In this document: positions 1 to 64,000 of the stretch, piece after piece
Position numbering within the stretch: position 1 is the first letter of the stretch
How the letters are laid out: each line of letters opens with the position of its first letter
NCBI GenBank assembly: GCA_030684405.1
Contig: JAUXYA010000021.1
Span: 1-64,000, forward strand
Direction of reading: 5' to 3'
Origin: Burkholderiales bacterium
GTDB lineage: Bacteria > Pseudomonadota > Gammaproteobacteria > Burkholderiales > SG8-41
DNA: 64,000 bases
Translations under genes and position numbers: made by a program
Notes under the pieces: model-generated
What the model was told of the DNA's origin: nothing
Databases searched by the model: none
What the model saw: only the letters and a program-made list of their open reading frames with translations

Positions 1-348
1 GAGGTGGAACTGGTGATCGGTCTCAAGCGCGACCCGACCTTCGGCCCAGTGGTGATGGTGGGGCTGGGGGGCGTGCTGATCGAAGTATTCAAGGACGTGG
101 TATTCCGCGCCGCGCCGGTGACCGAGGCCGAGGCGCTGCGCATGCTCGACGAACTGAAGAGCCGGGTGCTGCTCGACGGCGTGCGCGGCAGGCCGGCGGT
201 GGACCGGCAGGCGCTGGCGCAGATGATCAGTGCAGTGTCCTGCTTTGGCGCGGCCGCGGGTCCGCGGCTGGCGGAACTGGATCTCAATCCGGTGCTCGCC
301 GGACCGCAGGGCGCCACCGCAGTCGACTGGCTGATGTTGTTGGACTAA
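1..348 (+). CDS. Acyl-CoA synthetase (ADP-forming family), C-terminal part
   Basis: The gene enters from the left edge, so only the last 115 codons are visible. The residues match the end of the ATP-grasp domain of ADP-forming acetyl/acyl-CoA synthetases: a DPTFGPVVMVG stretch, a GGVLIEV stretch, and a C-terminal ELDLNPV motif with the usual acidic and asparagine metal/nucleotide ligands. Such enzymes couple acyl-CoA formation or breakdown to ATP/ADP. An acyl-CoA dehydrogenase begins 15 nt downstream, so this is likely the activating enzyme of the catabolic operon that continues to about 6.5 kb. The acyl substrate cannot be judged from this fragment. Family call fairly sure, substrate unknown. 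Confidence 0.8.
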   Translation, partial: EVELVIGLKRDPTFGPVVMVGLGGVLIEVFKDVVFRAAPVTEAEALRMLDELKSRVLLDGVRGRPAVDRQALAQMISAVSCFGAAAGPRLAELDLNPVLAGPQGATAVDWLMLLD

Positions 349-363
349 CCGGAGAATCTGTAC

Positions 364-1551
364 ATGGACTTCACACTGCCCGAAGAACTGCGCATGCTGC
401 GCGACACCGTCGCACGTTTCGTGCGCGAGGAACTGCTGCCGTTGGAACGCGATGTCATCAAGCGCGAAGCCGAACGCGGCCTGACCGATGCGCCGCTGAT
501 CGATCCGGACGCCGAGAAGGAACTTAACCGCAAAGCCAAGGAAATCGGGCTTTACGGCATCGATGTGCCCGAGGAATACGGCGGCCAGAACATGGGCATG
601 CTGGCCAAGGCGGTGGTGATCGAGGAACTGAAGACCAGCATCGTGCCTTTTGTGCTGCCGCCGGACAGCCCCAACCTGTGGATGCTGCGCGAAACCTGCA
701 AGGGTGATCAGATAAAGAAGTACCTGTTGCCTTACGCCAGCGGCGATAAGAAAAGCGCGATCGCGATTTCCGAACCCGGTGCCGGTTCCGACCCTGCGGG
801 CATGAAAACCCGCGCCGAATACAAAAACGGGAAATGGTTGCTCAATGGTCAGAAAATCTGGATCAGTGGCGCGCGCAAGGCCGATTTCATCATTGTCATG
901 GCAGTCACCGATCCGGAGAAAGGCTCACGCGGCGGCATTACCGCCTTCCTCGTCGACAAGGGCGCCAAGGGGCTATCGATTCCTTCGGTGTTCAACACCA
1001 TGGGCGAACACGCGCCATACGCGGTGTTTTTCGACAACGTCGAGCTTTCCGAGGATCAGGTAATGGGCGAAGTCGGCAAGGGTTTCGCGCCGATGCAGAA
1101 TCGCCTTGGCGTGCGGCGTATGGAAATTGCCTGCCGTTCGCTCGGCTACGCGCGGCGCTGCATGGATTACATGCTGAAGCAGGCCAACGAGCGCAAGACT
1201 TTCGGCGCGCTGCTCGCCGACCGCCAGCAGGTGCAGTGGTGGCTCGCCGACAGCTGGCAGGAAATGGAAATGGTGCGCTGGATCACCTGGCGCCTCGCCT
1301 GGAAAATGGATCAGGGCGGAGCCGACTGGCGGCGCGAAGCGGCAATGGTCAAGTTGCAGGGCAGTGAAATGATCGCCCGCGTCTCCGATCGCGCGATCCA
1401 GTTGCTCGGCGGCATGGGAGTGTCGAAGGATTTGCCGCTGGAGTACATCGCACGCGCCTGCCGCGTGTTCCGTATTTTCGAGGGGCCGAGCGAGGTGCAC
1501 CGCTGGTTCATCGCCCGCGACCTGCTGCGCAACGGCATGCCTGCGGATTGA
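364..1551 (+). CDS. Acyl-CoA dehydrogenase
   Basis: Full-length 395-residue FAD-dependent acyl-CoA dehydrogenase, which makes the 2,3-enoyl-CoA and passes electrons to ETF. The N-terminal helical domain is followed by the AISEPGAGSD flavin/substrate motif near residue 140, the NGQKIWISGA beta-domain segment, and a C-terminal domain with QLLGGMGVSKD and RIFEGPSEVH, where the glutamate sits in the usual position near the catalytic base region. GGAG precedes the ATG by about 10 nt. The length and the EGPSEVHRW ending resemble the ACAD10/11-like branch rather than short-chain butyryl enzymes, so the substrate may be branched or aromatic; that is inference. The stop overlaps the TTG start of the next gene. 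Confidence 0.93.
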   Translation: MDFTLPEELRMLRDTVARFVREELLPLERDVIKREAERGLTDAPLIDPDAEKELNRKAKEIGLYGIDVPEEYGGQNMGMLAKAVVIEELKTSIVPFVLPPDSPNLWMLRETCKGDQIKKYLLPYASGDKKSAIAISEPGAGSDPAGMKTRAEYKNGKWLLNGQKIWISGARKADFIIVMAVTDPEKGSRGGITAFLVDKGAKGLSIPSVFNTMGEHAPYAVFFDNVELSEDQVMGEVGKGFAPMQNRLGVRRMEIACRSLGYARRCMDYMLKQANERKTFGALLADRQQVQWWLADSWQEMEMVRWITWRLAWKMDQGGADWRREAAMVKLQGSEMIARVSDRAIQLLGGMGVSKDLPLEYIARACRVFRIFEGPSEVHRWFIARDLLRNGMPAD

Positions 1552-2798
1552 GCACCGTTACCCGCGCGCCGGCACTCGCGCCGTTCCGCGTCCGCAGTTT
1601 CCGCTTCCAGTGGCCCTCCGATCTCGCGGCCTCATGGGCCTTCGAGATGGAGACGTTGATCCTCGGCTGGTACATTCTGGTCGAGACCGGCTCGGTGCTG
1701 CTGCTGACGCTGTTTGCCTCGTTGCAGTACGTCGGCACGCTGCTGTCGCCGCTGTTCGGTGTTGCCGGACATCGGCTCGGCAACAAGCGGGTGTACTGCG
1801 CAATGCGCGGATTTTATGCGCTGCTGGCCACGCTGCTGATGGTGCTGGCGTTGACGGGTGACTTGCAGCCGCTGCATGTGTTCGTGATCACCGCACTGAT
1901 GGGGCTGGTACGGCCTTCAGACCTGGTGATGCGTCATGCGCTGATCGGTGAAACGCTGCCGGTGGGCCAGTTTGTCGGAGGGGCGAGCATCTCACGGACT
2001 ACCCAGGACTCGGCGCGGGTGATGGGCGCATTGACCGGGGCAGGGCTGGTTGCGACCCTCGGAATCGGGCTGGCCTATGTGGCAGTGGCGCTGTTTTATT
2101 TCGCCAGCCTGCTCCTCGCCTTCGGTGTGAATGCCCGGCCGAACGCACTGGATCATGCTTCGGCGCCGCGTGTCTCGGTGTATCGGGATTTACGCGACGG
2201 GCTGTCCTATGTCTGGAATACGCCGCCGCTGCTGGCTGCCATCTGGGTGGCGCTGTTGGTCAATCTGACGGCTTTCCCGCTGGTCAACGGCCTGCTGCCC
2301 TACGTGGCCAGGGAGATCTACGGGACCGACCAGACCGGCCTGGGCTATCTGGTCGCCGGTTTCGCCGGCGGTGCGCTGGTGGCCTCACTGCTGCTGACGC
2401 GCTTTGGCCATGCCGTGCAGCCGGCCCGGATGATGATCAGCGCCTGTGCCTGGTGGTATTTGCTGACGTTGCTGTTCGTGCAGGTTGACAGTATCGCGGC
2501 CGGCGTAGCGCTGCTGCTGCTGTCCGGTTTCGCGCAGAGCCTGAGCATGGTGACCATGGCGGCGATGCTGCTGCGCAGTTCGGAAGAGCGTTTCCGCAGC
2601 CGCGTGATGGGCATCCGCATGCTCGCCATTTACACGCTGCCGATCGGACTGATGGCCTCAGGCCCGTTGATCGAACACTTCGGATTCCGCATGACAGGAT
2701 CGGCCTACTGCATCATCGGCCTGGTGCTGACGTTCTGGATCGGTTGGCGCTGGCGGGAACATATCTGGCAAGGCACGGCAAGCTCGAATCTGCACTGA
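1548..2798 (+). CDS. MFS transporter within the acyl-CoA operon
   Basis: Hydrophobic 416-residue protein with about 12 predicted membrane segments, of the enterobactin-exporter/MFS_3 type. A TTG start overlaps the stop of the acyl-CoA dehydrogenase. No in-frame ATG lies early enough to keep the first membrane helix, so the TTG and translational coupling are preferred. An RxGxxR-like loop (GHRLGNKRVY) follows the second helix. Its place between the dehydrogenase and the hydratase suggests it moves the substrate, or a product, of the pathway. Direction and substrate are not readable from sequence. Confidence 0.82.
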   Translation: MSTVTRAPALAPFRVRSFRFQWPSDLAASWAFEMETLILGWYILVETGSVLLLTLFASLQYVGTLLSPLFGVAGHRLGNKRVYCAMRGFYALLATLLMVLALTGDLQPLHVFVITALMGLVRPSDLVMRHALIGETLPVGQFVGGASISRTTQDSARVMGALTGAGLVATLGIGLAYVAVALFYFASLLLAFGVNARPNALDHASAPRVSVYRDLRDGLSYVWNTPPLLAAIWVALLVNLTAFPLVNGLLPYVAREIYGTDQTGLGYLVAGFAGGALVASLLLTRFGHAVQPARMMISACAWWYLLTLLFVQVDSIAAGVALLLLSGFAQSLSMVTMAAMLLRSSEERFRSRVMGIRMLAIYTLPIGLMASGPLIEHFGFRMTGSAYCIIGLVLTFWIGWRWREHIWQGTASSNLH

Positions 2799-2878
2799 GC
2801 AAACGGAATGGGCGGTGCCCGCATCGGTTAAAATATAAGCCTTTCCGATTAACACAGTATGAACTCACGGGGATAGCC

Positions 2879-3682
2879 ATGAACGCACCTGAGACCATGA
2901 CGGACCGCCTGCTCGCCGAGAAAAAGGGCGGCATCGGCTGGATCACCTTCAACAACCCAGCCCGCCACAATGCGGTGTCCTTCGAGATGTGGCAGGCGCT
3001 GCCGGTCATCCTCAACGATTTTGTTGCCGACCCCGAAGTGCGCGTGATCATTCTCAAGGGCGCGGGCGAAAAGGCCTTTGTCGCCGGTGCCGACATTTCC
3101 CAGTTCAAGGAAAAGCGCAGCAGTGAAGATGCGGTTGCAGCCTATAACGCGGCGGCCGACCTCGCCGGCAAGACCCTGCAGGAATGCGCCAAACCGACCA
3201 TCGCAATGGTGCGCGGCTATTGCATCGGCGGCGGCACGGCTATTGCCGTGAATTGTGACATCCGCATCGCTGCCGATGACGCGAAATTCGGTGTACCCGC
3301 CGGCAAGCTTGGCCTCGGTTATCGCTTTGCTGGCGTCAAACGACTGACCGACGTGGTCGGTCCGCAATTTACCGCGGAAATTTTCTTCACCGCGCGCCAG
3401 TTCAACGCACAGGAAGCGTTGCAGATGAACCTGGTCAACCGCGTGGTTCCTGCAGCCGAGTTGGAGAAATACACTCTCGACTACGCCACGACCATTGCCG
3501 GCAATGCGCCACTGACGTTGGCCTCCGTGAAGGCCTCGCTGATCGAATATGGCAAAGACCCCGCCACGCGAGATCACCAGCGGCTGCAGCAAATGGTCGA
3601 CGTCTGCTACAAGAGCGAGGACTACAAGGAAGGCCAGGCCGCTTTTGCCGAAAAGCGCAAGCCGGTATTCAAAGGAAAGTAG
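2879..3682 (+). CDS. Enoyl-CoA hydratase/isomerase family protein
   Basis: A 267-residue crotonase-fold protein that probably hydrates 2-enoyl-CoA to 3-hydroxyacyl-CoA. The oxyanion-hole segments are AFVAGADISQF (about residues 64-74) and CIGGGTAIAVNCD (about 112-124). The downstream PAGKLGLGY carries a lysine/glycine where the usual second catalytic glutamate (PExxLG) would lie, so the precise reaction could differ from classical hydration. An in-frame extension upstream to 2744 is possible, but the ATG at 2879 begins a typical N-terminus and follows a purine-rich GGGGATA site. It lies between the MFS gene and a 3-hydroxyacyl-CoA dehydrogenase, as expected for beta-oxidation. Confidence 0.88.
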   Translation: MNAPETMTDRLLAEKKGGIGWITFNNPARHNAVSFEMWQALPVILNDFVADPEVRVIILKGAGEKAFVAGADISQFKEKRSSEDAVAAYNAAADLAGKTLQECAKPTIAMVRGYCIGGGTAIAVNCDIRIAADDAKFGVPAGKLGLGYRFAGVKRLTDVVGPQFTAEIFFTARQFNAQEALQMNLVNRVVPAAELEKYTLDYATTIAGNAPLTLASVKASLIEYGKDPATRDHQRLQQMVDVCYKSEDYKEGQAAFAEKRKPVFKGK

Positions 3683-3698
3683 TATAAGTATCTGTTTT
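3683..3698 (-). repeat. A+T-rich motif copy 1
   Basis: On the minus strand this reads AAAACAGATACTTATA, identical over 16 bases to 40581-40596. It sits in the 41-nt gap between the enoyl-CoA hydratase stop and the next ribosome-binding site. It is one member of a dispersed motif family described in the findings. Function unknown. Confidence 0.5.
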
Positions 3699-3723
3699 TA
3701 TTAATATTTTTAAAAGGCTTAAT

Positions 3724-5253
3724 ATGGGATTTGATGCCAACCGTGCTGATCTCTGCGTCGGCGTAATCGGTACCGGCGCGATGGGACGTGGCATCGTGCA
3801 GGTAACTGCTGCCGGCGGCATGCAGGTCGTAATGATGGACACCCGCGCCGGCGCTGCTGAAGAAGCCCGCGACTTTGTCGCCAAGATGCTGGCGCGCGCA
3901 GCGGAGAAGGGCAGCATGACGCAGGCGGATGCCGATGCCGCCACCGCACGCATCAAGGTCGCGCAGTCGCTCGCAGAGTTCAAGGGCTGTCACATGGTCG
4001 TCGATGCGATCATCGAGAATCTCGACGCCAAGCGCGCGCTGTTCGCCGAGCTTGAGGACATTGTCTCCCCCGAATGCATCCTCGCCACCAATACTTCGTC
4101 GATGTCGGTAACCACCATCGCGGCGAAACTGAAGACGCCGCAACGTTTTGCGGGCTTTCACTTCTTCAACCCGGTGCCGCTGATGAAGTTGGTCGAAGTC
4201 ATCGACGGCCTGCAGACGGAGAACTGGGTGTCGGAAGCACTGATGGTGATCGGCAAGCGCATGACGCGTGAGCCGGTTCGGCTAAGCGATGCACCGGGCT
4301 TTCTGGTCAATCAGGTCGGCCGCGGCTTCACACTTGAAGCTTCACACCTGGTGTATGAGGGCGTCGCCTCCTTCGTAGACGTGGACCGGGTGATGCGCGA
4401 TGTCGGCGGTTTTCGCATGGGACCGTTCGAGCTGATGGAACTGACCGGACTCGATGTCACCCAGCCGGCCTCTGTGCTGATCTACAACCAGTTCTTCCAG
4501 GAACAACGCTACCGCCCGAGCCTGATCATGCAGTCGCGCTACGAGGCCGGCGTGCTCGGGCGCAAGAGCAAGAAGGGTTTCTACAACTACGACGCCGAGA
4601 TGAAGCCGATAGTCGCGCCGGAACCGCCAGCTCCGACAGCGAAACCGAAAAGCGTCTGGGTCAGCAAAGCCGAACCGGCGGGTCATGAGGCACTGATCGC
4701 GCTGCTGACAAAACTCGGCGCGAACCTCGAGAGCGGCGCCAAACCTTCGGCCGATGCGCTGATCCTGGTGACCCCGGTAGGCAAGGATGCAACGACCTGT
4801 GCGGTGGAAGAGGGCCTGGATCCGAAGCGCACGGTTGCGGTCGACACGCTGTTCCCGATGGTCAAGCGTCGCACCATCATGGGCACGCCGCTCACCGAAG
4901 CGAAAGTGAAGGAGGCCGCACACGGTCTGCTCGCTTCCGACGGTGTTCCGGTGACGGTCTGCCGCGACAGCCCGGGCTTCATAGCCCAGCGCATCGTCGC
5001 GATGATCGTCAACATCGGCTGCTCGATCGCGCAAAGCCGCACCGCCCAGCCGGCGGACATCGACAAAGCGGTCACGCTGGGCCTGAACTATCCCAATGGC
5101 CCGCTGAAATTCGGCGACGTTGTCGGTGTCGAGCGCATTGACCGTGTGCTCGCGAACATGAACACCATCTACGCCGACCCGCGCTATCGCCCCAATATCT
5201 GGTTGCGCCGTCGCGCACAGTTGGGCGTCTCGCTGCTCACCCCCGAACCCTGA
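3724..5253 (+). CDS. 3-hydroxyacyl-CoA dehydrogenase, two-domain (PaaH-like)
   Basis: A 509-residue NAD-dependent enzyme that oxidises 3-hydroxyacyl-CoA to 3-oxoacyl-CoA. The N-terminal Rossmann motif is VGVIGTGAMGRGIVQ (residues 13-27), followed by ATNTSS and the HFFNPVPLMKLVEVI segment containing the catalytic His, then the SDAPGFLVNQVGRGF helical domain. A second C-terminal 3HCDH domain repeats the theme (DSPGFIAQRIVAM). This double architecture of about 500 residues is typical of PaaH/PaaC-type enzymes, but no phenylacetate genes are visible, so I do not assign a symbol. AAGG about 7 nt before the ATG supports this start. It lies between hydratase and thiolase genes. Confidence 0.93.
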   Translation: MGFDANRADLCVGVIGTGAMGRGIVQVTAAGGMQVVMMDTRAGAAEEARDFVAKMLARAAEKGSMTQADADAATARIKVAQSLAEFKGCHMVVDAIIENLDAKRALFAELEDIVSPECILATNTSSMSVTTIAAKLKTPQRFAGFHFFNPVPLMKLVEVIDGLQTENWVSEALMVIGKRMTREPVRLSDAPGFLVNQVGRGFTLEASHLVYEGVASFVDVDRVMRDVGGFRMGPFELMELTGLDVTQPASVLIYNQFFQEQRYRPSLIMQSRYEAGVLGRKSKKGFYNYDAEMKPIVAPEPPAPTAKPKSVWVSKAEPAGHEALIALLTKLGANLESGAKPSADALILVTPVGKDATTCAVEEGLDPKRTVAVDTLFPMVKRRTIMGTPLTEAKVKEAAHGLLASDGVPVTVCRDSPGFIAQRIVAMIVNIGCSIAQSRTAQPADIDKAVTLGLNYPNGPLKFGDVVGVERIDRVLANMNTIYADPRYRPNIWLRRRAQLGVSLLTPEP

Positions 5254-5283
5254 TCGACAACTCACATAGTCAAAGGAAAAATC

Positions 5284-6486
5284 ATGCTCAATGCCTACCT
5301 CTACGAAGGTCTGCGCACACCGTTCGGTCGTCATGCCGGCGTGCTCGCCAAGGTGCGTCCCGACGACCTGCTCGCGGATGTCATGAAAAACGTGATGGCG
5401 AAATCCAAGTTCAAAATCGAGCAGGTCGAGGACATCGTCGTCGGCTGTGCCAACCAGGGCGGTGAGGACAGCCGTTGCGTTGCGCGCCATGCAGGCCTGT
5501 CGGCGGGTTTCCCGATCGAAATCCCGGGCACGGTCCTGCAGCGCAACTGCGCCAGCGGCCTCGGTGCGTTGGCGCATGCTGCGCATTCGATCAGCGCAGG
5601 CGAGGGCGATGTGTTCATCGTTGGCGGCGTCGAAAGCATGAGCCGTTCTCCGATTGTCATCGGCCGCGCCGAAGTCGCTTTCGACCGTGGCATCAAGATG
5701 TTCGACAGCACCATCGGTCCCCGTTTTTCAAACCCCAAGCTGACCAAGCAATTCGGCGACCCACAGATGCCGCAGACCGCGGACAATCTCGCTCGCGAAT
5801 TTGGCATTACCCGTGAACAGGCCGATAATTTTGCCGCTGCCTCCCAGCAAAAATTTCAGATTGCCAAAGGGGAGGGCTTCTTCAACGGCGAAATTTCTCC
5901 GGTCGAACTGCCGCCGACCCGCAAGGGTCCGGTACCGCCAGTGGCTGAAGACGAGCATCCACGTCCCGGCACTGACATGGCAACGCTGGCCAAGATGAAA
6001 GTGCTCTACGAGGGGGGCGTCACCACCGCCGGCAATGCCTCCGGCGTCAATGACGGTGCAGTGGCCCTGGTCCTCGGCTCACTTGCCGCCGGTGAAAAGG
6101 CCGGCGTGAAGCCGATGGCGCGCATCATCGCCACTGCGGCGATGGGCGTCCGGCCGGACATCATGGGCTACGGCCCGGTGGCAGCGTCAAAAAAGGCTTT
6201 GGCGCGCGTCGGGCTCTCGGTCAAGGACATGGACGTCATCGAAATCAACGAAGCCTTTGCTGCGCAGGTGCTGGCCTGCCTCAAAGGCCTTGACGTGGCT
6301 TTCGACGACAAGCGGGTAAATCCCAATGGCGGTGCGATTGCTCTCGGACACCCGTTGGGCGCATCCGGTGCACGCATTGCGCTGACCGCTGCGCGTCAGC
6401 TCGAACGCATTGGCGGCAAGTATGCGCTGGTGTCGCTGTGCATTGGCGGCGGGCAGGGCATGGCAGTCGTCCTGGAGCGCGTCTGA
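5284..6486 (+). CDS. Acetyl-CoA acyltransferase (thiolase)
   Basis: A 400-residue thiolase that cleaves 3-oxoacyl-CoA with CoA to acetyl-CoA and a shortened acyl-CoA. The nucleophilic cysteine is in RNCASG near residue 89. The NEAFAAQ motif, GGAIALGHPLGASG with the active-site His, and CIGGGQG with the second cysteine near the C-terminus are all intact. A good AAAGGAAAA ribosome-binding site precedes the ATG. The N-terminus LYEGLRTPFGRHAG resembles 3-oxoadipyl-CoA thiolases (PaaJ/PcaF), which fits the PaaH-like neighbour, but substrate assignment would be inference. It is the last gene of the operon, followed by a GC-rich hairpin. Confidence 0.93.
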   Translation: MLNAYLYEGLRTPFGRHAGVLAKVRPDDLLADVMKNVMAKSKFKIEQVEDIVVGCANQGGEDSRCVARHAGLSAGFPIEIPGTVLQRNCASGLGALAHAAHSISAGEGDVFIVGGVESMSRSPIVIGRAEVAFDRGIKMFDSTIGPRFSNPKLTKQFGDPQMPQTADNLAREFGITREQADNFAAASQQKFQIAKGEGFFNGEISPVELPPTRKGPVPPVAEDEHPRPGTDMATLAKMKVLYEGGVTTAGNASGVNDGAVALVLGSLAAGEKAGVKPMARIIATAAMGVRPDIMGYGPVAASKKALARVGLSVKDMDVIEINEAFAAQVLACLKGLDVAFDDKRVNPNGGAIALGHPLGASGARIALTAARQLERIGGKYALVSLCIGGGQGMAVVLERV

Positions 6487-6490
6487 TTCT

Positions 6491-6518
6491 CTTCGGGGGC
6501 GGCTTCCCGCCCCTGAAG
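6491..6518 (+). terminator. GC-rich hairpin after thiolase gene
   Basis: CTTC-GGGGGCGG, a CTTC loop, then CCGCCCC-T-GAAG form a stem of about 12 pairs just after the thiolase stop. No clear T-run follows, so it may be a weak or Rho-assisted terminator, or an mRNA 3'-end stabiliser. Confidence 0.45.
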
Positions 6519-6656
6519 TCTCAAACCAGGTGATTTCGGATCTGGAACGCTCTGCTCTGGCCCACAAAATCTATCATTTTGTTAGATTTGCCCCCCCTTG
6601 CACTGTCACGCATACTCAGCCCATATCAATAAGCAGGGACGGTCAGGGGGTTGATC

Positions 6657-7031
6657 GTGAGTGACATGGAATCCATCACGGCCTTGAAGCAGGGGGTCCC
6701 GCTGCCGCCGCAGAAGCTGATCGATCTGCGTTCTAAGGGCATGCATACGGTGCGTTTCGAGTTCATCGTCCGCCTGCTGCGCCTGAATACACAGATCATC
6801 ACCCTCTCCATCTATTGGGAAGACGGTCGCGAGTTCCTGCAGATTCCGTCCGTTCAGAATGCCCAGCGCAAGCTGGTTTATGCCAGCCAGCCCCGCGTTC
6901 ATGGGCTTTTCGATGACATGGCCTTGCTGTGTTACCCCTATGATTCCGACGCCAAGGGCAAGGTGGACACTGAACTCGACCGCATGGTCGAGGCTATAGG
7001 GGAGTATGGACGCAACACCTTCCGTAGCTAA
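6657..7031 (+). CDS. Conserved-looking hypothetical protein, 124 aa
   Basis: I do not recognise this protein. It starts at GTG 6657, placed 6 nt after an AGGGGG ribosome-binding site; a TTG at 6651 and an ATG at 6666 are alternatives. The product is soluble and mixed alpha/beta, with an amphipathic FEFIVRLLRLN segment, an IYWEDGREFLQIPS strand region and a C-terminal acidic helix. It has no signal peptide, membrane span or cysteine cluster. Codon use resembles the neighbours, which supports a real gene. It follows the beta-oxidation operon after a hairpin and converges on the ankyrin gene, so it is probably transcribed on its own. Confidence 0.65.
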   Translation: MSDMESITALKQGVPLPPQKLIDLRSKGMHTVRFEFIVRLLRLNTQIITLSIYWEDGREFLQIPSVQNAQRKLVYASQPRVHGLFDDMALLCYPYDSDAKGKVDTELDRMVEAIGEYGRNTFRS

Positions 7032-7139
7032 ACCAGCCTGCTATCTAATCCATCTCGATTACTGCGCACACCTATAATTTGACATAATACACATTATACG
7101 AATTATATATAGTCAACCACTGATATTGCTGGTGTTTTC

Positions 7140-7793
7140 TCAAGGCACCTGTTCTTCAGCACCAGCCCTGCGCAACACCGCCTCAATCTCCGCATGGCCC
7201 CGGTCCCGGGCATTGCCTAGAGCCGAATGTCCAAACGGAGACACATATTTGGCATTTGCGCCATGCTCAAGCAGCATCAGCAACATTTGAAGATGACCCT
7301 CGCGGGCCGCCATCATCAGCGCTGTGGTGCCATTATCCGCGACTGCATTGACGTCAGCCCCCTTGGCAACGAGCATACGTCCTATGTCGACCCGGTTGCG
7401 GACCGCCGCATAAATCAATGGCGTCCAGCCCGGTTGATTGACTGGCGCGCCAGCCTCGATCAGCAGCTTGGCGATCTCCGCATGGCCCTGGATGGCAGCG
7501 AGCATCAACGCCGACTCTCCCAGTGGATTGCGAGCTTGCAGCCGCGGACGTGCTGCCATGATGGTTTTGACTACATTGGGCTTACCTTCCCGCACTGCCA
7601 GCATTAACAGCGTTTCGCCCTTGGGATTTACTGTGTCCACATCCATCCCGCGCGCAAAGAGCTCGACGATGGACTTTTCATCATCCAGATGGATTGCCCG
7701 GAGCATGTCCTCATAAGCCCCGGCCCATGCAGCAGTGCTGGTGCACAAAAAGAGTATCGGCGCAAACTTCATAAAACACTTTATATATTTCAT
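7140..7793 (-). CDS. Secreted ankyrin-repeat protein
   Basis: A 217-residue protein with an N-terminal signal peptide (hydrophobic core APILFLCTSTAAW, likely cleavage after AWA-G near residue 25). About five ankyrin repeats follow, marked by recurring GETLLMLAVREG, GESALMLAAIQGH, WTPLIYAAVRNR, GTTALMMAAREGH and GHSALGNARDRGH units. It is probably periplasmic and mediates protein contacts. The start could be the first ATG (MKYIKCF) or the seventh-codon-later ATG (MKFAPILF); neither has a clear ribosome-binding site. It lies 4 nt after tatD on the same strand and is likely co-transcribed with it. Partner unknown. Confidence 0.85.
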   Translation of the reverse strand: MKYIKCFMKFAPILFLCTSTAAWAGAYEDMLRAIHLDDEKSIVELFARGMDVDTVNPKGETLLMLAVREGKPNVVKTIMAARPRLQARNPLGESALMLAAIQGHAEIAKLLIEAGAPVNQPGWTPLIYAAVRNRVDIGRMLVAKGADVNAVADNGTTALMMAAREGHLQMLLMLLEHGANAKYVSPFGHSALGNARDRGHAEIEAVLRRAGAEEQVP

Positions 7794-7797
7794 ATAT

Positions 7798-8565
7798 CTA
7801 CATGTTTATTTTGAATAATTTATAGAAATTACGAGTCGTTGTAGTGGCTATTTCGGAATAATCACAGTTCTGCAGGCAAGCTAACTCCTCGGCCACATGT
7901 TTGACCCATCCCGGCTGGTTGACCTTGCCCCGATGAGGTACGGGCGCCAGATAGGGCGCATCCGTTTCGACCAGCAGGCGGTCAAGCGGAACCTGCCGGG
8001 CTACCGCCTTCAGTTCCTTGGCATTCTTGAAGGTCACGATGCCCGAAAAAGAGATATGGAATCCCATGTCCAGCGCGCCCTTGGCTACATTCCAGCTCTC
8101 GGTAAAACAGTGCATAACCCCCCCAGCCTTTTCCGCGCCCTCTTCCCGCATTATCCTCAACGTGTCCTCGGCCGCCGAACGCGTATGGATGATCAACGGT
8201 TTACCAACCTCGCGCGCCGCACGAATATGGACCCTGAAACGCTCCCGCTGCCATTCAAGATCGCCGTTCAGGCGGTAATAATCCAGCCCGGTTTCGCCGA
8301 TGGCCACGACTTTGGGGTGCTGGGCCAATTTGACCAATTCAATTACAGAGGGTTCGTGCAGATCGGGATAATCGGGATGCACGCCGACCGATGCATAGAG
8401 CTGTGGATGCTCTTCCGCCAGCGCCAAGACCTTGTGGAAGTCCTCCAGGGTGACGCTGACACAGAGCGCTGCGATAACCCCGTTTTCACGCATGGTTTCC
8501 AGCACTTCAGGCAGGCGCTCGGACAGTTCAGGGAAGTCGAGATGACAATGCGAGTCGACAAGCAT
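7798..8565 (-). CDS. tatD: TatD-family metal-dependent DNase
   Basis: A 255-residue TIM-barrel hydrolase of the TatD/YcfH family. Metal-binding residues are visible: DSHCHLDF at the N-terminus, GETGLDYYR, HTRSA and HCFTES in the middle, and ETDAPYL near residue 200. Family members act as 3'-5' exonucleases in DNA repair and possibly in tRNA quality control. The gene follows holB with a 2-nt gap and precedes the ankyrin gene, a common arrangement at the end of this housekeeping string. Family and start are sure; the in vivo substrate is not settled for this branch. Confidence 0.94.
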   Translation of the reverse strand: MLVDSHCHLDFPELSERLPEVLETMRENGVIAALCVSVTLEDFHKVLALAEEHPQLYASVGVHPDYPDLHEPSVIELVKLAQHPKVVAIGETGLDYYRLNGDLEWQRERFRVHIRAAREVGKPLIIHTRSAAEDTLRIMREEGAEKAGGVMHCFTESWNVAKGALDMGFHISFSGIVTFKNAKELKAVARQVPLDRLLVETDAPYLAPVPHRGKVNQPGWVKHVAEELACLQNCDYSEIATTTTRNFYKLFKINM

Positions 8566-8567
8566 GT

Positions 8568-9578
8568 TCAGGCTGCCTTGAGCGCGGGATTCACGACGGC
8601 CGCATAGGCGAAAAGAGCGCTCTCAATGTAAAGTCTGGCGTTCAGCGGATGATGAATATGCCGCTGTTGACGCACCAGCTTGCGGTGCAACCTCAGCATC
8701 GCCAGGGGATTCGCCTGCCGCGCAAGGACATCGAGCTCGGTGGCCATATCCGGGTTGAAGCGGATGCTGCCCAGCATGCGCCGGCTCGCGATGTCATAGG
8801 TCCACCTCTGAAGCCAGCTGAGGAATTGCTCGAGGGGCAGATCGCGCAGAATCTCGGCTGCCTGCAATGGATCGAAATTTGCAGGCGCGATGCGTGTGAG
8901 AAAGGCCCTGCGTGCCTGCAGTTCGCCAGCCTCGCTCGCGGCCAATGCCCGCAAGGGCGCACCGGAACATTGCGCGAGCGCCACCTCCGGCTCGGCCACG
9001 CCGTGCGCCTTCAGCCACTCGAGCGCAACTTCCGGATCAGGTTGCCCAAGGCTGAGTTGCCGGCAGCGGCTGATGATGGTGGGCGGCAAGTGATGCGGGC
9101 GATGGCTGATCAGGATGAAATGGGTGTGCGCAGGCGGCTCCTCGAGATTTTTCAGCAAGGCATTCGCAGCATTGACGTTCAAGGCCTCCGCCGGACAAAT
9201 CAGAATGACTTTGCGGCCTCCACGGTGTGAAGAAACATGAATAAAATCATGCAATTCCCTGACCTGCTCAATGGTAATCCACGGGCTCACTTTGGCTTTT
9301 CTGGCACCCTCTTCGACCTCTGCCTCCTGGTCGCTTTCCGTCGCCGGCGACAAAACCCGGAAGTCCGGATGAGCCCCGGACGCAAGCCAGTTACAGGAAC
9401 TGCAATTGCCACAGGCCGTGCCTTGCGGGCCCGGATTTTCACACAGCAGCGCTGCCGCCAAGGATTGGCCAAAATCCTTTTTCCCGATGCCCTGGGGCCC
9501 TTTGATCAATAGGGCATGGGGCAGCTGCCCGCGCTGTTGCAGCAACCGGTGAAGCTCGCTGTCAAACCAGATAGTCAT
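8568..9578 (-). CDS. holB: DNA polymerase III subunit delta'
   Basis: A 336-residue clamp-loader subunit. The N-terminal AAA+ domain has a P-loop-like GPQGIGKKD (residues 25-33), a zinc module built from CENPGPQGTACGNCSSC (Cys about 46-62), and ALLKNLEEPPAHTHFIL, the delta' hallmark SRC-containing segment (ISRCRQL) following it. It works with delta and tau/gamma to load the sliding clamp. The C-terminal collar region is present, and the length is normal. It lies downstream of tmk after a 75-nt A+T-rich gap and is tightly linked to tatD. A PilZ gene often found here in relatives is absent. Confidence 0.93.
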   Translation of the reverse strand: MTIWFDSELHRLLQQRGQLPHALLIKGPQGIGKKDFGQSLAAALLCENPGPQGTACGNCSSCNWLASGAHPDFRVLSPATESDQEAEVEEGARKAKVSPWITIEQVRELHDFIHVSSHRGGRKVILICPAEALNVNAANALLKNLEEPPAHTHFILISHRPHHLPPTIISRCRQLSLGQPDPEVALEWLKAHGVAEPEVALAQCSGAPLRALAASEAGELQARRAFLTRIAPANFDPLQAAEILRDLPLEQFLSWLQRWTYDIASRRMLGSIRFNPDMATELDVLARQANPLAMLRLHRKLVRQQRHIHHPLNARLYIESALFAYAAVVNPALKAA

Positions 9579-9653
9579 TTTAAATCAAGCACTTAATAGG
9601 CTTTCTTTTCTTAAAATAGAGTGTACGAGCAAAATAATAGATATTGTTTATAT

Positions 9654-10268
9654 TCAATAAATTAATAGTGTTTTCTCAAGTTCTAACTGAATTTCAGCAA
9701 TTGTTCTTGCTGCGTCGATTATCCGAATTCGTTCAGGATGTTCCCGCGCCCTGCGCAAGTAAGCAGCACGCACCCTCTCATAGAATTCAAGCTGTTCCCG
9801 CTCGAAACGGTCCGGCACCCGGGCCTGCCGGGTCCTGGCGCGGCCCAATTCCGGCTCAAGATCGAAATAAAGGGTTAAATCCGGTTGCAGTTCACCCTGT
9901 ACCCACGATTCCAGCGCTGCGACACGTTCCCAGGCCATGCCACTGCCGCCGGCCTGGTAGGCATAGGTGGCATCGGTAAACCGGTCGCAGAGTACCCATT
10001 TCCCGGCGGCAAGTGCGGGCGCTATGACCGTCGCGATGTGCTCACGGCGCGCAGCAAACATCAGCAAGGCTTCGGTGTCCGGTTGTCTCGGCTCATGACT
10101 GTCCAGCAGGAGCTTGCGCAGGGCTTCCCCCAACGCGGTGCCGCCCGGCTCGCGCGTGACAATAAGAGGCAGCGCGCGAACCGAAAGCCGTTGCCGCAGC
10201 CACTCCAGGTGCGTGGTCTTGCCCGCACCATCCATCCCCTCCAGTGTGATGAATCGGCCTCTGCTCAT
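9654..10268 (-). CDS. tmk: Thymidylate kinase
   Basis: A 204-residue dTMP kinase that makes dTDP for DNA synthesis. It shows the P-loop GMDGAGKTT (residues 10-18), the DR(F/Y) motif in [12 protein letters not shown], and TREPGG with the substrate-binding Arg/Glu. The lid region is [13 protein letters not shown]. Length is typical. The ATG overlaps the mltG stop by four bases (ATGA), so translation is probably coupled. The gene is followed by a low-GC spacer before holB. Confidence 0.96.
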
Positions 10269-11281
10269 TGACGTGGACGCCCACGGCGCTGATACATATC
10301 GACCGCCCGTTCGTGCTCGGCGAGCGTTCTCGAGAATTTCGAAGTGCCGTCGCCGCGCGCCACGAAATACATGGCATTGCTTGAGGCCGGGTTCAGCGTG
10401 GCACGCAGTGAGTCCAGTCCCGGCAGGGCAATCGGGGTGGGCGGCAACCCTGCCCTGGTATAGGTGTTGTAAGGCGTATCGGTGGTCAGGTCGCTGCGGC
10501 GAATATTCCCATCAAACGCAGCACCCATGCCGTAAATCACGGTTGGATCGGTCTGCAGGCGCATGCCGATGCGCAGCCGATTGATAAAAACCGCCGCGAC
10601 CAGAGCCCGCTCCTCGGGACGACCAGTTTCCTTTTCGACGATCGAAGCCAGGATCAGCGCTTCTTCCGGTGATTTCAACGGCAACCCCGGTACGCGGCGT
10701 TCCCATTCCTGGTCAAGATGCCGCAGCATCAGTTGGTGCGCACGACGCAGTATCGCCAGGTCGCTGGCGCCCTCGCTGAAATGATAGGTATCGGGAAAAA
10801 ACCAGCCTTCGGCATATGGCTTTTCTATGTCTAGCCTCTGCAGGATTTCCGCTTCGCTCAGTGCCGGCGATTCAGCCTTCACCTTTGGATGATCCTGCAG
10901 CGTTTTAAGCATCTGCCGGAACGTCCAGCCCTCGACAAAGGTCACGGATACCAGGGTGACGTCACCGCGGGTCATCCGGTCCAGCAGGGCCAGCGGGGAC
11001 AATCTGCCCGAGAGCTCGTAGTTGCCGGCCTTGAGTTTGGTGGACTCTCCGCGCAAGCGGGCCATCAACTCAAAGGGTTCAGGTCGGCCGATCACGCCAG
11101 TCGCCGCAAGCTGGATGGCAACGCTGCGCAGGGAACTGCCGGAACGCAGTTCGAAACTCACGGGCGCAGCACCGAGGTCCAGATCACGGTGGGCGTAGTA
11201 AAAAAGGGCCGCAGCGGCAACGATCACCGCCAGAAGCGCGGATCCGAACAGAAATTTAAGCAGGCGGATTTTCGAATGCAT
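10265..11281 (-). CDS. mltG: Endolytic murein transglycosylase MltG
   Basis: A 338-residue inner-membrane lytic transglycosylase (YceG family) that cuts nascent glycan strands. There is one N-terminal membrane anchor ([20 protein letters not shown]), a LysM-like subdomain, and the catalytic region [15 protein letters not shown], whose glutamate is the catalytic residue, followed by [18 protein letters not shown] near the C-terminus. It overlaps pabC by 26 nt upstream and tmk by 4 nt downstream, consistent with the pabC-mltG-tmk-holB order known from Proteobacteria. Confidence 0.96.
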
Positions 11282-12083
11282 CCAGCCATTTTCTCACGAG
11301 CGGCGCCGCGACGAATTTCCGCCATTTCAGATGGCCCAAAGTCGCAACCGGCCATACGCCGATCAGGCTGTTGACCAGAAAAACCTCGGTGGCGGACTCC
11401 AGTCGTTTCAGGTCTATGGGCTCTACGCTGCAGCGCAGGCCGTGGCGGATTGCTGACTCGATGACGAGGTCCCGCGTAAGCCCGGCGACACCACAGAGTG
11501 AAAGATCCGGCGTTACCAAGCCGTCTTTTTCAACCAGGAACAGATTGCAGCGCGTGCCCTCGACGATACGTCCTGCAGAGTCCTGCAGCAGCCCCTCTGC
11601 AATCGCCGGGTCGTTCCACTCGGCGCGTGCGAGCACGTTCTCGAGGCGGCCCAGATGTTTGATGCCAGCCAGCGCAGGCTGCTCCGACAGGCGCAAGTCG
11701 CAGATCCTCACAGCCACGCCTGCAGTCGACCACCCTGCCGGATAGTCCGGCAGGGGTCCGGCAGAAACGATGCGGCGGGTATGGGAAACAGCCGGCCTGG
11801 CATAGCCGCGCCCTCCGCTGCCTCGCGTGACTGTGATGCGCAGGGCGCAATGGGCCAGGCGGGCGGTGATCGTCTGAATATCGCCGAACAGGGTTTCCGG
11901 TTCTGGCGGTCGGATGTCAAGGGCAATGCAATCTGCAGCCAGCTTGGCATAGTGCCGCGGCCACCAGCAGACGTGCCCATTACGCACCGCCAGAGTCCGG
12001 AAAACACCATCGCCGTAGGTCAGGCCGCGATCATCCGCAGGCACGCCCGCAACCTGCCGGCCGTCAACCAGGGTCATCAGCAT
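11256..12083 (-). CDS. pabC: Aminodeoxychorismate lyase
   Basis: A 275-residue fold-type IV PLP enzyme that releases pyruvate from 4-amino-4-deoxychorismate to give p-aminobenzoate for folate. Visible features are YGDGVFRTLAVRNG at the N-terminus, the PLP-lysine context GIKHLGRLENVLAR (about residue 140), EGTRCNLFLV, and the C-terminal EVFLVNSLIGVWPV. A start two codons later (MTLVDG) is possible. It sits between fabF and mltG as in Escherichia coli. Confidence 0.93.
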   Translation of the reverse strand: MLMTLVDGRQVAGVPADDRGLTYGDGVFRTLAVRNGHVCWWPRHYAKLAADCIALDIRPPEPETLFGDIQTITARLAHCALRITVTRGSGGRGYARPAVSHTRRIVSAGPLPDYPAGWSTAGVAVRICDLRLSEQPALAGIKHLGRLENVLARAEWNDPAIAEGLLQDSAGRIVEGTRCNLFLVEKDGLVTPDLSLCGVAGLTRDLVIESAIRHGLRCSVEPIDLKRLESATEVFLVNSLIGVWPVATLGHLKWRKFVAAPLVRKWLDAFENPPA

Positions 12084-12118
12084 GACGCATTGGCTGCCGG
12101 GTGCAACCGGTGAGCGTT

Positions 12119-13366
12119 TCAGATCTTGCGGAACACCAAACTGCCGTTGGTGCCGCCAAAACCGAAGGAGTTGGAAAGCGCCACGTCGATTCTCATCTGG
12201 CGAGCGGTGTTTGGCACGAAATCAAGATCACACGCGGGATCTTGATTGGACAGATTGATCGTTGGCGGTGCGACCTGGTCGCGAATGGCAAGGACCGAAA
12301 ACACGGCCTCGATGCCTCCCGCTGCGCCGAGCAGATGCCCGGTCATCGACTTGGTCGAACTGACCGCCAACTTTCCGGCATGGTCACCAAAGCAGTTTTT
12401 CACTGCGACGGTTTCCGCAATGTCCCCCAGCGGGGTCGAAGTGCCATGCGCATTGACGTAATCCACCTGGTCGTGATTCAGATCGGCGTTGCGTAGTGCA
12501 TTGTTCATGCAGCGCACCGCACCTGCACCATCCCCGCAGGGCGCGGTGATGTGGTGGGCATCCGCGCTCAATCCGTAACCGGCGAGCTCGCAGTAAATCC
12601 TCGCGCCGCGTTTTTTCGCATGCTCGTATTCCTCCAGCACCAGCACGCCGGCGCCTTCACCCATCACGAAGCCATCGCGATCTTTATCCCAGGGACGGCT
12701 TGCAGACGCGGGATCGTCATTGCGCGACGACAGTGCGCGGGCCGCGCAGAAGCCGCCGATACCCAGAGGTGAAATCGTTGATTCGGCCCCACCGGCGATC
12801 ATGATATCTGCGTCGCCGTATTCGATCAGCCGTCCCGCTTCGCCAATGCTGTGATTCGCAGTGGTGCAAGCGGTAACAACCGAGATGTTCGGTCCCTGAA
12901 GGCCGTGCATGATCGACAATTGCCCCGAGATCATGTTGATGATCGAGCCGGGCACGAAGAAAGGTGAAATCTTGCGCGGACCACCGGCACGCAACGCAGA
13001 GTGCGTTTCTTCGATCAGCGGCAGGCCGCCGATTCCGGATCCTATGCATACGCCGATCATCTCGCGGTTGAGTTTCTCGAGATCGAGGCCGGCATCCTTT
13101 ATCGCATCTATGCCTGCGGCAAGACCGTAGTGGATAAAAGTGTCGAAGCGCCGCGCTTCCTTGACCGGCAGGTAATTTCCAGCGTCGAAACCCTTGACCT
13201 CTCCGGCGATCTGGGAGGTATAGCCCGACGCGTCGAAGCGGGTGATTTTCGTGATTCCGGATTGCCCGGCGGTTATGCTGGACCAGGATTTTTCAATGCC
13301 GATGCCGACCGGGGAAATGATCCCCAGGCCGGTCACGACTACTCTGCGGGTGGTTGGACGCGGCAT
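12119..13366 (-). CDS. fabF: 3-oxoacyl-ACP synthase II (KAS II)
   Basis: A 415-residue condensing enzyme that elongates acyl-ACP with malonyl-ACP. The nucleophile is in [15 protein letters not shown] (Cys near residue 165). The two histidines lie in [12 protein letters not shown] and [13 protein letters not shown], giving the full Cys-His-His triad, and NSFGFGGTN closes the protein. I place the start at ATG 13366; an in-frame TTG three codons upstream is possible. It follows acpP after a terminator-like hairpin and precedes pabC by 35 nt. Confidence 0.96.
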
Positions 13367-13401
13367 TATGCTCAATGGGGGGTCGCTGCTACCCCCGAAA
13401 C

Positions 13402-13434
13402 GGAGAAAAGGGGAGGAAGGTCATTGCCCTCCCC
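13402..13434 (-). terminator. Attenuating terminator between acpP and fabF
   Basis: On the minus strand GGGGAGG pairs with CCTCCCC and is followed by TTTTCTCC. This is the right place to reduce fabF transcription relative to acpP, whose product is needed in large excess. The T-run is short, so partial read-through is likely. Confidence 0.55.
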
Positions 13435-13440
13435 GCGCTA

Positions 13441-13680
13441 TCAGGACTTCAGGTGGGCCTTGATGTAGTCCGACGCCTGCTGGACCGTGGTGATTTTCTC
13501 GGCTTCCTCGTCGGGAATCTCGGTTTCGAATTCCTCTTCCAGCGCCATTACCAGTTCGACGGTGTCCAGAGAATCGGCGCCCAGGTCATTAACGAAGGAT
13601 GATTCGTTTTTGACGTCGGCCTCATTGACGCCAAGCTGTTCGGCAACAATCTTCTTGACGCGTTGCTCGATATTGTCCAT
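13441..13680 (-). CDS. acpP: Acyl carrier protein
   Basis: A 79-residue acidic acyl carrier protein. The phosphopantetheine serine lies in the [10 protein letters not shown] motif near residue 37, and helices II and III are rich in Glu as usual. It carries growing acyl chains for FabD, FabH, FabF and FabG, all encoded beside it, and for PlsX. A strong AAAGGGGG ribosome-binding site precedes the ATG, fitting its high expression. Confidence 0.98.
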
Positions 13681-13796
13681 CTACTGCCCCCTTTCGCGTT
13701 GCTTGCTGATGATTGGGGAGTGTCCGGCACCGTGGCGGGCACAATGACACTCCTCGAAAAACGTGAATTTTACCACAAACAGAATTTAAAAATTTC

Positions 13797-13817
13797 TTTT
13801 AAAACAATTACTTGTAA
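13797..13817 (+). repeat. A+T-rich motif copy 2
   Basis: TTTTAAAACAATTACTTGTA lies in the 179-nt gap between fabG and acpP. It resembles the copies at 20778 and 40577. This gap should also hold the acpP promoter, so the motif may overlap promoter or 5' leader sequence. Confidence 0.45.
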
Positions 13818-13859
13818 CAAATACTGGAGTGCTATTCGAAACTTCAGGCGCCGCGCATT

Positions 13860-14606
13860 CTAGCCCATATGCATGCCGCCGTTGACGTGTAGCGTGCTGC
13901 CGGTTACATAGGACGCTGCATCGGAAGCCAGGTAGACCACGGCGCCCGCGACATCCTCGACGCTGCCCAGTCGCGCGAGAGGGATCTGACCGATCAGGCT
14001 TTCACGCTGCGCTTCGCCCAACTTCCGCGTCATGTCGGTGTCGATGAATCCCGGAGCCACGCAGTTGACAGTGATATTGCGGCTGCCGACTTCCCGTGCC
14101 AGGGCCCGGGAGAATCCTTCCACCCCGGCCTTTGCTGCAGCGTAATTGCTCTGTCCGGCATTGCCCATCGTGCCCACGACGGAAGTCACGTTGATAATTC
14201 GTCCGGAACGGACTTTCATCATGCCGCGAATGACCGCTTTCGAGAGGCGGTAAACCGACTTGAGATTGGTGGACATGATGGCGTCCCACTCCTCGTCCTT
14301 CATACGCATCAGCAGATTGTCCCGGGTAATACCGGCATTGTTGACCAGGATGGCAATATCGCCCCACTGTTGCCGGATGGCTTCAAGCACAGCCTCGGTC
14401 TGGGTGCCATCGTTGACGTCCATCGCATAGCTGGCGCCGGAAATGCCGGCGGCGGCCATTTCCCGGCCGATACCTTCGGCACCGGCGGGCGTGGTGGCCG
14501 TGCCCACGACTTTTGCACCTGCTGCTCCCAGCGCCAGCGCGATGCCGCGGCCGATGCCGCGCGAGGCGCCGGTCACCAGCGCAAGCCTGCCCTGCAGCAT
14601 AGTCAT
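13860..14606 (-). CDS. fabG: 3-oxoacyl-ACP reductase
   Basis: A 248-residue short-chain dehydrogenase that reduces 3-oxoacyl-ACP with NADPH. It shows the cofactor motif GASRGIGRGIA near residue 13, NNAGITRDNLL, the catalytic Ser in NVTSVVG, and the YAAAK motif near residue 153. It is four bases overlapped with fabD, and its place in the fab cluster distinguishes it from the second FabG-like gene near 38 kb. Confidence 0.97.
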   Translation of the reverse strand: MTMLQGRLALVTGASRGIGRGIALALGAAGAKVVGTATTPAGAEGIGREMAAAGISGASYAMDVNDGTQTEAVLEAIRQQWGDIAILVNNAGITRDNLLMRMKDEEWDAIMSTNLKSVYRLSKAVIRGMMKVRSGRIINVTSVVGTMGNAGQSNYAAAKAGVEGFSRALAREVGSRNITVNCVAPGFIDTDMTRKLGEAQRESLIGQIPLARLGSVEDVAGAVVYLASDAASYVTGSTLHVNGGMHMG

Positions 14607-15532
14607 TTCAAAGCCTCCATGGTCTGTTGCAGGGAAGCAGGGTCAGTGACTGCAAAACCCTGAAGCGAGTTTTCAATGCGCCGCGTCAATCCCGAGAGCA
14701 CTTTGCCCGGTCCACATTCAACGACATGCGTCACGCCCTGCACGGCAAATGCGCGCACTGTTTCCACCCAGCGCACGGGATTACAGGCCTGGCGGGCAAG
14801 CGCATCCTTGATCTGTGCCGGGTCGCAGGCGATGGCGACATCAACATTGTTGATCACGCGGATCGTGGTCGCACTGAAGGTGATTCCCTGCATGCGTTCC
14901 CTGAGCCGATCTGCGGCCGGCCTGAGCAGCGAAGAATGGAATGGCGCGCTGACGGGCAGCATGAGCGCACGCTTGGCGCCCCGCGCCTTCGCGACAGCGG
15001 CGCCGCGTTCTACAGCAGACTTGTGTCCGGCAATGACCACCTGGCTGGGAGCATTGAAGTTCACGGGCTCGACGATTTCGCCCTGTGCCGCTTCTGCACA
15101 AGCAGCGCGCACCGCATCGTCATCCAGGCCAAGTATCGCCGCCATGGCCCCCGTGCCCATCGGTACCGCTTCCTGCATTGCCTGCGCCCGAAATCGCACG
15201 AGCGGCACTGCATCGGCAAAGGAAAGCGCTCCGGCAACGACAAGGGCCGTGTATTCGCCAAGGCTGTGTCCAGCGACCATCTCGGGGCGCGGCGCTCCAG
15301 CTTCCTCCCATGCCCGGTACATCGCATAGGCAGCCGTAAGCATCACCGGCTGGGTGTTGACCGTCGCACTCAGTTCTTCCGCAGGCCCCTCGGCTACCAG
15401 TTGCCAGAGATCCTGCCCCAGTGCCCGGGACGCCTCTTCAAAGGTGTCTCGCACGATGCGGTTGTCGACGAAACCCTGCATCATGCCCACCGACTGCGAG
15501 CCTTGACCGGGAAATACCAACGCCAGTTTCAT
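14603..15532 (-). CDS. fabD: Malonyl-CoA:ACP transacylase
   Basis: A 309-residue transacylase that loads malonyl groups onto AcpP. Motifs are FPGQGSQSVGM at the N-terminus, the nucleophile serine in AGHSLGEYTAL near residue 92, an arginine in VRFRAQAMQ, and the catalytic His in SAPFHSSLLRPA near residue 200. The gene overlaps fabG by four bases and lies 13 nt after fabH. Confidence 0.97.
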   Translation of the reverse strand: MKLALVFPGQGSQSVGMMQGFVDNRIVRDTFEEASRALGQDLWQLVAEGPAEELSATVNTQPVMLTAAYAMYRAWEEAGAPRPEMVAGHSLGEYTALVVAGALSFADAVPLVRFRAQAMQEAVPMGTGAMAAILGLDDDAVRAACAEAAQGEIVEPVNFNAPSQVVIAGHKSAVERGAAVAKARGAKRALMLPVSAPFHSSLLRPAADRLRERMQGITFSATTIRVINNVDVAIACDPAQIKDALARQACNPVRWVETVRAFAVQGVTHVVECGPGKVLSGLTRRIENSLQGFAVTDPASLQQTMEALK

Positions 15533-15545
15533 ATTCAGAAGTTCC

Positions 15546-16511
15546 TCACCACTTGATTAGGATGGCGCCCCAGGTGAAGCCGCCGCCGACACCCTCAAGC
15601 ATCACATGCTGTCCCCGCTTGATGCGCCCGTCGCGCACCGCCTCATCCAGCGCAAGGGGTACGGACGCCGCGGACGTATTGGCATGCCGATCCACCGTCG
15701 TGATTACGCGCTCCATCGACAGTCCAAGCTTCTTCGCCGTGGCCTGCAGTATCCGTATATTGGCCTGATGCGGAATCAGCCAGTCGATGTCCGATTTCTG
15801 CAGGCCTGCTTCGGCAAGTGCCTCAAGGGCCACCTCTTCCAGCACCTTGACCGCAAATTTGAAAACGGCGGTGCCATCCATTTGCAACAGCGGCCGGCCA
15901 CTGATTTTTCCGCCACAAACGCTACCCGGCACCGACAGTATGCCGGCGTGGCTGCCATCGGCATGCAGCGGCGCAGCCAGAATGCCCGGCGTCGATCCGC
16001 GCTCCAGCACGACCGCGCCGGCGCCGTCACCGAACAGCACGCAGGTGCCCCGGTCTTCCCAGTCGAGTATGCGCGAAAACACCTCGGCGCCGACCACCAG
16101 GACATGCTCATAGCGGCCGGAGCGCATGAACTGGTCTGCCGTTGCCAGTGCATATACGAAACCGCTGCAAACCGCCTGCACGTCAAAGGCAGGCATGCCC
16201 CTGACGCCAAGCTTGGCCTGCAGGATACAGGCGGTGCTCGGAAACACCATATCCGGAGTCGAGGTTGCGACAATGATCAGGTCGAGCCGATCCGCAGATA
16301 TACCCGCGGCCTCGAGCGCCCGCTGCGAGGCCTTAAGCGCGAGGTCGCTGGCGTTTTCATGCTCTGCTGCAATGTGCCGCTGGCATATCCCGGTGCGCTG
16401 CCGTATCCATTCATCGGAGGTATCCAAGGTAGCCGCAAGGTCGGCGTTGGTTACCGTTTTCTCCGGCAGATAGCTTCCGGTGCCGATGATCCGTGAGTGA
16501 AATGCCGTCAT
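15546..16511 (-). CDS. fabH: 3-oxoacyl-ACP synthase III
   Basis: A 321-residue KAS III that starts fatty acid synthesis by condensing acetyl-CoA with malonyl-ACP. The triad is Cys in [12 protein letters not shown] near residue 113, His in IPHQANIRI near residue 247, and Asn in [12 protein letters not shown] near residue 277. The N-terminal GTGSYLPEK and the [12 protein letters not shown] segment are typical. It overlaps plsX by four bases. Confidence 0.97.
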
Positions 16512-17530
16512 GCAGGCTTGACTTTCCGTTCAAGCGCACCCATGCGCTCGCTGATATGGGCAAGCACCCCGGTGCGAACCTCGGTGATCGCGTGCTCTAT
16601 CGCGAAACCGAAGGCAAAAGCATCGGCAGAGCCATGGCTCTTGATGACAACACCGCGCAGTCCAAGCAGGCTTGCGCCATTGTAGCGGCGATGATCTACC
16701 CTGTCCTTGAACGATTTGATCACCGGCATCGCCAGCAGGCCCAGCATCTGTGTGAAGGGATTTTTTTTAAACTCTTCGCGCAGGTAGGTTGCCAGCATCT
16801 GTGCAAGACCTTCCGAAGTCTTCAAGGCAACGTTGCCGACGAAGCCGTCGCAGACCACGACGTCCGTGGTCCCCTTGTAGATGTCGTCACCCTCGACGTT
16901 GCCGTAAAAATTAAGTCCGCTGGCGCGCAGCAGAACGGCCGCTTCCTTTACGACTTCGTTGCCCTTGATGGCTTCCTCTCCAATGTTCAGCAAGCCGACG
17001 CTGGGGCGCGATTTGTGCTCTACCGAGGCGACCAGTTCGGCGCCCATGATGCCGAACTGCAGCAGATGTTCCGCGCTGCAGTCGACGTTGGCACCCAGAT
17101 CGAGAATATGGGTATGGCCCTTCAGAGTCGGGAGCATGGTCGCAATCGCCGGCCGGTCGATTCCTGGAAGTGTTTTCAGCACAAACCGCGATATTGCCAT
17201 CAGCGCGCCGGTATTTCCGGCACTGACGCAGGCCTGCGCCTCGCCACTCTTGACGAGATCGATGGCGACCCGCATCGAGGAATCCTTCTTGCCACGCAGT
17301 GCGTTGGCCGGAGCCTCATCCATGCCCACGACTTCCGTTGCATGGTGAACACGCAGGCGCTCGGACGACAACTCGCCTGCGCGTTGTAGTTCTGCACGGA
17401 TCTGGTCCTGAAGGCCCACCAGTACGAAACGGCAGCCGGAGTCTCGCCTTGACCACTCGACCGCAGCCGGCACTGTCACACGCACGCCGTGATCGCCGCC
17501 CATACAATCGACGGCAACGGTCACTTCCAT
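16508..17530 (-). CDS. plsX: Phosphate acyltransferase PlsX
   Basis: A 340-residue soluble acyltransferase that converts acyl-ACP to acyl phosphate for phospholipid synthesis. Family landmarks are [11 protein letters not shown] at the N-terminus, [10 protein letters not shown] near residue 104, LDLGANVDC, and [15 protein letters not shown] near residue 220. It lies 67 nt downstream of rpmF and overlaps fabH, the standard proteobacterial order linking ribosome and lipid production. Confidence 0.96.
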
Positions 17531-17597
17531 CGGGGATCCTCCTCTTCAGGCTTCGGCTGCAAGCTCGAGGCCAGTCATCCCGCAACAGCCCGGCTTG

Positions 17598-17777
17598 TTA
17601 TTCGCCTTTGGCCTTGATGATTTTCTTGCCGCGGTAATAGCCGTTGGGGCTGATGTGGTGGCGCAGGTGCGCTTCACCGGAGGTCGGTTCGACAGCAAGG
17701 GCGGGGTTGCCCAGCGCATGATGCGAACGGCGCATTCCCCGCTTGGACGGGGACTTCTTGTTTTGCTGAACAGCCAT
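17598..17777 (-). CDS. rpmF: 50S ribosomal protein L32
   Basis: A 59-residue basic protein translated from ATG 17777, beginning [20 protein letters not shown] and ending IIKAKGE. The [12 protein letters not shown] segment and the [13 protein letters not shown] tail identify L32. The beta-type lacks the zinc-binding cysteines seen in some bacteria. A good AGGAGAT site precedes the start. It lies between yceD and plsX as expected. Confidence 0.97.
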
Positions 17778-17792
17778 GTCAATCTCCTAGAA

Positions 17793-18320
17793 TCAATCTT
17801 TGTTCGCTTGCTTCGGTTCAATCAGCGCTGCCAGTGCCGAAAAAGGCGATGCCTTCCTGCCAATTTCCTTGCCGCCGGCCCAGTCGCCGCATTTTCCATC
17901 GCCATGCCTGACCGAATACGGCAAGCCCAGCAGAATTTCGTCTTCAACAAACTCCCGCAAATCCAACAACTGCGCAACTTCCATCCACTCTGGCGCCTCC
18001 GGATCGTCGGCATCTTCCGGATGCAAGGCACCCGGCTGCACCAGCAGCACCGTCGAAGCCAGTTTCAGCGGAAATTCGAGCTGACCCAGACAGCGATCGC
18101 AGCGCATGCACGCCGTACCTTCAATTTCCAGTTCCAGCAGCGGACGCTGACGCTGGTCGACCCGGCCACGAACTTCGAAAGTGACCACCCCTGCCTTGCT
18201 GGCTATGCGGTCCCACAGGCGCGGCATGTCCGCGATCGCAAGCTGGCCCCTGAACGAACTGCCGCTGTGCGCAAAGGCAAATGGATCCTCAAGGCGGTGC
18301 ACTGCATCGGGTCCGGACAT
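17793..18320 (-). CDS. yceD: YceD family protein (DUF177)
   Basis: A 175-residue protein of the DUF177/YceD family, whose members are linked to large-subunit rRNA accumulation and co-occur with rpmF. A CxxC pair lies in GTACMRCDRCLGQLEFPL near residue 95, and an acidic stretch (EDADDPEAPEWMEVAQLLDL) near residue 125, both family traits. It is the first gene of the minus-strand yceD-rpmF-plsX-fab string, divergent from maf with a 171-nt gap that should hold promoters for both directions. Confidence 0.92.
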   Translation of the reverse strand: MSGPDAVHRLEDPFAFAHSGSSFRGQLAIADMPRLWDRIASKAGVVTFEVRGRVDQRQRPLLELEIEGTACMRCDRCLGQLEFPLKLASTVLLVQPGALHPEDADDPEAPEWMEVAQLLDLREFVEDEILLGLPYSVRHGDGKCGDWAGGKEIGRKASPFSALAALIEPKQANKD

Positions 18321-18491
18321 AAGCGGCGCATGATAGTATTTTCAGTCCTTGCTGTCAAAATTAATCATGCCAATTTCCCTGCTAAGCCAAGCACTTAGCC
18401 TTGCATCCGGTTTCCCGCGGTTTGTCGCAGCCATGCGTCATTCCGGCTTGCGGAAGGCCTGCTGTTTCAGGCACTTAGAGAACATCCGCGA

Positions 18492-19082
18492 ATGAACCCG
18501 CCACCAGTCCGGATTGTTCTCGCGTCCTCTTCCGCCTACCGCAGAGCCCTGCTCAGGCGGGTCGGTATCGAATGCCCCTCGGTGCCGCCTGATATCGACG
18601 AAAGCCCCCTGCCTGGCGAACTCCCCCTGGACACCGCGCGACGCCTTGCTTTTGCCAAGGCGCAGAAAATTGCCGAACGCGAAACTTCCGCGCTGATCAT
18701 AGGCTCGGACCAAGTGGCCGTTCTGGGCGAGCACGTGCTTGGAAAACCCGGCACTCATGCCGCTGCATCCGAACAACTGCGGGCGATGAGCGGACAAGCC
18801 GTGATATTTCATACCGCTGTATGCCTGCTCAATGCGGCGAGCGGCAAGGTGCAGCAACACTGCGTGCCGACCATCGTGCGCTTTCGGATACTGGATACCG
18901 GACAGATCGAACGCTATCTGCTGCACGACCGGCCTTATGACTGTGCGGGCAGCGCCAAGATTGAGGCCATGGGCATCGCGCTGGTCGAGAGTATCGACAG
19001 CGATGATCCCAGCGCGCTGATCGGCCTTCCCCTGATCGCGCTGATCGGCATGCTGAGGCAGGAAGGTGTCATCATCCCGTGA
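18492..19082 (+). CDS. Maf family nucleotide pyrophosphatase (YceF type)
   Basis: A 196-residue Maf/HAM1-fold pyrophosphatase. The N-terminal LASSSAYRRALLRR motif, DIDESPLPGE, and GSDQVAVL in place of the ADTVV of the classical Maf branch point to the YceF subgroup, which hydrolyses 7-methyl-GTP. KIEAMGIALVE near the C-terminus completes the active site. It lies beside yceD as yceF does in Escherichia coli, but divergently. Its stop overlaps the next gene's GTG. Confidence 0.9.
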   Translation: MNPPPVRIVLASSSAYRRALLRRVGIECPSVPPDIDESPLPGELPLDTARRLAFAKAQKIAERETSALIIGSDQVAVLGEHVLGKPGTHAAASEQLRAMSGQAVIFHTAVCLLNAASGKVQQHCVPTIVRFRILDTGQIERYLLHDRPYDCAGSAKIEAMGIALVESIDSDDPSALIGLPLIALIGMLRQEGVIIP

Positions 19083-19822
19083 ACACCGTGAACTCGACTG
19101 GCACGCTGTATCTGCTGCCAACCGGACTTGGTGCTGGTTCTGTCAACGACGTCCTTCCTGGCAGGGCGCTCGCCATTGCCGCGCACCTGAAGTACTTCAT
19201 AGCCGAAAATCCGAAATCAGCGCGCGCCTTTCTAAAGAAAGCCGGTTATCCGCATCCGCTGTCGGAAGCGGTCATTACCACTCTCGACAAGAACACTCCG
19301 GAGACAGCTATTCCCGGACTGTTGGAACCGCTGCAGCAGGGTTTTGATGCGGGACTCCTGTCCGAAGCTGGATGCCCTGCGGTCGCCGATCCTGGCGCAT
19401 TGCTCGTGCGGGCTGCACATCAAGTCGGAATTGTTGTCATTCCTTTGGTCGGCCCCTCATCCATCCTGCTGGCGCTGATGGCCTCAGGCCTGAACGGTCA
19501 GCGATTCTCGTTTCACGGCTATCTGCCGATAGAGGACACGGCTCGTGCGCGAAAGCTGCGCGAGTTGGAACAACGCTCGCAGCAGGATGACGCCACGCAG
19601 ATATTCATCGAGACCCCCTACCGCAATGACGCGATGCTGAAGGCTCTGCTCGGCAACTGCGCAGCTGGGACATTGCTCTGCATTGCGACAGACCTGACCC
19701 TGCCAAGCGAGCAGGTGCGCACGCGGCATATTGCCGACTGGTGCAATAATCCTCTGACACTGGACAGACGGCCCTCCGTATTCCTGCTCCTTGCCCGGGA
19801 ACCCGGTCGCCGCGTCACCTGA
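19079..19822 (+). CDS. SAM-dependent tetrapyrrole-methylase-fold methyltransferase
   Basis: A 247-residue protein of the RsmI/tetrapyrrole methylase fold. It begins LYLLPTGLGAGSVNDVLP and has the loop SEAGCPAVADPGALLVRAAH and VGPSSILLALMASGLNGQRFSFHGYLP. These match the RsmI-related group, but N-terminal details (AENPKSARAFLKKAG instead of the EDTR motif) mark a separate branch, sometimes called SAM methyltransferase beside Maf. The substrate, probably RNA, is unproven. The GTG start overlaps maf (GTGA), so translation is likely coupled. It converges with sppA with an 8-nt overlap. Confidence 0.85.
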   Translation: MNTVNSTGTLYLLPTGLGAGSVNDVLPGRALAIAAHLKYFIAENPKSARAFLKKAGYPHPLSEAVITTLDKNTPETAIPGLLEPLQQGFDAGLLSEAGCPAVADPGALLVRAAHQVGIVVIPLVGPSSILLALMASGLNGQRFSFHGYLPIEDTARARKLRELEQRSQQDDATQIFIETPYRNDAMLKALLGNCAAGTLLCIATDLTLPSEQVRTRHIADWCNNPLTLDRRPSVFLLLAREPGRRVT

Positions 19823-20768
19823 TATTCAGGCTGCCGATTCCGCCCAGTCTGACCAGCGTTTCCACCGCCGCTGCGCCGAAGCGCCGCGCAAAACGCTCGG
19901 CTATGTTCTCCTGCTGCGTGAAATCGACGATATTCTCGGCCTTGACCACTTCGCGGGCAACAAACTCGAGACTCCCCATGGCATCCGCAAGCCCGAGATC
20001 AATGCTCTTCTGGCCCACCCACAGCAGTCCTGAAAACATCTCCGGTGTTTCTTTCAGGCGCTTGCCGCGCCCTTGGCGCACCACGTTGATGAACTGCTGG
20101 TGAATGTCGTCGAGCATGTCCTCGGCATGCGCAGTGTGTTCCTCCTGGATCGGAGAGAAAGGATCTAGAAAACCTTTGTTCTTGCCGGCTGCCAGCAGCC
20201 GGCGCTCGACCCCCATTTTCTCCATGGTGCGGGTAAAGCCAAAGCCGTCCAACAGCACGCCGATGGAGCCGATGATGCTCGCCTTGTCCACAAATATCCT
20301 GTCGGCTGCGGCAGCAACGTAATAACCACCTGAAGCACAGATATCTTCAACGACCGCATACAGCGGAACTTCCGGGTGCTTGCCGCGCAAGCGCCTGATT
20401 TCATCGTTGATGTACCCCGCCTGCACAGGGCTGCCGCCCGGACTGTTGATGCGCAGGATCACCCCTTTGGTGTTCTTGTCCTTGAAGGCGGCCTGCATGC
20501 CGGTGATCACCCTGTCCGCACTTGCGTTGGTTCCGGAACCAATGACGCCGCTGACATCGATCAGCGCAGTGTGGCTGCCTTTGGACGTTTCACTACCCCT
20601 GAGCCAGCCCATGCCGATGAACAGCAAGGCAAACAGGTATAAAAGAACCATCATCTTGAAGAACATGCCCCACCGCCGGGAACGACGCTGCTCCTGGATG
20701 GCGGCAAGAGCCACCTTCTCCAGAACCTTTCGCTCCCACTGGGGTTCGCCAGATTGTTGATCTAACAT
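19815..20768 (-). CDS. sppA: Signal peptide peptidase SppA
   Basis: A 317-residue membrane-bound serine protease of the short (36K) SppA type that degrades leftover signal peptides. One N-terminal membrane helix (MMVLLYLFALLFIGMGWL) is followed by NSPGGSPVQAG, the nucleophile segment CASGGYYVAAAADRIF, and the lysine-bearing AGKNKGFLDPF. The second of two adjacent ATGs (20768) is best spaced from the AAGGA site; 20771 is the alternative. It is downstream of the HAD phosphatase gene. Confidence 0.93.
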   Translation of the reverse strand: MLDQQSGEPQWERKVLEKVALAAIQEQRRSRRWGMFFKMMVLLYLFALLFIGMGWLRGSETSKGSHTALIDVSGVIGSGTNASADRVITGMQAAFKDKNTKGVILRINSPGGSPVQAGYINDEIRRLRGKHPEVPLYAVVEDICASGGYYVAAAADRIFVDKASIIGSIGVLLDGFGFTRTMEKMGVERRLLAAGKNKGFLDPFSPIQEEHTAHAEDMLDDIHQQFINVVRQGRGKRLKETPEMFSGLLWVGQKSIDLGLADAMGSLEFVAREVVKAENIVDFTQQENIAERFARRFGAAAVETLVRLGGIGSLNIR

Positions 20769-20777
20769 CATTTTTCC

Positions 20778-20797
20778 TTTTAAAAACAATTATTTAA
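20778..20797 (+). repeat. A+T-rich motif copy 3
   Basis: TTTTAAAAACAATTATTTAA sits just upstream of sppA and overlaps its ribosome-binding region on the other strand. It differs from copy 2 by one insertion and few substitutions, and shares a following AACGGCA with the copy at 40577. Confidence 0.45.
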
Positions 20798-20830
20798 CGG
20801 CATTCTATACACAAAAAAGCTGTGAGATCA

Positions 20831-21487
20831 TTAACGCTGCAACAACAGCCAGTCGTGCAGCACCCGCACTTCGTCCAGCATGGCCAGGGGCTTGCAAGCC
20901 GACAGCGCGGTCCGCTCATGTGCACCATAGGTTACGGCAACCGATGCAACACCGGCTGCATCAGCCATTTCCAGGTCATGTGTGGTATCTCCGATCATCA
21001 CGGTCTCTTCGGGTATGGCAGCCAGGGAGTCCATCACCGCATGCAACATACCGGGATGCGGCTTGGAGAATCCCTCATCGGCGCAGCGGGTCGCATGAAA
21101 ATATCCGGCAAGCCCGGTTTCCAGCAGCGCACGATCCAGTCCGCGCCGGCTCTTGCCCGTGGCGACTGCCAGCAGGAAACCGCGATCGTGCAGTTCGTGA
21201 ATCATCTCTGCCGCCCCGCCGAACAGCGTGGTGCCATCGTTACGCCGCAAAAAATGGCGACGATAGAGCTCCAGCAGCCGCGGATATTGTGCCGGCTCGA
21301 GGTCCGGCACCGCGTGAGCAAGCGCGTCCGTCAGACCCAGTCCGATACCGTAGCGGGCTCGCGTGTCATCGGGCACCGGAACCCCGAGCTCGGCGCAGGC
21401 CGCCTGCAAGGATTCGGCGATGGCGGCCGCCGAGTCCATCAGCGTGCCATCCCAGTCGAACACCAGGAGTTGGAATTTCCGGATCAT
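20831..21487 (-). CDS. HAD-superfamily hydrolase, phosphoglycolate-phosphatase-like
   Basis: A 218-residue HAD hydrolase. Motif I is FDWDGTLMDS at the N-terminus, motif II lies in VATGKSRRGLD, the lysine in FSKPHPGML, and motif IV in VMIGDTTHDLEMADAAG. It is close in length and layout to Gph/YieH-type phosphatases. In many betaproteobacteria such a gene sits between rluC and sppA, as here, where its ATG overlaps the rluC stop by four bases. The substrate is not determinable. Confidence 0.9.
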   Translation of the reverse strand: MIRKFQLLVFDWDGTLMDSAAAIAESLQAACAELGVPVPDDTRARYGIGLGLTDALAHAVPDLEPAQYPRLLELYRRHFLRRNDGTTLFGGAAEMIHELHDRGFLLAVATGKSRRGLDRALLETGLAGYFHATRCADEGFSKPHPGMLHAVMDSLAAIPEETVMIGDTTHDLEMADAAGVASVAVTYGAHERTALSACKPLAMLDEVRVLHDWLLLQR

Positions 21488-22437
21488 GATGTCCTGATCT
21501 CTTTCGCTGATTCCATGAACGCCAGCAATTCCGGCGGCAACGGTGCTTCGAACCGGACTTTCTCGCCGTTGACCGGATGACGGATCCCGATGCGCGAAGA
21601 GTGCAGGAACATTCGCTTAAGCCCCTGTTTGCCCAGCAGCTTGTTCAACACGAAATCACCATACTTGTCGTCGCCGAGGATCGGATAGCCAAGGTGAGAG
21701 AGATGAACGCGGATTTGATGGGTGCGTCCTGTTTTCAGTTCCGCGTCAAGCAGGCTGTACGGCCCGACCCGGCGTTCCAGGCGGAATATGGTTACTGCGA
21801 CATTTCCTGCCGGCCCGACATTGACCTTGCGTTCACCCGAGGCGCGCACTTTCTTTTCCAGTGGCAGGTCGACGACGCGCTTGCGCTCCTTCCACAGGCC
21901 TTTGACCAGCGCGAAATAATGCTTCGACACTGCACCGTCCTGCATCTGGCGGTGCAATTCAACCAGCGCCGCCCTTTTCTTTGCCAGCAACAGCACACCG
22001 GAAGTCTCGCGGTCAATGCGATGCACCAGTTCGAGGAATCCATGTCCGGGACGGCTCTGGCGCAACGCTTCGATCACGCCGAAACTGACCCCGCTGCCCC
22101 CATGTACTGCCAGGCCCGCCGGCTTGTCGATCACCAGCAGCGCCTCGTCTTCAAACAGGACGGCAGGCTTGAAGCTCATCGCCGCCGGGGAGGAAATCCG
22201 TTCGGCCGGCTGAGCTACGCGAATCGGCGGGATGCGCAGCTCGTCCCCCTGCTGCAGCCGGTAATCCGGGCCGATCCGGCGACTATTGACCCGCACCTCG
22301 CCGCTGCGCAGGATGCGGTAAATATGGCTCTTCGGAACCCCTTTCAGCCGTCGCATCAAGTAGTTGTCGATGCGCTGACCAGCCGAATCCTCGTTGATCG
22401 GCTGCCGCAATGTGGAATCTTTACTTAACTCTTTCAT
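21484..22437 (-). CDS. rluC: 23S rRNA pseudouridine synthase
   Basis: A 317-residue RluA-family synthase with an N-terminal S4 RNA-binding domain (QRIDNYLMRRLKGVPKSHIYRILRSGEVRVN). The catalytic aspartate lies in VHRIDRETSGVLLLAK near residue 140, and RTHQIRVHLSHLGYPILGD follows. It modifies helix-39-region uridines of 23S rRNA by homology with RluC. It is divergent from rne, an arrangement shared with Escherichia coli, which supports the specific name. Confidence 0.93.
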   Translation of the reverse strand: MKELSKDSTLRQPINEDSAGQRIDNYLMRRLKGVPKSHIYRILRSGEVRVNSRRIGPDYRLQQGDELRIPPIRVAQPAERISSPAAMSFKPAVLFEDEALLVIDKPAGLAVHGGSGVSFGVIEALRQSRPGHGFLELVHRIDRETSGVLLLAKKRAALVELHRQMQDGAVSKHYFALVKGLWKERKRVVDLPLEKKVRASGERKVNVGPAGNVAVTIFRLERRVGPYSLLDAELKTGRTHQIRVHLSHLGYPILGDDKYGDFVLNKLLGKQGLKRMFLHSSRIGIRHPVNGEKVRFEAPLPPELLAFMESAKEIRTS

Positions 22438-22864
22438 TTACTTATACTTCTTGAAGGTCACATCTTGGCGGACGACGCAAATGCCGAAACCGGCAGCCCG
22501 GGCGCAACCCCGACGCGAAAGAATGCCAGAACTGGTGTGCCCTGCGATGGCTGCCCCCGATACGCGAATGCGGCAAAGGCGCTGTTGCTGAAGTCACGGC
22601 GACGGCCATGACTGCAATGAATACAGGGTTAAAGTCGCTCACCGATGGAAGTAGCGATATTAGATGATTTACGCGCTCAAGGCACTGTTTGAATTCCCGG
22701 ATCTGCGCATGTCGCGGATCCTTGCAAGACACACTGCATAACCAGGACCCCGATCACGATTGCTTCATGATTTTCCCGATCGACTGAAATAGTCTGAGTC
22801 CGCCGCCTGCGGGTGGCTGCCGTGGTGTACATCCCGTGCAAATCCTTGAGCGCGGGAGAAGAAA
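22438..22864 (+). promoter_or_regulatory. Intergenic rluC/rne region; probable rne promoter and long 5' leader
   Basis: This 427-nt gap separates divergent rluC and rne. I see no convincing gene. The stretch near 22442-22732 is open on the minus strand but its composition is not protein-like. The RNase E transcript in enterobacteria has a long structured leader used for autoregulation, and the same is plausible here. Several local inverted repeats are present, but I could not fold the region. Confidence 0.4.
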
Positions 22865-25615
22865 ATGAAACGCATGTTGTTCAACGCAACGCAGGCCGAA
22901 GAGCTGCGCGTTGCCATCGTCGATGGTCAGAAGCTGATCGACCTCGACATCGAATCCGCCGGCAAGGAACAGCGCAAGAGCAACATTTACAAGGGCGTCA
23001 TTACCCGCATCGAGCCCAGCCTCGAGGCCGCTTTTGTTGATTACGGCCATGACCGCCATGGCTTCCTCCCCTTCAAGGAAGTCGCCCGCGCCTATTTCAA
23101 GCCCGGAGTCAACGCCAGTACTGCCCGCATCCAGGATGCACTGAAGGAACGTCAGGAAATCATCGTCCAGGTCGACAAGGACGAACGCGGCAATAAGGGC
23201 GCCGCCCTCACCACCTTCATCAGCCTCGCCGGCCGTTACCTGGTACTGATGCCCAACAATCCCCGCGGCGGCGGCGTTTCCCGCCGCATCGAGGGCGAGG
23301 AGCGGGCTGAACTGAAAGAAACCGTTGCTCAGCTCGACGTGCCCAGCGGCATGAGCGTGATCGCCCGCACCGCAGGCATCGGTCGCAGTGCCGAGGAACT
23401 CAACTGGGACCTGAAATACCTGCTGCAGCTGTGGACTGCCATCGAGGGGGCCGCCCAGCAGCAGGACGGCGCCTTCCTGATTTTCCAGGAATCCAGCCTT
23501 GTCATCCGCGCCATTCGCGACTACTTCCACGAAGAAATCGGCGAGATCCTGATCGATACCGAGTCGATTCACGAGCAGGCCGTGCAGTTCATGAGTCACG
23601 TGATGCCGAACTATGTCAGTCGCGCCAAGCTCTACCGCGACGACGTTCCGCTGTTTTCACGCTTCCAGATCGAGCATCAGATCGAATCCGCATTTTCGCG
23701 CTCGGTCAACCTGCCCTCCGGCGGCGCCATCGTCATCGACCATACCGAGGCGCTGGTGTCGATCGACGTCAACTCGGCACGCTCCACCCGCGGCGCCGAT
23801 ATCGAGGAAACTGCCTTTCGCACCAATCTCGAGGCCGCTGACGAGGCGGCACGTCAACTGCGGCTGCGCGACCTCGGCGGCCTGGTGGTGATCGATTTCA
23901 TCGACATGGAATCGCAGCGCAATCAGCGCGAGGTGGAAAACCGCCTGCGCGACGCCCTGAAATACGACCGTGCCCGCGTGCAGATCGGCAAGATCTCGCG
24001 CTTCGGCCTGATGGAATTGTCGCGCCAGCGGCTGCGCCCTTCGCTCGGCGAATCTAGCCATAGCGCCTGCCCGCGCTGCCACGGCACCGGCCATATTCGC
24101 GGCACGGAATCGACAGCGCTGCACATCCTCCGCATCATCCAGGAGGAGTCGATGAAGGACAACACCGCTGCGGTGCACGCCCAGGTACCTGTGGACGTCG
24201 CCACTTTCCTGCTCAACGAAAAACGCGTCGATCTGCAGTTGCTCGAGGCGCGGCACCGCGTCAATGTGCTGCTGATTCCCAACGTGCACCTGCAAACGCC
24301 AAACTACACTTTGGCACGCCTGCGCCATGACGACCTGAACCAGGGTGAATCACTCGCGCCGAGCTACGAAATGGTGCAATTGCCCGCGGAACAAGAAAAG
24401 GATGCAGCCAACAGTGAAGCTGCCACGCCGCGTCCGGAAGCCGCAGTCAAAGGCATCACCCCGCTGCAACCTGCACCAACTCCCGCAGCTGCACCGGTGG
24501 CGCCGGCTCAGGCCGCATCTGCCCCTCTGCCGGCGTCCGGTGAGGAAGGCATCATCGGCAAGATCATGGGCTGGTTCCGGCGCAAGCCAGCTGCAGAAGC
24601 CGTGGCAACTGCGGTTGAGCCAGCGCGTGCAACGCCCCGCCCCGCTGGCCGCAACGGCGCTGGCGATCGCGGTCGCGGCGGACGCCCGCAGCGCGGTGAA
24701 CGCAATGCTGCAACCGGAAGCCGCGGAGAGCGCCATGAACGAGGTGAGCGTAGTGAACGAGGGCGTGGTCAGAGGGGCCAGCGCGGCGAACGCGGAGAGC
24801 GCCCGGAACGCGAAGCCGGCGAAATGCACAACGAAAACAGCCAGCGGCGTGGCCGCGGCGAGGGTCGGGAACCGCGCCGTGATTCTCAGCCGGAGCGTGA
24901 CCAATCCGTGCAAGCGCAGCAGGCCGAACTCGAGGCACAGCAAACCCTGTTGCCGGTTGACGCCGCAAGCGCTGTCGATCAGTCACAGGTGCCCGTAGCC
25001 AACGAGCAAGGGACCGAGGAACGCAGCGGCGGTCGCCGTCGCCGTGGTCGCCGCGGCGGTGCCGATCGCAGCGGTGAAGCACGTGCCGAAGGCAGCCCGC
25101 CGCAGCAGCAGCGCGGTGACCGTGTCTGGTATCCCCGCACACCTTTTGTTCCGGGACCGGATGTCGCCACTGCGGTTCCCAATGCATTGTTCACGCCGGC
25201 CGAAGAAACCGTGAAGGAAACACTGCAGACCACGGCTCCTCTGGCTGCAATGCCCTCCGCGCCTTTCATACCGGCGCCTGAACCGGTCACTGCAGAGCCA
25301 GCGCTCCGTGAAGTGGAACCGGCGTATACGCCGCCAGCGGAGGTTGTTGCAATGCCGGTGGCTGTAGTTGAAGTTGAGACGCCGCAAATTCAACCAGTGG
25401 CCGTGGCGGTTTCCCCGCCGCTGCCGGTGTCCGCACCGGCAGCGGTAAAACTCGACTGGCCGTCGGATTTGCAGCAGGTTGAAACCAGCCGCGACCGTCT
25501 GCAGGCTGCCGCCCGGAACGTGGATGACGTCGCCCCTCGCCGCGTCAAGCGGGTCCGTCCTCCGGTAGAGCATGTCAGCACCGAACCGCTGCAGCAGGTG
25601 GAAACACGGGGTTGA
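22865..25615 (+). CDS. rne: Ribonuclease E
   Basis: A 916-residue endoribonuclease that starts mRNA decay and processes rRNA and tRNA. The N-terminal S1 domain contains [22 protein letters not shown]. The DNase-like catalytic region has [11 protein letters not shown] and [15 protein letters not shown] with the catalytic aspartates, followed by the zinc-link [12 protein letters not shown] near residue 400. The C-terminal half is disordered and Arg/Gly/Glu-rich ([18 protein letters not shown]), a scaffold region for degradosome partners and RNA. It also contains an amphipathic [13 protein letters not shown] segment that may be the membrane-targeting helix. GGGAGAAG precedes the ATG. Confidence 0.97.
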
Positions 25616-25652
25616 CGCTGAACCGGTGCCGGCGCGGATGCCGGTCATCAGC

Positions 25653-25686
25653 AAAAACGGCGCATGCAAAAATATGCGCCGTTTTT
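25653..25686. terminator. Bidirectional intrinsic terminator between rne and the esterase gene
   Basis: AAAAACGGCGCAT pairs perfectly with ATGCGCCGTTTTT around an 8-nt A-rich loop, with T-rich flanks on the plus strand and an A-run giving T's on the minus. It lies between the convergent ends of rne and the downstream esterase. Confidence 0.9.
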
Positions 25687-25693
25687 TATTACA

Positions 25694-26665
25694 TTACGGT
25701 GCCGGAATTGTCACTCGTCGTTGATTCCTGAAAAACGCCCAGATCACGGCAGTGGCATCCAGCGTCGAACCGGGATCGTCGGCACCACGCCGGCCGCCAC
25801 GACCTCCAGGCCAGGTATGCCCCGTATCCTTCAGCAGATACAGTTCCACTGCCTGTCCCGCCGGGCAGCGATATCGCCAATGCAGCACGGCTCCTCGTTG
25901 TTCGCTGACTGGCTGTCCGCTGCAGCGATTGACCCGTCCCCAGAACTCCGCCTGCGCCATTGCCGGCTTCGCCGGAGTACCGTCCCAGGCATCGGAAAAA
26001 CGTCCGCCAGGCGGCCCACCCTGGTAAGGCACCGACCGGTCGAGCATGCCATTGATCATCAGTGCTGATACCGGCAGTGCCGGCAGCTTTTCATCACCGA
26101 ATACCGTCGCCACCACCGGTGCAATCGCCGCAATGCGCTGCGGCAGCTCGCTGCCGAGGCGATGCGACATCATGCCGCCGTTGGAAATTCCGGTTACATA
26201 AACGCGCTGCGGATCCACCGGATAATCATGGATCAGGCGATCAAGCAGCGCATTGATGAAGCCGACGTCATCAATCCGGTTCTGCATCGCATAACCGCAG
26301 CAATGACCGGCGTTCCAGGTCAGTAAGCGATCCTGCATCCGGCCACTGCCTTCGGGATAGGCCACGATGAACCTCTCCTTCGTCGCCAGCGCCGTGAACC
26401 CGCTCATCGATTCGCCATTGGCTGCATTGCCGCCGCCGCCATGAAGAACAATAACCAGCGGCAGTTTTTCCGCTGCACTGCTTCCCGCGGTCGGGTGTGC
26501 ACGCACGAGATAACTGCGGACAAGTCCGTCGTGCATCAGTGTCTGTCGATGATTGTTGCTGCCCGTTGCAGCAAAAGTTGCCGGAGTAGCTCCCGCGGCC
26601 AGGCTGACCACAAGTAGCAGAGGCAGAATCCTGCGCGATGGTTTAAGCCCTGACGGATTTGTCAT
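25694..26665 (-). CDS. Secreted alpha/beta-hydrolase, LpqC/PHB depolymerase-like esterase
   Basis: A 323-residue protein with a signal peptide (core ILPLLLVVSLAAGATPATFA). The oxyanion stretch is PLVIVLHGGGGNA, the nucleophile elbow is GISNGGMMSHRLG near residue 155, and GHTWPGGRGG carries the probable catalytic His near the C-terminus. Paired cysteines (GHCCGYAMQ) are typical of the family. LpqC-like enzymes include polyhydroxybutyrate depolymerases and feruloyl esterases. It is likely periplasmic or secreted. Substrate not assigned. Confidence 0.88.
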   Translation of the reverse strand: MTNPSGLKPSRRILPLLLVVSLAAGATPATFAATGSNNHRQTLMHDGLVRSYLVRAHPTAGSSAAEKLPLVIVLHGGGGNAANGESMSGFTALATKERFIVAYPEGSGRMQDRLLTWNAGHCCGYAMQNRIDDVGFINALLDRLIHDYPVDPQRVYVTGISNGGMMSHRLGSELPQRIAAIAPVVATVFGDEKLPALPVSALMINGMLDRSVPYQGGPPGGRFSDAWDGTPAKPAMAQAEFWGRVNRCSGQPVSEQRGAVLHWRYRCPAGQAVELYLLKDTGHTWPGGRGGRRGADDPGSTLDATAVIWAFFRNQRRVTIPAP

Positions 26666-26760
26666 GGAAACAGGTCTGGAAGGGGCAGCGTGAAATTACC
26701 TCAAACCTCCGGCTACTGTATATGGGCGCACCGGGAATCCGGGCTGCCGCGGCAGGATCT

Positions 26761-26780
26761 TTATAACTTATTGTTTTTAT
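26761..26780 (-). repeat. A+T-rich motif copy 4 (exact 20-nt repeat)
   Basis: The plus strand reads TTATAACTTATTGTTTTTAT and is identical to 32867-32886. On the minus strand it contains AAAACAATAAGTTAT, related to the other motif copies. It lies in the gap between the esterase start and the end of the small basic gene. Confidence 0.55.
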
Positions 26781-26859
26781 TTATTTTTTGAAAAATATAG
26801 TGGGCGCCATCAGCTCCCTTGCAGGAAGCACATGCGGCCGCCCCGCTTGCTCGCATTCC

Positions 26860-27030
26860 TCAGGTCTGCGGCGGCACGCCTTTCACTGTTTCAACATCCT
26901 GCTGACCGGGCGCACCATCCGCCGGCTGGGGCTCCTGCTCCGCCAGCTTGCGCAAGCGCTTTTCCTCTTTCTTCTGCTTTTTGGCGAGCTCCCGCTGCCG
27001 TTTCGCAAATCCGTAATTAGGTTGTGCCAT
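26860..27030 (-). CDS. Small charged protein, 56 aa
   Basis: A short gene read from ATG 27030 to TGA 26860. The product begins MAQPNYGFAKRQRELAKKQK, continues with a KKEEKRLRKLAEQE helix and ends in a Pro/Gly/Gln-rich tail. A GGAGAG site about 8 nt before the ATG supports translation. The strongly basic, coiled-coil-like N-terminus and the NYGF(A)KRQRELAKK opening resemble a small conserved betaproteobacterial protein of unknown function. It lies downstream of pckG but after a strong terminator, so it is likely transcribed from its own promoter in the short gap. Confidence 0.75.
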   Translation of the reverse strand: MAQPNYGFAKRQRELAKKQKKEEKRLRKLAEQEPQPADGAPGQQDVETVKGVPPQT

Positions 27031-27058
27031 GGACGTCTCTCCTGTCTCAGAAAATGAA

Positions 27059-27090
27059 ACGGCGACAACGCATCAGCGCGTTGTCGCCGT
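27059..27090 (-). terminator. Intrinsic terminator of pckG
   Basis: A perfect 13-bp stem (ACGGCGACAACGC with GCGTTGTCGCCGT) with a 6-nt loop. On the minus strand it is followed by TTTCATTTT. It lies 30 nt after the pckG stop. Confidence 0.88.
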
Positions 27091-27119
27091 AGTTGTGGCG
27101 CCGGGGTTTAGGGGCCGGC

Positions 27120-28958
27120 TTATAGCGTCTGCTCCAGCGCCTTGCGTTGCGCGGTCATTTCGGCCGGCAGGCGGGATTCCAGCCTGCCGAACAGTTCCTC
27201 GTGATCCTTGATCTCCGCGCGCCAGGCTTCACGATCAACGTGGGTCAGTGTATCGAAAGTTTCGCGGCTGAATCCGGCCATGCCCCTCCACTCCATGTCC
27301 TCGTAACGCGGCATGTTGCCAATCGGCGTCTCCGTGGCACTGGCCCTGCCTTCGCAGCGTTCTACTACCCACTTCAGAACCCGCATATTGTCGCCAAAGC
27401 CCGGCCATATGAATTTGCCGTTGGAATCGCGGCGGAACCAGTTCACCGCGAAAATCTTCGGCGGTTGCTTGATTTTTGCACCGACGTTGAGCCAATGTCC
27501 GAAGTAGTCGCCAAAATGGTAGCCGCAGAACGGCAGCATCGCAAAGGGATCCCGACGTACCACGCCAACCTTGCCGATGATAGCTGCAGTGGTTTCCGAG
27601 GCCATCGTCGCCGCCAGGTAAACGCCGTGTTTCCAGTCCTTCGCCTCAGCCACCAGCGGCACCGTGGTGGTGCGGCGTCCACCGAACAGAAATGCGCTGA
27701 TCGGCACACCCGCAGGATTTTCCCAGTCGGGATCCATTGACGGAATCTGGGAGGCGTGCACCGTGAAGCGCGAGTTCGGGTGCGCCGCGACGCGACCACT
27801 GTCCGGAGTCCAGGACTTGCCGGTCCAGTCGATCAGATGTTTGGGCGGTTCCTTGGTCAGACCCTCCCACCAGACATCCCCATCATCGGTCATCGCAACA
27901 TTGGTGAAGATGGTATTTTTCTTCAATGCCGCAAGACAGTTGGGATTGGTTTCTTCCGAAGTGCCAGGCGCAACACCAAAAGCACCGAACTCCGGGTTGA
28001 TCGCATAAAGTCGCCCATCCGGGCCCGGCTTTATCCAGGCGATGTCCTCGCCTATGGTCGTGACCTTCCAGCCCTCCAGCGCTTTCGGTGGCACCAGCAT
28101 CGCCAGATTGGTTTTGCCACAGGCGCTCGGGAAGGCCGCAGCAATGTAATGTTTTTTGCCGCCCGGCGGCTGGATGCCAAGGATCAGCATGTGTTCCGCC
28201 AGCCAGCCCTGCTCCCTGGCCATGATCGAAGCAATGCGCAGCGCAAAACACTTCTTGCCGAGCAGCGCGTTGCCGCCGTAGCCGCTGCCGAAAGACCAGA
28301 TCAACTTCTCTTCCGGGAAATGGGTGATGAATTTGTGTTCCTTGTTGCTCGGCCACGGAATGTCCTTCTGGCCGGAAGCCAGCGGCATTCCCACCGAGTG
28401 CAGGCAAGGGACGAACTCGCCATCAGCACCAAGGATGTTCAGCACCTTGCTGCCGATGCGGGTCATGATGCGCATGCTGACCACTACGTAGGGCGAATCC
28501 GTCAGTTCGACCCCTATATGCGCAATATGGGAACCCAGCGGGCCCATGCTGAACGGAATCACATACATCGTGCGCCCGCGCATGCAGCCGTCATACAGCT
28601 TGCGCATGGTCACCTTCATGTCTTCCGGCGACATCCAGTTGTTGTTGGGGCCGGCGTCTTCCTTGTGCCGGCTGCAGACAAAAGTACGGTCTTCCATCCG
28701 CGCCACGTCATCGGGATCCGAACGGGCGAGAAAACAGCCAGGGCGCTTTTCCTGATTCAAACGGATCAGGGTGCCGGCTTCGACCATTTCATTGCACAGA
28801 CGGTCATATTCTTCCTTGCTGCCGTCACACCAGACGATGCGCTCGGGCTTGGTCAGTTGCGCCACTTCGGCAACCCAGGCCTTGAGTTTTGCATGAGTGA
28901 CATGGGCCGTGCTTTCCATCGCAGGCTGCACCTGCAACGGGGTGGCGGGCTGATTCAT
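27120..28958 (-). CDS. pckG: Phosphoenolpyruvate carboxykinase (GTP)
   Basis: A 612-residue GTP-dependent PEPCK that converts oxaloacetate to PEP for gluconeogenesis. The kinase-1a P-loop is [12 protein letters not shown] near residue 285, and the kinase-2 aspartate follows in [13 protein letters not shown]. The Cys in the P-loop is the reactive hyper-sensitive residue of GTP-type enzymes. [12 protein letters not shown] is typical. The ATG at 28958 is well spaced from GAGGAG; a TTG one codon before is ignored. Gluconeogenesis fits the acyl-CoA catabolic genes elsewhere in the window. Confidence 0.97.
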
Positions 28959-29076
28959 CAAGGAACTCCTCGTGCGGAAGGCATTGATTTTTATGAAAAA
29001 ACAAAGGCAAAGCGAAACTTGGGGATTCCGCTCTGCCCGGACCCGAGAATTTTACATCAAATTGTCAAAAACCGGG

Positions 29077-30249
29077 TCAGGCCGCCGCCACTTTACGTTC
29101 GCGCAGGAACAGGATCGCCAACCCGGTGAGCACCAGAAAGGGAATTGCTCCGTAATTCATGATTTCCCAGCCGCGCGCGGAAAAAAGCCATCCGGAGGAG
29201 GCAGAACTGATGGCCATGGTGATGAAAATGGCCATGTCATTGGCGCCCTGCACTTTGGCTTTTTCTGATGGAGCATGGGTTTCAGTGAGCAGTGTGGTGC
29301 CGCCCAGATACATGAAATTCCAGCCGATGCCGATCAGCACCAGGGCTGCCCAGAAATGCAGCACCTCGACGCCCGACAGTGCGATGGCCACGCAGGCCAG
29401 GCTCAGCAGAACACCGGTGAACAAGATGCTGCGTACTCCGAAACGCTTGATCAGCGAGCCGGTGAAAAACGAAGGTGCAAACATGGCGACGACATGCCAC
29501 TGGATCACAAAAGCGGCGTCACTGAAGGGGTGTTCGCAGGACCGCATTGCCAGTGGCGTTGCAGTCATCAGCAGGTTCATCACACCGTAGCCAACCATGC
29601 CCGATAGTACTGCAACGATGAAAGCCGGCTGGCGGGCGATTATCAGCAGAGGCCTGCCCTGATCTTTTTGTTCGGCCCCGGTCAGCCGCGGTATGTCCAT
29701 CATTCTCTGCAGCACCAGTGCAACCATGCAGAAACCGGTCAATGCCAGATAGGTCGCGAGGAACTCGGTACCGAAAAAATCCTTGGTCATCGTACTGGTC
29801 TGCGGACCGAGCACCCCACCGACCAGACCGCCGGCCATGACCAGGGAAATCGCCTTGCTCTTGAAATTGGCGCTGGCAACGTCGGCTGCGGCGAAGCGGT
29901 AGTACTGGCCGGAAGCGTTGTAAATGCCCATCACCAGCGTCCCGGCACACAGCATCCAGAAGCTGTGGCTGTAAATCGCGTACCCGCAGATCAGTGCGCC
30001 GAGGATACCCACCAGTGTTCCCGCGCTGAAGCCGTTGACGCGGCCAATCCGCCGCATCAACTGAGACACCAGCACCGTGGACAACGCCGCGCCCACCACA
30101 TATGCCGTGACCGGCAGTGTCGCCAGCGACTTGTCCTCGGCCAGCGCAAAGCCGGCCAGGCCATTGACCGAAATCAGGATCGTGTTATTGGTGAACAGCA
30201 GCGCCTGCGCCGCACACAGCAGCGCGACGTTTTTCTTCTCTACATTCAA
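29077..30249 (-). CDS. MFS transporter
   Basis: A 390-residue membrane protein with about 12 predicted helices. The loop LMRRIGRVNGFSAGT after helix 2 and a second-half loop LIKRFGVRSILFTG are the usual MFS A-motifs. Repeated WxFMYLGGTTLLTE and TEAHAPSEKAKVQG-like regions resemble the YhjX/bacterial uncharacterised MFS group. It is convergent with nothing nearby and may be co-transcribed with the GST gene 36 nt upstream. Substrate unknown. Confidence 0.85.
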   Translation of the reverse strand: MNVEKKNVALLCAAQALLFTNNTILISVNGLAGFALAEDKSLATLPVTAYVVGAALSTVLVSQLMRRIGRVNGFSAGTLVGILGALICGYAIYSHSFWMLCAGTLVMGIYNASGQYYRFAAADVASANFKSKAISLVMAGGLVGGVLGPQTSTMTKDFFGTEFLATYLALTGFCMVALVLQRMMDIPRLTGAEQKDQGRPLLIIARQPAFIVAVLSGMVGYGVMNLLMTATPLAMRSCEHPFSDAAFVIQWHVVAMFAPSFFTGSLIKRFGVRSILFTGVLLSLACVAIALSGVEVLHFWAALVLIGIGWNFMYLGGTTLLTETHAPSEKAKVQGANDMAIFITMAISSASSGWLFSARGWEIMNYGAIPFLVLTGLAILFLRERKVAAA

Positions 30250-30285
30250 TTCGGCTGTGCTCGCGTGCGGATGCGGGGGCCCTGA

Positions 30286-30981
30286 TCAGCGTTTCTGAAA
30301 CTGCGTCTTGCCGAACATGACCTCACGCGCCTTGTCGTCGACCGGGTTGCTGTTCGATTCGCCGGCCAGCACCTGCAGGGCCCGCTGTACTGCGGGACGG
30401 GCATTGATGGCATCAAACCAGCGTTTTGCATGCGGGTATTCGTTCATGTCAATGCCACGACTTTCGGCGCCGCGCATCCATGGAAAAATCGCTATGTCGG
30501 CAATGGTGTATTCGTCGCAGGCCACGAACTTCGACCGCGCCAGTTGCTTGTCCAGCACATGGGTCAGGCGGTTGGCTTCACTGGTGTAACGCTCGATAGC
30601 GTATTCGATCTTGTCCTTGGCGTAGCGGCGGAAGTGATTGGCCTGGCCGAACATCGGGCCGACGCCGCCCATCTGCCACATCAGCCATTGCATGCAGCTC
30701 CAGCGCTGGCCGATGTCATCCGGCAGAAATTTTCCTGATTTCGACGCCAGATAAAGCAGGATCGCGCCTGACTCCATCAGGGACAAGGGTTTACCGCCGG
30801 GACCCTCGGGATCGACCATCGCAGGAATGCGGTTGTTCGGACTGATTTTCAGGAATTCAGGCTTGAACTGTTCGCCGGTACGGATGTTTACGCCATGCAC
30901 CCGGTATGGCAGCCCGGTTTCCTCCAGCATGATGTGGACCTTGTGCCCGTTGGGTGTCGCCCAGCTGTAAAGTTCGATCAT
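30286..30981 (-). CDS. Glutathione S-transferase, YfcG/Ure2-like
   Basis: A 231-residue GST. The N-terminal thioredoxin fold opens MIELYSWATPNGHKVHIMLEE, in which the TPNG element corresponds to the active region of YfcG/YghU-type (Nu-class) enzymes with disulfide-bond reductase activity. NNRIPAMVDP and LMESGAILLYLA form the glutathione-binding sites. The C-terminal helical domain contains DEYTIADIAIFPW. The ATG at 30981 has a GGAGAT site; an upstream in-frame ATG eight codons earlier is less likely. Confidence 0.92.
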   Translation of the reverse strand: MIELYSWATPNGHKVHIMLEETGLPYRVHGVNIRTGEQFKPEFLKISPNNRIPAMVDPEGPGGKPLSLMESGAILLYLASKSGKFLPDDIGQRWSCMQWLMWQMGGVGPMFGQANHFRRYAKDKIEYAIERYTSEANRLTHVLDKQLARSKFVACDEYTIADIAIFPWMRGAESRGIDMNEYPHAKRWFDAINARPAVQRALQVLAGESNSNPVDDKAREVMFGKTQFQKR

Positions 30982-31086
30982 GGCATCTCCATGTGTTGAT
31001 GGCATCTGCGAAGCGCGGAGTATAGCCCAGGCGGGAATGCCCTTCCGCCCGGGAATTTCCTGTTAACTGCACGAGATTCAGCATCA

Positions 31087-32319
31087 ATGGCCATCCGCAA
31101 TTTCCTGCTCCCGCCGGGCACGCTGCCCGATGCCCGCGTGCTGCTCGGAGCGCGGGCGCTGCGCGCCTTCGGCGACGGCTTTGTCAGCCTGCTGCTGCCG
31201 TATTATTTAACGCTACTCGGATATGGCGCCTGGGAGATCGGCCTGCTGGTCACCGCGACGCTTACGGGTTCCGGTCTGATGACACTCGGCGTGGGTCTCA
31301 TCGCTCACCGCCACTCCGCACGTCATCTGCTGTTGCTCGCGAGCGTGTTGATGGCCGCGACCGGGCTCGCGGTACCCGCTTTCACTGATTTCTGGCCATT
31401 GTTCGTGATTGCGGTCGTCGGGACGCTGAACCCCGCTGCCAATGACGTGACCCTGTTCTCGCCGCTGGAACAGACACTGCTGACCCGTGCGGCCCCGGCA
31501 ACGTCCCGCACCGCACTGTTCGGGCGCTACAGCCTGATCGGTGCACTGGTTGCTGCCATCGGCGCACAGGCTGCCGGCATTCCGGATTTTTACGCGCCGA
31601 ACGGGGGCGCCGGCCTGTTGCCGGCCTTGCAAGCCATGTTCCTGCTGTATGCATTGCTGGGTGCGGCCAGTTTTATGCTCTATCTGAGACTGTCTCCGGC
31701 GCTGGAATCAGGGCGGCACGAGCAGCCGGTCCCTCTGGGCAAATCCCGCCGTATCGTATATACCCTCGCAGGCTTGTTCAGCATAGACGCATTCGCCGGT
31801 GGTTTCGCCGTGCAATCGCTGCTTGCCCTCTGGTTGTTCCAGAAGTTTGACCTGTCGGTCACCGCGGCGGGAACCATCTTTTTCTGGACTGGACTGCTGA
31901 CCGCCTTCTCGCACCTGGCCGCAGCAAAGGTGGCAGCACGCTTCGGACTGATCAACACGATGGTCTACACCCATCTTCCGGCGAATCTCTTCCTGATCCT
32001 GGTGCCCTTCATGCCCACGCTGGAACTGGCCCTGCTGTTCCTGTTCCTGCGCAGCGCGCTGTCGTCGATGGACGTTCCGGCGCGCAGTTCCTATGTCATG
32101 GCCGTGGTTTCTCCCGGCGAGCGGCCCGCTGCGGCCAGTGTGACCGCGGTGCCGCGCAGTCTGGCGAGCGCGCTGAGTCCATCACTAGCCGGCGCACTTC
32201 TGGCCATGAGTACTTTCGGCTGGCCTCTGGTCATATGCGGTGCGTTAAAGATCGTCTACGATCTGGCTCTGCTGAAAATGTTCAGCGCGGTAAAGCCGCC
32301 GGAAGAGTCAGGACGATAA
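31087..32319 (+). CDS. MFS transporter
   Basis: A 410-residue membrane protein with about 12 helices. Loop motifs are GLIAHRHSARHLLLL and AKVAARFGLINTMVY. The charged pair around RALRAFGDGFVSLLLPYYL and the RSALSSMDVPARSSYVM segment in the second half resemble uncharacterised MFS proteins of soil bacteria. The gene is divergent from the GST across 105 nt. No neighbour indicates the substrate. Confidence 0.85.
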   Translation: MAIRNFLLPPGTLPDARVLLGARALRAFGDGFVSLLLPYYLTLLGYGAWEIGLLVTATLTGSGLMTLGVGLIAHRHSARHLLLLASVLMAATGLAVPAFTDFWPLFVIAVVGTLNPAANDVTLFSPLEQTLLTRAAPATSRTALFGRYSLIGALVAAIGAQAAGIPDFYAPNGGAGLLPALQAMFLLYALLGAASFMLYLRLSPALESGRHEQPVPLGKSRRIVYTLAGLFSIDAFAGGFAVQSLLALWLFQKFDLSVTAAGTIFFWTGLLTAFSHLAAAKVAARFGLINTMVYTHLPANLFLILVPFMPTLELALLFLFLRSALSSMDVPARSSYVMAVVSPGERPAAASVTAVPRSLASALSPSLAGALLAMSTFGWPLVICGALKIVYDLALLKMFSAVKPPEESGR

Positions 32320-32360
32320 AGCCCGGTGGCAAAAGGCAATGTTGCTCGCAGGGACGCGTT

Positions 32361-32825
32361 TCATTCCATGACCTGCTCTTCCGGTGACGGTCCCCAGCGC
32401 AGCCAGACCCGCAAGCGGCGGAATCCATCGCCATCGATACTGTCACCCGTCACCACCACATGCACCGGCCAGCGCTGCCGATCGAGGCGGATGTTCAGCA
32501 CCGTGAACAAGGTTCCTGCAGTGCTGCTGGCGAGGATACGTCCGGATTCCCAACTGCCGTCGCGGCGTCCGATCTCCAGATGTTCCCGGTTACGGAACTG
32601 CAGGCGGATGATCGCCCTCGGACCGCATCGTAGGGCCTGTCGCCAAACACCATACACAGCGCTCACCAGCACGCCAGCTATCAGGACAGTCAGTACCCAG
32701 CGCGGCAGCGGCATGAACAGCAGCAGCCCGACTATTCCCGCATGGACCAGTAATAGAACGAAGGCCAGCCAGTGGGCCGGCCGCAGAATGACTGGCGGAA
32801 AGTGGAACTTTTCCATGCCGATCAT
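32361..32825 (-). CDS. YgfX (CptA) family membrane protein
   Basis: About 154 residues with two closely spaced N-terminal membrane helices (HWLAFVLLLVHAGIVGLLLFM and RWVLTVLIAGVLVSAVYGVW) followed by a basic, soluble C-terminal domain (GSWESGRILASS, RLRVWLRWG). This is the layout of YgfX/CptA proteins. In enterobacteria YgfX is encoded with SdhE and called a toxin that affects the cytoskeleton; that role is debated. No sdhE is seen here. The divergent neighbour is ygfZ, a linkage also seen elsewhere. The start is uncertain, with ATGs at 32825 and 32816. Confidence 0.72.
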   Translation of the reverse strand: MIGMEKFHFPPVILRPAHWLAFVLLLVHAGIVGLLLFMPLPRWVLTVLIAGVLVSAVYGVWRQALRCGPRAIIRLQFRNREHLEIGRRDGSWESGRILASSTAGTLFTVLNIRLDRQRWPVHVVVTGDSIDGDGFRRLRVWLRWGPSPEEQVME

Positions 32826-32866
32826 TGCAACGGATTCAGCGGAAGATTGCAAAGCCCTTTTATTTT

Positions 32867-32886
32867 TTATAACTTATTGTTTTTAT
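32867..32886 (-). repeat. A+T-rich motif copy 5 (exact 20-nt repeat)
   Basis: Identical to 26761-26780 on the plus strand. It lies between the divergent ygfX-like and ygfZ genes, embedded in a T-rich stretch up to 32901. Confidence 0.55.
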
Positions 32887-32964
32887 TATATTTTTTTTAA
32901 ATTCAAGGCAAAAACGGTATCATGCGTCTCTTTCCATGAACTTCAATAAAACGATGACTCTGCC

Positions 32965-33846
32965 GTGACAACCGTAACCCTGCCCCAATACGTCTTGCTG
33001 CGTTTTAGCGGTGCCGATGCGCAATCCTTCCTGCAAGGCCAGCTTACTTGCGATGTGCAGGCTCTGAAAATGGGCTATAGCTGCTACGGCGGCTACTGCA
33101 CGCCCAAGGGCCGCCTGCTCGCGACCTTCCTGCTGTGGGTCGATGACGCCGGATACACGATGCTGCTGCCTGCATCACTGGCCGAAACCATCCGCAAAAG
33201 GCTGTCGATGTACATCCTGCGGGCGAAGGTCAAGGCCGACATCCTCGATGAAGTCCTTGTCGGAATCTCCGGCGCAAATTCGGCCGTGGAAATCGCAAAC
33301 CTCGGTGGCACTAAGCCGGGCTCTCTGCATCAGTTCGACACAGCCGCCAATGTCCGCACGATAGCGCTGCCGCAGGATCGCTACCTGATGGCTCTTCCTC
33401 GCTCAGGCGCAGACGGAATCAAGGCAGCCGCTCCCGGCACCTGGGAACGCCTGGATATCGCCGCCGGCATACCATTCATCATGCCGGCAACGCAGGAGCA
33501 ATTCGTACCGCAGATGGTCAACCTCGACCTGATCGGCGCGCTGAGTTACAGCAAGGGTTGTTATCCGGGCCAGGAAATCGTCGCCAGGACCCACTACCTT
33601 GGCAAACTCAAGCAGAGGATGTTTCGCGCCAGACTGGCTGCCCCCGCCGCCGCAGGCGACAAGCTGTATTGCGCGGAACTCGGCGACCAGGCGGCGGGAA
33701 TGGTCGTCACTGCCGCACTGGCCGACACTGAACACGAGGTACTCGCAGTATTGCAGACCGCATACGCCAGTTCGTCCCGATACCACCTGGGCAGTCTGCA
33801 GGGTCCACAACTGGATCTGCTGTCCCTGCCCTATGCAGTCACCTGA
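32965..33846 (+). CDS. ygfZ: tRNA-modifying / Fe-S protein YgfZ
   Basis: A 293-residue folate-binding GcvT-like protein. The signature KGCYPGQEIVARTHYLG, with its functional cysteine, lies near residue 197, and the N-terminal FLQGQLTCDVQAL is typical. YgfZ supports some Fe-S enzymes such as the tRNA methylthiolase MiaB. A GTG at 32965 starts the best-aligned protein. The ATG 18 nt before begins only a five-codon open stretch that ends at the overlapping TGA. The DUF4936 gene follows closely. Confidence 0.93.
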   Translation: MTTVTLPQYVLLRFSGADAQSFLQGQLTCDVQALKMGYSCYGGYCTPKGRLLATFLLWVDDAGYTMLLPASLAETIRKRLSMYILRAKVKADILDEVLVGISGANSAVEIANLGGTKPGSLHQFDTAANVRTIALPQDRYLMALPRSGADGIKAAAPGTWERLDIAAGIPFIMPATQEQFVPQMVNLDLIGALSYSKGCYPGQEIVARTHYLGKLKQRMFRARLAAPAAAGDKLYCAELGDQAAGMVVTAALADTEHEVLAVLQTAYASSSRYHLGSLQGPQLDLLSLPYAVT

Positions 33847-33861
33847 AACGGTACAACTTCC

Positions 33862-34143
33862 ATGACCTGGTCCTATTACATCTACTACCGTGTCGAAGCC
33901 TTGCACACTGCTGCCTGCGGCGAAGCCGTCAGGAAGCTGATGGATGCAATGCATGCGCGCACCGGCATTCGCGGCCGTCTGCTGAAGAAGCGCAATGAAC
34001 CCCTGCTGTGGATGGAAATCTACGAGGGCGTGGTCGACGAGGCCAAATTCGAATGGGAACTCGCGGAGTCGGTCGCTGCTGCAGGAATTCCGCCGCTGCT
34101 GCAACAAGGCAGCAGCCGGCATATCGAGTGTTTCGCGGAATAA
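33862..34143 (+). CDS. DUF4936 family protein
   Basis: A 93-residue protein opening WSYYIYYRVEALHT and containing LLKKRNEPLLWMEIYEGVVD. Its size, its Tyr-rich first strand and its position directly after ygfZ match DUF4936, a small ferredoxin-like-fold family found mainly in betaproteobacteria. No function is established. It is 15 nt after ygfZ and 3 nt before the NRDE gene, so the three are likely one transcript. Confidence 0.83.
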   Translation: MTWSYYIYYRVEALHTAACGEAVRKLMDAMHARTGIRGRLLKKRNEPLLWMEIYEGVVDEAKFEWELAESVAAAGIPPLLQQGSSRHIECFAE

Positions 34144-34146
34144 GGC

Positions 34147-34935
34147 ATGTGCCTGATCCTCTTCAGCTTCCGGACCCATCGCCATTTCCCGCTGGTGGTT
34201 GCTGCGAACCGTGATGAACATTTCAGCCGTCCGGCCACCGCAGCTGCTTTCTGGGACGACCATCCTGCGGTATACGCTGGACGCGACCTGGAACAGGGTG
34301 GTACCTGGATGGGTATCAACACCAAGGGCCGCTTTGCCGCAATCACCAATTACCGGCAGGGACGCTCCGGTTCTGTGGCCCCGCGCTCGCGCGGCGCTTT
34401 GGTCAGGGATTTCTTGACCGGTGACATGCCTGCATCCGCTTACATGGGGGGCATCGACGGCGGCCAATACAACCCGTACAGCTTGATCGCCGGAGACCTT
34501 GAGGTCTTGTATTTTCAATCCAATCGCGGCAGCGGCGTTCTGCCCGTTACACCTGGTGTCCACGGCCTGAGCAACCATCTGCTGGACACCCCTTGGCCCA
34601 AAGTGACCGCAGGTATGGCCGCCTTGAACACGACACGGAACAGTGATGATCCGGATGCAATCGGCAGCACTCTGTTCGCGTTGCTCTCTGAACAGACTCC
34701 AGCGCAGGACATGCAGTTGCCGGATACAGGCATCGAGCGCCAGCGCGAGCGTGAACTGTCGCCCCCCTTCATCCTTGGCGATCACTATGGCACCAGAACA
34801 TCCACGCTGTTGCTGGTGCATGCCTCGGGCGACGTTTTCGTCCACGAAAAACGCTATGGCCCAAGAGGACTTACCGAGGGCGAAGATGCACGCGCCTTCC
34901 GGCTCGAGCGCACTGACCGAAGCGTCACCAGTTAA
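34147..34935 (+). CDS. NRDE/TANGO2 family protein
   Basis: A 262-residue protein that begins MCLILFSF and contains the family motif AANRDEHFSRPA near residue 20. GGTWMGINTKGRFAAITNYR follows. The N-terminal Cys2 suggests an Ntn-hydrolase-like fold. Eukaryotic TANGO2 and bacterial relatives have been linked to haem or lipid handling, but no activity is settled. It forms an operon with ygfZ and the DUF4936 gene and converges with the GNAT gene, overlapping by 11 nt. Confidence 0.9.
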   Translation: MCLILFSFRTHRHFPLVVAANRDEHFSRPATAAAFWDDHPAVYAGRDLEQGGTWMGINTKGRFAAITNYRQGRSGSVAPRSRGALVRDFLTGDMPASAYMGGIDGGQYNPYSLIAGDLEVLYFQSNRGSGVLPVTPGVHGLSNHLLDTPWPKVTAGMAALNTTRNSDDPDAIGSTLFALLSEQTPAQDMQLPDTGIERQRERELSPPFILGDHYGTRTSTLLLVHASGDVFVHEKRYGPRGLTEGEDARAFRLERTDRSVTS

Positions 34936-35359
34936 AGGTCATCAGCCGGTGGGGAATGCCGGCCTCGATGAATTCCCCGCCCTGCGCCACAAACCCCTGC
35001 CGCGCATAAAATCCGATCGCGTGGCTCTGCGCGTGCAATTGCAATGACCGCAAGCCCTTCTGCCGCGCCTGGCCGATCAGGAATTCCAAAATTGCACTGC
35101 CCACCCCCTCGCTCCGCCGCTCGCGAATCACCGCCATGCGGCCGACATGGCCATCAGGCAGCAACCGGCCAGTCCCCACCGGCAGGTCATGCGCATCAAG
35201 AGCCAGCACATGCAGCGACACGGCATCGGCTTCGTCCCACTCCATATCTTCCGGAACATGCTGCTCAACGATGAACACTGCGCGCCGCAGTGCCTGCAGC
35301 ACTGCCCGGTCATCGGACCATGAGGCGATACGAACCGTGAATCCCGCTGAATTGCGCAT
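34925..35359 (-). CDS. GNAT-family N-acetyltransferase
   Basis: A 144-residue acetyltransferase of the ElaA/YjcF type. It shows FIVEQHVPEDMEWDEADA, the acetyl-CoA binding loop MAVIRERRSEGVGSAILEFLI (motif A, RRSEGVG), and LQLHAQSHAIGFYARQGF. The ATG at 35359 is preferred because an upstream in-frame start would overlap the divergent aldolase gene by 31 nt. The substrate is unknown. Confidence 0.87.
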   Translation of the reverse strand: MRNSAGFTVRIASWSDDRAVLQALRRAVFIVEQHVPEDMEWDEADAVSLHVLALDAHDLPVGTGRLLPDGHVGRMAVIRERRSEGVGSAILEFLIGQARQKGLRSLQLHAQSHAIGFYARQGFVAQGGEFIEAGIPHRLMTFNW

Positions 35360-35368
35360 GGCACTGAT

Positions 35369-35374
35369 TATAAT
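35369..35374 (+). promoter_or_regulatory. Candidate -10 box for the aldolase gene
   Basis: A perfect TATAAT lies in the 23-nt gap between divergent gnat and aldolase starts, 8 nt before the aldolase ATG. No good -35 is seen and no ribosome-binding site precedes the ATG, so a leaderless or near-leaderless transcript is possible. It may be chance. Confidence 0.3.
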
Positions 35375-35382
35375 GAGCCCAC

Positions 35383-36564
35383 ATGAAACCGCTCTGGGAT
35401 GAAACCGCTGCACAGTGCTGCGATTCCGCGCTTGCCCTGCGCGCCTACACGTCGCGCCTGATCGGCAGCGATCCGGCGCTGGTACTGCATGGCGGTGGCA
35501 ATACCTCGCTCAAGCTGGATGGCACGCTGTACGTTAAAGGCACGGGATCCAATCTCGCGGATGTACGTGAGGAAGATTTCACCGCGATGGACCTGGTTGC
35601 GCTGCATGCTCTGCTGGCGGACGGCAGTCTGGCCGATACCGAGCTGATGCGCCGCATCGATACCTGCAAGCGGGTACCCGCCGCTCCAAAGCCCTCGATC
35701 GAAACCCTGCTTCATGCCGCACTCCCCTACTCTTTTGTCGAGCATGCCCATGCCGACGCTGTCCTCGCCGTCGCCAACGTGGCCAGAGGCGTGGAGGCCT
35801 GCGCCGCCGCCTTTGGCGATTGTGCGCCGGTGGCGCCTTATCGCCATTCCGGTGCCGCGCTTGCGCGCGCCTGCAAAGCGGTCTTCGAGCGTGATGCCAC
35901 CACCAACACCATCGGCCTGATCCTCGCGTTTCATGGTGTAGTCGCTTTCGGCACTACGGCGCGAAACTCCTATGACAATCTGCAGCGACTGGTCGGCATG
36001 GCCGAGCGTTATCTGCAGGGACATGCCGCTGCGGGAACCGCCGAATCAACACACGCGCCGCAAAATCCCGATCTCGCCGCGGCAGAACGGCTGCGGTCTG
36101 CGGCGTCGGCCGTTGCCGGTTATCCGCTCGCGATGACAGTAACCTGCACACCCGAAACCCTGGCCTTTGCACAACGGCCCGACCTTGCCGTGGTATCCCA
36201 GCAGGGCCCGCCGACGCCACAGCACGCCATTTTCACCAAGCGGGTGCCGCTGATCGACGGCGATGTAGCCGCCTATGCCACCCGTTACCGCGATTACCTT
36301 GAGCGCACGCTGGGCGTGGCTGCCAGAGGACGCATCGACGCAGCGCCGCGAATCGCACTGGATCCCCGTTTCGGGCTTTGCGGTTTCGGAGTCAATGCGC
36401 ATTACGCAGCCATTGCCGCCGAAATTTACCTGCACGACATTGACATCATCACCCGCGCTTCCACCCACGGCGACTATCGCTCTGCCGGGGAGCATGACAT
36501 TGCACGTGCCGAACTCGAGTACGGCGGCTTTGAACTGCGGTTGCGTGAGCTGATGACTCACTGA
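35383..36564 (+). CDS. Class II aldolase/adducin family protein
   Basis: A 393-residue zinc aldolase. Substrate and metal motifs are LHGGGNTSLKL near residue 36, the HxH ligand set in VEHAHADAVLAV near residue 120, and LAFHGVVAFG near residue 182. It is longer than MtnB or FucA (about 210 residues) and matches the aldolase half of RhaD/alcohol-dehydrogenase fusion proteins, including the DPRFGLCGFG region, but the dehydrogenase half is absent. It lies 24 nt before mtnA, so its substrate may be 5-(methylthio)ribulose-1-phosphate or the 5-deoxyribulose analogue. That is inference. Confidence 0.85.
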   Translation: MKPLWDETAAQCCDSALALRAYTSRLIGSDPALVLHGGGNTSLKLDGTLYVKGTGSNLADVREEDFTAMDLVALHALLADGSLADTELMRRIDTCKRVPAAPKPSIETLLHAALPYSFVEHAHADAVLAVANVARGVEACAAAFGDCAPVAPYRHSGAALARACKAVFERDATTNTIGLILAFHGVVAFGTTARNSYDNLQRLVGMAERYLQGHAAAGTAESTHAPQNPDLAAAERLRSAASAVAGYPLAMTVTCTPETLAFAQRPDLAVVSQQGPPTPQHAIFTKRVPLIDGDVAAYATRYRDYLERTLGVAARGRIDAAPRIALDPRFGLCGFGVNAHYAAIAAEIYLHDIDIITRASTHGDYRSAGEHDIARAELEYGGFELRLRELMTH

Positions 36565-36588
36565 CATCATTCACACAAGGCCGACAGG

Positions 36589-37635
36589 ATGCTCACATTC
36601 CATACCCTGCGCTGGATCGATGAATCCCTTGAATTACTCGACCAGAGACTGCTGCCTGTGCACTGCGAATATTCACGTTTTCACAGCGCGGAAGCAGTAG
36701 CCGGCGCCATCCGTGAACTTATTGTCAGGGGAGCACCGGCGATCGGTTGCGCTGCAGCCTATGGTATTGCCGTGGAGGCACGGCGGCTGCGCGAACAGTC
36801 TGCAGCGCAGTTCGCTGCCGGCCTGCAGCAGGCATTTGACCTGCTGGGCGCGAGCCGCCCCACCGCCGTCAACCTGCGCTGGGCCCTGGATAGGATGCGC
36901 TCGCAGCTTGCCGGCAGCGCTGCCACGGACAACAGCGCCTGTGCCGATGCCCTGCTGGCCGCGGCACACGACATCGCAGACGAGGACGTGCGCATCAACC
37001 GTACGATGGGCACGCATGGCGCAGCGCTGCTGCCCGACGTTTGCTGTGTAATGACCCATTGCAACGCCGGCGCGCTGGCCACCGCCGGGCACGGCACTGC
37101 TCTGGGCATCATCCGTTCAGCCGCCAGCGCGGGCAAAAAAGTCGAGGTCATCGCCAATGAGACCCGGCCTTTTTTGCAGGGTGCGAGGCTCACGGCATGG
37201 GAACTGCAGCAGGACGGCATTCCCGTGACCTTGATCGCAGACAGTGCTGCGGGATACCTGATGGGACGACGCAACATTGATGCGGTCATTGTCGGTGCAG
37301 ACAGGGTCGCGGCCAACGGCGACGTCGCCAACAAGATCGGCACCTACATGATGGCCGTGCTGGCGCGGCGCCACGGTATTCCGTTCTACGTGGCCTGCCC
37401 CTTGTCAACGATCGACATAGACACGCCCGATGGCAGCGCAATACCGATCGAGGAAAGGGATGCCGGGGAGGTCGCTGGTTATGGCAGCCTGCGTTGGGCG
37501 CCCGCAGGCATACGCATCGCCAACCCGGTATTCGACGTGACGCCTGCGGAACTGGTCACTGCGCTGGTTACCGAGCGGGGAGTACTGAATTCCCCTTCGC
37601 CGTCCGGTATTCACGAATTGCTCTACAGCCGGTGA
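36589..37635 (+). CDS. mtnA: S-methyl-5-thioribose-1-phosphate isomerase
   Basis: A 348-residue aldose-ketose isomerase of the eIF2B-like family. RGAPAIGCAAAYGIA near residue 48, the catalytic Cys in MTHCNAGALATAGHGTALG near residue 150, and the catalytic Asp in IVGADRVAANGDVANKIGTY near residue 240 are all present. It converts methylthioribose-1-P to methylthioribulose-1-P, and related enzymes act on 5-deoxyribose-1-P. No other universal methionine salvage gene (mtnC, mtnD, mtnK) is present in the window. It forms a pair with the upstream aldolase. Confidence 0.93.
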   Translation: MLTFHTLRWIDESLELLDQRLLPVHCEYSRFHSAEAVAGAIRELIVRGAPAIGCAAAYGIAVEARRLREQSAAQFAAGLQQAFDLLGASRPTAVNLRWALDRMRSQLAGSAATDNSACADALLAAAHDIADEDVRINRTMGTHGAALLPDVCCVMTHCNAGALATAGHGTALGIIRSAASAGKKVEVIANETRPFLQGARLTAWELQQDGIPVTLIADSAAGYLMGRRNIDAVIVGADRVAANGDVANKIGTYMMAVLARRHGIPFYVACPLSTIDIDTPDGSAIPIEERDAGEVAGYGSLRWAPAGIRIANPVFDVTPAELVTALVTERGVLNSPSPSGIHELLYSR

Positions 37636-37656
37636 ACTCACGCACCGGCGCGAGCC

Positions 37657-38397
37657 TTAGATGGTCAGTCCGCCGCTGACTTCGATCACCGCACCGTTGA
37701 TGTAACTTGCTTCATCGGAAGCCAGAAAGGCGAAGGTGTTGGCGATTTCCTCGGGCTTACCCAGTCGCCCCATCGGCACCCGCTCCTCCAGGGCATGGAT
37801 GACCTTCTCAGGAACCGTGTTGAGAATCGGGGTCGAGATGAAGCCCGGGCACACTGCATTCGAGCGTATTCCCTTGCGCCCCAGTTCGCGCGCCCAGGTC
37901 TTGGCCATGCCGATGACGCCGAATTTTGCTGCAGCGTAATTCGTTTGCCCGAAGTTGCCGTGCAGGCCCACGATCGACGACGCGTTGAGAATGACGCCTG
38001 ATTTCTGCTCCAGCATCTTGTCAACCACGGCCTTGGTACAGTTGAAGACACCTTTCAGGTTGATGTCGATGACCCGGTCGAACTGCTCTTCCGTCATGTT
38101 CTTCAGTTGCGCATCGGCCACGATGCCGGCATTGTTGACTATGCAATCGACCCGGCCCCATTGATCCACGGTCGCCTTGACCATGGCTTCCAGCGATTTG
38201 ATGTCCCGGACATCAGCGATATGGCCTATTGCCTCGCCACCCTCGGCCTTGCACTGCGCCACGGTGTCGTCAATCCACTCCTGGTTGATGTCACAAACCA
38301 TTACTTTTGCACCTTCACGGGCAAATTTGAGGGCTGTGGCCTGCCCGATGCCGCGCCCGGCGCCGGTAATGATCGCTACTTTGTTCTTGAGTCGCAT
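37657..38397 (-). CDS. FabG-like short-chain dehydrogenase/reductase
   Basis: A 246-residue SDR. It shows GAGRGIGQATALKFA near residue 14, NNAGIVADAQL, the Ser in NASSIVGLHGNFG, and the YAAAK motif near residue 155. It is similar in length to FabG but not in the fab cluster, so it may be an acetoacetyl-CoA reductase or a reductase of a peripheral pathway. The ATG at 38397 has an AAAGGC ribosome-binding site. It converges with mtnA with a 21-nt gap. Whether it works with the aldolase is unknown. Confidence 0.88.
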   Translation of the reverse strand: MRLKNKVAIITGAGRGIGQATALKFAREGAKVMVCDINQEWIDDTVAQCKAEGGEAIGHIADVRDIKSLEAMVKATVDQWGRVDCIVNNAGIVADAQLKNMTEEQFDRVIDINLKGVFNCTKAVVDKMLEQKSGVILNASSIVGLHGNFGQTNYAAAKFGVIGMAKTWARELGRKGIRSNAVCPGFISTPILNTVPEKVIHALEERVPMGRLGKPEEIANTFAFLASDEASYINGAVIEVSGGLTI

Positions 38398-38606
38398 TTG
38401 TCGCCTTTGGGAATTGACTGCCTGAATTATGCTCAATTGCGGTGCACAATTTATCCCATTCTGGCGCAATGCACAATTATTCTGTTTATATGACTTAACT
38501 AATTGATTTAAAACAATTGGTGCGCAGCATTCCGGGCGGCAATCGACGACTCAAATGGTGCATGATGCATCGTATTGGTCATAAAGTTGAAACAACAACT
38601 CGCTGA

Positions 38607-39541
<935 letters not shown>

Positions 39542-39892
39542 TCAGAAAGGTAATGCCTGCGCATAGAGTTCAGGCTTGAACCCCACCAGCCGCTGTTCTC
39601 CGAGATCCAGCACAGGCCGTTTGATCATCGACGGCTGTGCCAGCATCAGTGCAATGGCTTTACGCTCGTCGAGCTCCTGTTTGTCGCCATCCGGTAGTTT
39701 GCGGAAGGTAGTGCCAGCGCGATTGAGCAGAGTTTCCCAGCCCAGTTCCTTGCACCAGCGCTGCAGGCGCTCGGCATCGATGCCTGCAGTTTTGTAATCG
39801 TGAAAGGCGTATGTGATTTCCCGGCCATCCAGCCAGGCACGGGCTTTTTTGACGCTGTCGCAGTTGCGAATGCCGTAAAGGATGATGGTCAA
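39542..39892 (-). CDS. ArsC/Spx-like reductase (YffB type)
   Basis: A 116-residue thioredoxin-fold protein beginning MTIILYGIRNCDSVKKA, with the single active-site Cys near residue 11 and IKRPVLDLGEQRLVGF at the C-terminus. It fits the Spx/MgsR/YffB branch of arsenate-reductase-like proteins. Arsenate reduction is not implied, since YffB-type proteins bind glutathione but have unclear roles. It lies 6 nt before tadA. Confidence 0.9.
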   Translation of the reverse strand: MTIILYGIRNCDSVKKARAWLDGREITYAFHDYKTAGIDAERLQRWCKELGWETLLNRAGTTFRKLPDGDKQELDERKAIALMLAQPSMIKRPVLDLGEQRLVGFKPELYAQALPF

Positions 39893-40008
39893 GGCAGCAC
39901 TACCCTCGCCTGCCCCATTTGGGTGGACAAGTACATAGCGGTACTTTACTGCATACAGGCCGTTAGCTCAAAACACGCGGCCGGAAACCTCCACCCAGCC
40001 CATGCAAT

Positions 40009-40206
40009 TCAACGTTGTGGCAGCAAGCGCTGGTATTCCTTTTTGACATCTGAGTAACATTCGCACGCCCGGTCCTCGAGCTTCGGCCGGTCAATCACAA
40101 TGATGCGACCGCGCGCGTATTCAATCAGACCATCTTTTTGCAGCTTTCCCGCCACCTGGGTGATGCTCTCCCGCCGGACCCCCAGCAAGCTTGCGATCAG
40201 TTCCTG
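40009..40206 (-). pseudogene. Crp/Fnr-family regulator, C-terminal remnant
   Basis: Only the final helix-turn-helix part of a Crp/Fnr regulator remains: QELIASLLGVRRESITQVA, then a GLIEYARGRIIVID wing and the family tail CECYSDVKKEYQRLL. The cAMP-like effector domain (about 150 residues) is missing. Homology stops sharply near 40206, where an unrelated ice-binding-protein fragment starts on the other strand. The open frame continues past the join but the extra residues are not regulator-like. No start codon or ribosome-binding site is credible. Confidence 0.78.
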
Positions 40207-40453
40207 GGCAGGATCACTTACGACCGCGGCCACTTCCAGTGTGCTCCTCACTGGCGGCGCAGTACCTAAGAACGTGTTTTGGCAGGTAGCCGGCGCCTCA
40301 GTGAACATCGGTGCAGCACCTGCCCGCTTTGAAGGCGTTGTATTGGCTCAGGTTGCCATTAATCTGGGCAACGGAGCGATTGCGAATAGCAGACTGCTGG
40401 CGCAAGCCGCAGTCAACCTCGGTGCGACTAACGTCACGCAATCTGACCCTTAA
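40207..40453 (+). pseudogene. Ice-binding (DUF3494) protein, C-terminal remnant
   Basis: The last 80 or so residues resemble the C-terminus of DUF3494 ice-binding/antifreeze-like proteins: AGSLTTAATSS, KNVFWQVAGASVNIG, and LAQVAINLGNGAIANSRLLA before the stop. The N-terminal two thirds, including the signal peptide and most of the beta-solenoid, are missing and are replaced by the reversed Crp/Fnr remnant. Its own intrinsic terminator follows. Assignment is by pattern memory, and a profile search would settle it. Confidence 0.7.
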
Positions 40454-40470
40454 ACTTTCGGCAGCAAGCT

Positions 40471-40505
40471 AAAACCGGCGGGATAACTTCCGCCGGTTTT
40501 TTTAT
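40471..40505 (+). terminator. Intrinsic terminator after the ice-binding remnant
   Basis: AAAACCGGCGG pairs with CCGCCGGTTTT across an 8-nt loop, followed by more T's. It is a classical rho-independent terminator, probably inherited from the lost full-length gene. Confidence 0.9.
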
Positions 40506-40576
40506 TGTCATTTCAAGGTGAAGGCACTAATGATTTAGAGGCACGTTGGCCTCGAATAGTGCGTAATAAAATATTG

Positions 40577-40600
40577 TTTTAAAACAGATACTTATATATT
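40577..40600 (+). repeat. A+T-rich motif copy 6
   Basis: TTTTAAAACAGATACTTATA and a following TATTAACGGCA lie at the left border of the formate dehydrogenase region. Sixteen bases match copy 1 exactly, and AACGGCA matches the flank of copy 3. Confidence 0.5.
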
Positions 40601-40631
40601 AACGGCAGCGCTATTCTTTAATGCTTAACAA

Positions 40632-40961
40632 CTAGCCGGCCCGTGCATCCTCGCTCGGTGCCCCCTGCTCAAGCCATGCCGCAAACGACTCCATGCGGTG
40701 CGCAAGTCGCCATTCGTCGAGGAGCGTGCGGGCAATCGCGCGCGTGGCACCGGTGACAGTGCTGGCCTCGACATAATCGAGCAGCCATTGTTCGAATGCA
40801 TCTGGTTTGGGATCGTCGCGAGCGGCCTGCTCGAGCAGGTCGCGCCGGATGGCCAGCCCGATCGAATCTGGGGTCTGGTCGCGTTTGCGGGCACGGCTGC
40901 GCCCTTCTGACGCGTCGAGTGCGGCGAGGAGTGCCGTGCAGACCCGGGCTGGGCGCAGCAT
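40632..40961 (-). CDS. Unknown protein at the end of the formate dehydrogenase operon
   Basis: A 109-residue soluble protein that I cannot assign. It starts 5 nt after fdhE. Visible features are a basic stretch ARKRDQTPDSIGLAIRRDLL, an acidic/aromatic middle DDPKPDAFEQWLLDYVEAS and a C-terminal helix RTLLDEWRLAHRMESFAAWL. No cysteine motif, signal or membrane segment is present. Tight linkage to fdhE suggests a role in maturation or regulation of the selenoenzyme. A similar small protein may accompany fdh operons in other betaproteobacteria, but I could not check. Confidence 0.72.
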   Translation of the reverse strand: MLRPARVCTALLAALDASEGRSRARKRDQTPDSIGLAIRRDLLEQAARDDPKPDAFEQWLLDYVEASTVTGATRAIARTLLDEWRLAHRMESFAAWLEQGAPSEDARAG

Positions 40962-40966
40962 GTCTG

Positions 40967-41857
40967 CTATAACCCGCGTGGCGCCGACGGCGGCACATGG
41001 CCAGCAACGGCCAACGAAGCGCGCAACGCAAATCCGGGCCCCGGTGGCTGGAGAAAACCCCGCTCGATCGCGGCGAGGTCGAATTCAACACTCGCGAGGT
41101 CAGTCGCAAGGACTTCGTCCGCCGGCGTGGCCTGAAGCGTCGTGTAGGACTTAAGGTAGCCCGAGCAGCCCCGGCAAACATCAAGCGCGAACCTCGACTT
41201 CTTGTCGTCAACGACCAGCGAGCCGAGTGTCTCGTGGTCGGTCGTTGCGCAATAGATGCAGGCGAGCACCGGCATCGGCCAGCCGACGCCGCAGCGTCCG
41301 CAGCGCAAGTGACGTGCCCTCTCGACGCCCCGTAACTCAGCAAACGCCGGCCACGCCCCGCACACCGGGCAGTAGCCTTGCGACCAGTTGGACACTGGGC
41401 TGCTCGCCCAATGCCGCGCGCAGGCGTGCAGATAAGGCATCGGCAGCAACTGTGCAAGCGTGCGCATGCCCTCCGGGGAGGCGCCCGTCCGCGACGCCCG
41501 CAGATCCAGCGCAAGGTGGTCACCGTTGACGGCCGCCAGAAACACCGCGAGCGCTGCGTCGGACGACTTCTCTTGCGCATGTTCCACATCGCCCGCCAGC
41601 GCGTGCAGACCCTGCGTACGAGCGACGCCGCTCAGGCGATCCAGCAGCCGCGCAACTGCGCGGTCATCGGGTCGCAGCACTGCACCAGCGAGCAAGGGCG
41701 TCAGGTCGGAGGTCACTGCCGTTCGTGGCGGATTTGCATCCCAGGACGGGCTGGAAAGCTCGGCGGCGACCTCGCGCACGACGCACAGCCACGCCGTCCA
41801 TTCTGGATTCGTCGTGATCAGTGTGTCGAGCTTTGAAACTGCGCTCGTCGCGCTCAT
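40967..41857 (-). CDS. fdhE: Formate dehydrogenase accessory protein FdhE
   Basis: A 296-residue FdhE, a rubredoxin-like protein needed for assembly of the active Tat-exported formate dehydrogenase. The four-cysteine pairs YCPVCGAWP, RCGRCGVGWP, CIYC and CRGCSGYLK bind iron. The C-terminal DLASVEFDLAAIERG is typical. ATG 41857 is preferred over an in-frame ATG 36 codons upstream, which would run into the lipoprotein gene. It follows that gene by 7 nt and precedes the unknown gene. Confidence 0.92.
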   Translation of the reverse strand: MSATSAVSKLDTLITTNPEWTAWLCVVREVAAELSSPSWDANPPRTAVTSDLTPLLAGAVLRPDDRAVARLLDRLSGVARTQGLHALAGDVEHAQEKSSDAALAVFLAAVNGDHLALDLRASRTGASPEGMRTLAQLLPMPYLHACARHWASSPVSNWSQGYCPVCGAWPAFAELRGVERARHLRCGRCGVGWPMPVLACIYCATTDHETLGSLVVDDKKSRFALDVCRGCSGYLKSYTTLQATPADEVLATDLASVEFDLAAIERGFLQPPGPGFALRASLAVAGHVPPSAPRGL

Positions 41858-41864
41858 TGTGCGT

Positions 41865-42089
41865 TCATCGCCGGCCAAACTGGCGTGCCTGACTTGCCGA
41901 ATCCAGCATGGGCGTCGCACCAGGCACGAGGCGCGGGGTATCGTGGTAAGGGCGCGAGCCTTCATGCATACGCACGACTTCAGGGCGGTTGCCGGTGTCG
42001 CCGCCGGGCCCGCCGCCTTGAGTGCGCGTCGCTTCCGGGCTGGTGCAGGCGGCGAGCAACAGCGAGAAAATGCTCAGCCGTAGTCTCAT
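41865..42089 (-). CDS. Small predicted lipoprotein of the fdh operon
   Basis: A 74-residue protein whose ATG overlaps the nrfD stop by four bases. It begins MRLRLSIFSLLLAAC, a short signal peptide ending in a lipobox LAAC (Cys15), so it should be a lipoprotein. The mature part is Gly/Pro/Arg-rich with conserved-looking stretches RPEVVRMHEGSRPYHDTPR and DSASQARQFGRR. I do not recognise the family. Translational coupling to nrfD and the gap of 7 nt to fdhE make it a bona fide operon member, perhaps a small partner of the membrane enzyme. Confidence 0.78.
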   Translation of the reverse strand: MRLRLSIFSLLLAACTSPEATRTQGGGPGGDTGNRPEVVRMHEGSRPYHDTPRLVPGATPMLDSASQARQFGRR

Positions 42090-42994
42090 GGCGCGTTCAC
42101 CACGGGGACGAACACGATGGCCGTGCGCACGAGGAAGCCACCGGCAAGAACCAGAGCGGCCGCGACGGACAGACCACCTTTGCCTTGCGGTCTGCGGCGG
42201 CGAAACGCAATCAGCGGCAGCACAATCCCGATGGTTATGCCTATCGCAAGCACGATGCCCCAGACGTTGAGCCAGCCGCGAACGGCCGGGCCGAGCGAGA
42301 TAAACAGCGCGACCAACACGAGAATCTGTACGACCAGAAGCCACATCCAAATGCGATTCAGCGCAGCTACAGCAGGGCTTTGCCAGCGCAGCCAGCGGGC
42401 ACCCAGCGCCAGCAGCGCAGCCGACATTGTGACGGCGGATACAATGAACAGCATGCCGAACAGCGGCGTGTCCGACCAGACTGGCCGGTTCAATACTGAA
42501 AGCATGACGCCGGTATAGCCGGTGACGTGAAGCGCGAGAATGGCGCCCAGCACGGCGACCAGGGTTCCAAGGAGAGCCGGTGGCCGCAGGCGCCGCGCGA
42601 ACCGCCAGTGGGGACGATGATGCTCAGCGATCGTCGCCACGAACGAGAGCGTCGCGAAAAAACCGAACAGCGGTACCGCCCACGATCCAGTCGACATCGG
42701 CACCCAATACTTGAACATCGGCCGTAGCGTGTGGTTCTCGATGAATAGATGCCAGAACCGGTCAGGCCGCGACAGATCGACGATCAGCACGACGCCAATC
42801 ACCAGCAGCAGCGGCAGCGTGATGTAGTAGCCCAGCCGCGCCAGCCGCCGGTCGCTCGAGCGACCCGTAAGGTCGATCATCGCCGAAAGGAAATAGGTTC
42901 CGCCGGCCAGCGCGCCGAGCACGAAGTACACGACGATCAGCCAGTACCAGTGCGGCGATGCGGTGAACCACGTGCTGCTCGGAGCATCGATCAT
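42086..42994 (-). CDS. NrfD/PsrC-type membrane subunit of formate dehydrogenase
   Basis: A 302-residue integral membrane protein with about eight helices, of the polysulfide reductase NrfD family. WYWLIVVYFVLGALAGGTYFL at the start and LHVTGYTGVMLSVLNRPVWSDTPL in the middle are typical. It lacks the haem-binding histidine pattern of FdnI and so is expected to pass electrons from the Fe-S subunit to quinone without cytochrome b. It lies 2 nt after fdhB. Confidence 0.9.
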   Translation of the reverse strand: MIDAPSSTWFTASPHWYWLIVVYFVLGALAGGTYFLSAMIDLTGRSSDRRLARLGYYITLPLLLVIGVVLIVDLSRPDRFWHLFIENHTLRPMFKYWVPMSTGSWAVPLFGFFATLSFVATIAEHHRPHWRFARRLRPPALLGTLVAVLGAILALHVTGYTGVMLSVLNRPVWSDTPLFGMLFIVSAVTMSAALLALGARWLRWQSPAVAALNRIWMWLLVVQILVLVALFISLGPAVRGWLNVWGIVLAIGITIGIVLPLIAFRRRRPQGKGGLSVAAALVLAGGFLVRTAIVFVPVVNAP

Positions 42995-42996
42995 CG

Positions 42997-43788
42997 TCAG
43001 TCCCTGCCGGCTTCGTCCGCGCGGCGGTCGCGGAAGTTGAAGATGCTGACGAGCCCGACGATGAGCGCTCCCAGCATCGTAAACAACGTGCCAGGCACCA
43101 GATGCCGGCTCGGCATTTTCGGATCGGGCGGAAGGCCGTACACCTCGGGCCGATCCACCAGCAGGAAAAATGCGTTCAGGCCGCCGAGCATCTTCTCGTC
43201 AGCACCGTACAGCACCGCGCGCTTTTCGCCGGCGGCGTGAAGCTGGTCCACGCGGCGGGCCGCGCGCTCCTTCAGTTCACGGACCGGCCCGAACACGATC
43301 GAGTCTGTGGGGCAGGCCTGCGAACACGCGGGCTCCATGCCAGCCTGCAGACGGTCGTAACACAGCGTGCATTTCTGGGCGGTGTTGGACACCGGGTTGA
43401 TGTCGATGACCCCGAACGGACACGCCGCGATACACGCCTTGCATCCGTTGCAGGTGTCCGACTGAATGACAACGGTATCGAATTCGGTGCGGATGATCGC
43501 GTTGGTCGGGCATACCTCCAGACAGCCTGCCTGCACGCAGTGCTTGCACACGTCGCTCAACATGGTCCAGCGGCCATCGCGGCGATCCTCGTCGATCTGC
43601 TCGATGAACTTTACGTGCCGCCAATGGGTTCCGTCGAGCTTGCGCGTGTTGTCGTAGCTGTCACCCGACAGCGTCTTGCGCGCGTCATCCAATGCGGGCA
43701 ACTGGTTCCACTGCTTGCATGCGACCTCGCAGGCCTTGCAGCCTATGCACACTGTCGGGTCGGTAAAGAATCCCATCGCTTCGGCCAT
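42997..43788 (-). CDS. fdhB: Formate dehydrogenase iron-sulfur subunit
   Basis: A 263-residue ferredoxin-like subunit with four [4Fe-4S] clusters: CIGCKACEVACKQWN, CKHCVQAGCLEVCPTNAI, CNGCKACIAACPFGVID and CTLCYDRLQAGMEPACSQACP. A C-terminal membrane helix (TLFTMLGALIVGLVSIF) anchors it, as in FdnH-type subunits. The ATG at 43788 follows AGGAG by about 10 nt; an in-frame upstream ATG lies within fdhA. It wires electrons from FdhA to the NrfD-type subunit. Confidence 0.93.
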   Translation of the reverse strand: MAEAMGFFTDPTVCIGCKACEVACKQWNQLPALDDARKTLSGDSYDNTRKLDGTHWRHVKFIEQIDEDRRDGRWTMLSDVCKHCVQAGCLEVCPTNAIIRTEFDTVVIQSDTCNGCKACIAACPFGVIDINPVSNTAQKCTLCYDRLQAGMEPACSQACPTDSIVFGPVRELKERAARRVDQLHAAGEKRAVLYGADEKMLGGLNAFFLLVDRPEVYGLPPDPKMPSRHLVPGTLFTMLGALIVGLVSIFNFRDRRADEAGRD

Positions 43789-43801
43789 CGTCAGTTTCTC
43801 C

Positions 43802-46800
43802 TCAAGCCTTTTGAACGTTGCACACAAAGGCCTTGCCTTCGTGCATCGAGACGTTCGGATCGCCGATGAGTGCGCTCATCTCGTTGACGACGTCGCCTGT
43901 GGTCAGGCCTTCCCACCCCCAGTGAAACGGCATGCCGACCTGGTGCACCATCTGGCCGGCAATCTTCAAGGGTTGCATGCGCCGCGTCACCAGCGCCTTG
44001 GCGTGCACTGAAGCGCGCGGGCTGGTGATGCGAACGCGGTCGAGATTGGCAATACCCTTCTCGCGCGCCAGCTCAGGCGACAACTCTACAAATAGCTCTG
44101 GCTGCAATTCGGCGAGCCACGGGTTCCAGCGGCTCATGGCACCCGACAGGTAATGCTCGGTGAGACGGTAGGTGGTGATGACGTGCGGGTATTTCGGGTC
44201 AGCTACATCGGCCAGAGGATTGCCGGCAACATTCCAATACTTGAGCACCGGGCTAGACTGTTGCCTGTACAGCGGATTGCGCACCGGCGATTCAGCCGGC
44301 TCATAGTGAGTGGGTAATGGCCCGTCCACCAGACCCTCCGGCACATACAACCAACCGACACCGTCTGCCTTCAGGATGAACGCATCGGTCCCTGAATGTG
44401 CATCCATGCCGGTCGCACCCGGCACGGGCTGTTGAGTAGGCGGCTTGGTCTCGGGAAAATCCGGCACGTCGAGGCCGACCCATTTGCGTTGCGCTTCGTC
44501 CCACCAGATGTATTTCTTGCGTTCGCTCCACGGGCGGCCCTGCGGGTCTGCGGACACGCGGTTATACAGAATGCGCCGGTTGGACGGCCACGCGAAGCCC
44601 CAGCCAAGCTGCGCGCCGCGCACGCCAGGCTTGTCTGCCACACGGTTCGCAGAGCGGTTTTCCCCCGGCGACGGAAACACGCCGCAGTAGATCCACGAGG
44701 CACAGCTGGTCGAGCCGTCATCGCTGAGGTCCTCAGCGCCGGCCAGGTGGCGGCCAGGGTTGTCGCTGTAGAAGCCGTTAATCTCCTTGAGAATCTTTTC
44801 AGACCCGGGTTCGCCCATCTGCCGGTCGCGTGCGTCATCGGACTCGTAGTCCCAGACCATATGCTTGAACCCCTCATCCCGTGCCAGCGTCGAGTTCGCA
44901 TAGAGCTTCTTCAGGCGTTTGCCCAGCTCATAGGTGAAGTACATGTCCGAGCGACAGTCGCCCGGCGCATTGGCCGCCTTGTAGTGCCACTGCAGCATTC
45001 GCTGCGTGTTGGTGAAACTTCCGTCGTACTCGGCCACCTGCGACGACGGGAAGAAGAACACCTCGGTCGCGATGTCGGCGGTCGCGACTTCGCCGGAGCG
45101 CACTTCAGGCGCCGTCTTCCAGAACATCGACGTCTCGTGCAACCAGTTGTCCTTGACTACCAGCCACTCGAGCTTGCGCAGGCCGGAACGCTCCAGCTTG
45201 GCGTTCAGCGAGGTCGCCGGGTTCTGGCCGATACAGAACATGCCCTTGACACGACCCTCGTTCATCGCGACGAACATCGGCATGTGCGAGTGGTCGCCAA
45301 TTATCTTTGGATGCCAGTCATAGCCGAAGTTGTTGTCGCGCGTCGCCGCAGCTCCGTACATCGACTTCAGGTACGACACCATGAACTTCGGCGTGTTGGC
45401 CCAGTAGCCGGTGGGTTGCGTCTCCTCGACCAGCCACTCGGCCAGCGACGCGTGCGGCTTCAGCGCCGACGGATGCGCCATGTAGCCATGGATCGAGTGG
45501 TACAAGGTCGGGATGTCGGTCGAACCCTGGATCGACGCATGGCCACGCAGGGCCACGATTCCGGCGCCGGGACGTCCGACGTTGCCCAGCAGCAATTGCA
45601 GCAGCGCCGCGCAGCCGATGATCTGCACTCCGTAGGTGTGCTGCGTCCACGCGACGGCGTAGGCGATCGACGTCGTCCGCTCGGCGCCGGAGTTGTCGAG
45701 GATCGTTTGCGCGACGCGCAGGAACAGGTCGCGCGGGCAGCCGGTCACCTGCTCGACCATCTCGGGCGTGTAGCGCGAGAAGTGCCGGCGCACGATCTGC
45801 AACACGCTGCGCGGATTGGCCAGGGTCTCGTCGCGCAGTTCAGGCGCGCCGACGAGTGCCTGCACCATGCGGTCGTACGGGGGACCGCTTGCGGCGTTCT
45901 TCAGCGCCCGTTTGGTCCGTTCGTCGCCGGGGCCGTCGTTGGCCTGTTCGCCGGAGCGTTGCGTATCAGCGATGCGGCCTCGCGAATGGGTGTCTGAGCC
46001 CGCATATTTCCACGACGAAGACTTGTATTCGCCAATGAAGCCGTTGAACGGCCACTCTTCGGCATCGCCGGTGTAGGCCATCAGTCCGGAGAAGACGCCG
46101 TCGAGATCTTCGGTGTCGCGAAATTCGCTGGAGATGATCGTCGACGCGTTCGTGTAGGTCGAGACGAAAGTTCGGAAGAAGGGATCCTGGTTCCAGCGCT
46201 CGCTGTTCAGAACAAAGTTGACGAGCCCGCCGAGAAAGGCGATGTCCGAGCCGGCGCGCAGTGGCGCATAAATGTCGGCCATCGCGCTGGTGCGCGTGAA
46301 ACGGGGGTCAACATGGATCAGTTTCGCACCGTGCTCGACCTTGGCCTTCATGGGCCAGCGAAACGCTACAGGATGGTTTTCGGCCATGTTGGAGCCCATG
46401 ACGAGCACACAGTCCGAGTCCTCCATTGCTCGCGGATACATCGTGGCCGCCCCGCGGCCCAGCCTGGTCCCCAGACCGGGGACACTCGAGCTATGTCATA
46501 TTCGCGCCTGGTTCTCGATGGGCACGATGCCCAGGCCGCGCATCAGCTTTTGCTGAATGTGGTTCCACTCGTTGTCTAGCGTGGCGCCACCCAGCGAGAA
46601 AATTGACGTTGTGCAGTTGACCAGCTTGCCGTTGCCAAGCCGCTCGATGAACGTCTCGTCGCGCGTCTTCTTTGTCAGTTCGGTGACGCGTGCCATCGCC
46701 CGCTCAAGGCCCCATACCTCCCAGTCGGCCGCACCAGGTGCGCGGTGCAACACCTGCGTCGGCCGGTTCGGATTGACATGAAGCTGGAAGATGGCCGCGC

Positions 46801-47092
46801 CTTTCGGGCACAGCGTGCCCTCGCTGTGGGGGCTGCGCACATCGCCTTCGATGTTGACGATACGATCGTTAACGGTGTGAATCAGCGTGGCGCAACCCAC
46901 AGCGCAGAACGGACAAATGCTCGGCGTGGCCTTTGCATTGCTGATGCGCAACTGCTGGGCGCGTGCTGCGCTCGGAGCCAGGCTCATGCCGGCGCCCACC
47001 AGGCCACCCACAGCGGTGCCGCCGACAAGTAGTCGGCCGAAATCGCGTCTCGAAATCTTCATCTTTTGATCGTTGGAGCTGGTGTTCTTCAT
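43802..47092 (-). CDS. fdhA: Formate dehydrogenase catalytic subunit, selenocysteine-containing
   Basis: Read as one 1096-residue protein with an in-frame TGA (46496-46498) translated as selenocysteine 199. A Tat signal (SRRDFGRLL, residues 14-22) is followed by a [4Fe-4S] site with Cys60, Cys63, Cys67 and Cys95, then ENQARI-Sec-HSSS. This matches the NQARV-U-H context of FdnG-type enzymes, where Sec ligates molybdenum or tungsten. The reading frame is preserved exactly on both sides of the TGA, and SECIS-like structure follows. It oxidises formate to CO2 in the periplasm. The start may instead be ATG 47062. SelA, SelB, SelD and tRNA-Sec are not in the window. Confidence 0.93.
46467..46483 (-). 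promoter_or_regulatory. SECIS-like hairpin for selenocysteine insertion
   Basis: On the minus strand GTCCCC pairs with GGGGAC around a GGTCT loop, 12 nt after the TGA codon. The GGTCT apical loop is the same as that of the Escherichia coli fdhF SECIS element recognised by SelB, and spacing from the TGA is similar. Confidence 0.82.
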
Positions 47093-47368
47093 GTCGTGTG
47101 TCGCCAAGAAATGAGCGATCGCACTATCCGTGTCGCAGCCGAGTCGGGTCTGTACGAAAGCGAACAGACTCTGCCGGACCCACACTCGCTTAATGCGTAG
47201 GGAAAGACGAAGTCGAGCAGGCATACGATGTGCAGCGTGGCGCCCGCCGAGTTCGGAAATCCGTGCCCGCAAGGACTTGATGACGATGCCGACAAACCCC
47301 ATTGAAACGCACCCTGCGCCGGCGTGGTGTGCCGCCTCCCCATCCTTGTCAGCCTGTCGCGCCGCCTC

Positions 47369-47794
47369 ATGCCCTGGCTGAAGCTGCTGCACGTCACTGC
47401 TGTCATCGTGTGGTGCGGAGCCCTGCTGTACTTGTCCGCGCTTTTCGTTACGGTGGCCGGGGCGCGCAGTTCAGACACGGCTGGTGCAAGCAGTGGCAGA
47501 TGGCTGCTCCGAGCCTTCTACACTGGCGTAGCCACTCCGGCTGCACTGGTTGCCATCAGCAGCGGTACCTGGCTCTTTGCCACACAGGGACCGCTTGCGC
47601 CCTGGCTGATGATCAAGCTGGCGCTGGTGAGCCTGCTGGTGCTGGGGCACGGCGCCTGCGGCATGCTGGTGCTGCGTAGTGAGCGGCACCAGTACGACGG
47701 ACTGGGCATCGCTGGCCGAGTGGTGACTGCCACCACATTGCTCTGGCTGGTTGGCATCGCTGCGCTGGTGTTGGGCAAGCCAGTGTGGCCATGA
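47369..47794 (+). CDS. CopD/HemJ-like four-helix membrane protein
   Basis: A 141-residue membrane protein with about four helices, beginning MPWLKLLHVTAVIVWCGALLY. The LHVTAVIVWCG first helix and the second-half GWLFATQGPLAPWLMIKLALV pattern match the CopD/HemJ (UPF0093) superfamily, which includes protoporphyrinogen oxidases and copper-resistance proteins. The ATG at 47369 is preferred over one 15 codons earlier. It is divergent from fdhA and upstream of the oxidase genes. Which function applies here is not clear. Confidence 0.7.
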   Translation: MPWLKLLHVTAVIVWCGALLYLSALFVTVAGARSSDTAGASSGRWLLRAFYTGVATPAALVAISSGTWLFATQGPLAPWLMIKLALVSLLVLGHGACGMLVLRSERHQYDGLGIAGRVVTATTLLWLVGIAALVLGKPVWP

Positions 47795-47850
47795 CTCGGC
47801 AGCGGACGACCGCCGTGCGCCGACCCGTCACTCGCCTCTGGCCTGCGGCT

Positions 47851-48312
47851 TCAGTCGGTATTCACGCCCACTGCTTGTTCGTAAACCAGACGTCCGCCCA
47901 GATACGCCGCCAGCGCGATGAAGCCCGCGGTGGCCAGTGTCATGCCCAGTCCCCAGGGCATCAGGTAGCGGCCTGGATCGTCGCCCAAACGCAACTGCCA
48001 GTTGAAGGTGGCCAGCGACAGCATCATCACTGCCATCAGCGCGTGGCCCCAGGCAGTGATCAGGCGCCGCACCTGCGCCACGGTGAGCAGATCCACCAAG
48101 CCTGCGACGCTGGCGACCCAGCCACCCAGCGCGCCGACGCCCGCGAGCCACAAACCGGCGCGGGCCCAGAACGGGTCACCGGTATACAGGTAAGCAGCAT
48201 CAGCCCCCACCAGCCCGATCAACGCCGCTACCGGAAAGTGGATCAGCATCGGATGTACCGGATGCCCGGCAATCGCGGCGTGGCTGGGGATCGATTCGGT
48301 AACGGGTTTCAT
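47851..48312 (-). CDS. DUF2231 membrane protein
   Basis: A 153-residue membrane protein with four predicted helices. The signature HPVHPMLIHFPVAALIGLVGAD near residue 17 defines DUF2231, whose members may bind haem through the paired histidines. WGLGMTLATAGFIALAAYLGGRLVYE ends the protein. It converges with the CopD-like gene and is divergent from coxB. DUF2231 proteins are frequently near oxidase genes, and their role is unknown. Confidence 0.87.
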   Translation of the reverse strand: MKPVTESIPSHAAIAGHPVHPMLIHFPVAALIGLVGADAAYLYTGDPFWARAGLWLAGVGALGGWVASVAGLVDLLTVAQVRRLITAWGHALMAVMMLSLATFNWQLRLGDDPGRYLMPWGLGMTLATAGFIALAAYLGGRLVYEQAVGVNTD

Positions 48313-48370
48313 CGCTGCATTGTATGGCCAATCAATCAGGTGCGGGGCCTCTGGTGTCAAACGAAATGTT

Positions 48371-48391
48371 CGACTTCAATGTTCGAAGTCG
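48371..48391 (+). promoter_or_regulatory. Inverted repeat over the coxB start codon
   Basis: CGACTTC and GAAGTCG form a 7-bp stem with a 7-nt loop (AATGTTC) that contains the coxB ATG at 48379. It could hide or expose the start. It may also be an operator. No experimental support. Confidence 0.3.
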
Positions 48392-49143
48392 TACAGACTC
48401 GATCACCGGACCCATGGCGCGCCACCTGGACGGGCGTGGTGACGGCAGCGGTGTTGACTGGATGTGCCGGACCCCAGTCGATGCTCGACCCGGCTGGTCC
48501 GTCCGCACATGCCATCGCCGCGGTTTGGTGGTGGATGCTGGGGGTGAGCGCGCTGGTGCTGCTGGGCGTCGTCGCGCTGTGGCTGGTGGCAATGGGTCGA
48601 CACGCGCCGACAGCCAATGACGACACCCAGTTAGGTGCAGGTCAGACCGGTCGGCGGTGGATCATTGGCGGCGGCATCATGCTGCCGGTTGCGGCCATTG
48701 TGCCGCTGTTGATCTTCGGCAGCCCGGCCGGACTGCACCAATTGCCGCTCGCTCGTTCTATCGCAGGTGAAACGGCGGCGCCGCCTTTGCGCGTCAACGC
48801 CACCGGGCAGCAATGGTGGTGGGCGTTGCACTATCCGGCCAGCGGTGTGCGTCTGCGCAACGAGTTGCGCCTGCCCGTGGGCCGGCCGGTATTTGTGCAT
48901 GTAGGCAGCGTAGACGTCATCCACTCCTTCTGGGTGCCGCGCCTGGGCGGAAAGCTCGACGCCATTCCCGGACGCATCGGAATCGTACGCCTGCAGGCTG
49001 ACCAAGCCGGCAGCTTTCGCGGCCAGTGCGCCGAGTTCTGCGGACTGGGCCATGCGCACATGGTAATGACGGTGATCGCGATGCCGGCAGCCGAATTCGA
49101 CGCTTGGCTGACAGCACAAGCGAGTGTCGCCAATCATGACTGA
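48379..49143 (+). CDS. coxB: Cytochrome c oxidase subunit II
   Basis: A 254-residue CuA subunit. The N-terminal VLTGCAG suggests a lipoprotein processed at the cysteine. Two membrane helices follow (AIAAVWWWMLGVSALVLLGVV and the next near residue 95). The CuA site is complete: HSFW near residue 175 and CAEFCGLGHAHM near residue 218. ATGTQQWWW-like aromatic residues (ATGQQWWW) typify the electron entry patch. No cytochrome c domain is fused. It accepts electrons from cytochrome c and passes them to the fused subunit I/III, whose ATG overlaps its stop by 8 nt. Confidence 0.93.
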   Translation: MFEVVQTRSPDPWRATWTGVVTAAVLTGCAGPQSMLDPAGPSAHAIAAVWWWMLGVSALVLLGVVALWLVAMGRHAPTANDDTQLGAGQTGRRWIIGGGIMLPVAAIVPLLIFGSPAGLHQLPLARSIAGETAAPPLRVNATGQQWWWALHYPASGVRLRNELRLPVGRPVFVHVGSVDVIHSFWVPRLGGKLDAIPGRIGIVRLQADQAGSFRGQCAEFCGLGHAHMVMTVIAMPAAEFDAWLTAQASVANHD

Positions 49144-51670
49144 GCCCAACGTCCAGTCTGCGACCCGCGACCCGGCTGCGCTGCATGCCGAATTCGAGGC
49201 CGTCTGGGGCAACCCGCGCGGCTGGCGGGCGCTGAGCATCGTCAATCACACCAGTTTGGCCAAGCGCTTTATGGTTACTGGCGCGGTGTTCTTTCTCATC
49301 GCCGGGCTGCTGGGCATGCTGCTGCGCGCACAATTGGCGCAGCCGAACCAGGGTTTCATGGGTGTGCAAGCTTACAACCAGATCTTCACGATGCACGGCA
49401 CGATGATGATGTTTCTTTTCGCCGTGCCCATGCAGCAGGGCTTGGCTGCCTACCTGCTGCCGAAGATGCTGGGCGCACGGGATCTCGTGTTCCCGCGTCT
49501 GGGCGCCTTCGGCTACTGGTGCTACCTGTTCGGCGGATTGATCTTCACCAGCAGTCTGCTGCTGGGCCTGGCGCCCGACGCCGGCTGGTTCATGTACACG
49601 CCGCTGTCCAGCAACACCTACTCGCCCGGCCTGGGGGCAGACTTCTGGTTGCTGGGCATCACCTTCATCGAGATCGCAACGATGGCAGCGGCCATCGACA
49701 TCGCGGTGTCCATCCTGCGTGCCCGCGCCGCGTGCATGGGCCTGCACCAGCTGCCGATCTTCGCCTGGGCCATGCTGGTGACATCGCTGATGGTGATCGT
49801 GGGCTTTCCGCCGCTGATTTTGGGCAGCATTCTGCTGGAGTTGGAACGCGCCGCCGGTTGGGCCTTCTTCGACCCCACGAGGGGCGGCGACCCCTTGCTG
49901 TGGCAGCACTTGTTCTGGCTCTTCGGCCACCCCGAGGTTTACATCATCTTCCTGCCGGCCGCGGGCGTGGTGTCGATGCTGGTACCGGTGTATGCGCGAC
50001 GACCGCTGGTAGGCTACCTCTGGGTGGTGGTATCGATGATCGGCACCGGCTTCATCAGCTTCGGATTGTGGGTCCACCACATGTTTGCCGTCGGCATCCC
50101 GGCGCTGTCGCAGGCCTTTTTCGCGATGGCCAGCATGCTGGTGGCCGTACCCACTGGCATTCAGCTGTTCGCGTGGATCGCTACCCTGTGGTCCGGTCGG
50201 CCGGTATGGAGTGTGCCAATGCTGTGGATCGCCGGCTTCCTGTTTATCTTCGTCGCCGGAGGGCTTACCGGCGTGATGCTGGCCTTCGTTCCCTTTAACT
50301 GGCAGGTGCATGACACACACTTCGTGGTGGCACACTTTCACTACGTGCTGATCGGCGGCATGCTGTTCCCGCTCATCGCCGGTATCTACCATTGGCTTCC
50401 GCACTTCAGCGGACGCCTGCCTTCCGAGGCATTGGCGAAGACCGGGTTCTGGCTCACTTTCATCGGTTTCAACGGCACTTTCCTGGTGATGCACTGGACC
50501 GGGCTGCTGGGCATGCCCAGACGTGTTTACACTTACGACCCCGGGCTGGGATGGGACATACCCAATCTGGTGTCCTCGGTGTTCAGCTTCGTCATGGCCT
50601 TCGGCATCGCCACGTTGCTGCTGGACCTGGCGCTGCACTGGCGTCATGGCCGCAAGGCGCCGCTGAATCCCTGGCAGGCTGACACGCTGGAATGGGCCAG
50701 CGGTACCCCGCCGCGTTCATACAACTTCGTCAGCCTGCCGCGAATCAACACGCGCCATCCGCTGTGGGACCAGCCTGATCTGCCCGAGACGATCGCCGCC
50801 GGTATGCACGCCCTCCCGCATGCAGCACACGGCCGGCGCGAGACTCTGGGCGTGGACCCGGTAAGCGGCCGGGTGCGCGAGGTCATCCACCTGCCCGGCA
50901 ACTCGTGGTGGCCGCTGACGGCGGGCAGTCTGCTGGCGGTGCTATGCATTGCATTGCTGCTTAAGCAGTACATCCCGGCCCTCGTCGTTACGCTGGCGGC
51001 GGCAGCGGCGATGTTGCGTTGGTCGTGGGAGAACGGTGCCCATCCACTGGCCGCCGGTACCGATGCGCATGACCTGCCGCATGGCCTGGAACTGCATTCA
51101 CGCACCTTCGACGGCCCCGGCCTGTGGGGCATGGGCATGACGATGCTGGCCGATGCAGCATTTTTCGCCTCGCTGCTGTTCGGCTGGCTGTATCTGTGGA
51201 CGGTAGTGCCTGGCGGTCAGCCTGCGGCCTCGTCACCGCTCGGCCACTGGCCGCTGGCAGTAGTGACTGCGCTGTTCGGCGCCGGGCTGTGGATCCTGCA
51301 CCACGTCGTGCAGCGCCTGCGTAAGGGCAACGATATCGGGTTGCGATCAAGGCTGTGGACAGCCACGGTCTGCGGCGCAGCCAGCTGTGTCGGATTGAGC
51401 TGGCTGCTTGCCACCGCCCCGCTGCAACCCACGCTGCGCGCGCACGACGCAGTACTCGCCTTCACGTTGTTGTTCCTGCTTTTGCATGGCACTTTGGCCG
51501 CGGTGCTGACAGCACTCCAGGCTTTGCGTGTGCACCATGGCCACGTCAGCCTGGCGGCGCCTTATGAACCGGCGGTGGTAGCGATTCTGTGGCGCTTCTG
51601 CACTTTGGCGTGCGCCCTCGCTTGGGTGCTGATGGCATTGCTGCCGTTGGCCTTCGGGGCCCCGCCGTGA
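49136..51670 (+). CDS. Fused cytochrome c oxidase subunit I/III
   Basis: An 844-residue protein joining subunit I (about residues 30-560) to a short subunit III-like tail (about 650-844). Haem and copper ligands are present: His87 and His402 (haem a), His265 with Tyr269 of HPEVY, His314 and His315 (CuB), and His400 (haem a3). The D-channel entrance Asp116 and Glu267 remain. The K-channel lysine is replaced (TGIQLF, Gln343). The usual D-channel Asn positions appear as Ala105 and Gly123. These changes define an alternative A-family oxidase. Alignment was by eye. It is co-transcribed with coxB. Confidence 0.9.
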   Translation: MTEPNVQSATRDPAALHAEFEAVWGNPRGWRALSIVNHTSLAKRFMVTGAVFFLIAGLLGMLLRAQLAQPNQGFMGVQAYNQIFTMHGTMMMFLFAVPMQQGLAAYLLPKMLGARDLVFPRLGAFGYWCYLFGGLIFTSSLLLGLAPDAGWFMYTPLSSNTYSPGLGADFWLLGITFIEIATMAAAIDIAVSILRARAACMGLHQLPIFAWAMLVTSLMVIVGFPPLILGSILLELERAAGWAFFDPTRGGDPLLWQHLFWLFGHPEVYIIFLPAAGVVSMLVPVYARRPLVGYLWVVVSMIGTGFISFGLWVHHMFAVGIPALSQAFFAMASMLVAVPTGIQLFAWIATLWSGRPVWSVPMLWIAGFLFIFVAGGLTGVMLAFVPFNWQVHDTHFVVAHFHYVLIGGMLFPLIAGIYHWLPHFSGRLPSEALAKTGFWLTFIGFNGTFLVMHWTGLLGMPRRVYTYDPGLGWDIPNLVSSVFSFVMAFGIATLLLDLALHWRHGRKAPLNPWQADTLEWASGTPPRSYNFVSLPRINTRHPLWDQPDLPETIAAGMHALPHAAHGRRETLGVDPVSGRVREVIHLPGNSWWPLTAGSLLAVLCIALLLKQYIPALVVTLAAAAAMLRWSWENGAHPLAAGTDAHDLPHGLELHSRTFDGPGLWGMGMTMLADAAFFASLLFGWLYLWTVVPGGQPAASSPLGHWPLAVVTALFGAGLWILHHVVQRLRKGNDIGLRSRLWTATVCGAASCVGLSWLLATAPLQPTLRAHDAVLAFTLLFLLLHGTLAAVLTALQALRVHHGHVSLAAPYEPAVVAILWRFCTLACALAWVLMALLPLAFGAPP

Positions 51671-52059
51671 CACCAGAGACCGATGTCCCGAGCTTGGCAC
51701 CTGGAGGAGAACGTACCGATCATGCCTGGCACCTGATCTTGGGCTTGACGTTGTGGTTCGCCTGGTTTTGCGCCACCTATGGTGGAATGGCGGTGGCCTG
51801 CGCAGTGGCGCCGCCGCTGGCTGCGCTGGGGCCGCTGAACTGGCTCAATGCCACCGTGCTGATCCTGGCAACCGCCACCACCGCAGCATTCGCCACCGGC
51901 GCCTGGGCCAGCACACGAACGGCACGGCACCTGCCTGCCGGCAGTGCCGTCGCACGCAGCCGCTTCATTGCCCGCGCGTCCGCGGCGCTGTACACCACAG
52001 CCGCGGTGTCCACGGCCGTGATAGCCCTGCCGGCCGTGGTACTGGCGCCGTGCACATGA
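51667..52059 (+). CDS. Small membrane protein in subunit IV position
   Basis: A 130-residue protein with three likely membrane helices (HLILGLTLWFAWFCATYGGM, LNATVLILATATTAAFATGAW and LYTTAAVSTAVIALPAVVL). The GTG at 51667 overlaps the stop of the fused oxidase gene, so it is co-translated. Sequence identity to known CoxD is not evident, but the place and size suit an oxidase subunit IV or a small accessory protein. Its stop overlaps the ctaG ATG. Confidence 0.7.
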   Translation: MTPETDVPSLAPGGERTDHAWHLILGLTLWFAWFCATYGGMAVACAVAPPLAALGPLNWLNATVLILATATTAAFATGAWASTRTARHLPAGSAVARSRFIARASAALYTTAAVSTAVIALPAVVLAPCT

Positions 52060-52904
52060 CCCCCGTTGCTTGCGGCGGGCTTGGCATTATGCTGTTGGTG
52101 GCGGGAGTGCCGGCGCTGGCTCTGGCGCACAGCGGGCTGCCCACGGCCGGCGCCGAGGGCAGCTACGAGCAGGCACCCGTCTGGTTGGCCCAGGCCCTGT
52201 TCGCGCTGGCCTGGCTGGCTTACATCATTGGCGCTATACGGCGGCAGCCGCGATTCGGTCCGCACCTGGCCTTCCACACCACCATGCTCATCTCCGGGCT
52301 GACGCTGTTCGGGCCGCTGGATACGCTGGCCGTACGCGGCGCCGCCTGGCACATGGTGCAACACATGCTGCTGATCGTGGTGGTAGCGCCGATGGCGGTG
52401 CTGTCACGGCCGTTGCCGCAATGGCGAGCGGCGATGGGCGCGGCGGTGGATGCGCTGTGGCGCCTACTGCACCGGATCAGCCGTCACCCCCTGCACTGTG
52501 CACTGTTGCACGCCGCGGCCATCTGGTTCTGGCATGCGCCCGTACCCTACATCGCCGCTGTACAGACACCGGCCTGGCATGTGCTGGAACACGCCAGCTT
52601 CCTGTTCAGTGGCTGGCTGTTCTGGTGGTCGGTGCTGCGCCCCAGCAGCGCCGGCGTACTGGAGGCGGCGCTGGCGCTGCTGTTCACCGTCATGCACACG
52701 GGACTGCTAGGCGCGCTGCTTACCTTTGCCAGCACTCCTCTGTATGACAGCGGGCCCGCCGCGCTGGCCGACCAGCAACTGGCCGGACTGGTGATGTGGA
52801 TTCCCGGTGGTCTCGTCTACCTGCTAGCGGCCGTGTGGGCTACCTGGCGCTGGCTGCATACCTTGGAGACAGAGCCAGTTCGTGCGGGCACATACGCCCC
52901 CTAG
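52056..52904 (+). CDS. ctaG: Cytochrome c oxidase assembly factor CtaG (caa3 type)
   Basis: A 282-residue membrane protein of the CtaG_2 family, which supports copper insertion or assembly of caa3-type oxidases. Landmarks are WHMVQHMLLIVVVAPM near residue 95, HAAAIWFWHAPVPY near residue 150, WHVLEHASFLFSGWLFWW and HTGLLGALLTFA. The histidines may bind copper. The ATG overlaps the preceding stop (ATGA). It closes the oxidase operon. Confidence 0.9.
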   Translation: MTPVACGGLGIMLLVAGVPALALAHSGLPTAGAEGSYEQAPVWLAQALFALAWLAYIIGAIRRQPRFGPHLAFHTTMLISGLTLFGPLDTLAVRGAAWHMVQHMLLIVVVAPMAVLSRPLPQWRAAMGAAVDALWRLLHRISRHPLHCALLHAAAIWFWHAPVPYIAAVQTPAWHVLEHASFLFSGWLFWWSVLRPSSAGVLEAALALLFTVMHTGLLGALLTFASTPLYDSGPAALADQQLAGLVMWIPGGLVYLLAAVWATWRWLHTLETEPVRAGTYAP

Positions 52905-52991
52905 CATCCGTGCAGGGCAAAGTGCGGTAACGGACAGACCGCACATTCATGGGCTCCATACTGTCCTGTTTAACAGACTGAATGGGGCTTC

Positions 52992-53594
52992 ATGAACGTC
53001 ACATCTACGACCGTTGTCATTCTGGCTGGCCTGCTCCTGCTGGCCGTATTTTTCGTTGTCGGCCTGTATAACAAGCTGGTTGCAATGCGCAACCGCTACC
53101 GGAACGCCTACGCGCAAATCGACGTGCAGCTCAAGCGGCGCTACGATTTGATCCCGAACTTGGTTGAGACCGCGCGTGCTTATCTTCAGCACGAACGTGG
53201 CACGCTGGAGGCGGTAATCACCGCGCGCAACGCCGCCTCCACTGCCGGTGCCGCTGCTGCCGCTCAGCCCGGGGATCCCGTGGCAATGAAGGCACTGGTC
53301 GGCGCCGAAGGAGTACTCACCGGTACACTGGGCCGCCTGTTCGCGCTGTCAGAGGCCTACCCGGACCTGAAGGCCAACACCACCATGCTGGGGCTGATGG
53401 AAGAGTTGGCATCGACCGAGAACAAGGTGGCGTTTTCGCGCCAAGCCTACAACGATGCAGTGATGGTTTACAACACACAGCGCGAGGTCTTCCCCAGCAG
53501 CATTATCAGCAACAGCTTCGGCTTTGCTGCGGCCGAGTTGTTTGTGATCGAGGCTCCTGCGCAGCGCGAGCCACCGAAAGTGGCCTTCACCTGA
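52992..53594 (+). CDS. LemA family protein
   Basis: A 200-residue membrane-anchored protein. One N-terminal helix (VVILAGLLLLAVFFVVGLYN) is followed by the LemA core LVAMRNRYRNAYAQIDVQLKRRYDLIPNLVETARAYL and later YNDAVMVYNTQREVFPS, a four-helix bundle. LemA proteins are widespread and of unclear function, often paired with an M48 protease as here. A ggggctt spacer separates it from ctaG by 87 nt. Confidence 0.94.
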   Translation: MNVTSTTVVILAGLLLLAVFFVVGLYNKLVAMRNRYRNAYAQIDVQLKRRYDLIPNLVETARAYLQHERGTLEAVITARNAASTAGAAAAAQPGDPVAMKALVGAEGVLTGTLGRLFALSEAYPDLKANTTMLGLMEELASTENKVAFSRQAYNDAVMVYNTQREVFPSSIISNSFGFAAAELFVIEAPAQREPPKVAFT

Positions 53595-53622
53595 AGCCTG
53601 AGCACAGTCACTCGGCCCTCTC

Positions 53623-54678
53623 ATGGATTTCTTCGGCAAGCAGGCCCAGGCGCGGACGAAGACAACCGCCCTGGTACTGTATTTCGTGCTGGCGGTAATC
53701 TTGATCGTCGCCGCCGTGTACTCGGCGAGCCTGGGCATCCTGCACTTTACGCAGGTAATGACCAACGACGGCGCACCGGTGGCCTTGCCGTCGTGGCGCA
53801 GCATCGTGCTCTGGGACCCGCAGCTCTTCGGCTGGGTCGTCTCCGGCACACTGGGTGTGGTGCTGGCGGGCGCGATCTACAAATTCCTGCGTCTGTCGCG
53901 AGGCGGCAGTGCGGTCGCCGAGGAACTGGGCGGACGCCTGCTGGTCGATGACCCGACCGATGCAGACGAACGCCGGTTGCGCAACGTTGTCGAGGAAATG
54001 GCCCTGGCCGCCGGCGTGCCTGTCCCCAAGGTCTACGTGCTGGATAGTGATTCCGGCATCAACGCCTTCGCTGCCGGCCACAACGCCGGGGACGCCGCCA
54101 TCGGCATCACCCGCGGCGGCATGACCCTGCTCACACGGGACGAACTGCAGGGCGTTATTGGCCACGAGTTCAGCCACTTGTTGAACGGTGACATGCGAAT
54201 GAACATTCGCATCATGGGTGTCCTTTTCGGCATCGTGTGTCTGACAGTAATCGGGCGTGTTCTGATGCATTCGCGCGGCGGCGGCAATCGGGGACGTGCC
54301 CCCATGCTGTTGCTGGGCGTGGCGCTGCTGATTATCGGCGCGGTGGGTGTACTCTTCGGCCGTCTGATTCAAGCCGCACTGAGTCGGCAGCGTGAGATGC
54401 TTGCCGATGCTTCGGCCGTGCAATTCACGCGCAATCCGGCCGGGTTGGCTGGGGCGCTGCGCAAGATCGGCAGCGTTGGCGCACGCATCGACTCACCGCA
54501 TGCCGGCGAGGCCAGCCACATGTTCTTCGAGAACGGCTTGGGCAAGCCGGTGTTCGGCTGGCTCGCCACCCACCCACCGCTGGCCGAACGCATCCGGGCC
54601 ATCGACCCCAGCTGGGACGGTCGCTTCGACGCCATTGTCACCACTACACCGGGACCGGATCGCGCCCCGGCGGTCTGA
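53623..54678 (+). CDS. M48 family metalloprotease
   Basis: A 351-residue membrane protease of the HtpX/Ste24 type. Two N-terminal helices are followed by the cytoplasmic or membrane zinc motif IGHEFSHLLNGD (HEFSH at residues 181-185), a downstream helix pair and the ligand Glu in SRQREMLADASAVQFTRNP. It lies 28 nt after lemA, and the pair is a common module, perhaps for membrane quality control. A direct LemA partnership is inference. Confidence 0.93.
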   Translation: MDFFGKQAQARTKTTALVLYFVLAVILIVAAVYSASLGILHFTQVMTNDGAPVALPSWRSIVLWDPQLFGWVVSGTLGVVLAGAIYKFLRLSRGGSAVAEELGGRLLVDDPTDADERRLRNVVEEMALAAGVPVPKVYVLDSDSGINAFAAGHNAGDAAIGITRGGMTLLTRDELQGVIGHEFSHLLNGDMRMNIRIMGVLFGIVCLTVIGRVLMHSRGGGNRGRAPMLLLGVALLIIGAVGVLFGRLIQAALSRQREMLADASAVQFTRNPAGLAGALRKIGSVGARIDSPHAGEASHMFFENGLGKPVFGWLATHPPLAERIRAIDPSWDGRFDAIVTTTPGPDRAPAV

Positions 54679-54739
54679 GCAAAGCTGACGTTGGGAGACA
54701 ACACACCATTTGCTTGCATGGGGGGCCATTCGTTGCGAA

Positions 54740-55044
54740 TTACAATTGCAGTCGGAGCAAGGACGCCAAGAAATCCAGAAACCTTTCCTTTAAAGGTCGC
54801 TGCTTCCACTCCGACAAAGAGACTGGTCTGGATCGGACGACATCTTGCTCGAAAATTTCGATCTGACGACGCGCGAATGAAGCGTCGAAAATGTTCAAGT
54901 TAGCCTCGTCATTCAGCGAAAAAGACCGGCTATCGAAATTGGTAGATCCGACCGACACCCAGAGTTCATCGACGATCATGACTTTGCAATGGTACATGGT
55001 CGGCTGATACTGGTGAATCTCAATGCCAGCCTCGAGCTGAGCAA
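54740..55044 (-). pseudogene. Cardiolipin synthase C-terminal remnant
   Basis: The minus strand codes for the last 90 or so residues of a cardiolipin synthase/phospholipase D enzyme. The second HKD motif is seen as YHCKVMIVDELWVSVGSTNF, then SFSLNDEANLN and the terminal FEQDVVRSRPVSLSEWKQRP. Homology continues upstream of the first ATG (EAGIEIHQYQPTM) to about 55044, where it runs into Ku sequence on the other strand. The first two thirds of the gene are gone. Confidence 0.82.
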
Positions 55045-55711
55045 GGAGCAGATCGAATTCGCGTATCCGAAATCCACACAGACCATTGAAATCGAAACCT
55101 TCGTCAAGGCCGGAGAGATTGATATTGATCTGTTAGTCAAACCCTATTATCTCGAACCCTCCGGGAAAGCCGCAGACAAAGTGTATGCGCTGCTGCGCGA
55201 GTCAATGCGCTAGGCAGGTGTCATCGGCATGGCATGAGTCGTCATGCACACCAAGGAACATTTGGCGGCGCTGATCCCTTCGGGCGCGGCCCTGATCCTG
55301 AACACGATCCGCTGGGCAAGTGAAATCCGTCCGGTAAGCGACTTGAAGCTGCCGGCTGACGGGAAAACCGCAGCCAATCTGAAGCCTGCCGAATTGAAGA
55401 TGGCGGCGAAGCTCATCAGCGACATGATGGGAAAGTGGAAACTCGAGGACTATGCCGAGAACTTCAGTACAGCCGTACACGAACTCGTGAACCGGAAAAT
55501 CAAGGCTGGCGAAACCGAGTCGGTGACGCCGATCGAGGATACTCCGAAGGAAGAGCGCTCCTCCAACGTGATCGATCTGACTGAACTGCTTGCGCAGAGC
55601 CTCAAGCGTAAAACTGGCGCCGCTGGTAAGACAGAGCAACCAGCCAAACCGAAGGCCGGACCTTCTTCAAAGAAAGCGAATTCGAAGCCGGCGGTTCGCA
55701 AGAGAGCCTGA
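55030..55711 (+). pseudogene. Ku (non-homologous end joining) pseudogene
   Basis: A Ku gene lacking about the first 90 codons. The remnant reads LELSKEQIEFAYPKSTQTIE and on through KPYYLEPSGKAADKVYALL, then the core MHTKEHLAALIPSGAALILN and a Lys-rich tail. Two in-frame stops, TAG at 55211-55213 and TGA at 55235-55237, split it while the frame is otherwise unbroken; single changes (for example AAG to TAG and CGA to TGA) would explain them. The missing 5' end was replaced by the inverted cardiolipin synthase fragment. No LigD gene is nearby. The C-terminal piece from 55244 could still be translated but would not be functional Ku. Confidence 0.85.
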
Positions 55712-55788
55712 ATGGAATCGCTGGGAACGGCATTGCCTTAAGGCTTATTATCGTAAAATATGTTATTAATCAATAAGTTATTAACTTA

Positions 55789-57009
55789 TCATCCGAGATC
55801 TGATCTATAGAATGTACCCAAAGGCTGCGCCTTGCCGCTGAGGCGCGCACCCAGCCCCAGAAGCGCCGGCGCACGTTTCAACAACGACACTGCCAATTGG
55901 GCAGCGGCTGGCCGGGTCGCAATATGCGCGAACAGGGCGGCCACATGCACACGTTGCGAAAAATTTCTGCGCCAGCTGTCTGCGTAATCTTCTGCCAACG
56001 CCGCGGTTCCGCGGCCCCGAAGTATTCCATTCCGATGTGCGACCAGGCGCTGGCATAGCAACCAGGACGATTGCATGGCCATGCTGATGCCTTCCGCCAC
56101 TATGGGATGCGCTTCTCCCGCAGCGTTGCCAACCGTGAAAATTCCATCATGCCGAAATGCGCGTATGCCCGGTCTAATCGGCCCCACCGAAAGGCATTTG
56201 GCATCGAGCGTTGCACCTGCGAGCGCCTCGTCAACCCCTTCGCATGCGGCGCGCACGTGCGCAATCACGGCTTCAGCGGCTTTTGCCTCAGGATAATCGT
56301 GCCGGCAGCTCGCCAGAAAGTCACGCCGTATGCAGCAGGAAAGGCTGGTTCGGCCGCCGTCGCTGTGAACCATTCCCCCGTAGCCCCCCGGGAATGCCAG
56401 TAGTGGCATCAATCCCGCCGGCAGACCGCAATCGCGAAAGTGGGCCTTGAATGCAAACAGGTCGGATATCTGCGGCGCAGCACGGGCGGGAAGTGTCGGC
56501 AGCGCACCCTGCTCCCATGACCCGTGCGCGGCGATGACAATTCGTGCGGCCAGCGAGGTACGTTCGCCGGTGTCATCTGCCACAGCGGTACCCATAAAAC
56601 CGTCCTCCACTTGTATGAGTTCAGTCAGCTTCCACGGTTGCCACAGTTCGGCTCCCGCCGCATCGGCGGCATTCAATATGAGGGCATCCAAATGCTCGCG
56701 CCCGAGCGCCCTGCCGTATAGGTCAGTACCATCCTGCGGGCACGGCATGTCGACCGCCATCCGCGTTTTTCCGGAGTACACGCCGACTTGACGTACCGGA
56801 GGCCCGGCCTGTTCGAGATAAGCCTTTTCAAGCCCAAGTTTTCGCAGCAGAGGCAGACTCGTTGCCGACACGAATTCGCCGCAGACCTTGCGCCGCGGAA
56901 AACGCGTCTTCTCCACGATTGACACTGCCCAGCCAGCTCGTGCGAGCATCAGTGCAGCGGTTGATCCGGCAGGTCCGGCTCCGATCACCAAGGCGTCATA
57001 CGTCTTCAT
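55789..57009 (-). CDS. FAD-dependent oxidoreductase (geranylgeranyl-reductase-like)
   Basis: A 406-residue flavoprotein. The N-terminal Rossmann motif is VIGAGPAGSTAALMLARAG. It is followed by RRKVCGEFVS, a CGE element characteristic of the geranylgeranyl reductase/halogenase-like superfamily, and by GNAAGEAHPIVAEGISMAM near residue 290, the second FAD motif. It is four-base overlapped with the methyltransferase and lies in a type III PKS cluster, so it may oxidise or reduce the polyketide product. The exact reaction is not predictable. Confidence 0.87.
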   Translation of the reverse strand: MKTYDALVIGAGPAGSTAALMLARAGWAVSIVEKTRFPRRKVCGEFVSATSLPLLRKLGLEKAYLEQAGPPVRQVGVYSGKTRMAVDMPCPQDGTDLYGRALGREHLDALILNAADAAGAELWQPWKLTELIQVEDGFMGTAVADDTGERTSLAARIVIAAHGSWEQGALPTLPARAAPQISDLFAFKAHFRDCGLPAGLMPLLAFPGGYGGMVHSDGGRTSLSCCIRRDFLASCRHDYPEAKAAEAVIAHVRAACEGVDEALAGATLDAKCLSVGPIRPGIRAFRHDGIFTVGNAAGEAHPIVAEGISMAMQSSWLLCQRLVAHRNGILRGRGTAALAEDYADSWRRNFSQRVHVAALFAHIATRPAAAQLAVSLLKRAPALLGLGARLSGKAQPLGTFYRSDLG

Positions 57010-57740
57010 CTCGCGCCCGTGTCGCTATGACTGTCACTATTGTCGCGCGTTGCCACGAAATAATGACTGAACAACCCATACGTACGTTCCTGCAGAGTCC
57101 ATCCGTCGCCCGCCGTCCATAAGCCGGATAACTCTTCATCCTTGAATCCCGCGCGCACGCTCACCACAGCGTCATGTCGCGTGACATCGTTGCATCCGAT
57201 CACTCCGAGCATGCGACTGAATAACAGCGCGCGCACCGAACGCTGCGGCTCGCAAGCAATCAGCGTGCGCGTGCGACGCGCGATAAGCGACAGCAACTCC
57301 GCCAGTTTTGCATTGTCGAAATGATGCAGGAAAAGGTTGGCGATGATCACATCGAATGCCGGACCATCCGATTGCGCGAGCCATGCGAACACATCCTCGG
57401 TTACGGGTTGCGCCCTCCAACCCAGAGTAATGAAATCCCTTCGGGTTTCATGACTGACCAGTTTCTGTTGATCCAGCAACACAACATCCAGCTCTCCCCA
57501 TCGGGGCGTAAGCTTTCTGGCAATCCCAAGCAAGAAGCGCCCATCGCCTGCCCCGATTTCGGCGATCGAACGCGGCGCAGGTCCGGGAAAAGCCCGTCGC
57601 AGTTCTCGCGCAACGAGGCCAGCATTCATCATCAGAGCATTTATACGATCGAGATCGCGGCGCGAGCGCATGGCTCGCGGATCATCAGGGGGAAGCTCGT
57701 CCAGCCATTCGGGCTCGATGGTTCGCGACAAATTTATCAT
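57006..57740 (-). CDS. Class I SAM-dependent methyltransferase
   Basis: A 244-residue methyltransferase. Motif I is SIAEIGAGDGRFLLGIA near residue 60, an acidic residue ends the second strand (VVLLDQQ), and IIANLFLHHFDNA is the motif IV region near residue 133. The layout resembles small-molecule methyltransferases encoded beside type III polyketide synthases. It probably methylates the polyketide or quinol product. It lies between the PKS and oxidoreductase genes, with overlapping ATGA to the latter. Confidence 0.87.
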   Translation of the reverse strand: MINLSRTIEPEWLDELPPDDPRAMRSRRDLDRINALMMNAGLVARELRRAFPGPAPRSIAEIGAGDGRFLLGIARKLTPRWGELDVVLLDQQKLVSHETRRDFITLGWRAQPVTEDVFAWLAQSDGPAFDVIIANLFLHHFDNAKLAELLSLIARRTRTLIACEPQRSVRALLFSRMLGVIGCNDVTRHDAVVSVRAGFKDEELSGLWTAGDGWTLQERTYGLFSHYFVATRDNSDSHSDTGAR

Positions 57741-57767
57741 TGCTTACTGTCGACCTATGGCAGGATT

Positions 57768-58853
57768 TCACGAGACCTTGAGCAAGGCGCCATGGCAGCT
57801 GAATCCGGCGCCGAAGGACGACATCCACCACCATCCACCAGGCGCACTGCCTTCGACCGCCGCCTGGAGGGCAAAGTAGACGGAGGGACTGCTAACGTTG
57901 CCAAACTCGCTAAGCACGGCTCTGCTCCAGATGACGTCGGCGGCGCTGAGCCCGATGTTTTCCTGCAGGGCATCCAGCACTTTTCGCCCGCCCGGATGCC
58001 AGATCCAGGTTGCGATGACGGCGCGCGTCAATCCTTCGTTACTCAATACGTCGTCAAGTACAAGGCCAGCGTAATGCGCGGCCAGCCGCGGCACCTGCGG
58101 CGTGAGAATGTTGCGCAACATACCGTCCTTGTGCTCAAAACGCAGGGCATCACGCTCCTCCGGACTGTGCAGGGACTTTGCCACCTTCCATTCAATGCGC
58201 CGGCCGGCCTGGGCGGGCACCGTTGAGAGCACCGCCGCGCCCGCACCATCGCCAAACAGGCAAGCACTGATCAATACACCGGGGTCGTTATCGACATAAA
58301 ACGCCGCACTGCAGACTTCCACGCAGATAGACAGCACTTTATTGCACCCCCCTGCTCGCAGCAGCGCCTCGGCTGCGCGCAGATTGGGCAGGGCCGCACC
58401 GCAACCCTGACCTACAAGGTCGAGCGCCAATATGTCTTGGCGCAGTCCCAGGCTCTCACCGACGTAGCTGGTCAATCCCGGGCAGACATAGCCCGTGCAG
58501 GTGCTGACGATGACTGCGTCCATGTCCTGCGCCTGCAAACCAGCCTGCTTCAAGGCCCGTGCGGCGGCATCTCTGGCAAGCGCAGGCGCATGCCGCGCGA
58601 AACGGCGTTGCAGCGTATCCGGATCAGTCGCAAAGACTTCAGAAACTGAATCCAGTGCGAGGAAGCGGGTACGGATGCCGTTCTCGCGCAGCAGGACACT
58701 CTGCAAAGTGGCACGTGCACGTCGGTCCAGTTGCGGAAGTTGTGGCGAAGCCTGAAATGCCTCCCAGCACTGTTGCTGCGTGTAACGACGCGGTGGAGTA
58801 GCTGTGCCCAGTCCTGTAATGAACATTGGTATGCCATTCTGCCGCATCGACAT
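57768..58853 (-). CDS. Type III polyketide synthase
   Basis: A 361-residue chalcone/stilbene-synthase-like enzyme that extends an acyl-CoA starter with malonyl-CoA. The triad is clear: Cys151 in DLVGQGCGAALPNL, His286 in WIWHPGGRKVLDAL and Asn319 in LSEFGNVSSPSVYF. The plant GFGPG loop is replaced by SFGAGFSCHG. It leads a three-gene operon with a methyltransferase and an FAD enzyme, like srsABC phenolic-lipid clusters, so an alkylresorcinol or pyrone is a reasonable guess. The first ATG is used, with later ATGs at codons 3 and 10. Confidence 0.93.
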   Translation of the reverse strand: MSMRQNGIPMFITGLGTATPPRRYTQQQCWEAFQASPQLPQLDRRARATLQSVLLRENGIRTRFLALDSVSEVFATDPDTLQRRFARHAPALARDAAARALKQAGLQAQDMDAVIVSTCTGYVCPGLTSYVGESLGLRQDILALDLVGQGCGAALPNLRAAEALLRAGGCNKVLSICVEVCSAAFYVDNDPGVLISACLFGDGAGAAVLSTVPAQAGRRIEWKVAKSLHSPEERDALRFEHKDGMLRNILTPQVPRLAAHYAGLVLDDVLSNEGLTRAVIATWIWHPGGRKVLDALQENIGLSAADVIWSRAVLSEFGNVSSPSVYFALQAAVEGSAPGGWWWMSSFGAGFSCHGALLKVS

Positions 58854-58867
58854 GAATACTTCGAAGT

Positions 58868-58905
58868 AAAAAGGCCCCCGAAGGAATTATATTCCCGGGG
58901 GGCCT
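58868..58905 (-). terminator. Intrinsic terminator upstream of the PKS gene
   Basis: AGGCCCCC (58872-58879) pairs with GGGGGCCT (58898-58905), with an inner GGAAT/ATTCC stem. On the minus strand it ends in TTTTT. It should stop transcription coming from the DUF2383 side and isolate the PKS operon. Confidence 0.8.
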
Positions 58906-59175
58906 GGGGTCGGCCGACCATCTTTGGGGGAAAAAGAATTGGCAGGTCGCTTGGCAATTATCCATCTCAGGTCGGGATACTCTGTTCGACAACGTACGTA
59001 ACGCTCTTGTCAGATGCCTACTACGCGGTCAATACCGCGCATTCTCCGGCGATTTTGATTGACTGCATTCCCCTGACGTCTTTGCCAACATCGACTTCGA
59101 AAATCTGATTTCCGACAGTTCATGGAAAAAATCGGGAGCGCCAGTGGCACCCCGGGATCGGTATAGTCGATGTCG
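58906..59175. other. Non-coding gap
   Basis: With the terminator, the stretch 58854-59175 holds no supported gene. Short open frames have no ribosome-binding site and no recognisable product. It is probably the 3' untranslated part of the DUF2383 transcript. A promoter for the PKS operon is expected at its left end but none is obvious. Confidence 0.5.
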
Positions 59176-59625
59176 TCAATTCGCCCGCGCAGCGTTGCGC
59201 AATGCCTTGACCTGGTCATGGTTGCGCAATACGCCCTGATACTGCTTCTCCACAATCGCACGGATGTTGGTCGGAAGATCCTTGTCGAGGGCCTCGCGGT
59301 AGTTCTTCTTAGCGACATCCTCGCCGCGTTCACATTCGCTGAGAATCGCCGTGTCGTCCTTCCCGGTGACGAACTCCTTAAGGCCGACCCAGCGTCGATG
59401 GAGGTCACCACTCAGACTGGTGTCGTTCTCGGGTTCCCCGCCCAGAGAACGAACCAACTCCTGAAGCTCCGCCGTTGCCGCAGTGCAGTCCTGCGAGCGC
59501 GTGACCATGATGGACTTGAGGTCGGTTGTTTGCAGATCGTTGGCGCATTTAGTGAAGCCTTTCTCGCCGTCCTTGCTGGTTTCTATAAGATCGTTGAGTA
59601 CGGAAATCGTGTCTTTGGTATTCAT
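59176..59625 (-). CDS. DUF2383 ferritin-like four-helix protein
   Basis: A 149-residue helical protein of the PA2169/DUF2383 family. It begins MNTKDTISVLNDLIETSKDGEKGF, has an acidic helix LVRSLGGEPENDTSLSGDLHRRW in the middle and ends KQYQGVLRNHDQVKALRNAA. Glutamates and histidines sit at ferritin-like positions, but metal binding is unproved. Such genes are often stress-related. An AGGAGA site lies 8 nt before the ATG. Confidence 0.9.
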   Translation of the reverse strand: MNTKDTISVLNDLIETSKDGEKGFTKCANDLQTTDLKSIMVTRSQDCTAATAELQELVRSLGGEPENDTSLSGDLHRRWVGLKEFVTGKDDTAILSECERGEDVAKKNYREALDKDLPTNIRAIVEKQYQGVLRNHDQVKALRNAARAN

Positions 59626-60004
59626 GTAGCGTCTCCTGAGAAATGATGGAATAGTCGAGCCCCGGAATCAGGGGCGTGGTCGTGAGCGGATCAAGCCAGA
59701 ACCGAATGCTGTCCGCCGCCGATCGACGTCGCATCCATTGCCTGTCCTGCCACACGATGCATACTGTGCAAGATCAGGAATCGAGTCTGTACGTCTCCCC
59801 ACCTTCGTTGAAACGCCGGAGAAATTGGATGGAGGTCAGACGCATCTGCGAATGCATGCAACAAAAAGCTGTGCGCAATGTTTCGTGACGCGACCGACCG
59901 CACCACGCCTACCGCTTTCGTGAGTTCATCGTAGCAGTCGATGAACGCGTATTCAGAGCTGGTCGGAGCACGACCGTGGCAATCTGAAATGGGCTAAAGC
60001 GGAA
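59626..60004. other. Non-coding gap between DUF2383 and LysR genes
   Basis: No supported gene. Open frames up to 71 codons exist on both strands but show no coding pattern or ribosome-binding sites. The left part should hold the DUF2383 promoter and the right part the 3' end of the LysR transcript. Confidence 0.45.
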
Positions 60005-60904
60005 TCAATTATCCGCAAACAAATGAGTTCTTGATGCCTCAGCGATGGCGACGACGCAAGGGTGCTTTACGCGGCGTTCGACCGAAATCGCGAAAAATTC
60101 CTCAGTAATCTCTTTCGTTCTGCCGATCGCTTTCGCACCATACTGCGACTCAATTTCCGCTTCGATCACAGTAGGTCCGATGAACACCCCCAATCCGCGC
60201 TTTCCGAACGCCTTCATCAACGCGCTATCGTCAAACTCCCCTACCACGCGGGGCCGAAGTTTATTCTTTTCAAGCCATCGATCCAGAGTGGATCTGACGG
60301 CTACACCCACGGTCGGAAACAACATCGGTGCGTCGTTAAGGCAGGCTGGAAATTTCCCTTTGAGGCTCTTGACCAGTCCGTCGGCCGCAAAAAAACTCAT
60401 TCCGGATTTGCCGAGCCGATGGTTATATGCGCGCACCTTAATCGAGGGCGGAATCGGCGCGCCGGCGACCACCAAGTCCAATCGATGGGAGGCAAGCTCA
60501 GCGAGAAGATGCTCGAGCTTCGATTCAAGGCAAACGATGCGCACCGCCTCGTTCAGGCGCGTCGCCGGTTCAATCAGGCGACAAGCGATAGTCTTCGGCA
60601 CCGCGTCGGCCACGCCAATGCGGAACTCAATAGGACGTCCGCCCCCTTTAAAGTACCTAACGGACTCCTCCAATTCGGTTCCCAGCGCAAAGATGTCATT
60701 GGCGTAACCGAATGCGAGTTTCCCAGCGTCGGTCAACTCAATGTTGCGGCCCCGTTTGGCGAATAGCGGGGTTCCGAGGACATCCTCCAGGATACCGATT
60801 TGCCCGCTGATAGTGTGTGGAGTGATGTGCAGTTGCTCGCCCGCCTTGACTACTCCACCCGCCTTCGCGACCCACCAAAAATAGTAAAGATGCTTGTAAT
60901 TCAT
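60005..60904 (-). CDS. LysR-family regulator, NhaR-like
   Basis: A 299-residue LysR regulator. The N-terminal MNYKHLYYFWWVAKAGGVVK helix-turn-helix, with LHITPHTISGQIGILED, and the linker LFAKRGRNIELTDAGKLA match NhaR. NhaR activates the Na+/H+ antiporter gene nhaA in response to sodium. No nhaA is visible, but a P2-type cation ATPase gene lies upstream on the same strand, which suggests ion-linked control. The ATG at 60904 aligns with known NhaR starts; an upstream extension is less likely. Confidence 0.88.
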   Translation of the reverse strand: MNYKHLYYFWWVAKAGGVVKAGEQLHITPHTISGQIGILEDVLGTPLFAKRGRNIELTDAGKLAFGYANDIFALGTELEESVRYFKGGGRPIEFRIGVADAVPKTIACRLIEPATRLNEAVRIVCLESKLEHLLAELASHRLDLVVAGAPIPPSIKVRAYNHRLGKSGMSFFAADGLVKSLKGKFPACLNDAPMLFPTVGVAVRSTLDRWLEKNKLRPRVVGEFDDSALMKAFGKRGLGVFIGPTVIEAEIESQYGAKAIGRTKEITEEFFAISVERRVKHPCVVAIAEASRTHLFADN

Positions 60905-61023
60905 CCTGGAATTTCGTTTTATGCGATCTATTTTACTCAATAGTTCGAATTTACTCCATGCCATGGCGGCTCTGGTTACTCACGCCTCGGCCGTCGGGCA
61001 CGAGAGCGTTCCGCGTTAAAACG

Positions 61024-61044
61024 CGTAGCTAACGATCAGCTACG
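61024..61044 (-). terminator. Possible weak terminator of the ATPase gene
   Basis: CGTAGCT and AGCTACG form a 7-bp stem and, on the minus strand, are followed by CGTTTTAACG. The T-run is short. It lies about 70 nt after the ATPase stop. Confidence 0.4.
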
Positions 61045-61115
61045 GGGCTGCAAATTGCTCGGCTGAGCAGCATTACTGCGTGAATGACAATGCTGATCGA
61101 AGTTCCAGCAGAGGG

Positions 61116-63989
61116 TTATTTTTCTCCAATGTCGACGTTGGCGCTGGCACGATTTCGCCACCATTTCTCGGCCGAAATCACTGGCAGGATGATGGCGCCG
61201 ACGAGGGTGCTCACCAAGAGGTCGCTCATGCTCAGGGACGCGGTCGAGAAAATAGCTTGCATGAACGGTGCGTAGATGAACAACGCTTGCAGCACAAGGA
61301 TCGCCCCGATTCCGACGAACACAGTCGGGTTACTGAACACACCGATCTTCAGAATGGAATCACGCAGCGAGCGGCAGTTGAGCATGTAGAAGATGTTGAA
61401 CATAATGACCGTGGTAACAGCCATAGTCTGTGCCTTCGCGAGTGCCACCGAACCGGAGCTCCCGGCGGCGCGGAACTCGTAGAGGAAGAGCGCGATCGCG
61501 CCCGCGGTCATCAGGATCGACGCGACAAAGGTGCGCATGATGACGAATCCGCTCAGTACCGACGCGTCGGGGTTCCGCGGCGGGCGCTTCATGACGTCGG
61601 GCTCCTTCGCCTCGAACGCCAGCGGCAGCGCCAACGCCACAGCCGCGACCAGGTTGATCCACAGCAGTTGTGCCGGCGACATGGGCAGCAGCAGTTCGCG
61701 CACTGTCTGCGCCGCGCCGTCGATGATATGCGTAGCCTCGGCAAACGGAAAAAACGCCACTGCCCACATCAGGATCAGCGCCAGCCCCAGATTGGTCGGC
61801 AGCACGAAGGCCAGTGACTTGATGAGATTATCGTAGACACGCCGGCCTTCCTCGACTGCCGCGGCAATGGAGGCAAAGTTGTCGTCGGCCAGGACAATCC
61901 CCGAGGCCTCCTTGGAGACGCTGGTTCCGGTGATGCCCATCGCTACACCGATATTCGCCTGCTTGAGCGCAGGCGCGTCGTTAACGCCGTCGCCGGTCAT
62001 CGCGACCACCTCATTGCGGCTCTGGAGGGCACGCACCAAGCCGAGCTTGTGCTCCGGCGCAACGCGCGCAAAGACGTTGCACCCACCCGCCGCATCGCGC
62101 AGCTGCGCGCCGGACATCTGCGCAAGCAGGTTCCCGGCAATCACCTTGGGCGCTGAGGGGTCCTTGGGGAGAATATTGAGCTGATCCGCAATTGCCTGCG
62201 CCGTTCCTTGGTGGTCGCCGGTAATCATCTTCACCGTGATTCCGGCCTGATGACAGAGCTTGATTGCTGCGATCGCCTCTGGGCGCGGCGGGTCTATCAT
62301 GCCCTGGAGCCCCAGGAGCGTGAACCCACCCTGCGTATCGCTCATTTCAATGTTTGTCTGCCCGGGCGCGGGCTTGACGGCAAACGCCAGAACCCGCATT
62401 CCCTTGCTGGCGAGCATCTCGACCTCGTGCAGCACGGCCACCGCGTCGAGAATGCCGCCGCCCGGCGCGTTGACGCAACGCTTCAGGACCGCTTCCGGTG
62501 CACCCTTGAGCAGTATGCGCCCGCCGTCCTGTGCGTGCAGCGTAGCCATGAACTGGTTCTCGGACTCGAACGGAATCACGTCCAGGCGCTTGTGCTGCGC
62601 CCGCGCCTTCTCCACGTCGAGAGAGATCTTCTCCGCGGCGGTAACGAGTGCGCCCTCGGTGGGGTCGCCATGGATCTTCCAGCGTCCATCCTCGTTCGCC
62701 AGCGAGGCGTCGTTGCACAGCGCCCCGGCGAGCAGCAGATCCGCCACCTCCGCGGGCACGGAATCGACGGCCGCCCCGTCGCGCAGTAACTGCCCCTTGG
62801 GCTCGTAGCCGACACCCGACACGGCAAAGGCGCCGGAGGCGGGCATCCAAATCTCCTGTACCGTCATCTCGTTGCGGGTGAGCGTGCCGGTTTTGTCGGA
62901 GCAGATGATGGTGGTGGAGCCGAGCGTCTCGACCGCGGGGAGCTTGCGCACCACGGCGCGTCGCGCCGCCATGCGCTGCACGCCGATCGCCAGTGCGATG
63001 GTCACGATCGCCGGCAGCCCCTCGGGGATGGCGCCCACCGCCAGCGCAATGGCGAAAATGACTGTCTCGCGCAGGGCCGGGATCCATTCGACTCCGGTCT
63101 CGGCCATGGTTCGCCCGGTTCCAATCGCGAGAATTACCAGCGCGATGACGACGATCGCGATTGTGATGTACCAGCCGATCGTCGCCAGCGCCTTGGTGAG
63201 CGGGGTCTCGAGATCTGTGGTTTCCTTAAGCATCGTGGAGATGCGGCCGAGCTCGGTCCTGGCGCCGGTCTCAACAACCACCGCAGTCCCCGTCCCGTAG
63301 GCGACCAGCGTCCCGCCGAACACCATACAAGTACGGTCGCCGATGCCCGCATCGGCAGCAACCGGGACGAGGTGCTTCTCCGTCGGCACTGACTCGCCGG
63401 TGAGCGCCGCCTCCTCGACCCGTAGGTTCCGCATCTGGATAAGGCGCATGTCAGCGGGCACCTTGTCCCCGCTGGCAAGCAAGACCACATCTCCGGGAAC
63501 GAGATCCGCTGCGGGGAGCGTCAGCTTGCGCCCGTCGCGCAGGGCGGAGACGTTTTCCGGCACCATAAGCGAGAGGGCTTCGATCGCCTTGCCAGCCTTG
63601 TACTCCTGCACGAACCCGATGATAGTGTTAAGTATGACCACTGCCAGGATCACCAGCCCGTTCTTGACCCCCCCGGTGGGGTCGACCGCCATCGCGACCA
63701 ACGCCGACACGATCAGCACCCAGATCAATGGGTTGTTGATTTGCCGCCAAATCAATTCGAGAGCGCCGTCCCCTTTACCCCGAGGGATCAGATTGGGCCC
63801 GTAGATCTTCAGACCCTGCGCGGCCTCCGCGTTGGTGAGCCCTTCGGGACGCGTGTGGGTACGAGCGATCACCTCTTCCGTGCTCAGGGCGTGCCACGGC
63901 TGTCGATCCGGCGCGACCGTTGCGGTGCCGGAGTCGCCATTCATGGCAGAGGCATCTCTCGTGAGGGCATTTTGCATGCTTATTTTCAT
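61116..63989 (-). CDS. P2-type cation-transporting ATPase
   Basis: A 957-residue P-type ATPase of the SERCA/PMCA-like group. Domains run in order: N-terminal cation_ATPase_N, actuator with TGESVPTE near residue 205, TM4 motif IPEGLPAIV near residue 340, phosphorylation site SDKTGTLTRNE near residue 380, nucleotide domain, TGDGVNDAPALK near residue 690 and C-terminal helices. Eight to ten membrane spans are expected. The ion could be Ca2+, Na+ or K+; residues in TM5-6 were not aligned. A NhaR-like regulator downstream hints at Na+ but this is inference. The gene ends near the right edge of the window but appears complete. Confidence 0.93.
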   Translation of the reverse strand: MKISMQNALTRDASAMNGDSGTATVAPDRQPWHALSTEEVIARTHTRPEGLTNAEAAQGLKIYGPNLIPRGKGDGALELIWRQINNPLIWVLIVSALVAMAVDPTGGVKNGLVILAVVILNTIIGFVQEYKAGKAIEALSLMVPENVSALRDGRKLTLPAADLVPGDVVLLASGDKVPADMRLIQMRNLRVEEAALTGESVPTEKHLVPVAADAGIGDRTCMVFGGTLVAYGTGTAVVVETGARTELGRISTMLKETTDLETPLTKALATIGWYITIAIVVIALVILAIGTGRTMAETGVEWIPALRETVIFAIALAVGAIPEGLPAIVTIALAIGVQRMAARRAVVRKLPAVETLGSTTIICSDKTGTLTRNEMTVQEIWMPASGAFAVSGVGYEPKGQLLRDGAAVDSVPAEVADLLLAGALCNDASLANEDGRWKIHGDPTEGALVTAAEKISLDVEKARAQHKRLDVIPFESENQFMATLHAQDGGRILLKGAPEAVLKRCVNAPGGGILDAVAVLHEVEMLASKGMRVLAFAVKPAPGQTNIEMSDTQGGFTLLGLQGMIDPPRPEAIAAIKLCHQAGITVKMITGDHQGTAQAIADQLNILPKDPSAPKVIAGNLLAQMSGAQLRDAAGGCNVFARVAPEHKLGLVRALQSRNEVVAMTGDGVNDAPALKQANIGVAMGITGTSVSKEASGIVLADDNFASIAAAVEEGRRVYDNLIKSLAFVLPTNLGLALILMWAVAFFPFAEATHIIDGAAQTVRELLLPMSPAQLLWINLVAAVALALPLAFEAKEPDVMKRPPRNPDASVLSGFVIMRTFVASILMTAGAIALFLYEFRAAGSSGSVALAKAQTMAVTTVIMFNIFYMLNCRSLRDSILKIGVFSNPTVFVGIGAILVLQALFIYAPFMQAIFSTASLSMSDLLVSTLVGAIILPVISAEKWWRNRASANVDIGEK

Positions 63990-64000
63990 ATTCGGGTTGC

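Follow-up and report, generated by a model that had tools for sequence, protein, structure and literature searches.

A formate dehydrogenase gene cut by an in-frame stop codon raises the question of whether the gene is broken or is read through with selenocysteine (Sec), and of how it came to reside in its host. The case considered here lies in the genome of a Burkholderiales bacterium, in a stretch of 64,000 nucleotides that we call the window. Read with translation table 11, the catalytic gene, fdnG, appears as two open reading frames (46496-47392 and 43802-46441), just as the original prediction had expected it to be called as two fragments. The frame holds a single internal TGA, at 46498-46496 on the minus strand, and a terminal TGA at 43804-43802 (minus strand), and 897 codons are open past the internal TGA before the frame ends. 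With the internal TGA read as Sec, fdnG (47092-43802, minus strand) would encode a 1096-aa alpha subunit of formate dehydrogenase-N, with Sec as residue 199 in the context NQARI-U-HSSSVPGLG. A second in-frame ATG, at 47062, coincides with the start of the alignment with E. coli FdnG.

FdnG passed the cut-off of TIGR01553 (formate dehydrogenase-N alpha subunit) with 970.4 versus 814.2 bits. Its top-scoring model was NCBIfam NF041513 (formate_DH_Act), with 1337.6 bits, yet slightly under the cut-off of 1400. The best match in the PDB was E. coli FdnG (1kqf_A), aligned over nearly the whole length. In the phmmer alignment the TGA faces residue X of NQARVXH, the modified active-site residue, which we take to be Sec. 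The placement of the TGA (46496-46498) at the Sec site of FdnG-type enzymes was correct to the base. The N-terminal region (46958..47092, minus strand) starts with SRRDFGRLLVGG..., presumably a twin-arginine (Tat) type signal, and ends in SAARA, with a putative cleavage site and predicted export to the periplasm. A search of the same genome with TIGR01591 returned five matches at E up to 1e-60, none of them with an internal stop; it missed fdnG of the window and is thus blind to genes of this type.

The same codon position was then compared among homologues. Among named genomes, scanning turned up 290 relatives; the best 80 were kept, and all 80 of these loci, from several phyla, carry TGA at the Sec codon. 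Because the TGA is common to all of them, a sequencing error in what is in truth a cysteine codon, the outcome that was to speak against the original prediction, is not credible.

Downstream of the TGA we found a hairpin at 46483-46467 (minus strand) with a 6-bp stem (GUCCCC/GGGGAC) and the loop GGUCU at 46477-46473, which bore out the proposal of a GGTCT-loop element at the expected distance. The available part of a published description of bacterial SECIS elements (bSECIS) gives as limits a loop of 3-9 nt, a stem of 4-16 bp, a G within the first two loop positions, a spacing of 16-37 nt from the UGA and a minimum free energy of at most -7.5 kcal/mol (PMC13188914). The fdnG hairpin falls within all of these limits, with a 5-nt loop, a 6-bp stem, G as first loop base, 18 nt from TGA to loop and -11.3 kcal/mol. 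That energy holds for the isolated 23-nt hairpin, and 12 of 200 shuffled sequences did as well. Folding the nucleotides after the TGA, suggested earlier as a check, did not favour the element: the 44-nt stretch that starts at the TGA folds preferentially into a different structure (z -1.65, matched by 15 of 200 shuffles). Folding energy was therefore dropped as evidence for the hairpin and covariation was used in its place. An Rfam scan of the window gave no match at the gathering score.

Covariation was evaluated in 81 sequences including that of the window, 74 of them distinct. Stem cells were paired in 97.1% of cases, with both sides changed in 40 cells, and the covariation score was 0.252 versus a shuffled mean of 0.127; sliding the stem by 1-3 columns gave at most 0.041. 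Two of the six stem pairs are invariant and hence uninformative in this respect, and the number of further pair types in the stem (six) showed no excess over shuffles (mean 6.0). Codon choice was then examined in the loop. Where the loop codon specifies glycine it is GGT in 53 of 56 rows (GGG in the other three), against 12.5% of glycine codons across the same genes, and where it specifies serine it is AGT in 25 of 25 rows, against 4.0% of serine codons gene-wide; the rows are related, so binomial figures derived from them are not independent tests. We also compared codons column by column in 78 of the 81 rows (L072, L083 and L118 were dropped for extra stops). At the loop codon the GGT share was 94% of 54 glycine rows, whereas the next best among 86 glycine columns reached 25%; the next best AGT share among 82 serine columns was 27%. 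Judged from these alignments, the hairpin is conserved far beyond chance and is evidently under selection.

The genome (3.74 Mb in 37 contigs, 99.4% complete) carries the full set of genes named in the original prediction as a check on Sec decoding, and the absence of selAB or selC that would have spoken against it was not found. On contig C35 we located tRNA-Sec (50057-50147; 75.9 bits), selB (63232-65112; 434 bits) and selA (65304-66641; 585 bits), and on contig C21 selD (4962-5891, also recorded as L043:4965-5927, minus strand; 424 bits), all over their cut-offs. Among 14 known genomes used as controls, those over cut-off numbered five for tRNA-Sec, two for selB, one for selA and two for selD; as the tRNA-Sec cut-off of 47 bits was passed by five of the 14, weak tRNA-Sec matches mean little. 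An fdhD-like gene is also present, with a score under its NCBIfam cut-off. The selD gene itself holds an in-frame TGA within the active-site motif HGGGUGCK, and SelD is therefore predicted to be a selenoprotein. A rhodanese-domain gene adjoins selD, and it looks to us like mnmH.

The occurrence of enzyme and machinery was then compared across 61 genomes (the genome itself and 60 relatives), with at most 12 candidates scored per genome (12 of 24 in the genome itself). Within this limit, a homologue of the alpha subunit (E up to 1e-50) was present in 10 of the 61 genomes. Nine of these ten have TGA at the site, and all nine have SelB over the cut-off together with tRNA-Sec. The tenth, G055, has the cysteine codon TGC and lacks both the GGTCT loop and a SelB over the cut-off; its tRNA-Sec match, at 48.6 bits, barely exceeds the cut-off of 47. 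Sec machinery was common among congeners, with tRNA-Sec in 19 of 20 and SelB over the cut-off in 18 of 20. A selD with one TGA was found in 16 of the 18 congeners searched (no match in the other two), the place of the TGA having been checked in the genome under study only. Among genomes of other families in the order, SelB was over the cut-off in 7 of 24, so the patchiness of selenoproteins mentioned in the original prediction holds within the order. According to the accessible portion of an earlier survey, FdhA is the most numerous bacterial selenoprotein and SelD the sole selenoprotein in several species (PMC1794560).

Two readings in which fdnG would not yield a working selenoenzyme have to be set against these results. 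One takes the TGA for a nonsense mutation in a cysteine-type gene, or for an error of sequencing there, so that the locus would be a pseudogene or artefact. The split of the open reading frame by an in-frame stop is what this reading would predict, but it leaves unexplained the TGA shared by all of the 80 best loci of 290, the long open frame beyond it and the constraint on the loop codon, and we consider it exceedingly improbable. The other is that UGA is decoded as a different amino acid or mostly terminates translation, leaving an enzyme that is inactive or made in trace amounts. With SelA, SelB, SelD, tRNA-Sec and a conserved SECIS all present, this appears very unlikely, if slightly less so than a broken gene. 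Decoding of the TGA as Sec in an intact gene is the reading that we carry forward.

The genes downstream of fdnG are on the same strand. The next, fdnH (42997..43788, minus strand), encodes a 263-aa 4Fe-4S beta subunit that is over the cut-off of PF13247 and scores 180 bits with TIGR01582 (FDH-beta), under its cut-off of 335. It is followed by a gene for a 302-aa NrfD-like membrane subunit (42086..42994, minus strand; PF03916, 67.7 bits, cut-off 25.8), whose stop is overlapped by the start of a gene for a 74-aa lipoprotein-like protein with the conserved stretch CTSPEATRTRGGGPGADxGNR (41865..42089, minus strand). An fdhE-like maturation gene (40967..41857, minus strand) reaches 28.3 bits with PF24860 (cut-off 27) and 50 bits with TIGR01562 (under the cut-off of 188), and a conserved 109-aa protein, recognized by tblastn, is encoded by the last gene of the shared operon (40632..40961, minus strand). 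The cytochrome b subunit FdnI is not encoded in the operon, the third gene belonging to the NrfD family (PF03916).

In the best 80 of 290 loci, tblastn matches anywhere in the locus were obtained for fdnH in 78, nrfD in 66, fdhE in 18, the 109-aa protein in 17 and the lipoprotein-like protein in 13, counts that may miss fast-evolving genes and that include loci truncated at the end of a contig. The full six-gene order was seen in 10 of the 15 loci listed (L046-L052, L055, L056 and L059). The two small genes match no known family convincingly: the 74-aa protein matched nothing in Pfam and nothing convincingly in NCBIfam, the 109-aa protein had no NCBIfam match and only weak single-member matches in Pfam, and for both the best family matches, at E 0.003 to 0.07, were to individual members. 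Formate dehydrogenase operons that include the 74-aa protein range from Betaproteobacteria to Thermomicrobia.

Compared with E. coli FdnGHI (PDB 1kqf), the locus shares an alpha subunit of near full length, a modified residue at the same site and a 4Fe-4S beta subunit, but it has an NrfD-like membrane subunit instead of the b-type cytochrome and two extra small genes. Because of the NrfD-like subunit it does not specify a strict FdnGHI complex. The closest operons, in Ramlibacter aurantiacus (L046), R. rhizophilus (L049) and a Hydrogenophaga metagenome-assembled genome (MAG; L048), have all six genes in identical order, the TGA and the hairpin, with alpha subunits 82-86% identical; in contrast, DNA similarity to these nearest holders is restricted to about 40,634-47,060 of the window. 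A plasmid of Thermomicrobium roseum (NC_011961), a member of a different phylum, encodes an alpha subunit 60.6% identical over 97%. Sec-containing formate dehydrogenases and bSECIS were known before, as stated in the part of the literature available to us (PMC13188914), and by its genes the locus most likely encodes a formate dehydrogenase-N whose membrane subunit is of the NrfD type, a known kind of enzyme.

How the operon reached this genome was examined by comparison with congeners. Their similarity to the contig that holds the window (C6) breaks off near position 39,890 and begins again near 65,935, and the flanks abut in two congeners; the operon therefore lies in a 26-kb island, from about 39,892 to 65,935 of the contig (39893..64000 in the window, past whose end it extends). 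It is flanked by an ArsC/Spx-like gene on one side and a guaA-like gene on the other, both named from sequence reading. The gap between the flanks measures 41 bp in G003 and 116 bp in G006, it widens to 628 bp in G012 and 1.4 kb in G010, and G004 has 11.6 kb of other DNA at the site. An FdnG-type enzyme was found in none of the 20 congeners, with at most 12 candidates scored in each. The original prediction had left a choice between a Sec-decoding lineage and an acquired operon, and both apply: most congeners have tRNA-Sec and SelB, none has the enzyme among the candidates scored, and empty sites are seen.

FabF was used as a single core-gene yardstick for these comparisons. FdnG is 86% identical to that of R. 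aurantiacus, 84% to that of a Beijerinckiaceae MAG, 85% to that of the Hydrogenophaga MAG and 82% to that of R. rhizophilus, whereas the respective values for FabF are 64% (a match that crosses one TGA), 58%, 68% and 66%. FabF is 94% and 93% identical in the congeners G003 and G006, both without FdnG. In G041 the relation is reversed (FdnG 73%, FabF 79%). A quick tree joined the window's copy with the four nearest ones (two Ramlibacter, Hydrogenophaga and the Beijerinckiaceae MAG) in one group (SH-aLRT 100) with a weakly resolved inner order. The wider surroundings were mixed (Myxococcia, Rokubacteria, Gemmatimonadales, Chloroflexi and Thermomicrobia) and betaproteobacterial rows showed little more clustering than after shuffling of the labels (4 changes versus 4.8), in a tree whose genome bins may hold stray contigs. 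The accessible text of the earlier survey describes a formate dehydrogenase tree that would fit a transfer of fdhA in Pseudomonadales (PMC1794560).

These data bear on a further alternative, that the genus has long had the operon by vertical descent and that the sampled congeners lost it. It would fit the genus-wide presence of Sec machinery, and with congeners 74-100% complete some absences may be gaps. Against it, five of the 20 congeners without the enzyme (again among at most 12 candidates each) are 98-100% complete, the flanks abut in two congeners, and FdnG is closer to the Comamonadaceae copies than FabF is; universal loss would moreover need repeated deletions with a nearly identical junction. 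We regard vertical descent as unlikely, though less remote than either of the alternatives to Sec decoding. The operon instead looks acquired on the genomic island, with the direction and date of transfer being our own inferences.

Taken as one joint claim, it is very probable that this is an intact, ordinary Sec formate dehydrogenase whose TGA is read as Sec and whose operon was acquired on an island by a lineage that decodes Sec. The designation of the locus as a selenocysteine formate dehydrogenase is supported, with the refinement that its membrane subunit is NrfD-like. In the mechanism that we propose, the complex of SelB and Sec-tRNA would bind the GGUCU-loop hairpin 18 nt past the UGA and Sec199 would be inserted. 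Sec199 would then ligate the active-site metal, as Sec does in a known formate dehydrogenase according to the available part of the source (PMC13188914). FdhE and FdhD would mature the enzyme and the Tat system would export FdnG to the periplasm, where electrons from formate would probably pass through the 4Fe-4S subunit and the NrfD-type subunit to the quinone pool. The product of the six-gene operon would be a periplasmic, membrane-anchored formate dehydrogenase-N with a Sec catalytic subunit, and the operon would have arrived on the island in a species belonging to a genus in which Sec was already decoded. For annotation, one intact selenoenzyme is a better call than the two fragments yielded by a table 11 gene caller. 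The locus is also a clear example of the gain of a selenoprotein operon by a species whose congeners lack that operon yet decode Sec, and it is relevant to the way in which the use of Sec is retained and reused.

More tentatively, the 74-aa and 109-aa proteins could be unrecognized dedicated parts of the NrfD-anchored Sec enzyme, such as an assembly factor or an extra subunit, within a six-gene cassette that moves between phyla and plugs into resident Sec machinery that congeners keep without the enzyme. We hold this to be possible, with the odds somewhat against it.

Other features were noted in and around the island. At its edge, window 40009-40308 (minus strand) holds a 99-aa open reading frame with only a C-terminal Crp-type helix-turn-helix (PF13545), perhaps a truncated regulator. 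The rest of the island within the window (47324-64000) carries cytochrome-oxidase-like genes, including one for an 848-aa fused subunit that is only 38-40% identical to its same-genus matches, and also CopD-like, LemA/HtpX-like, chalcone-synthase-like and cation-ATPase-like genes, named from sequence reading. A second insertion relative to congeners lies at about 70,887-113,669 of contig C6 (L132-L134) and appears prophage-like from its open reading frames; it comes with a recombinase-like gene (112133-113680 of the contig) that adjoins tRNA-His.
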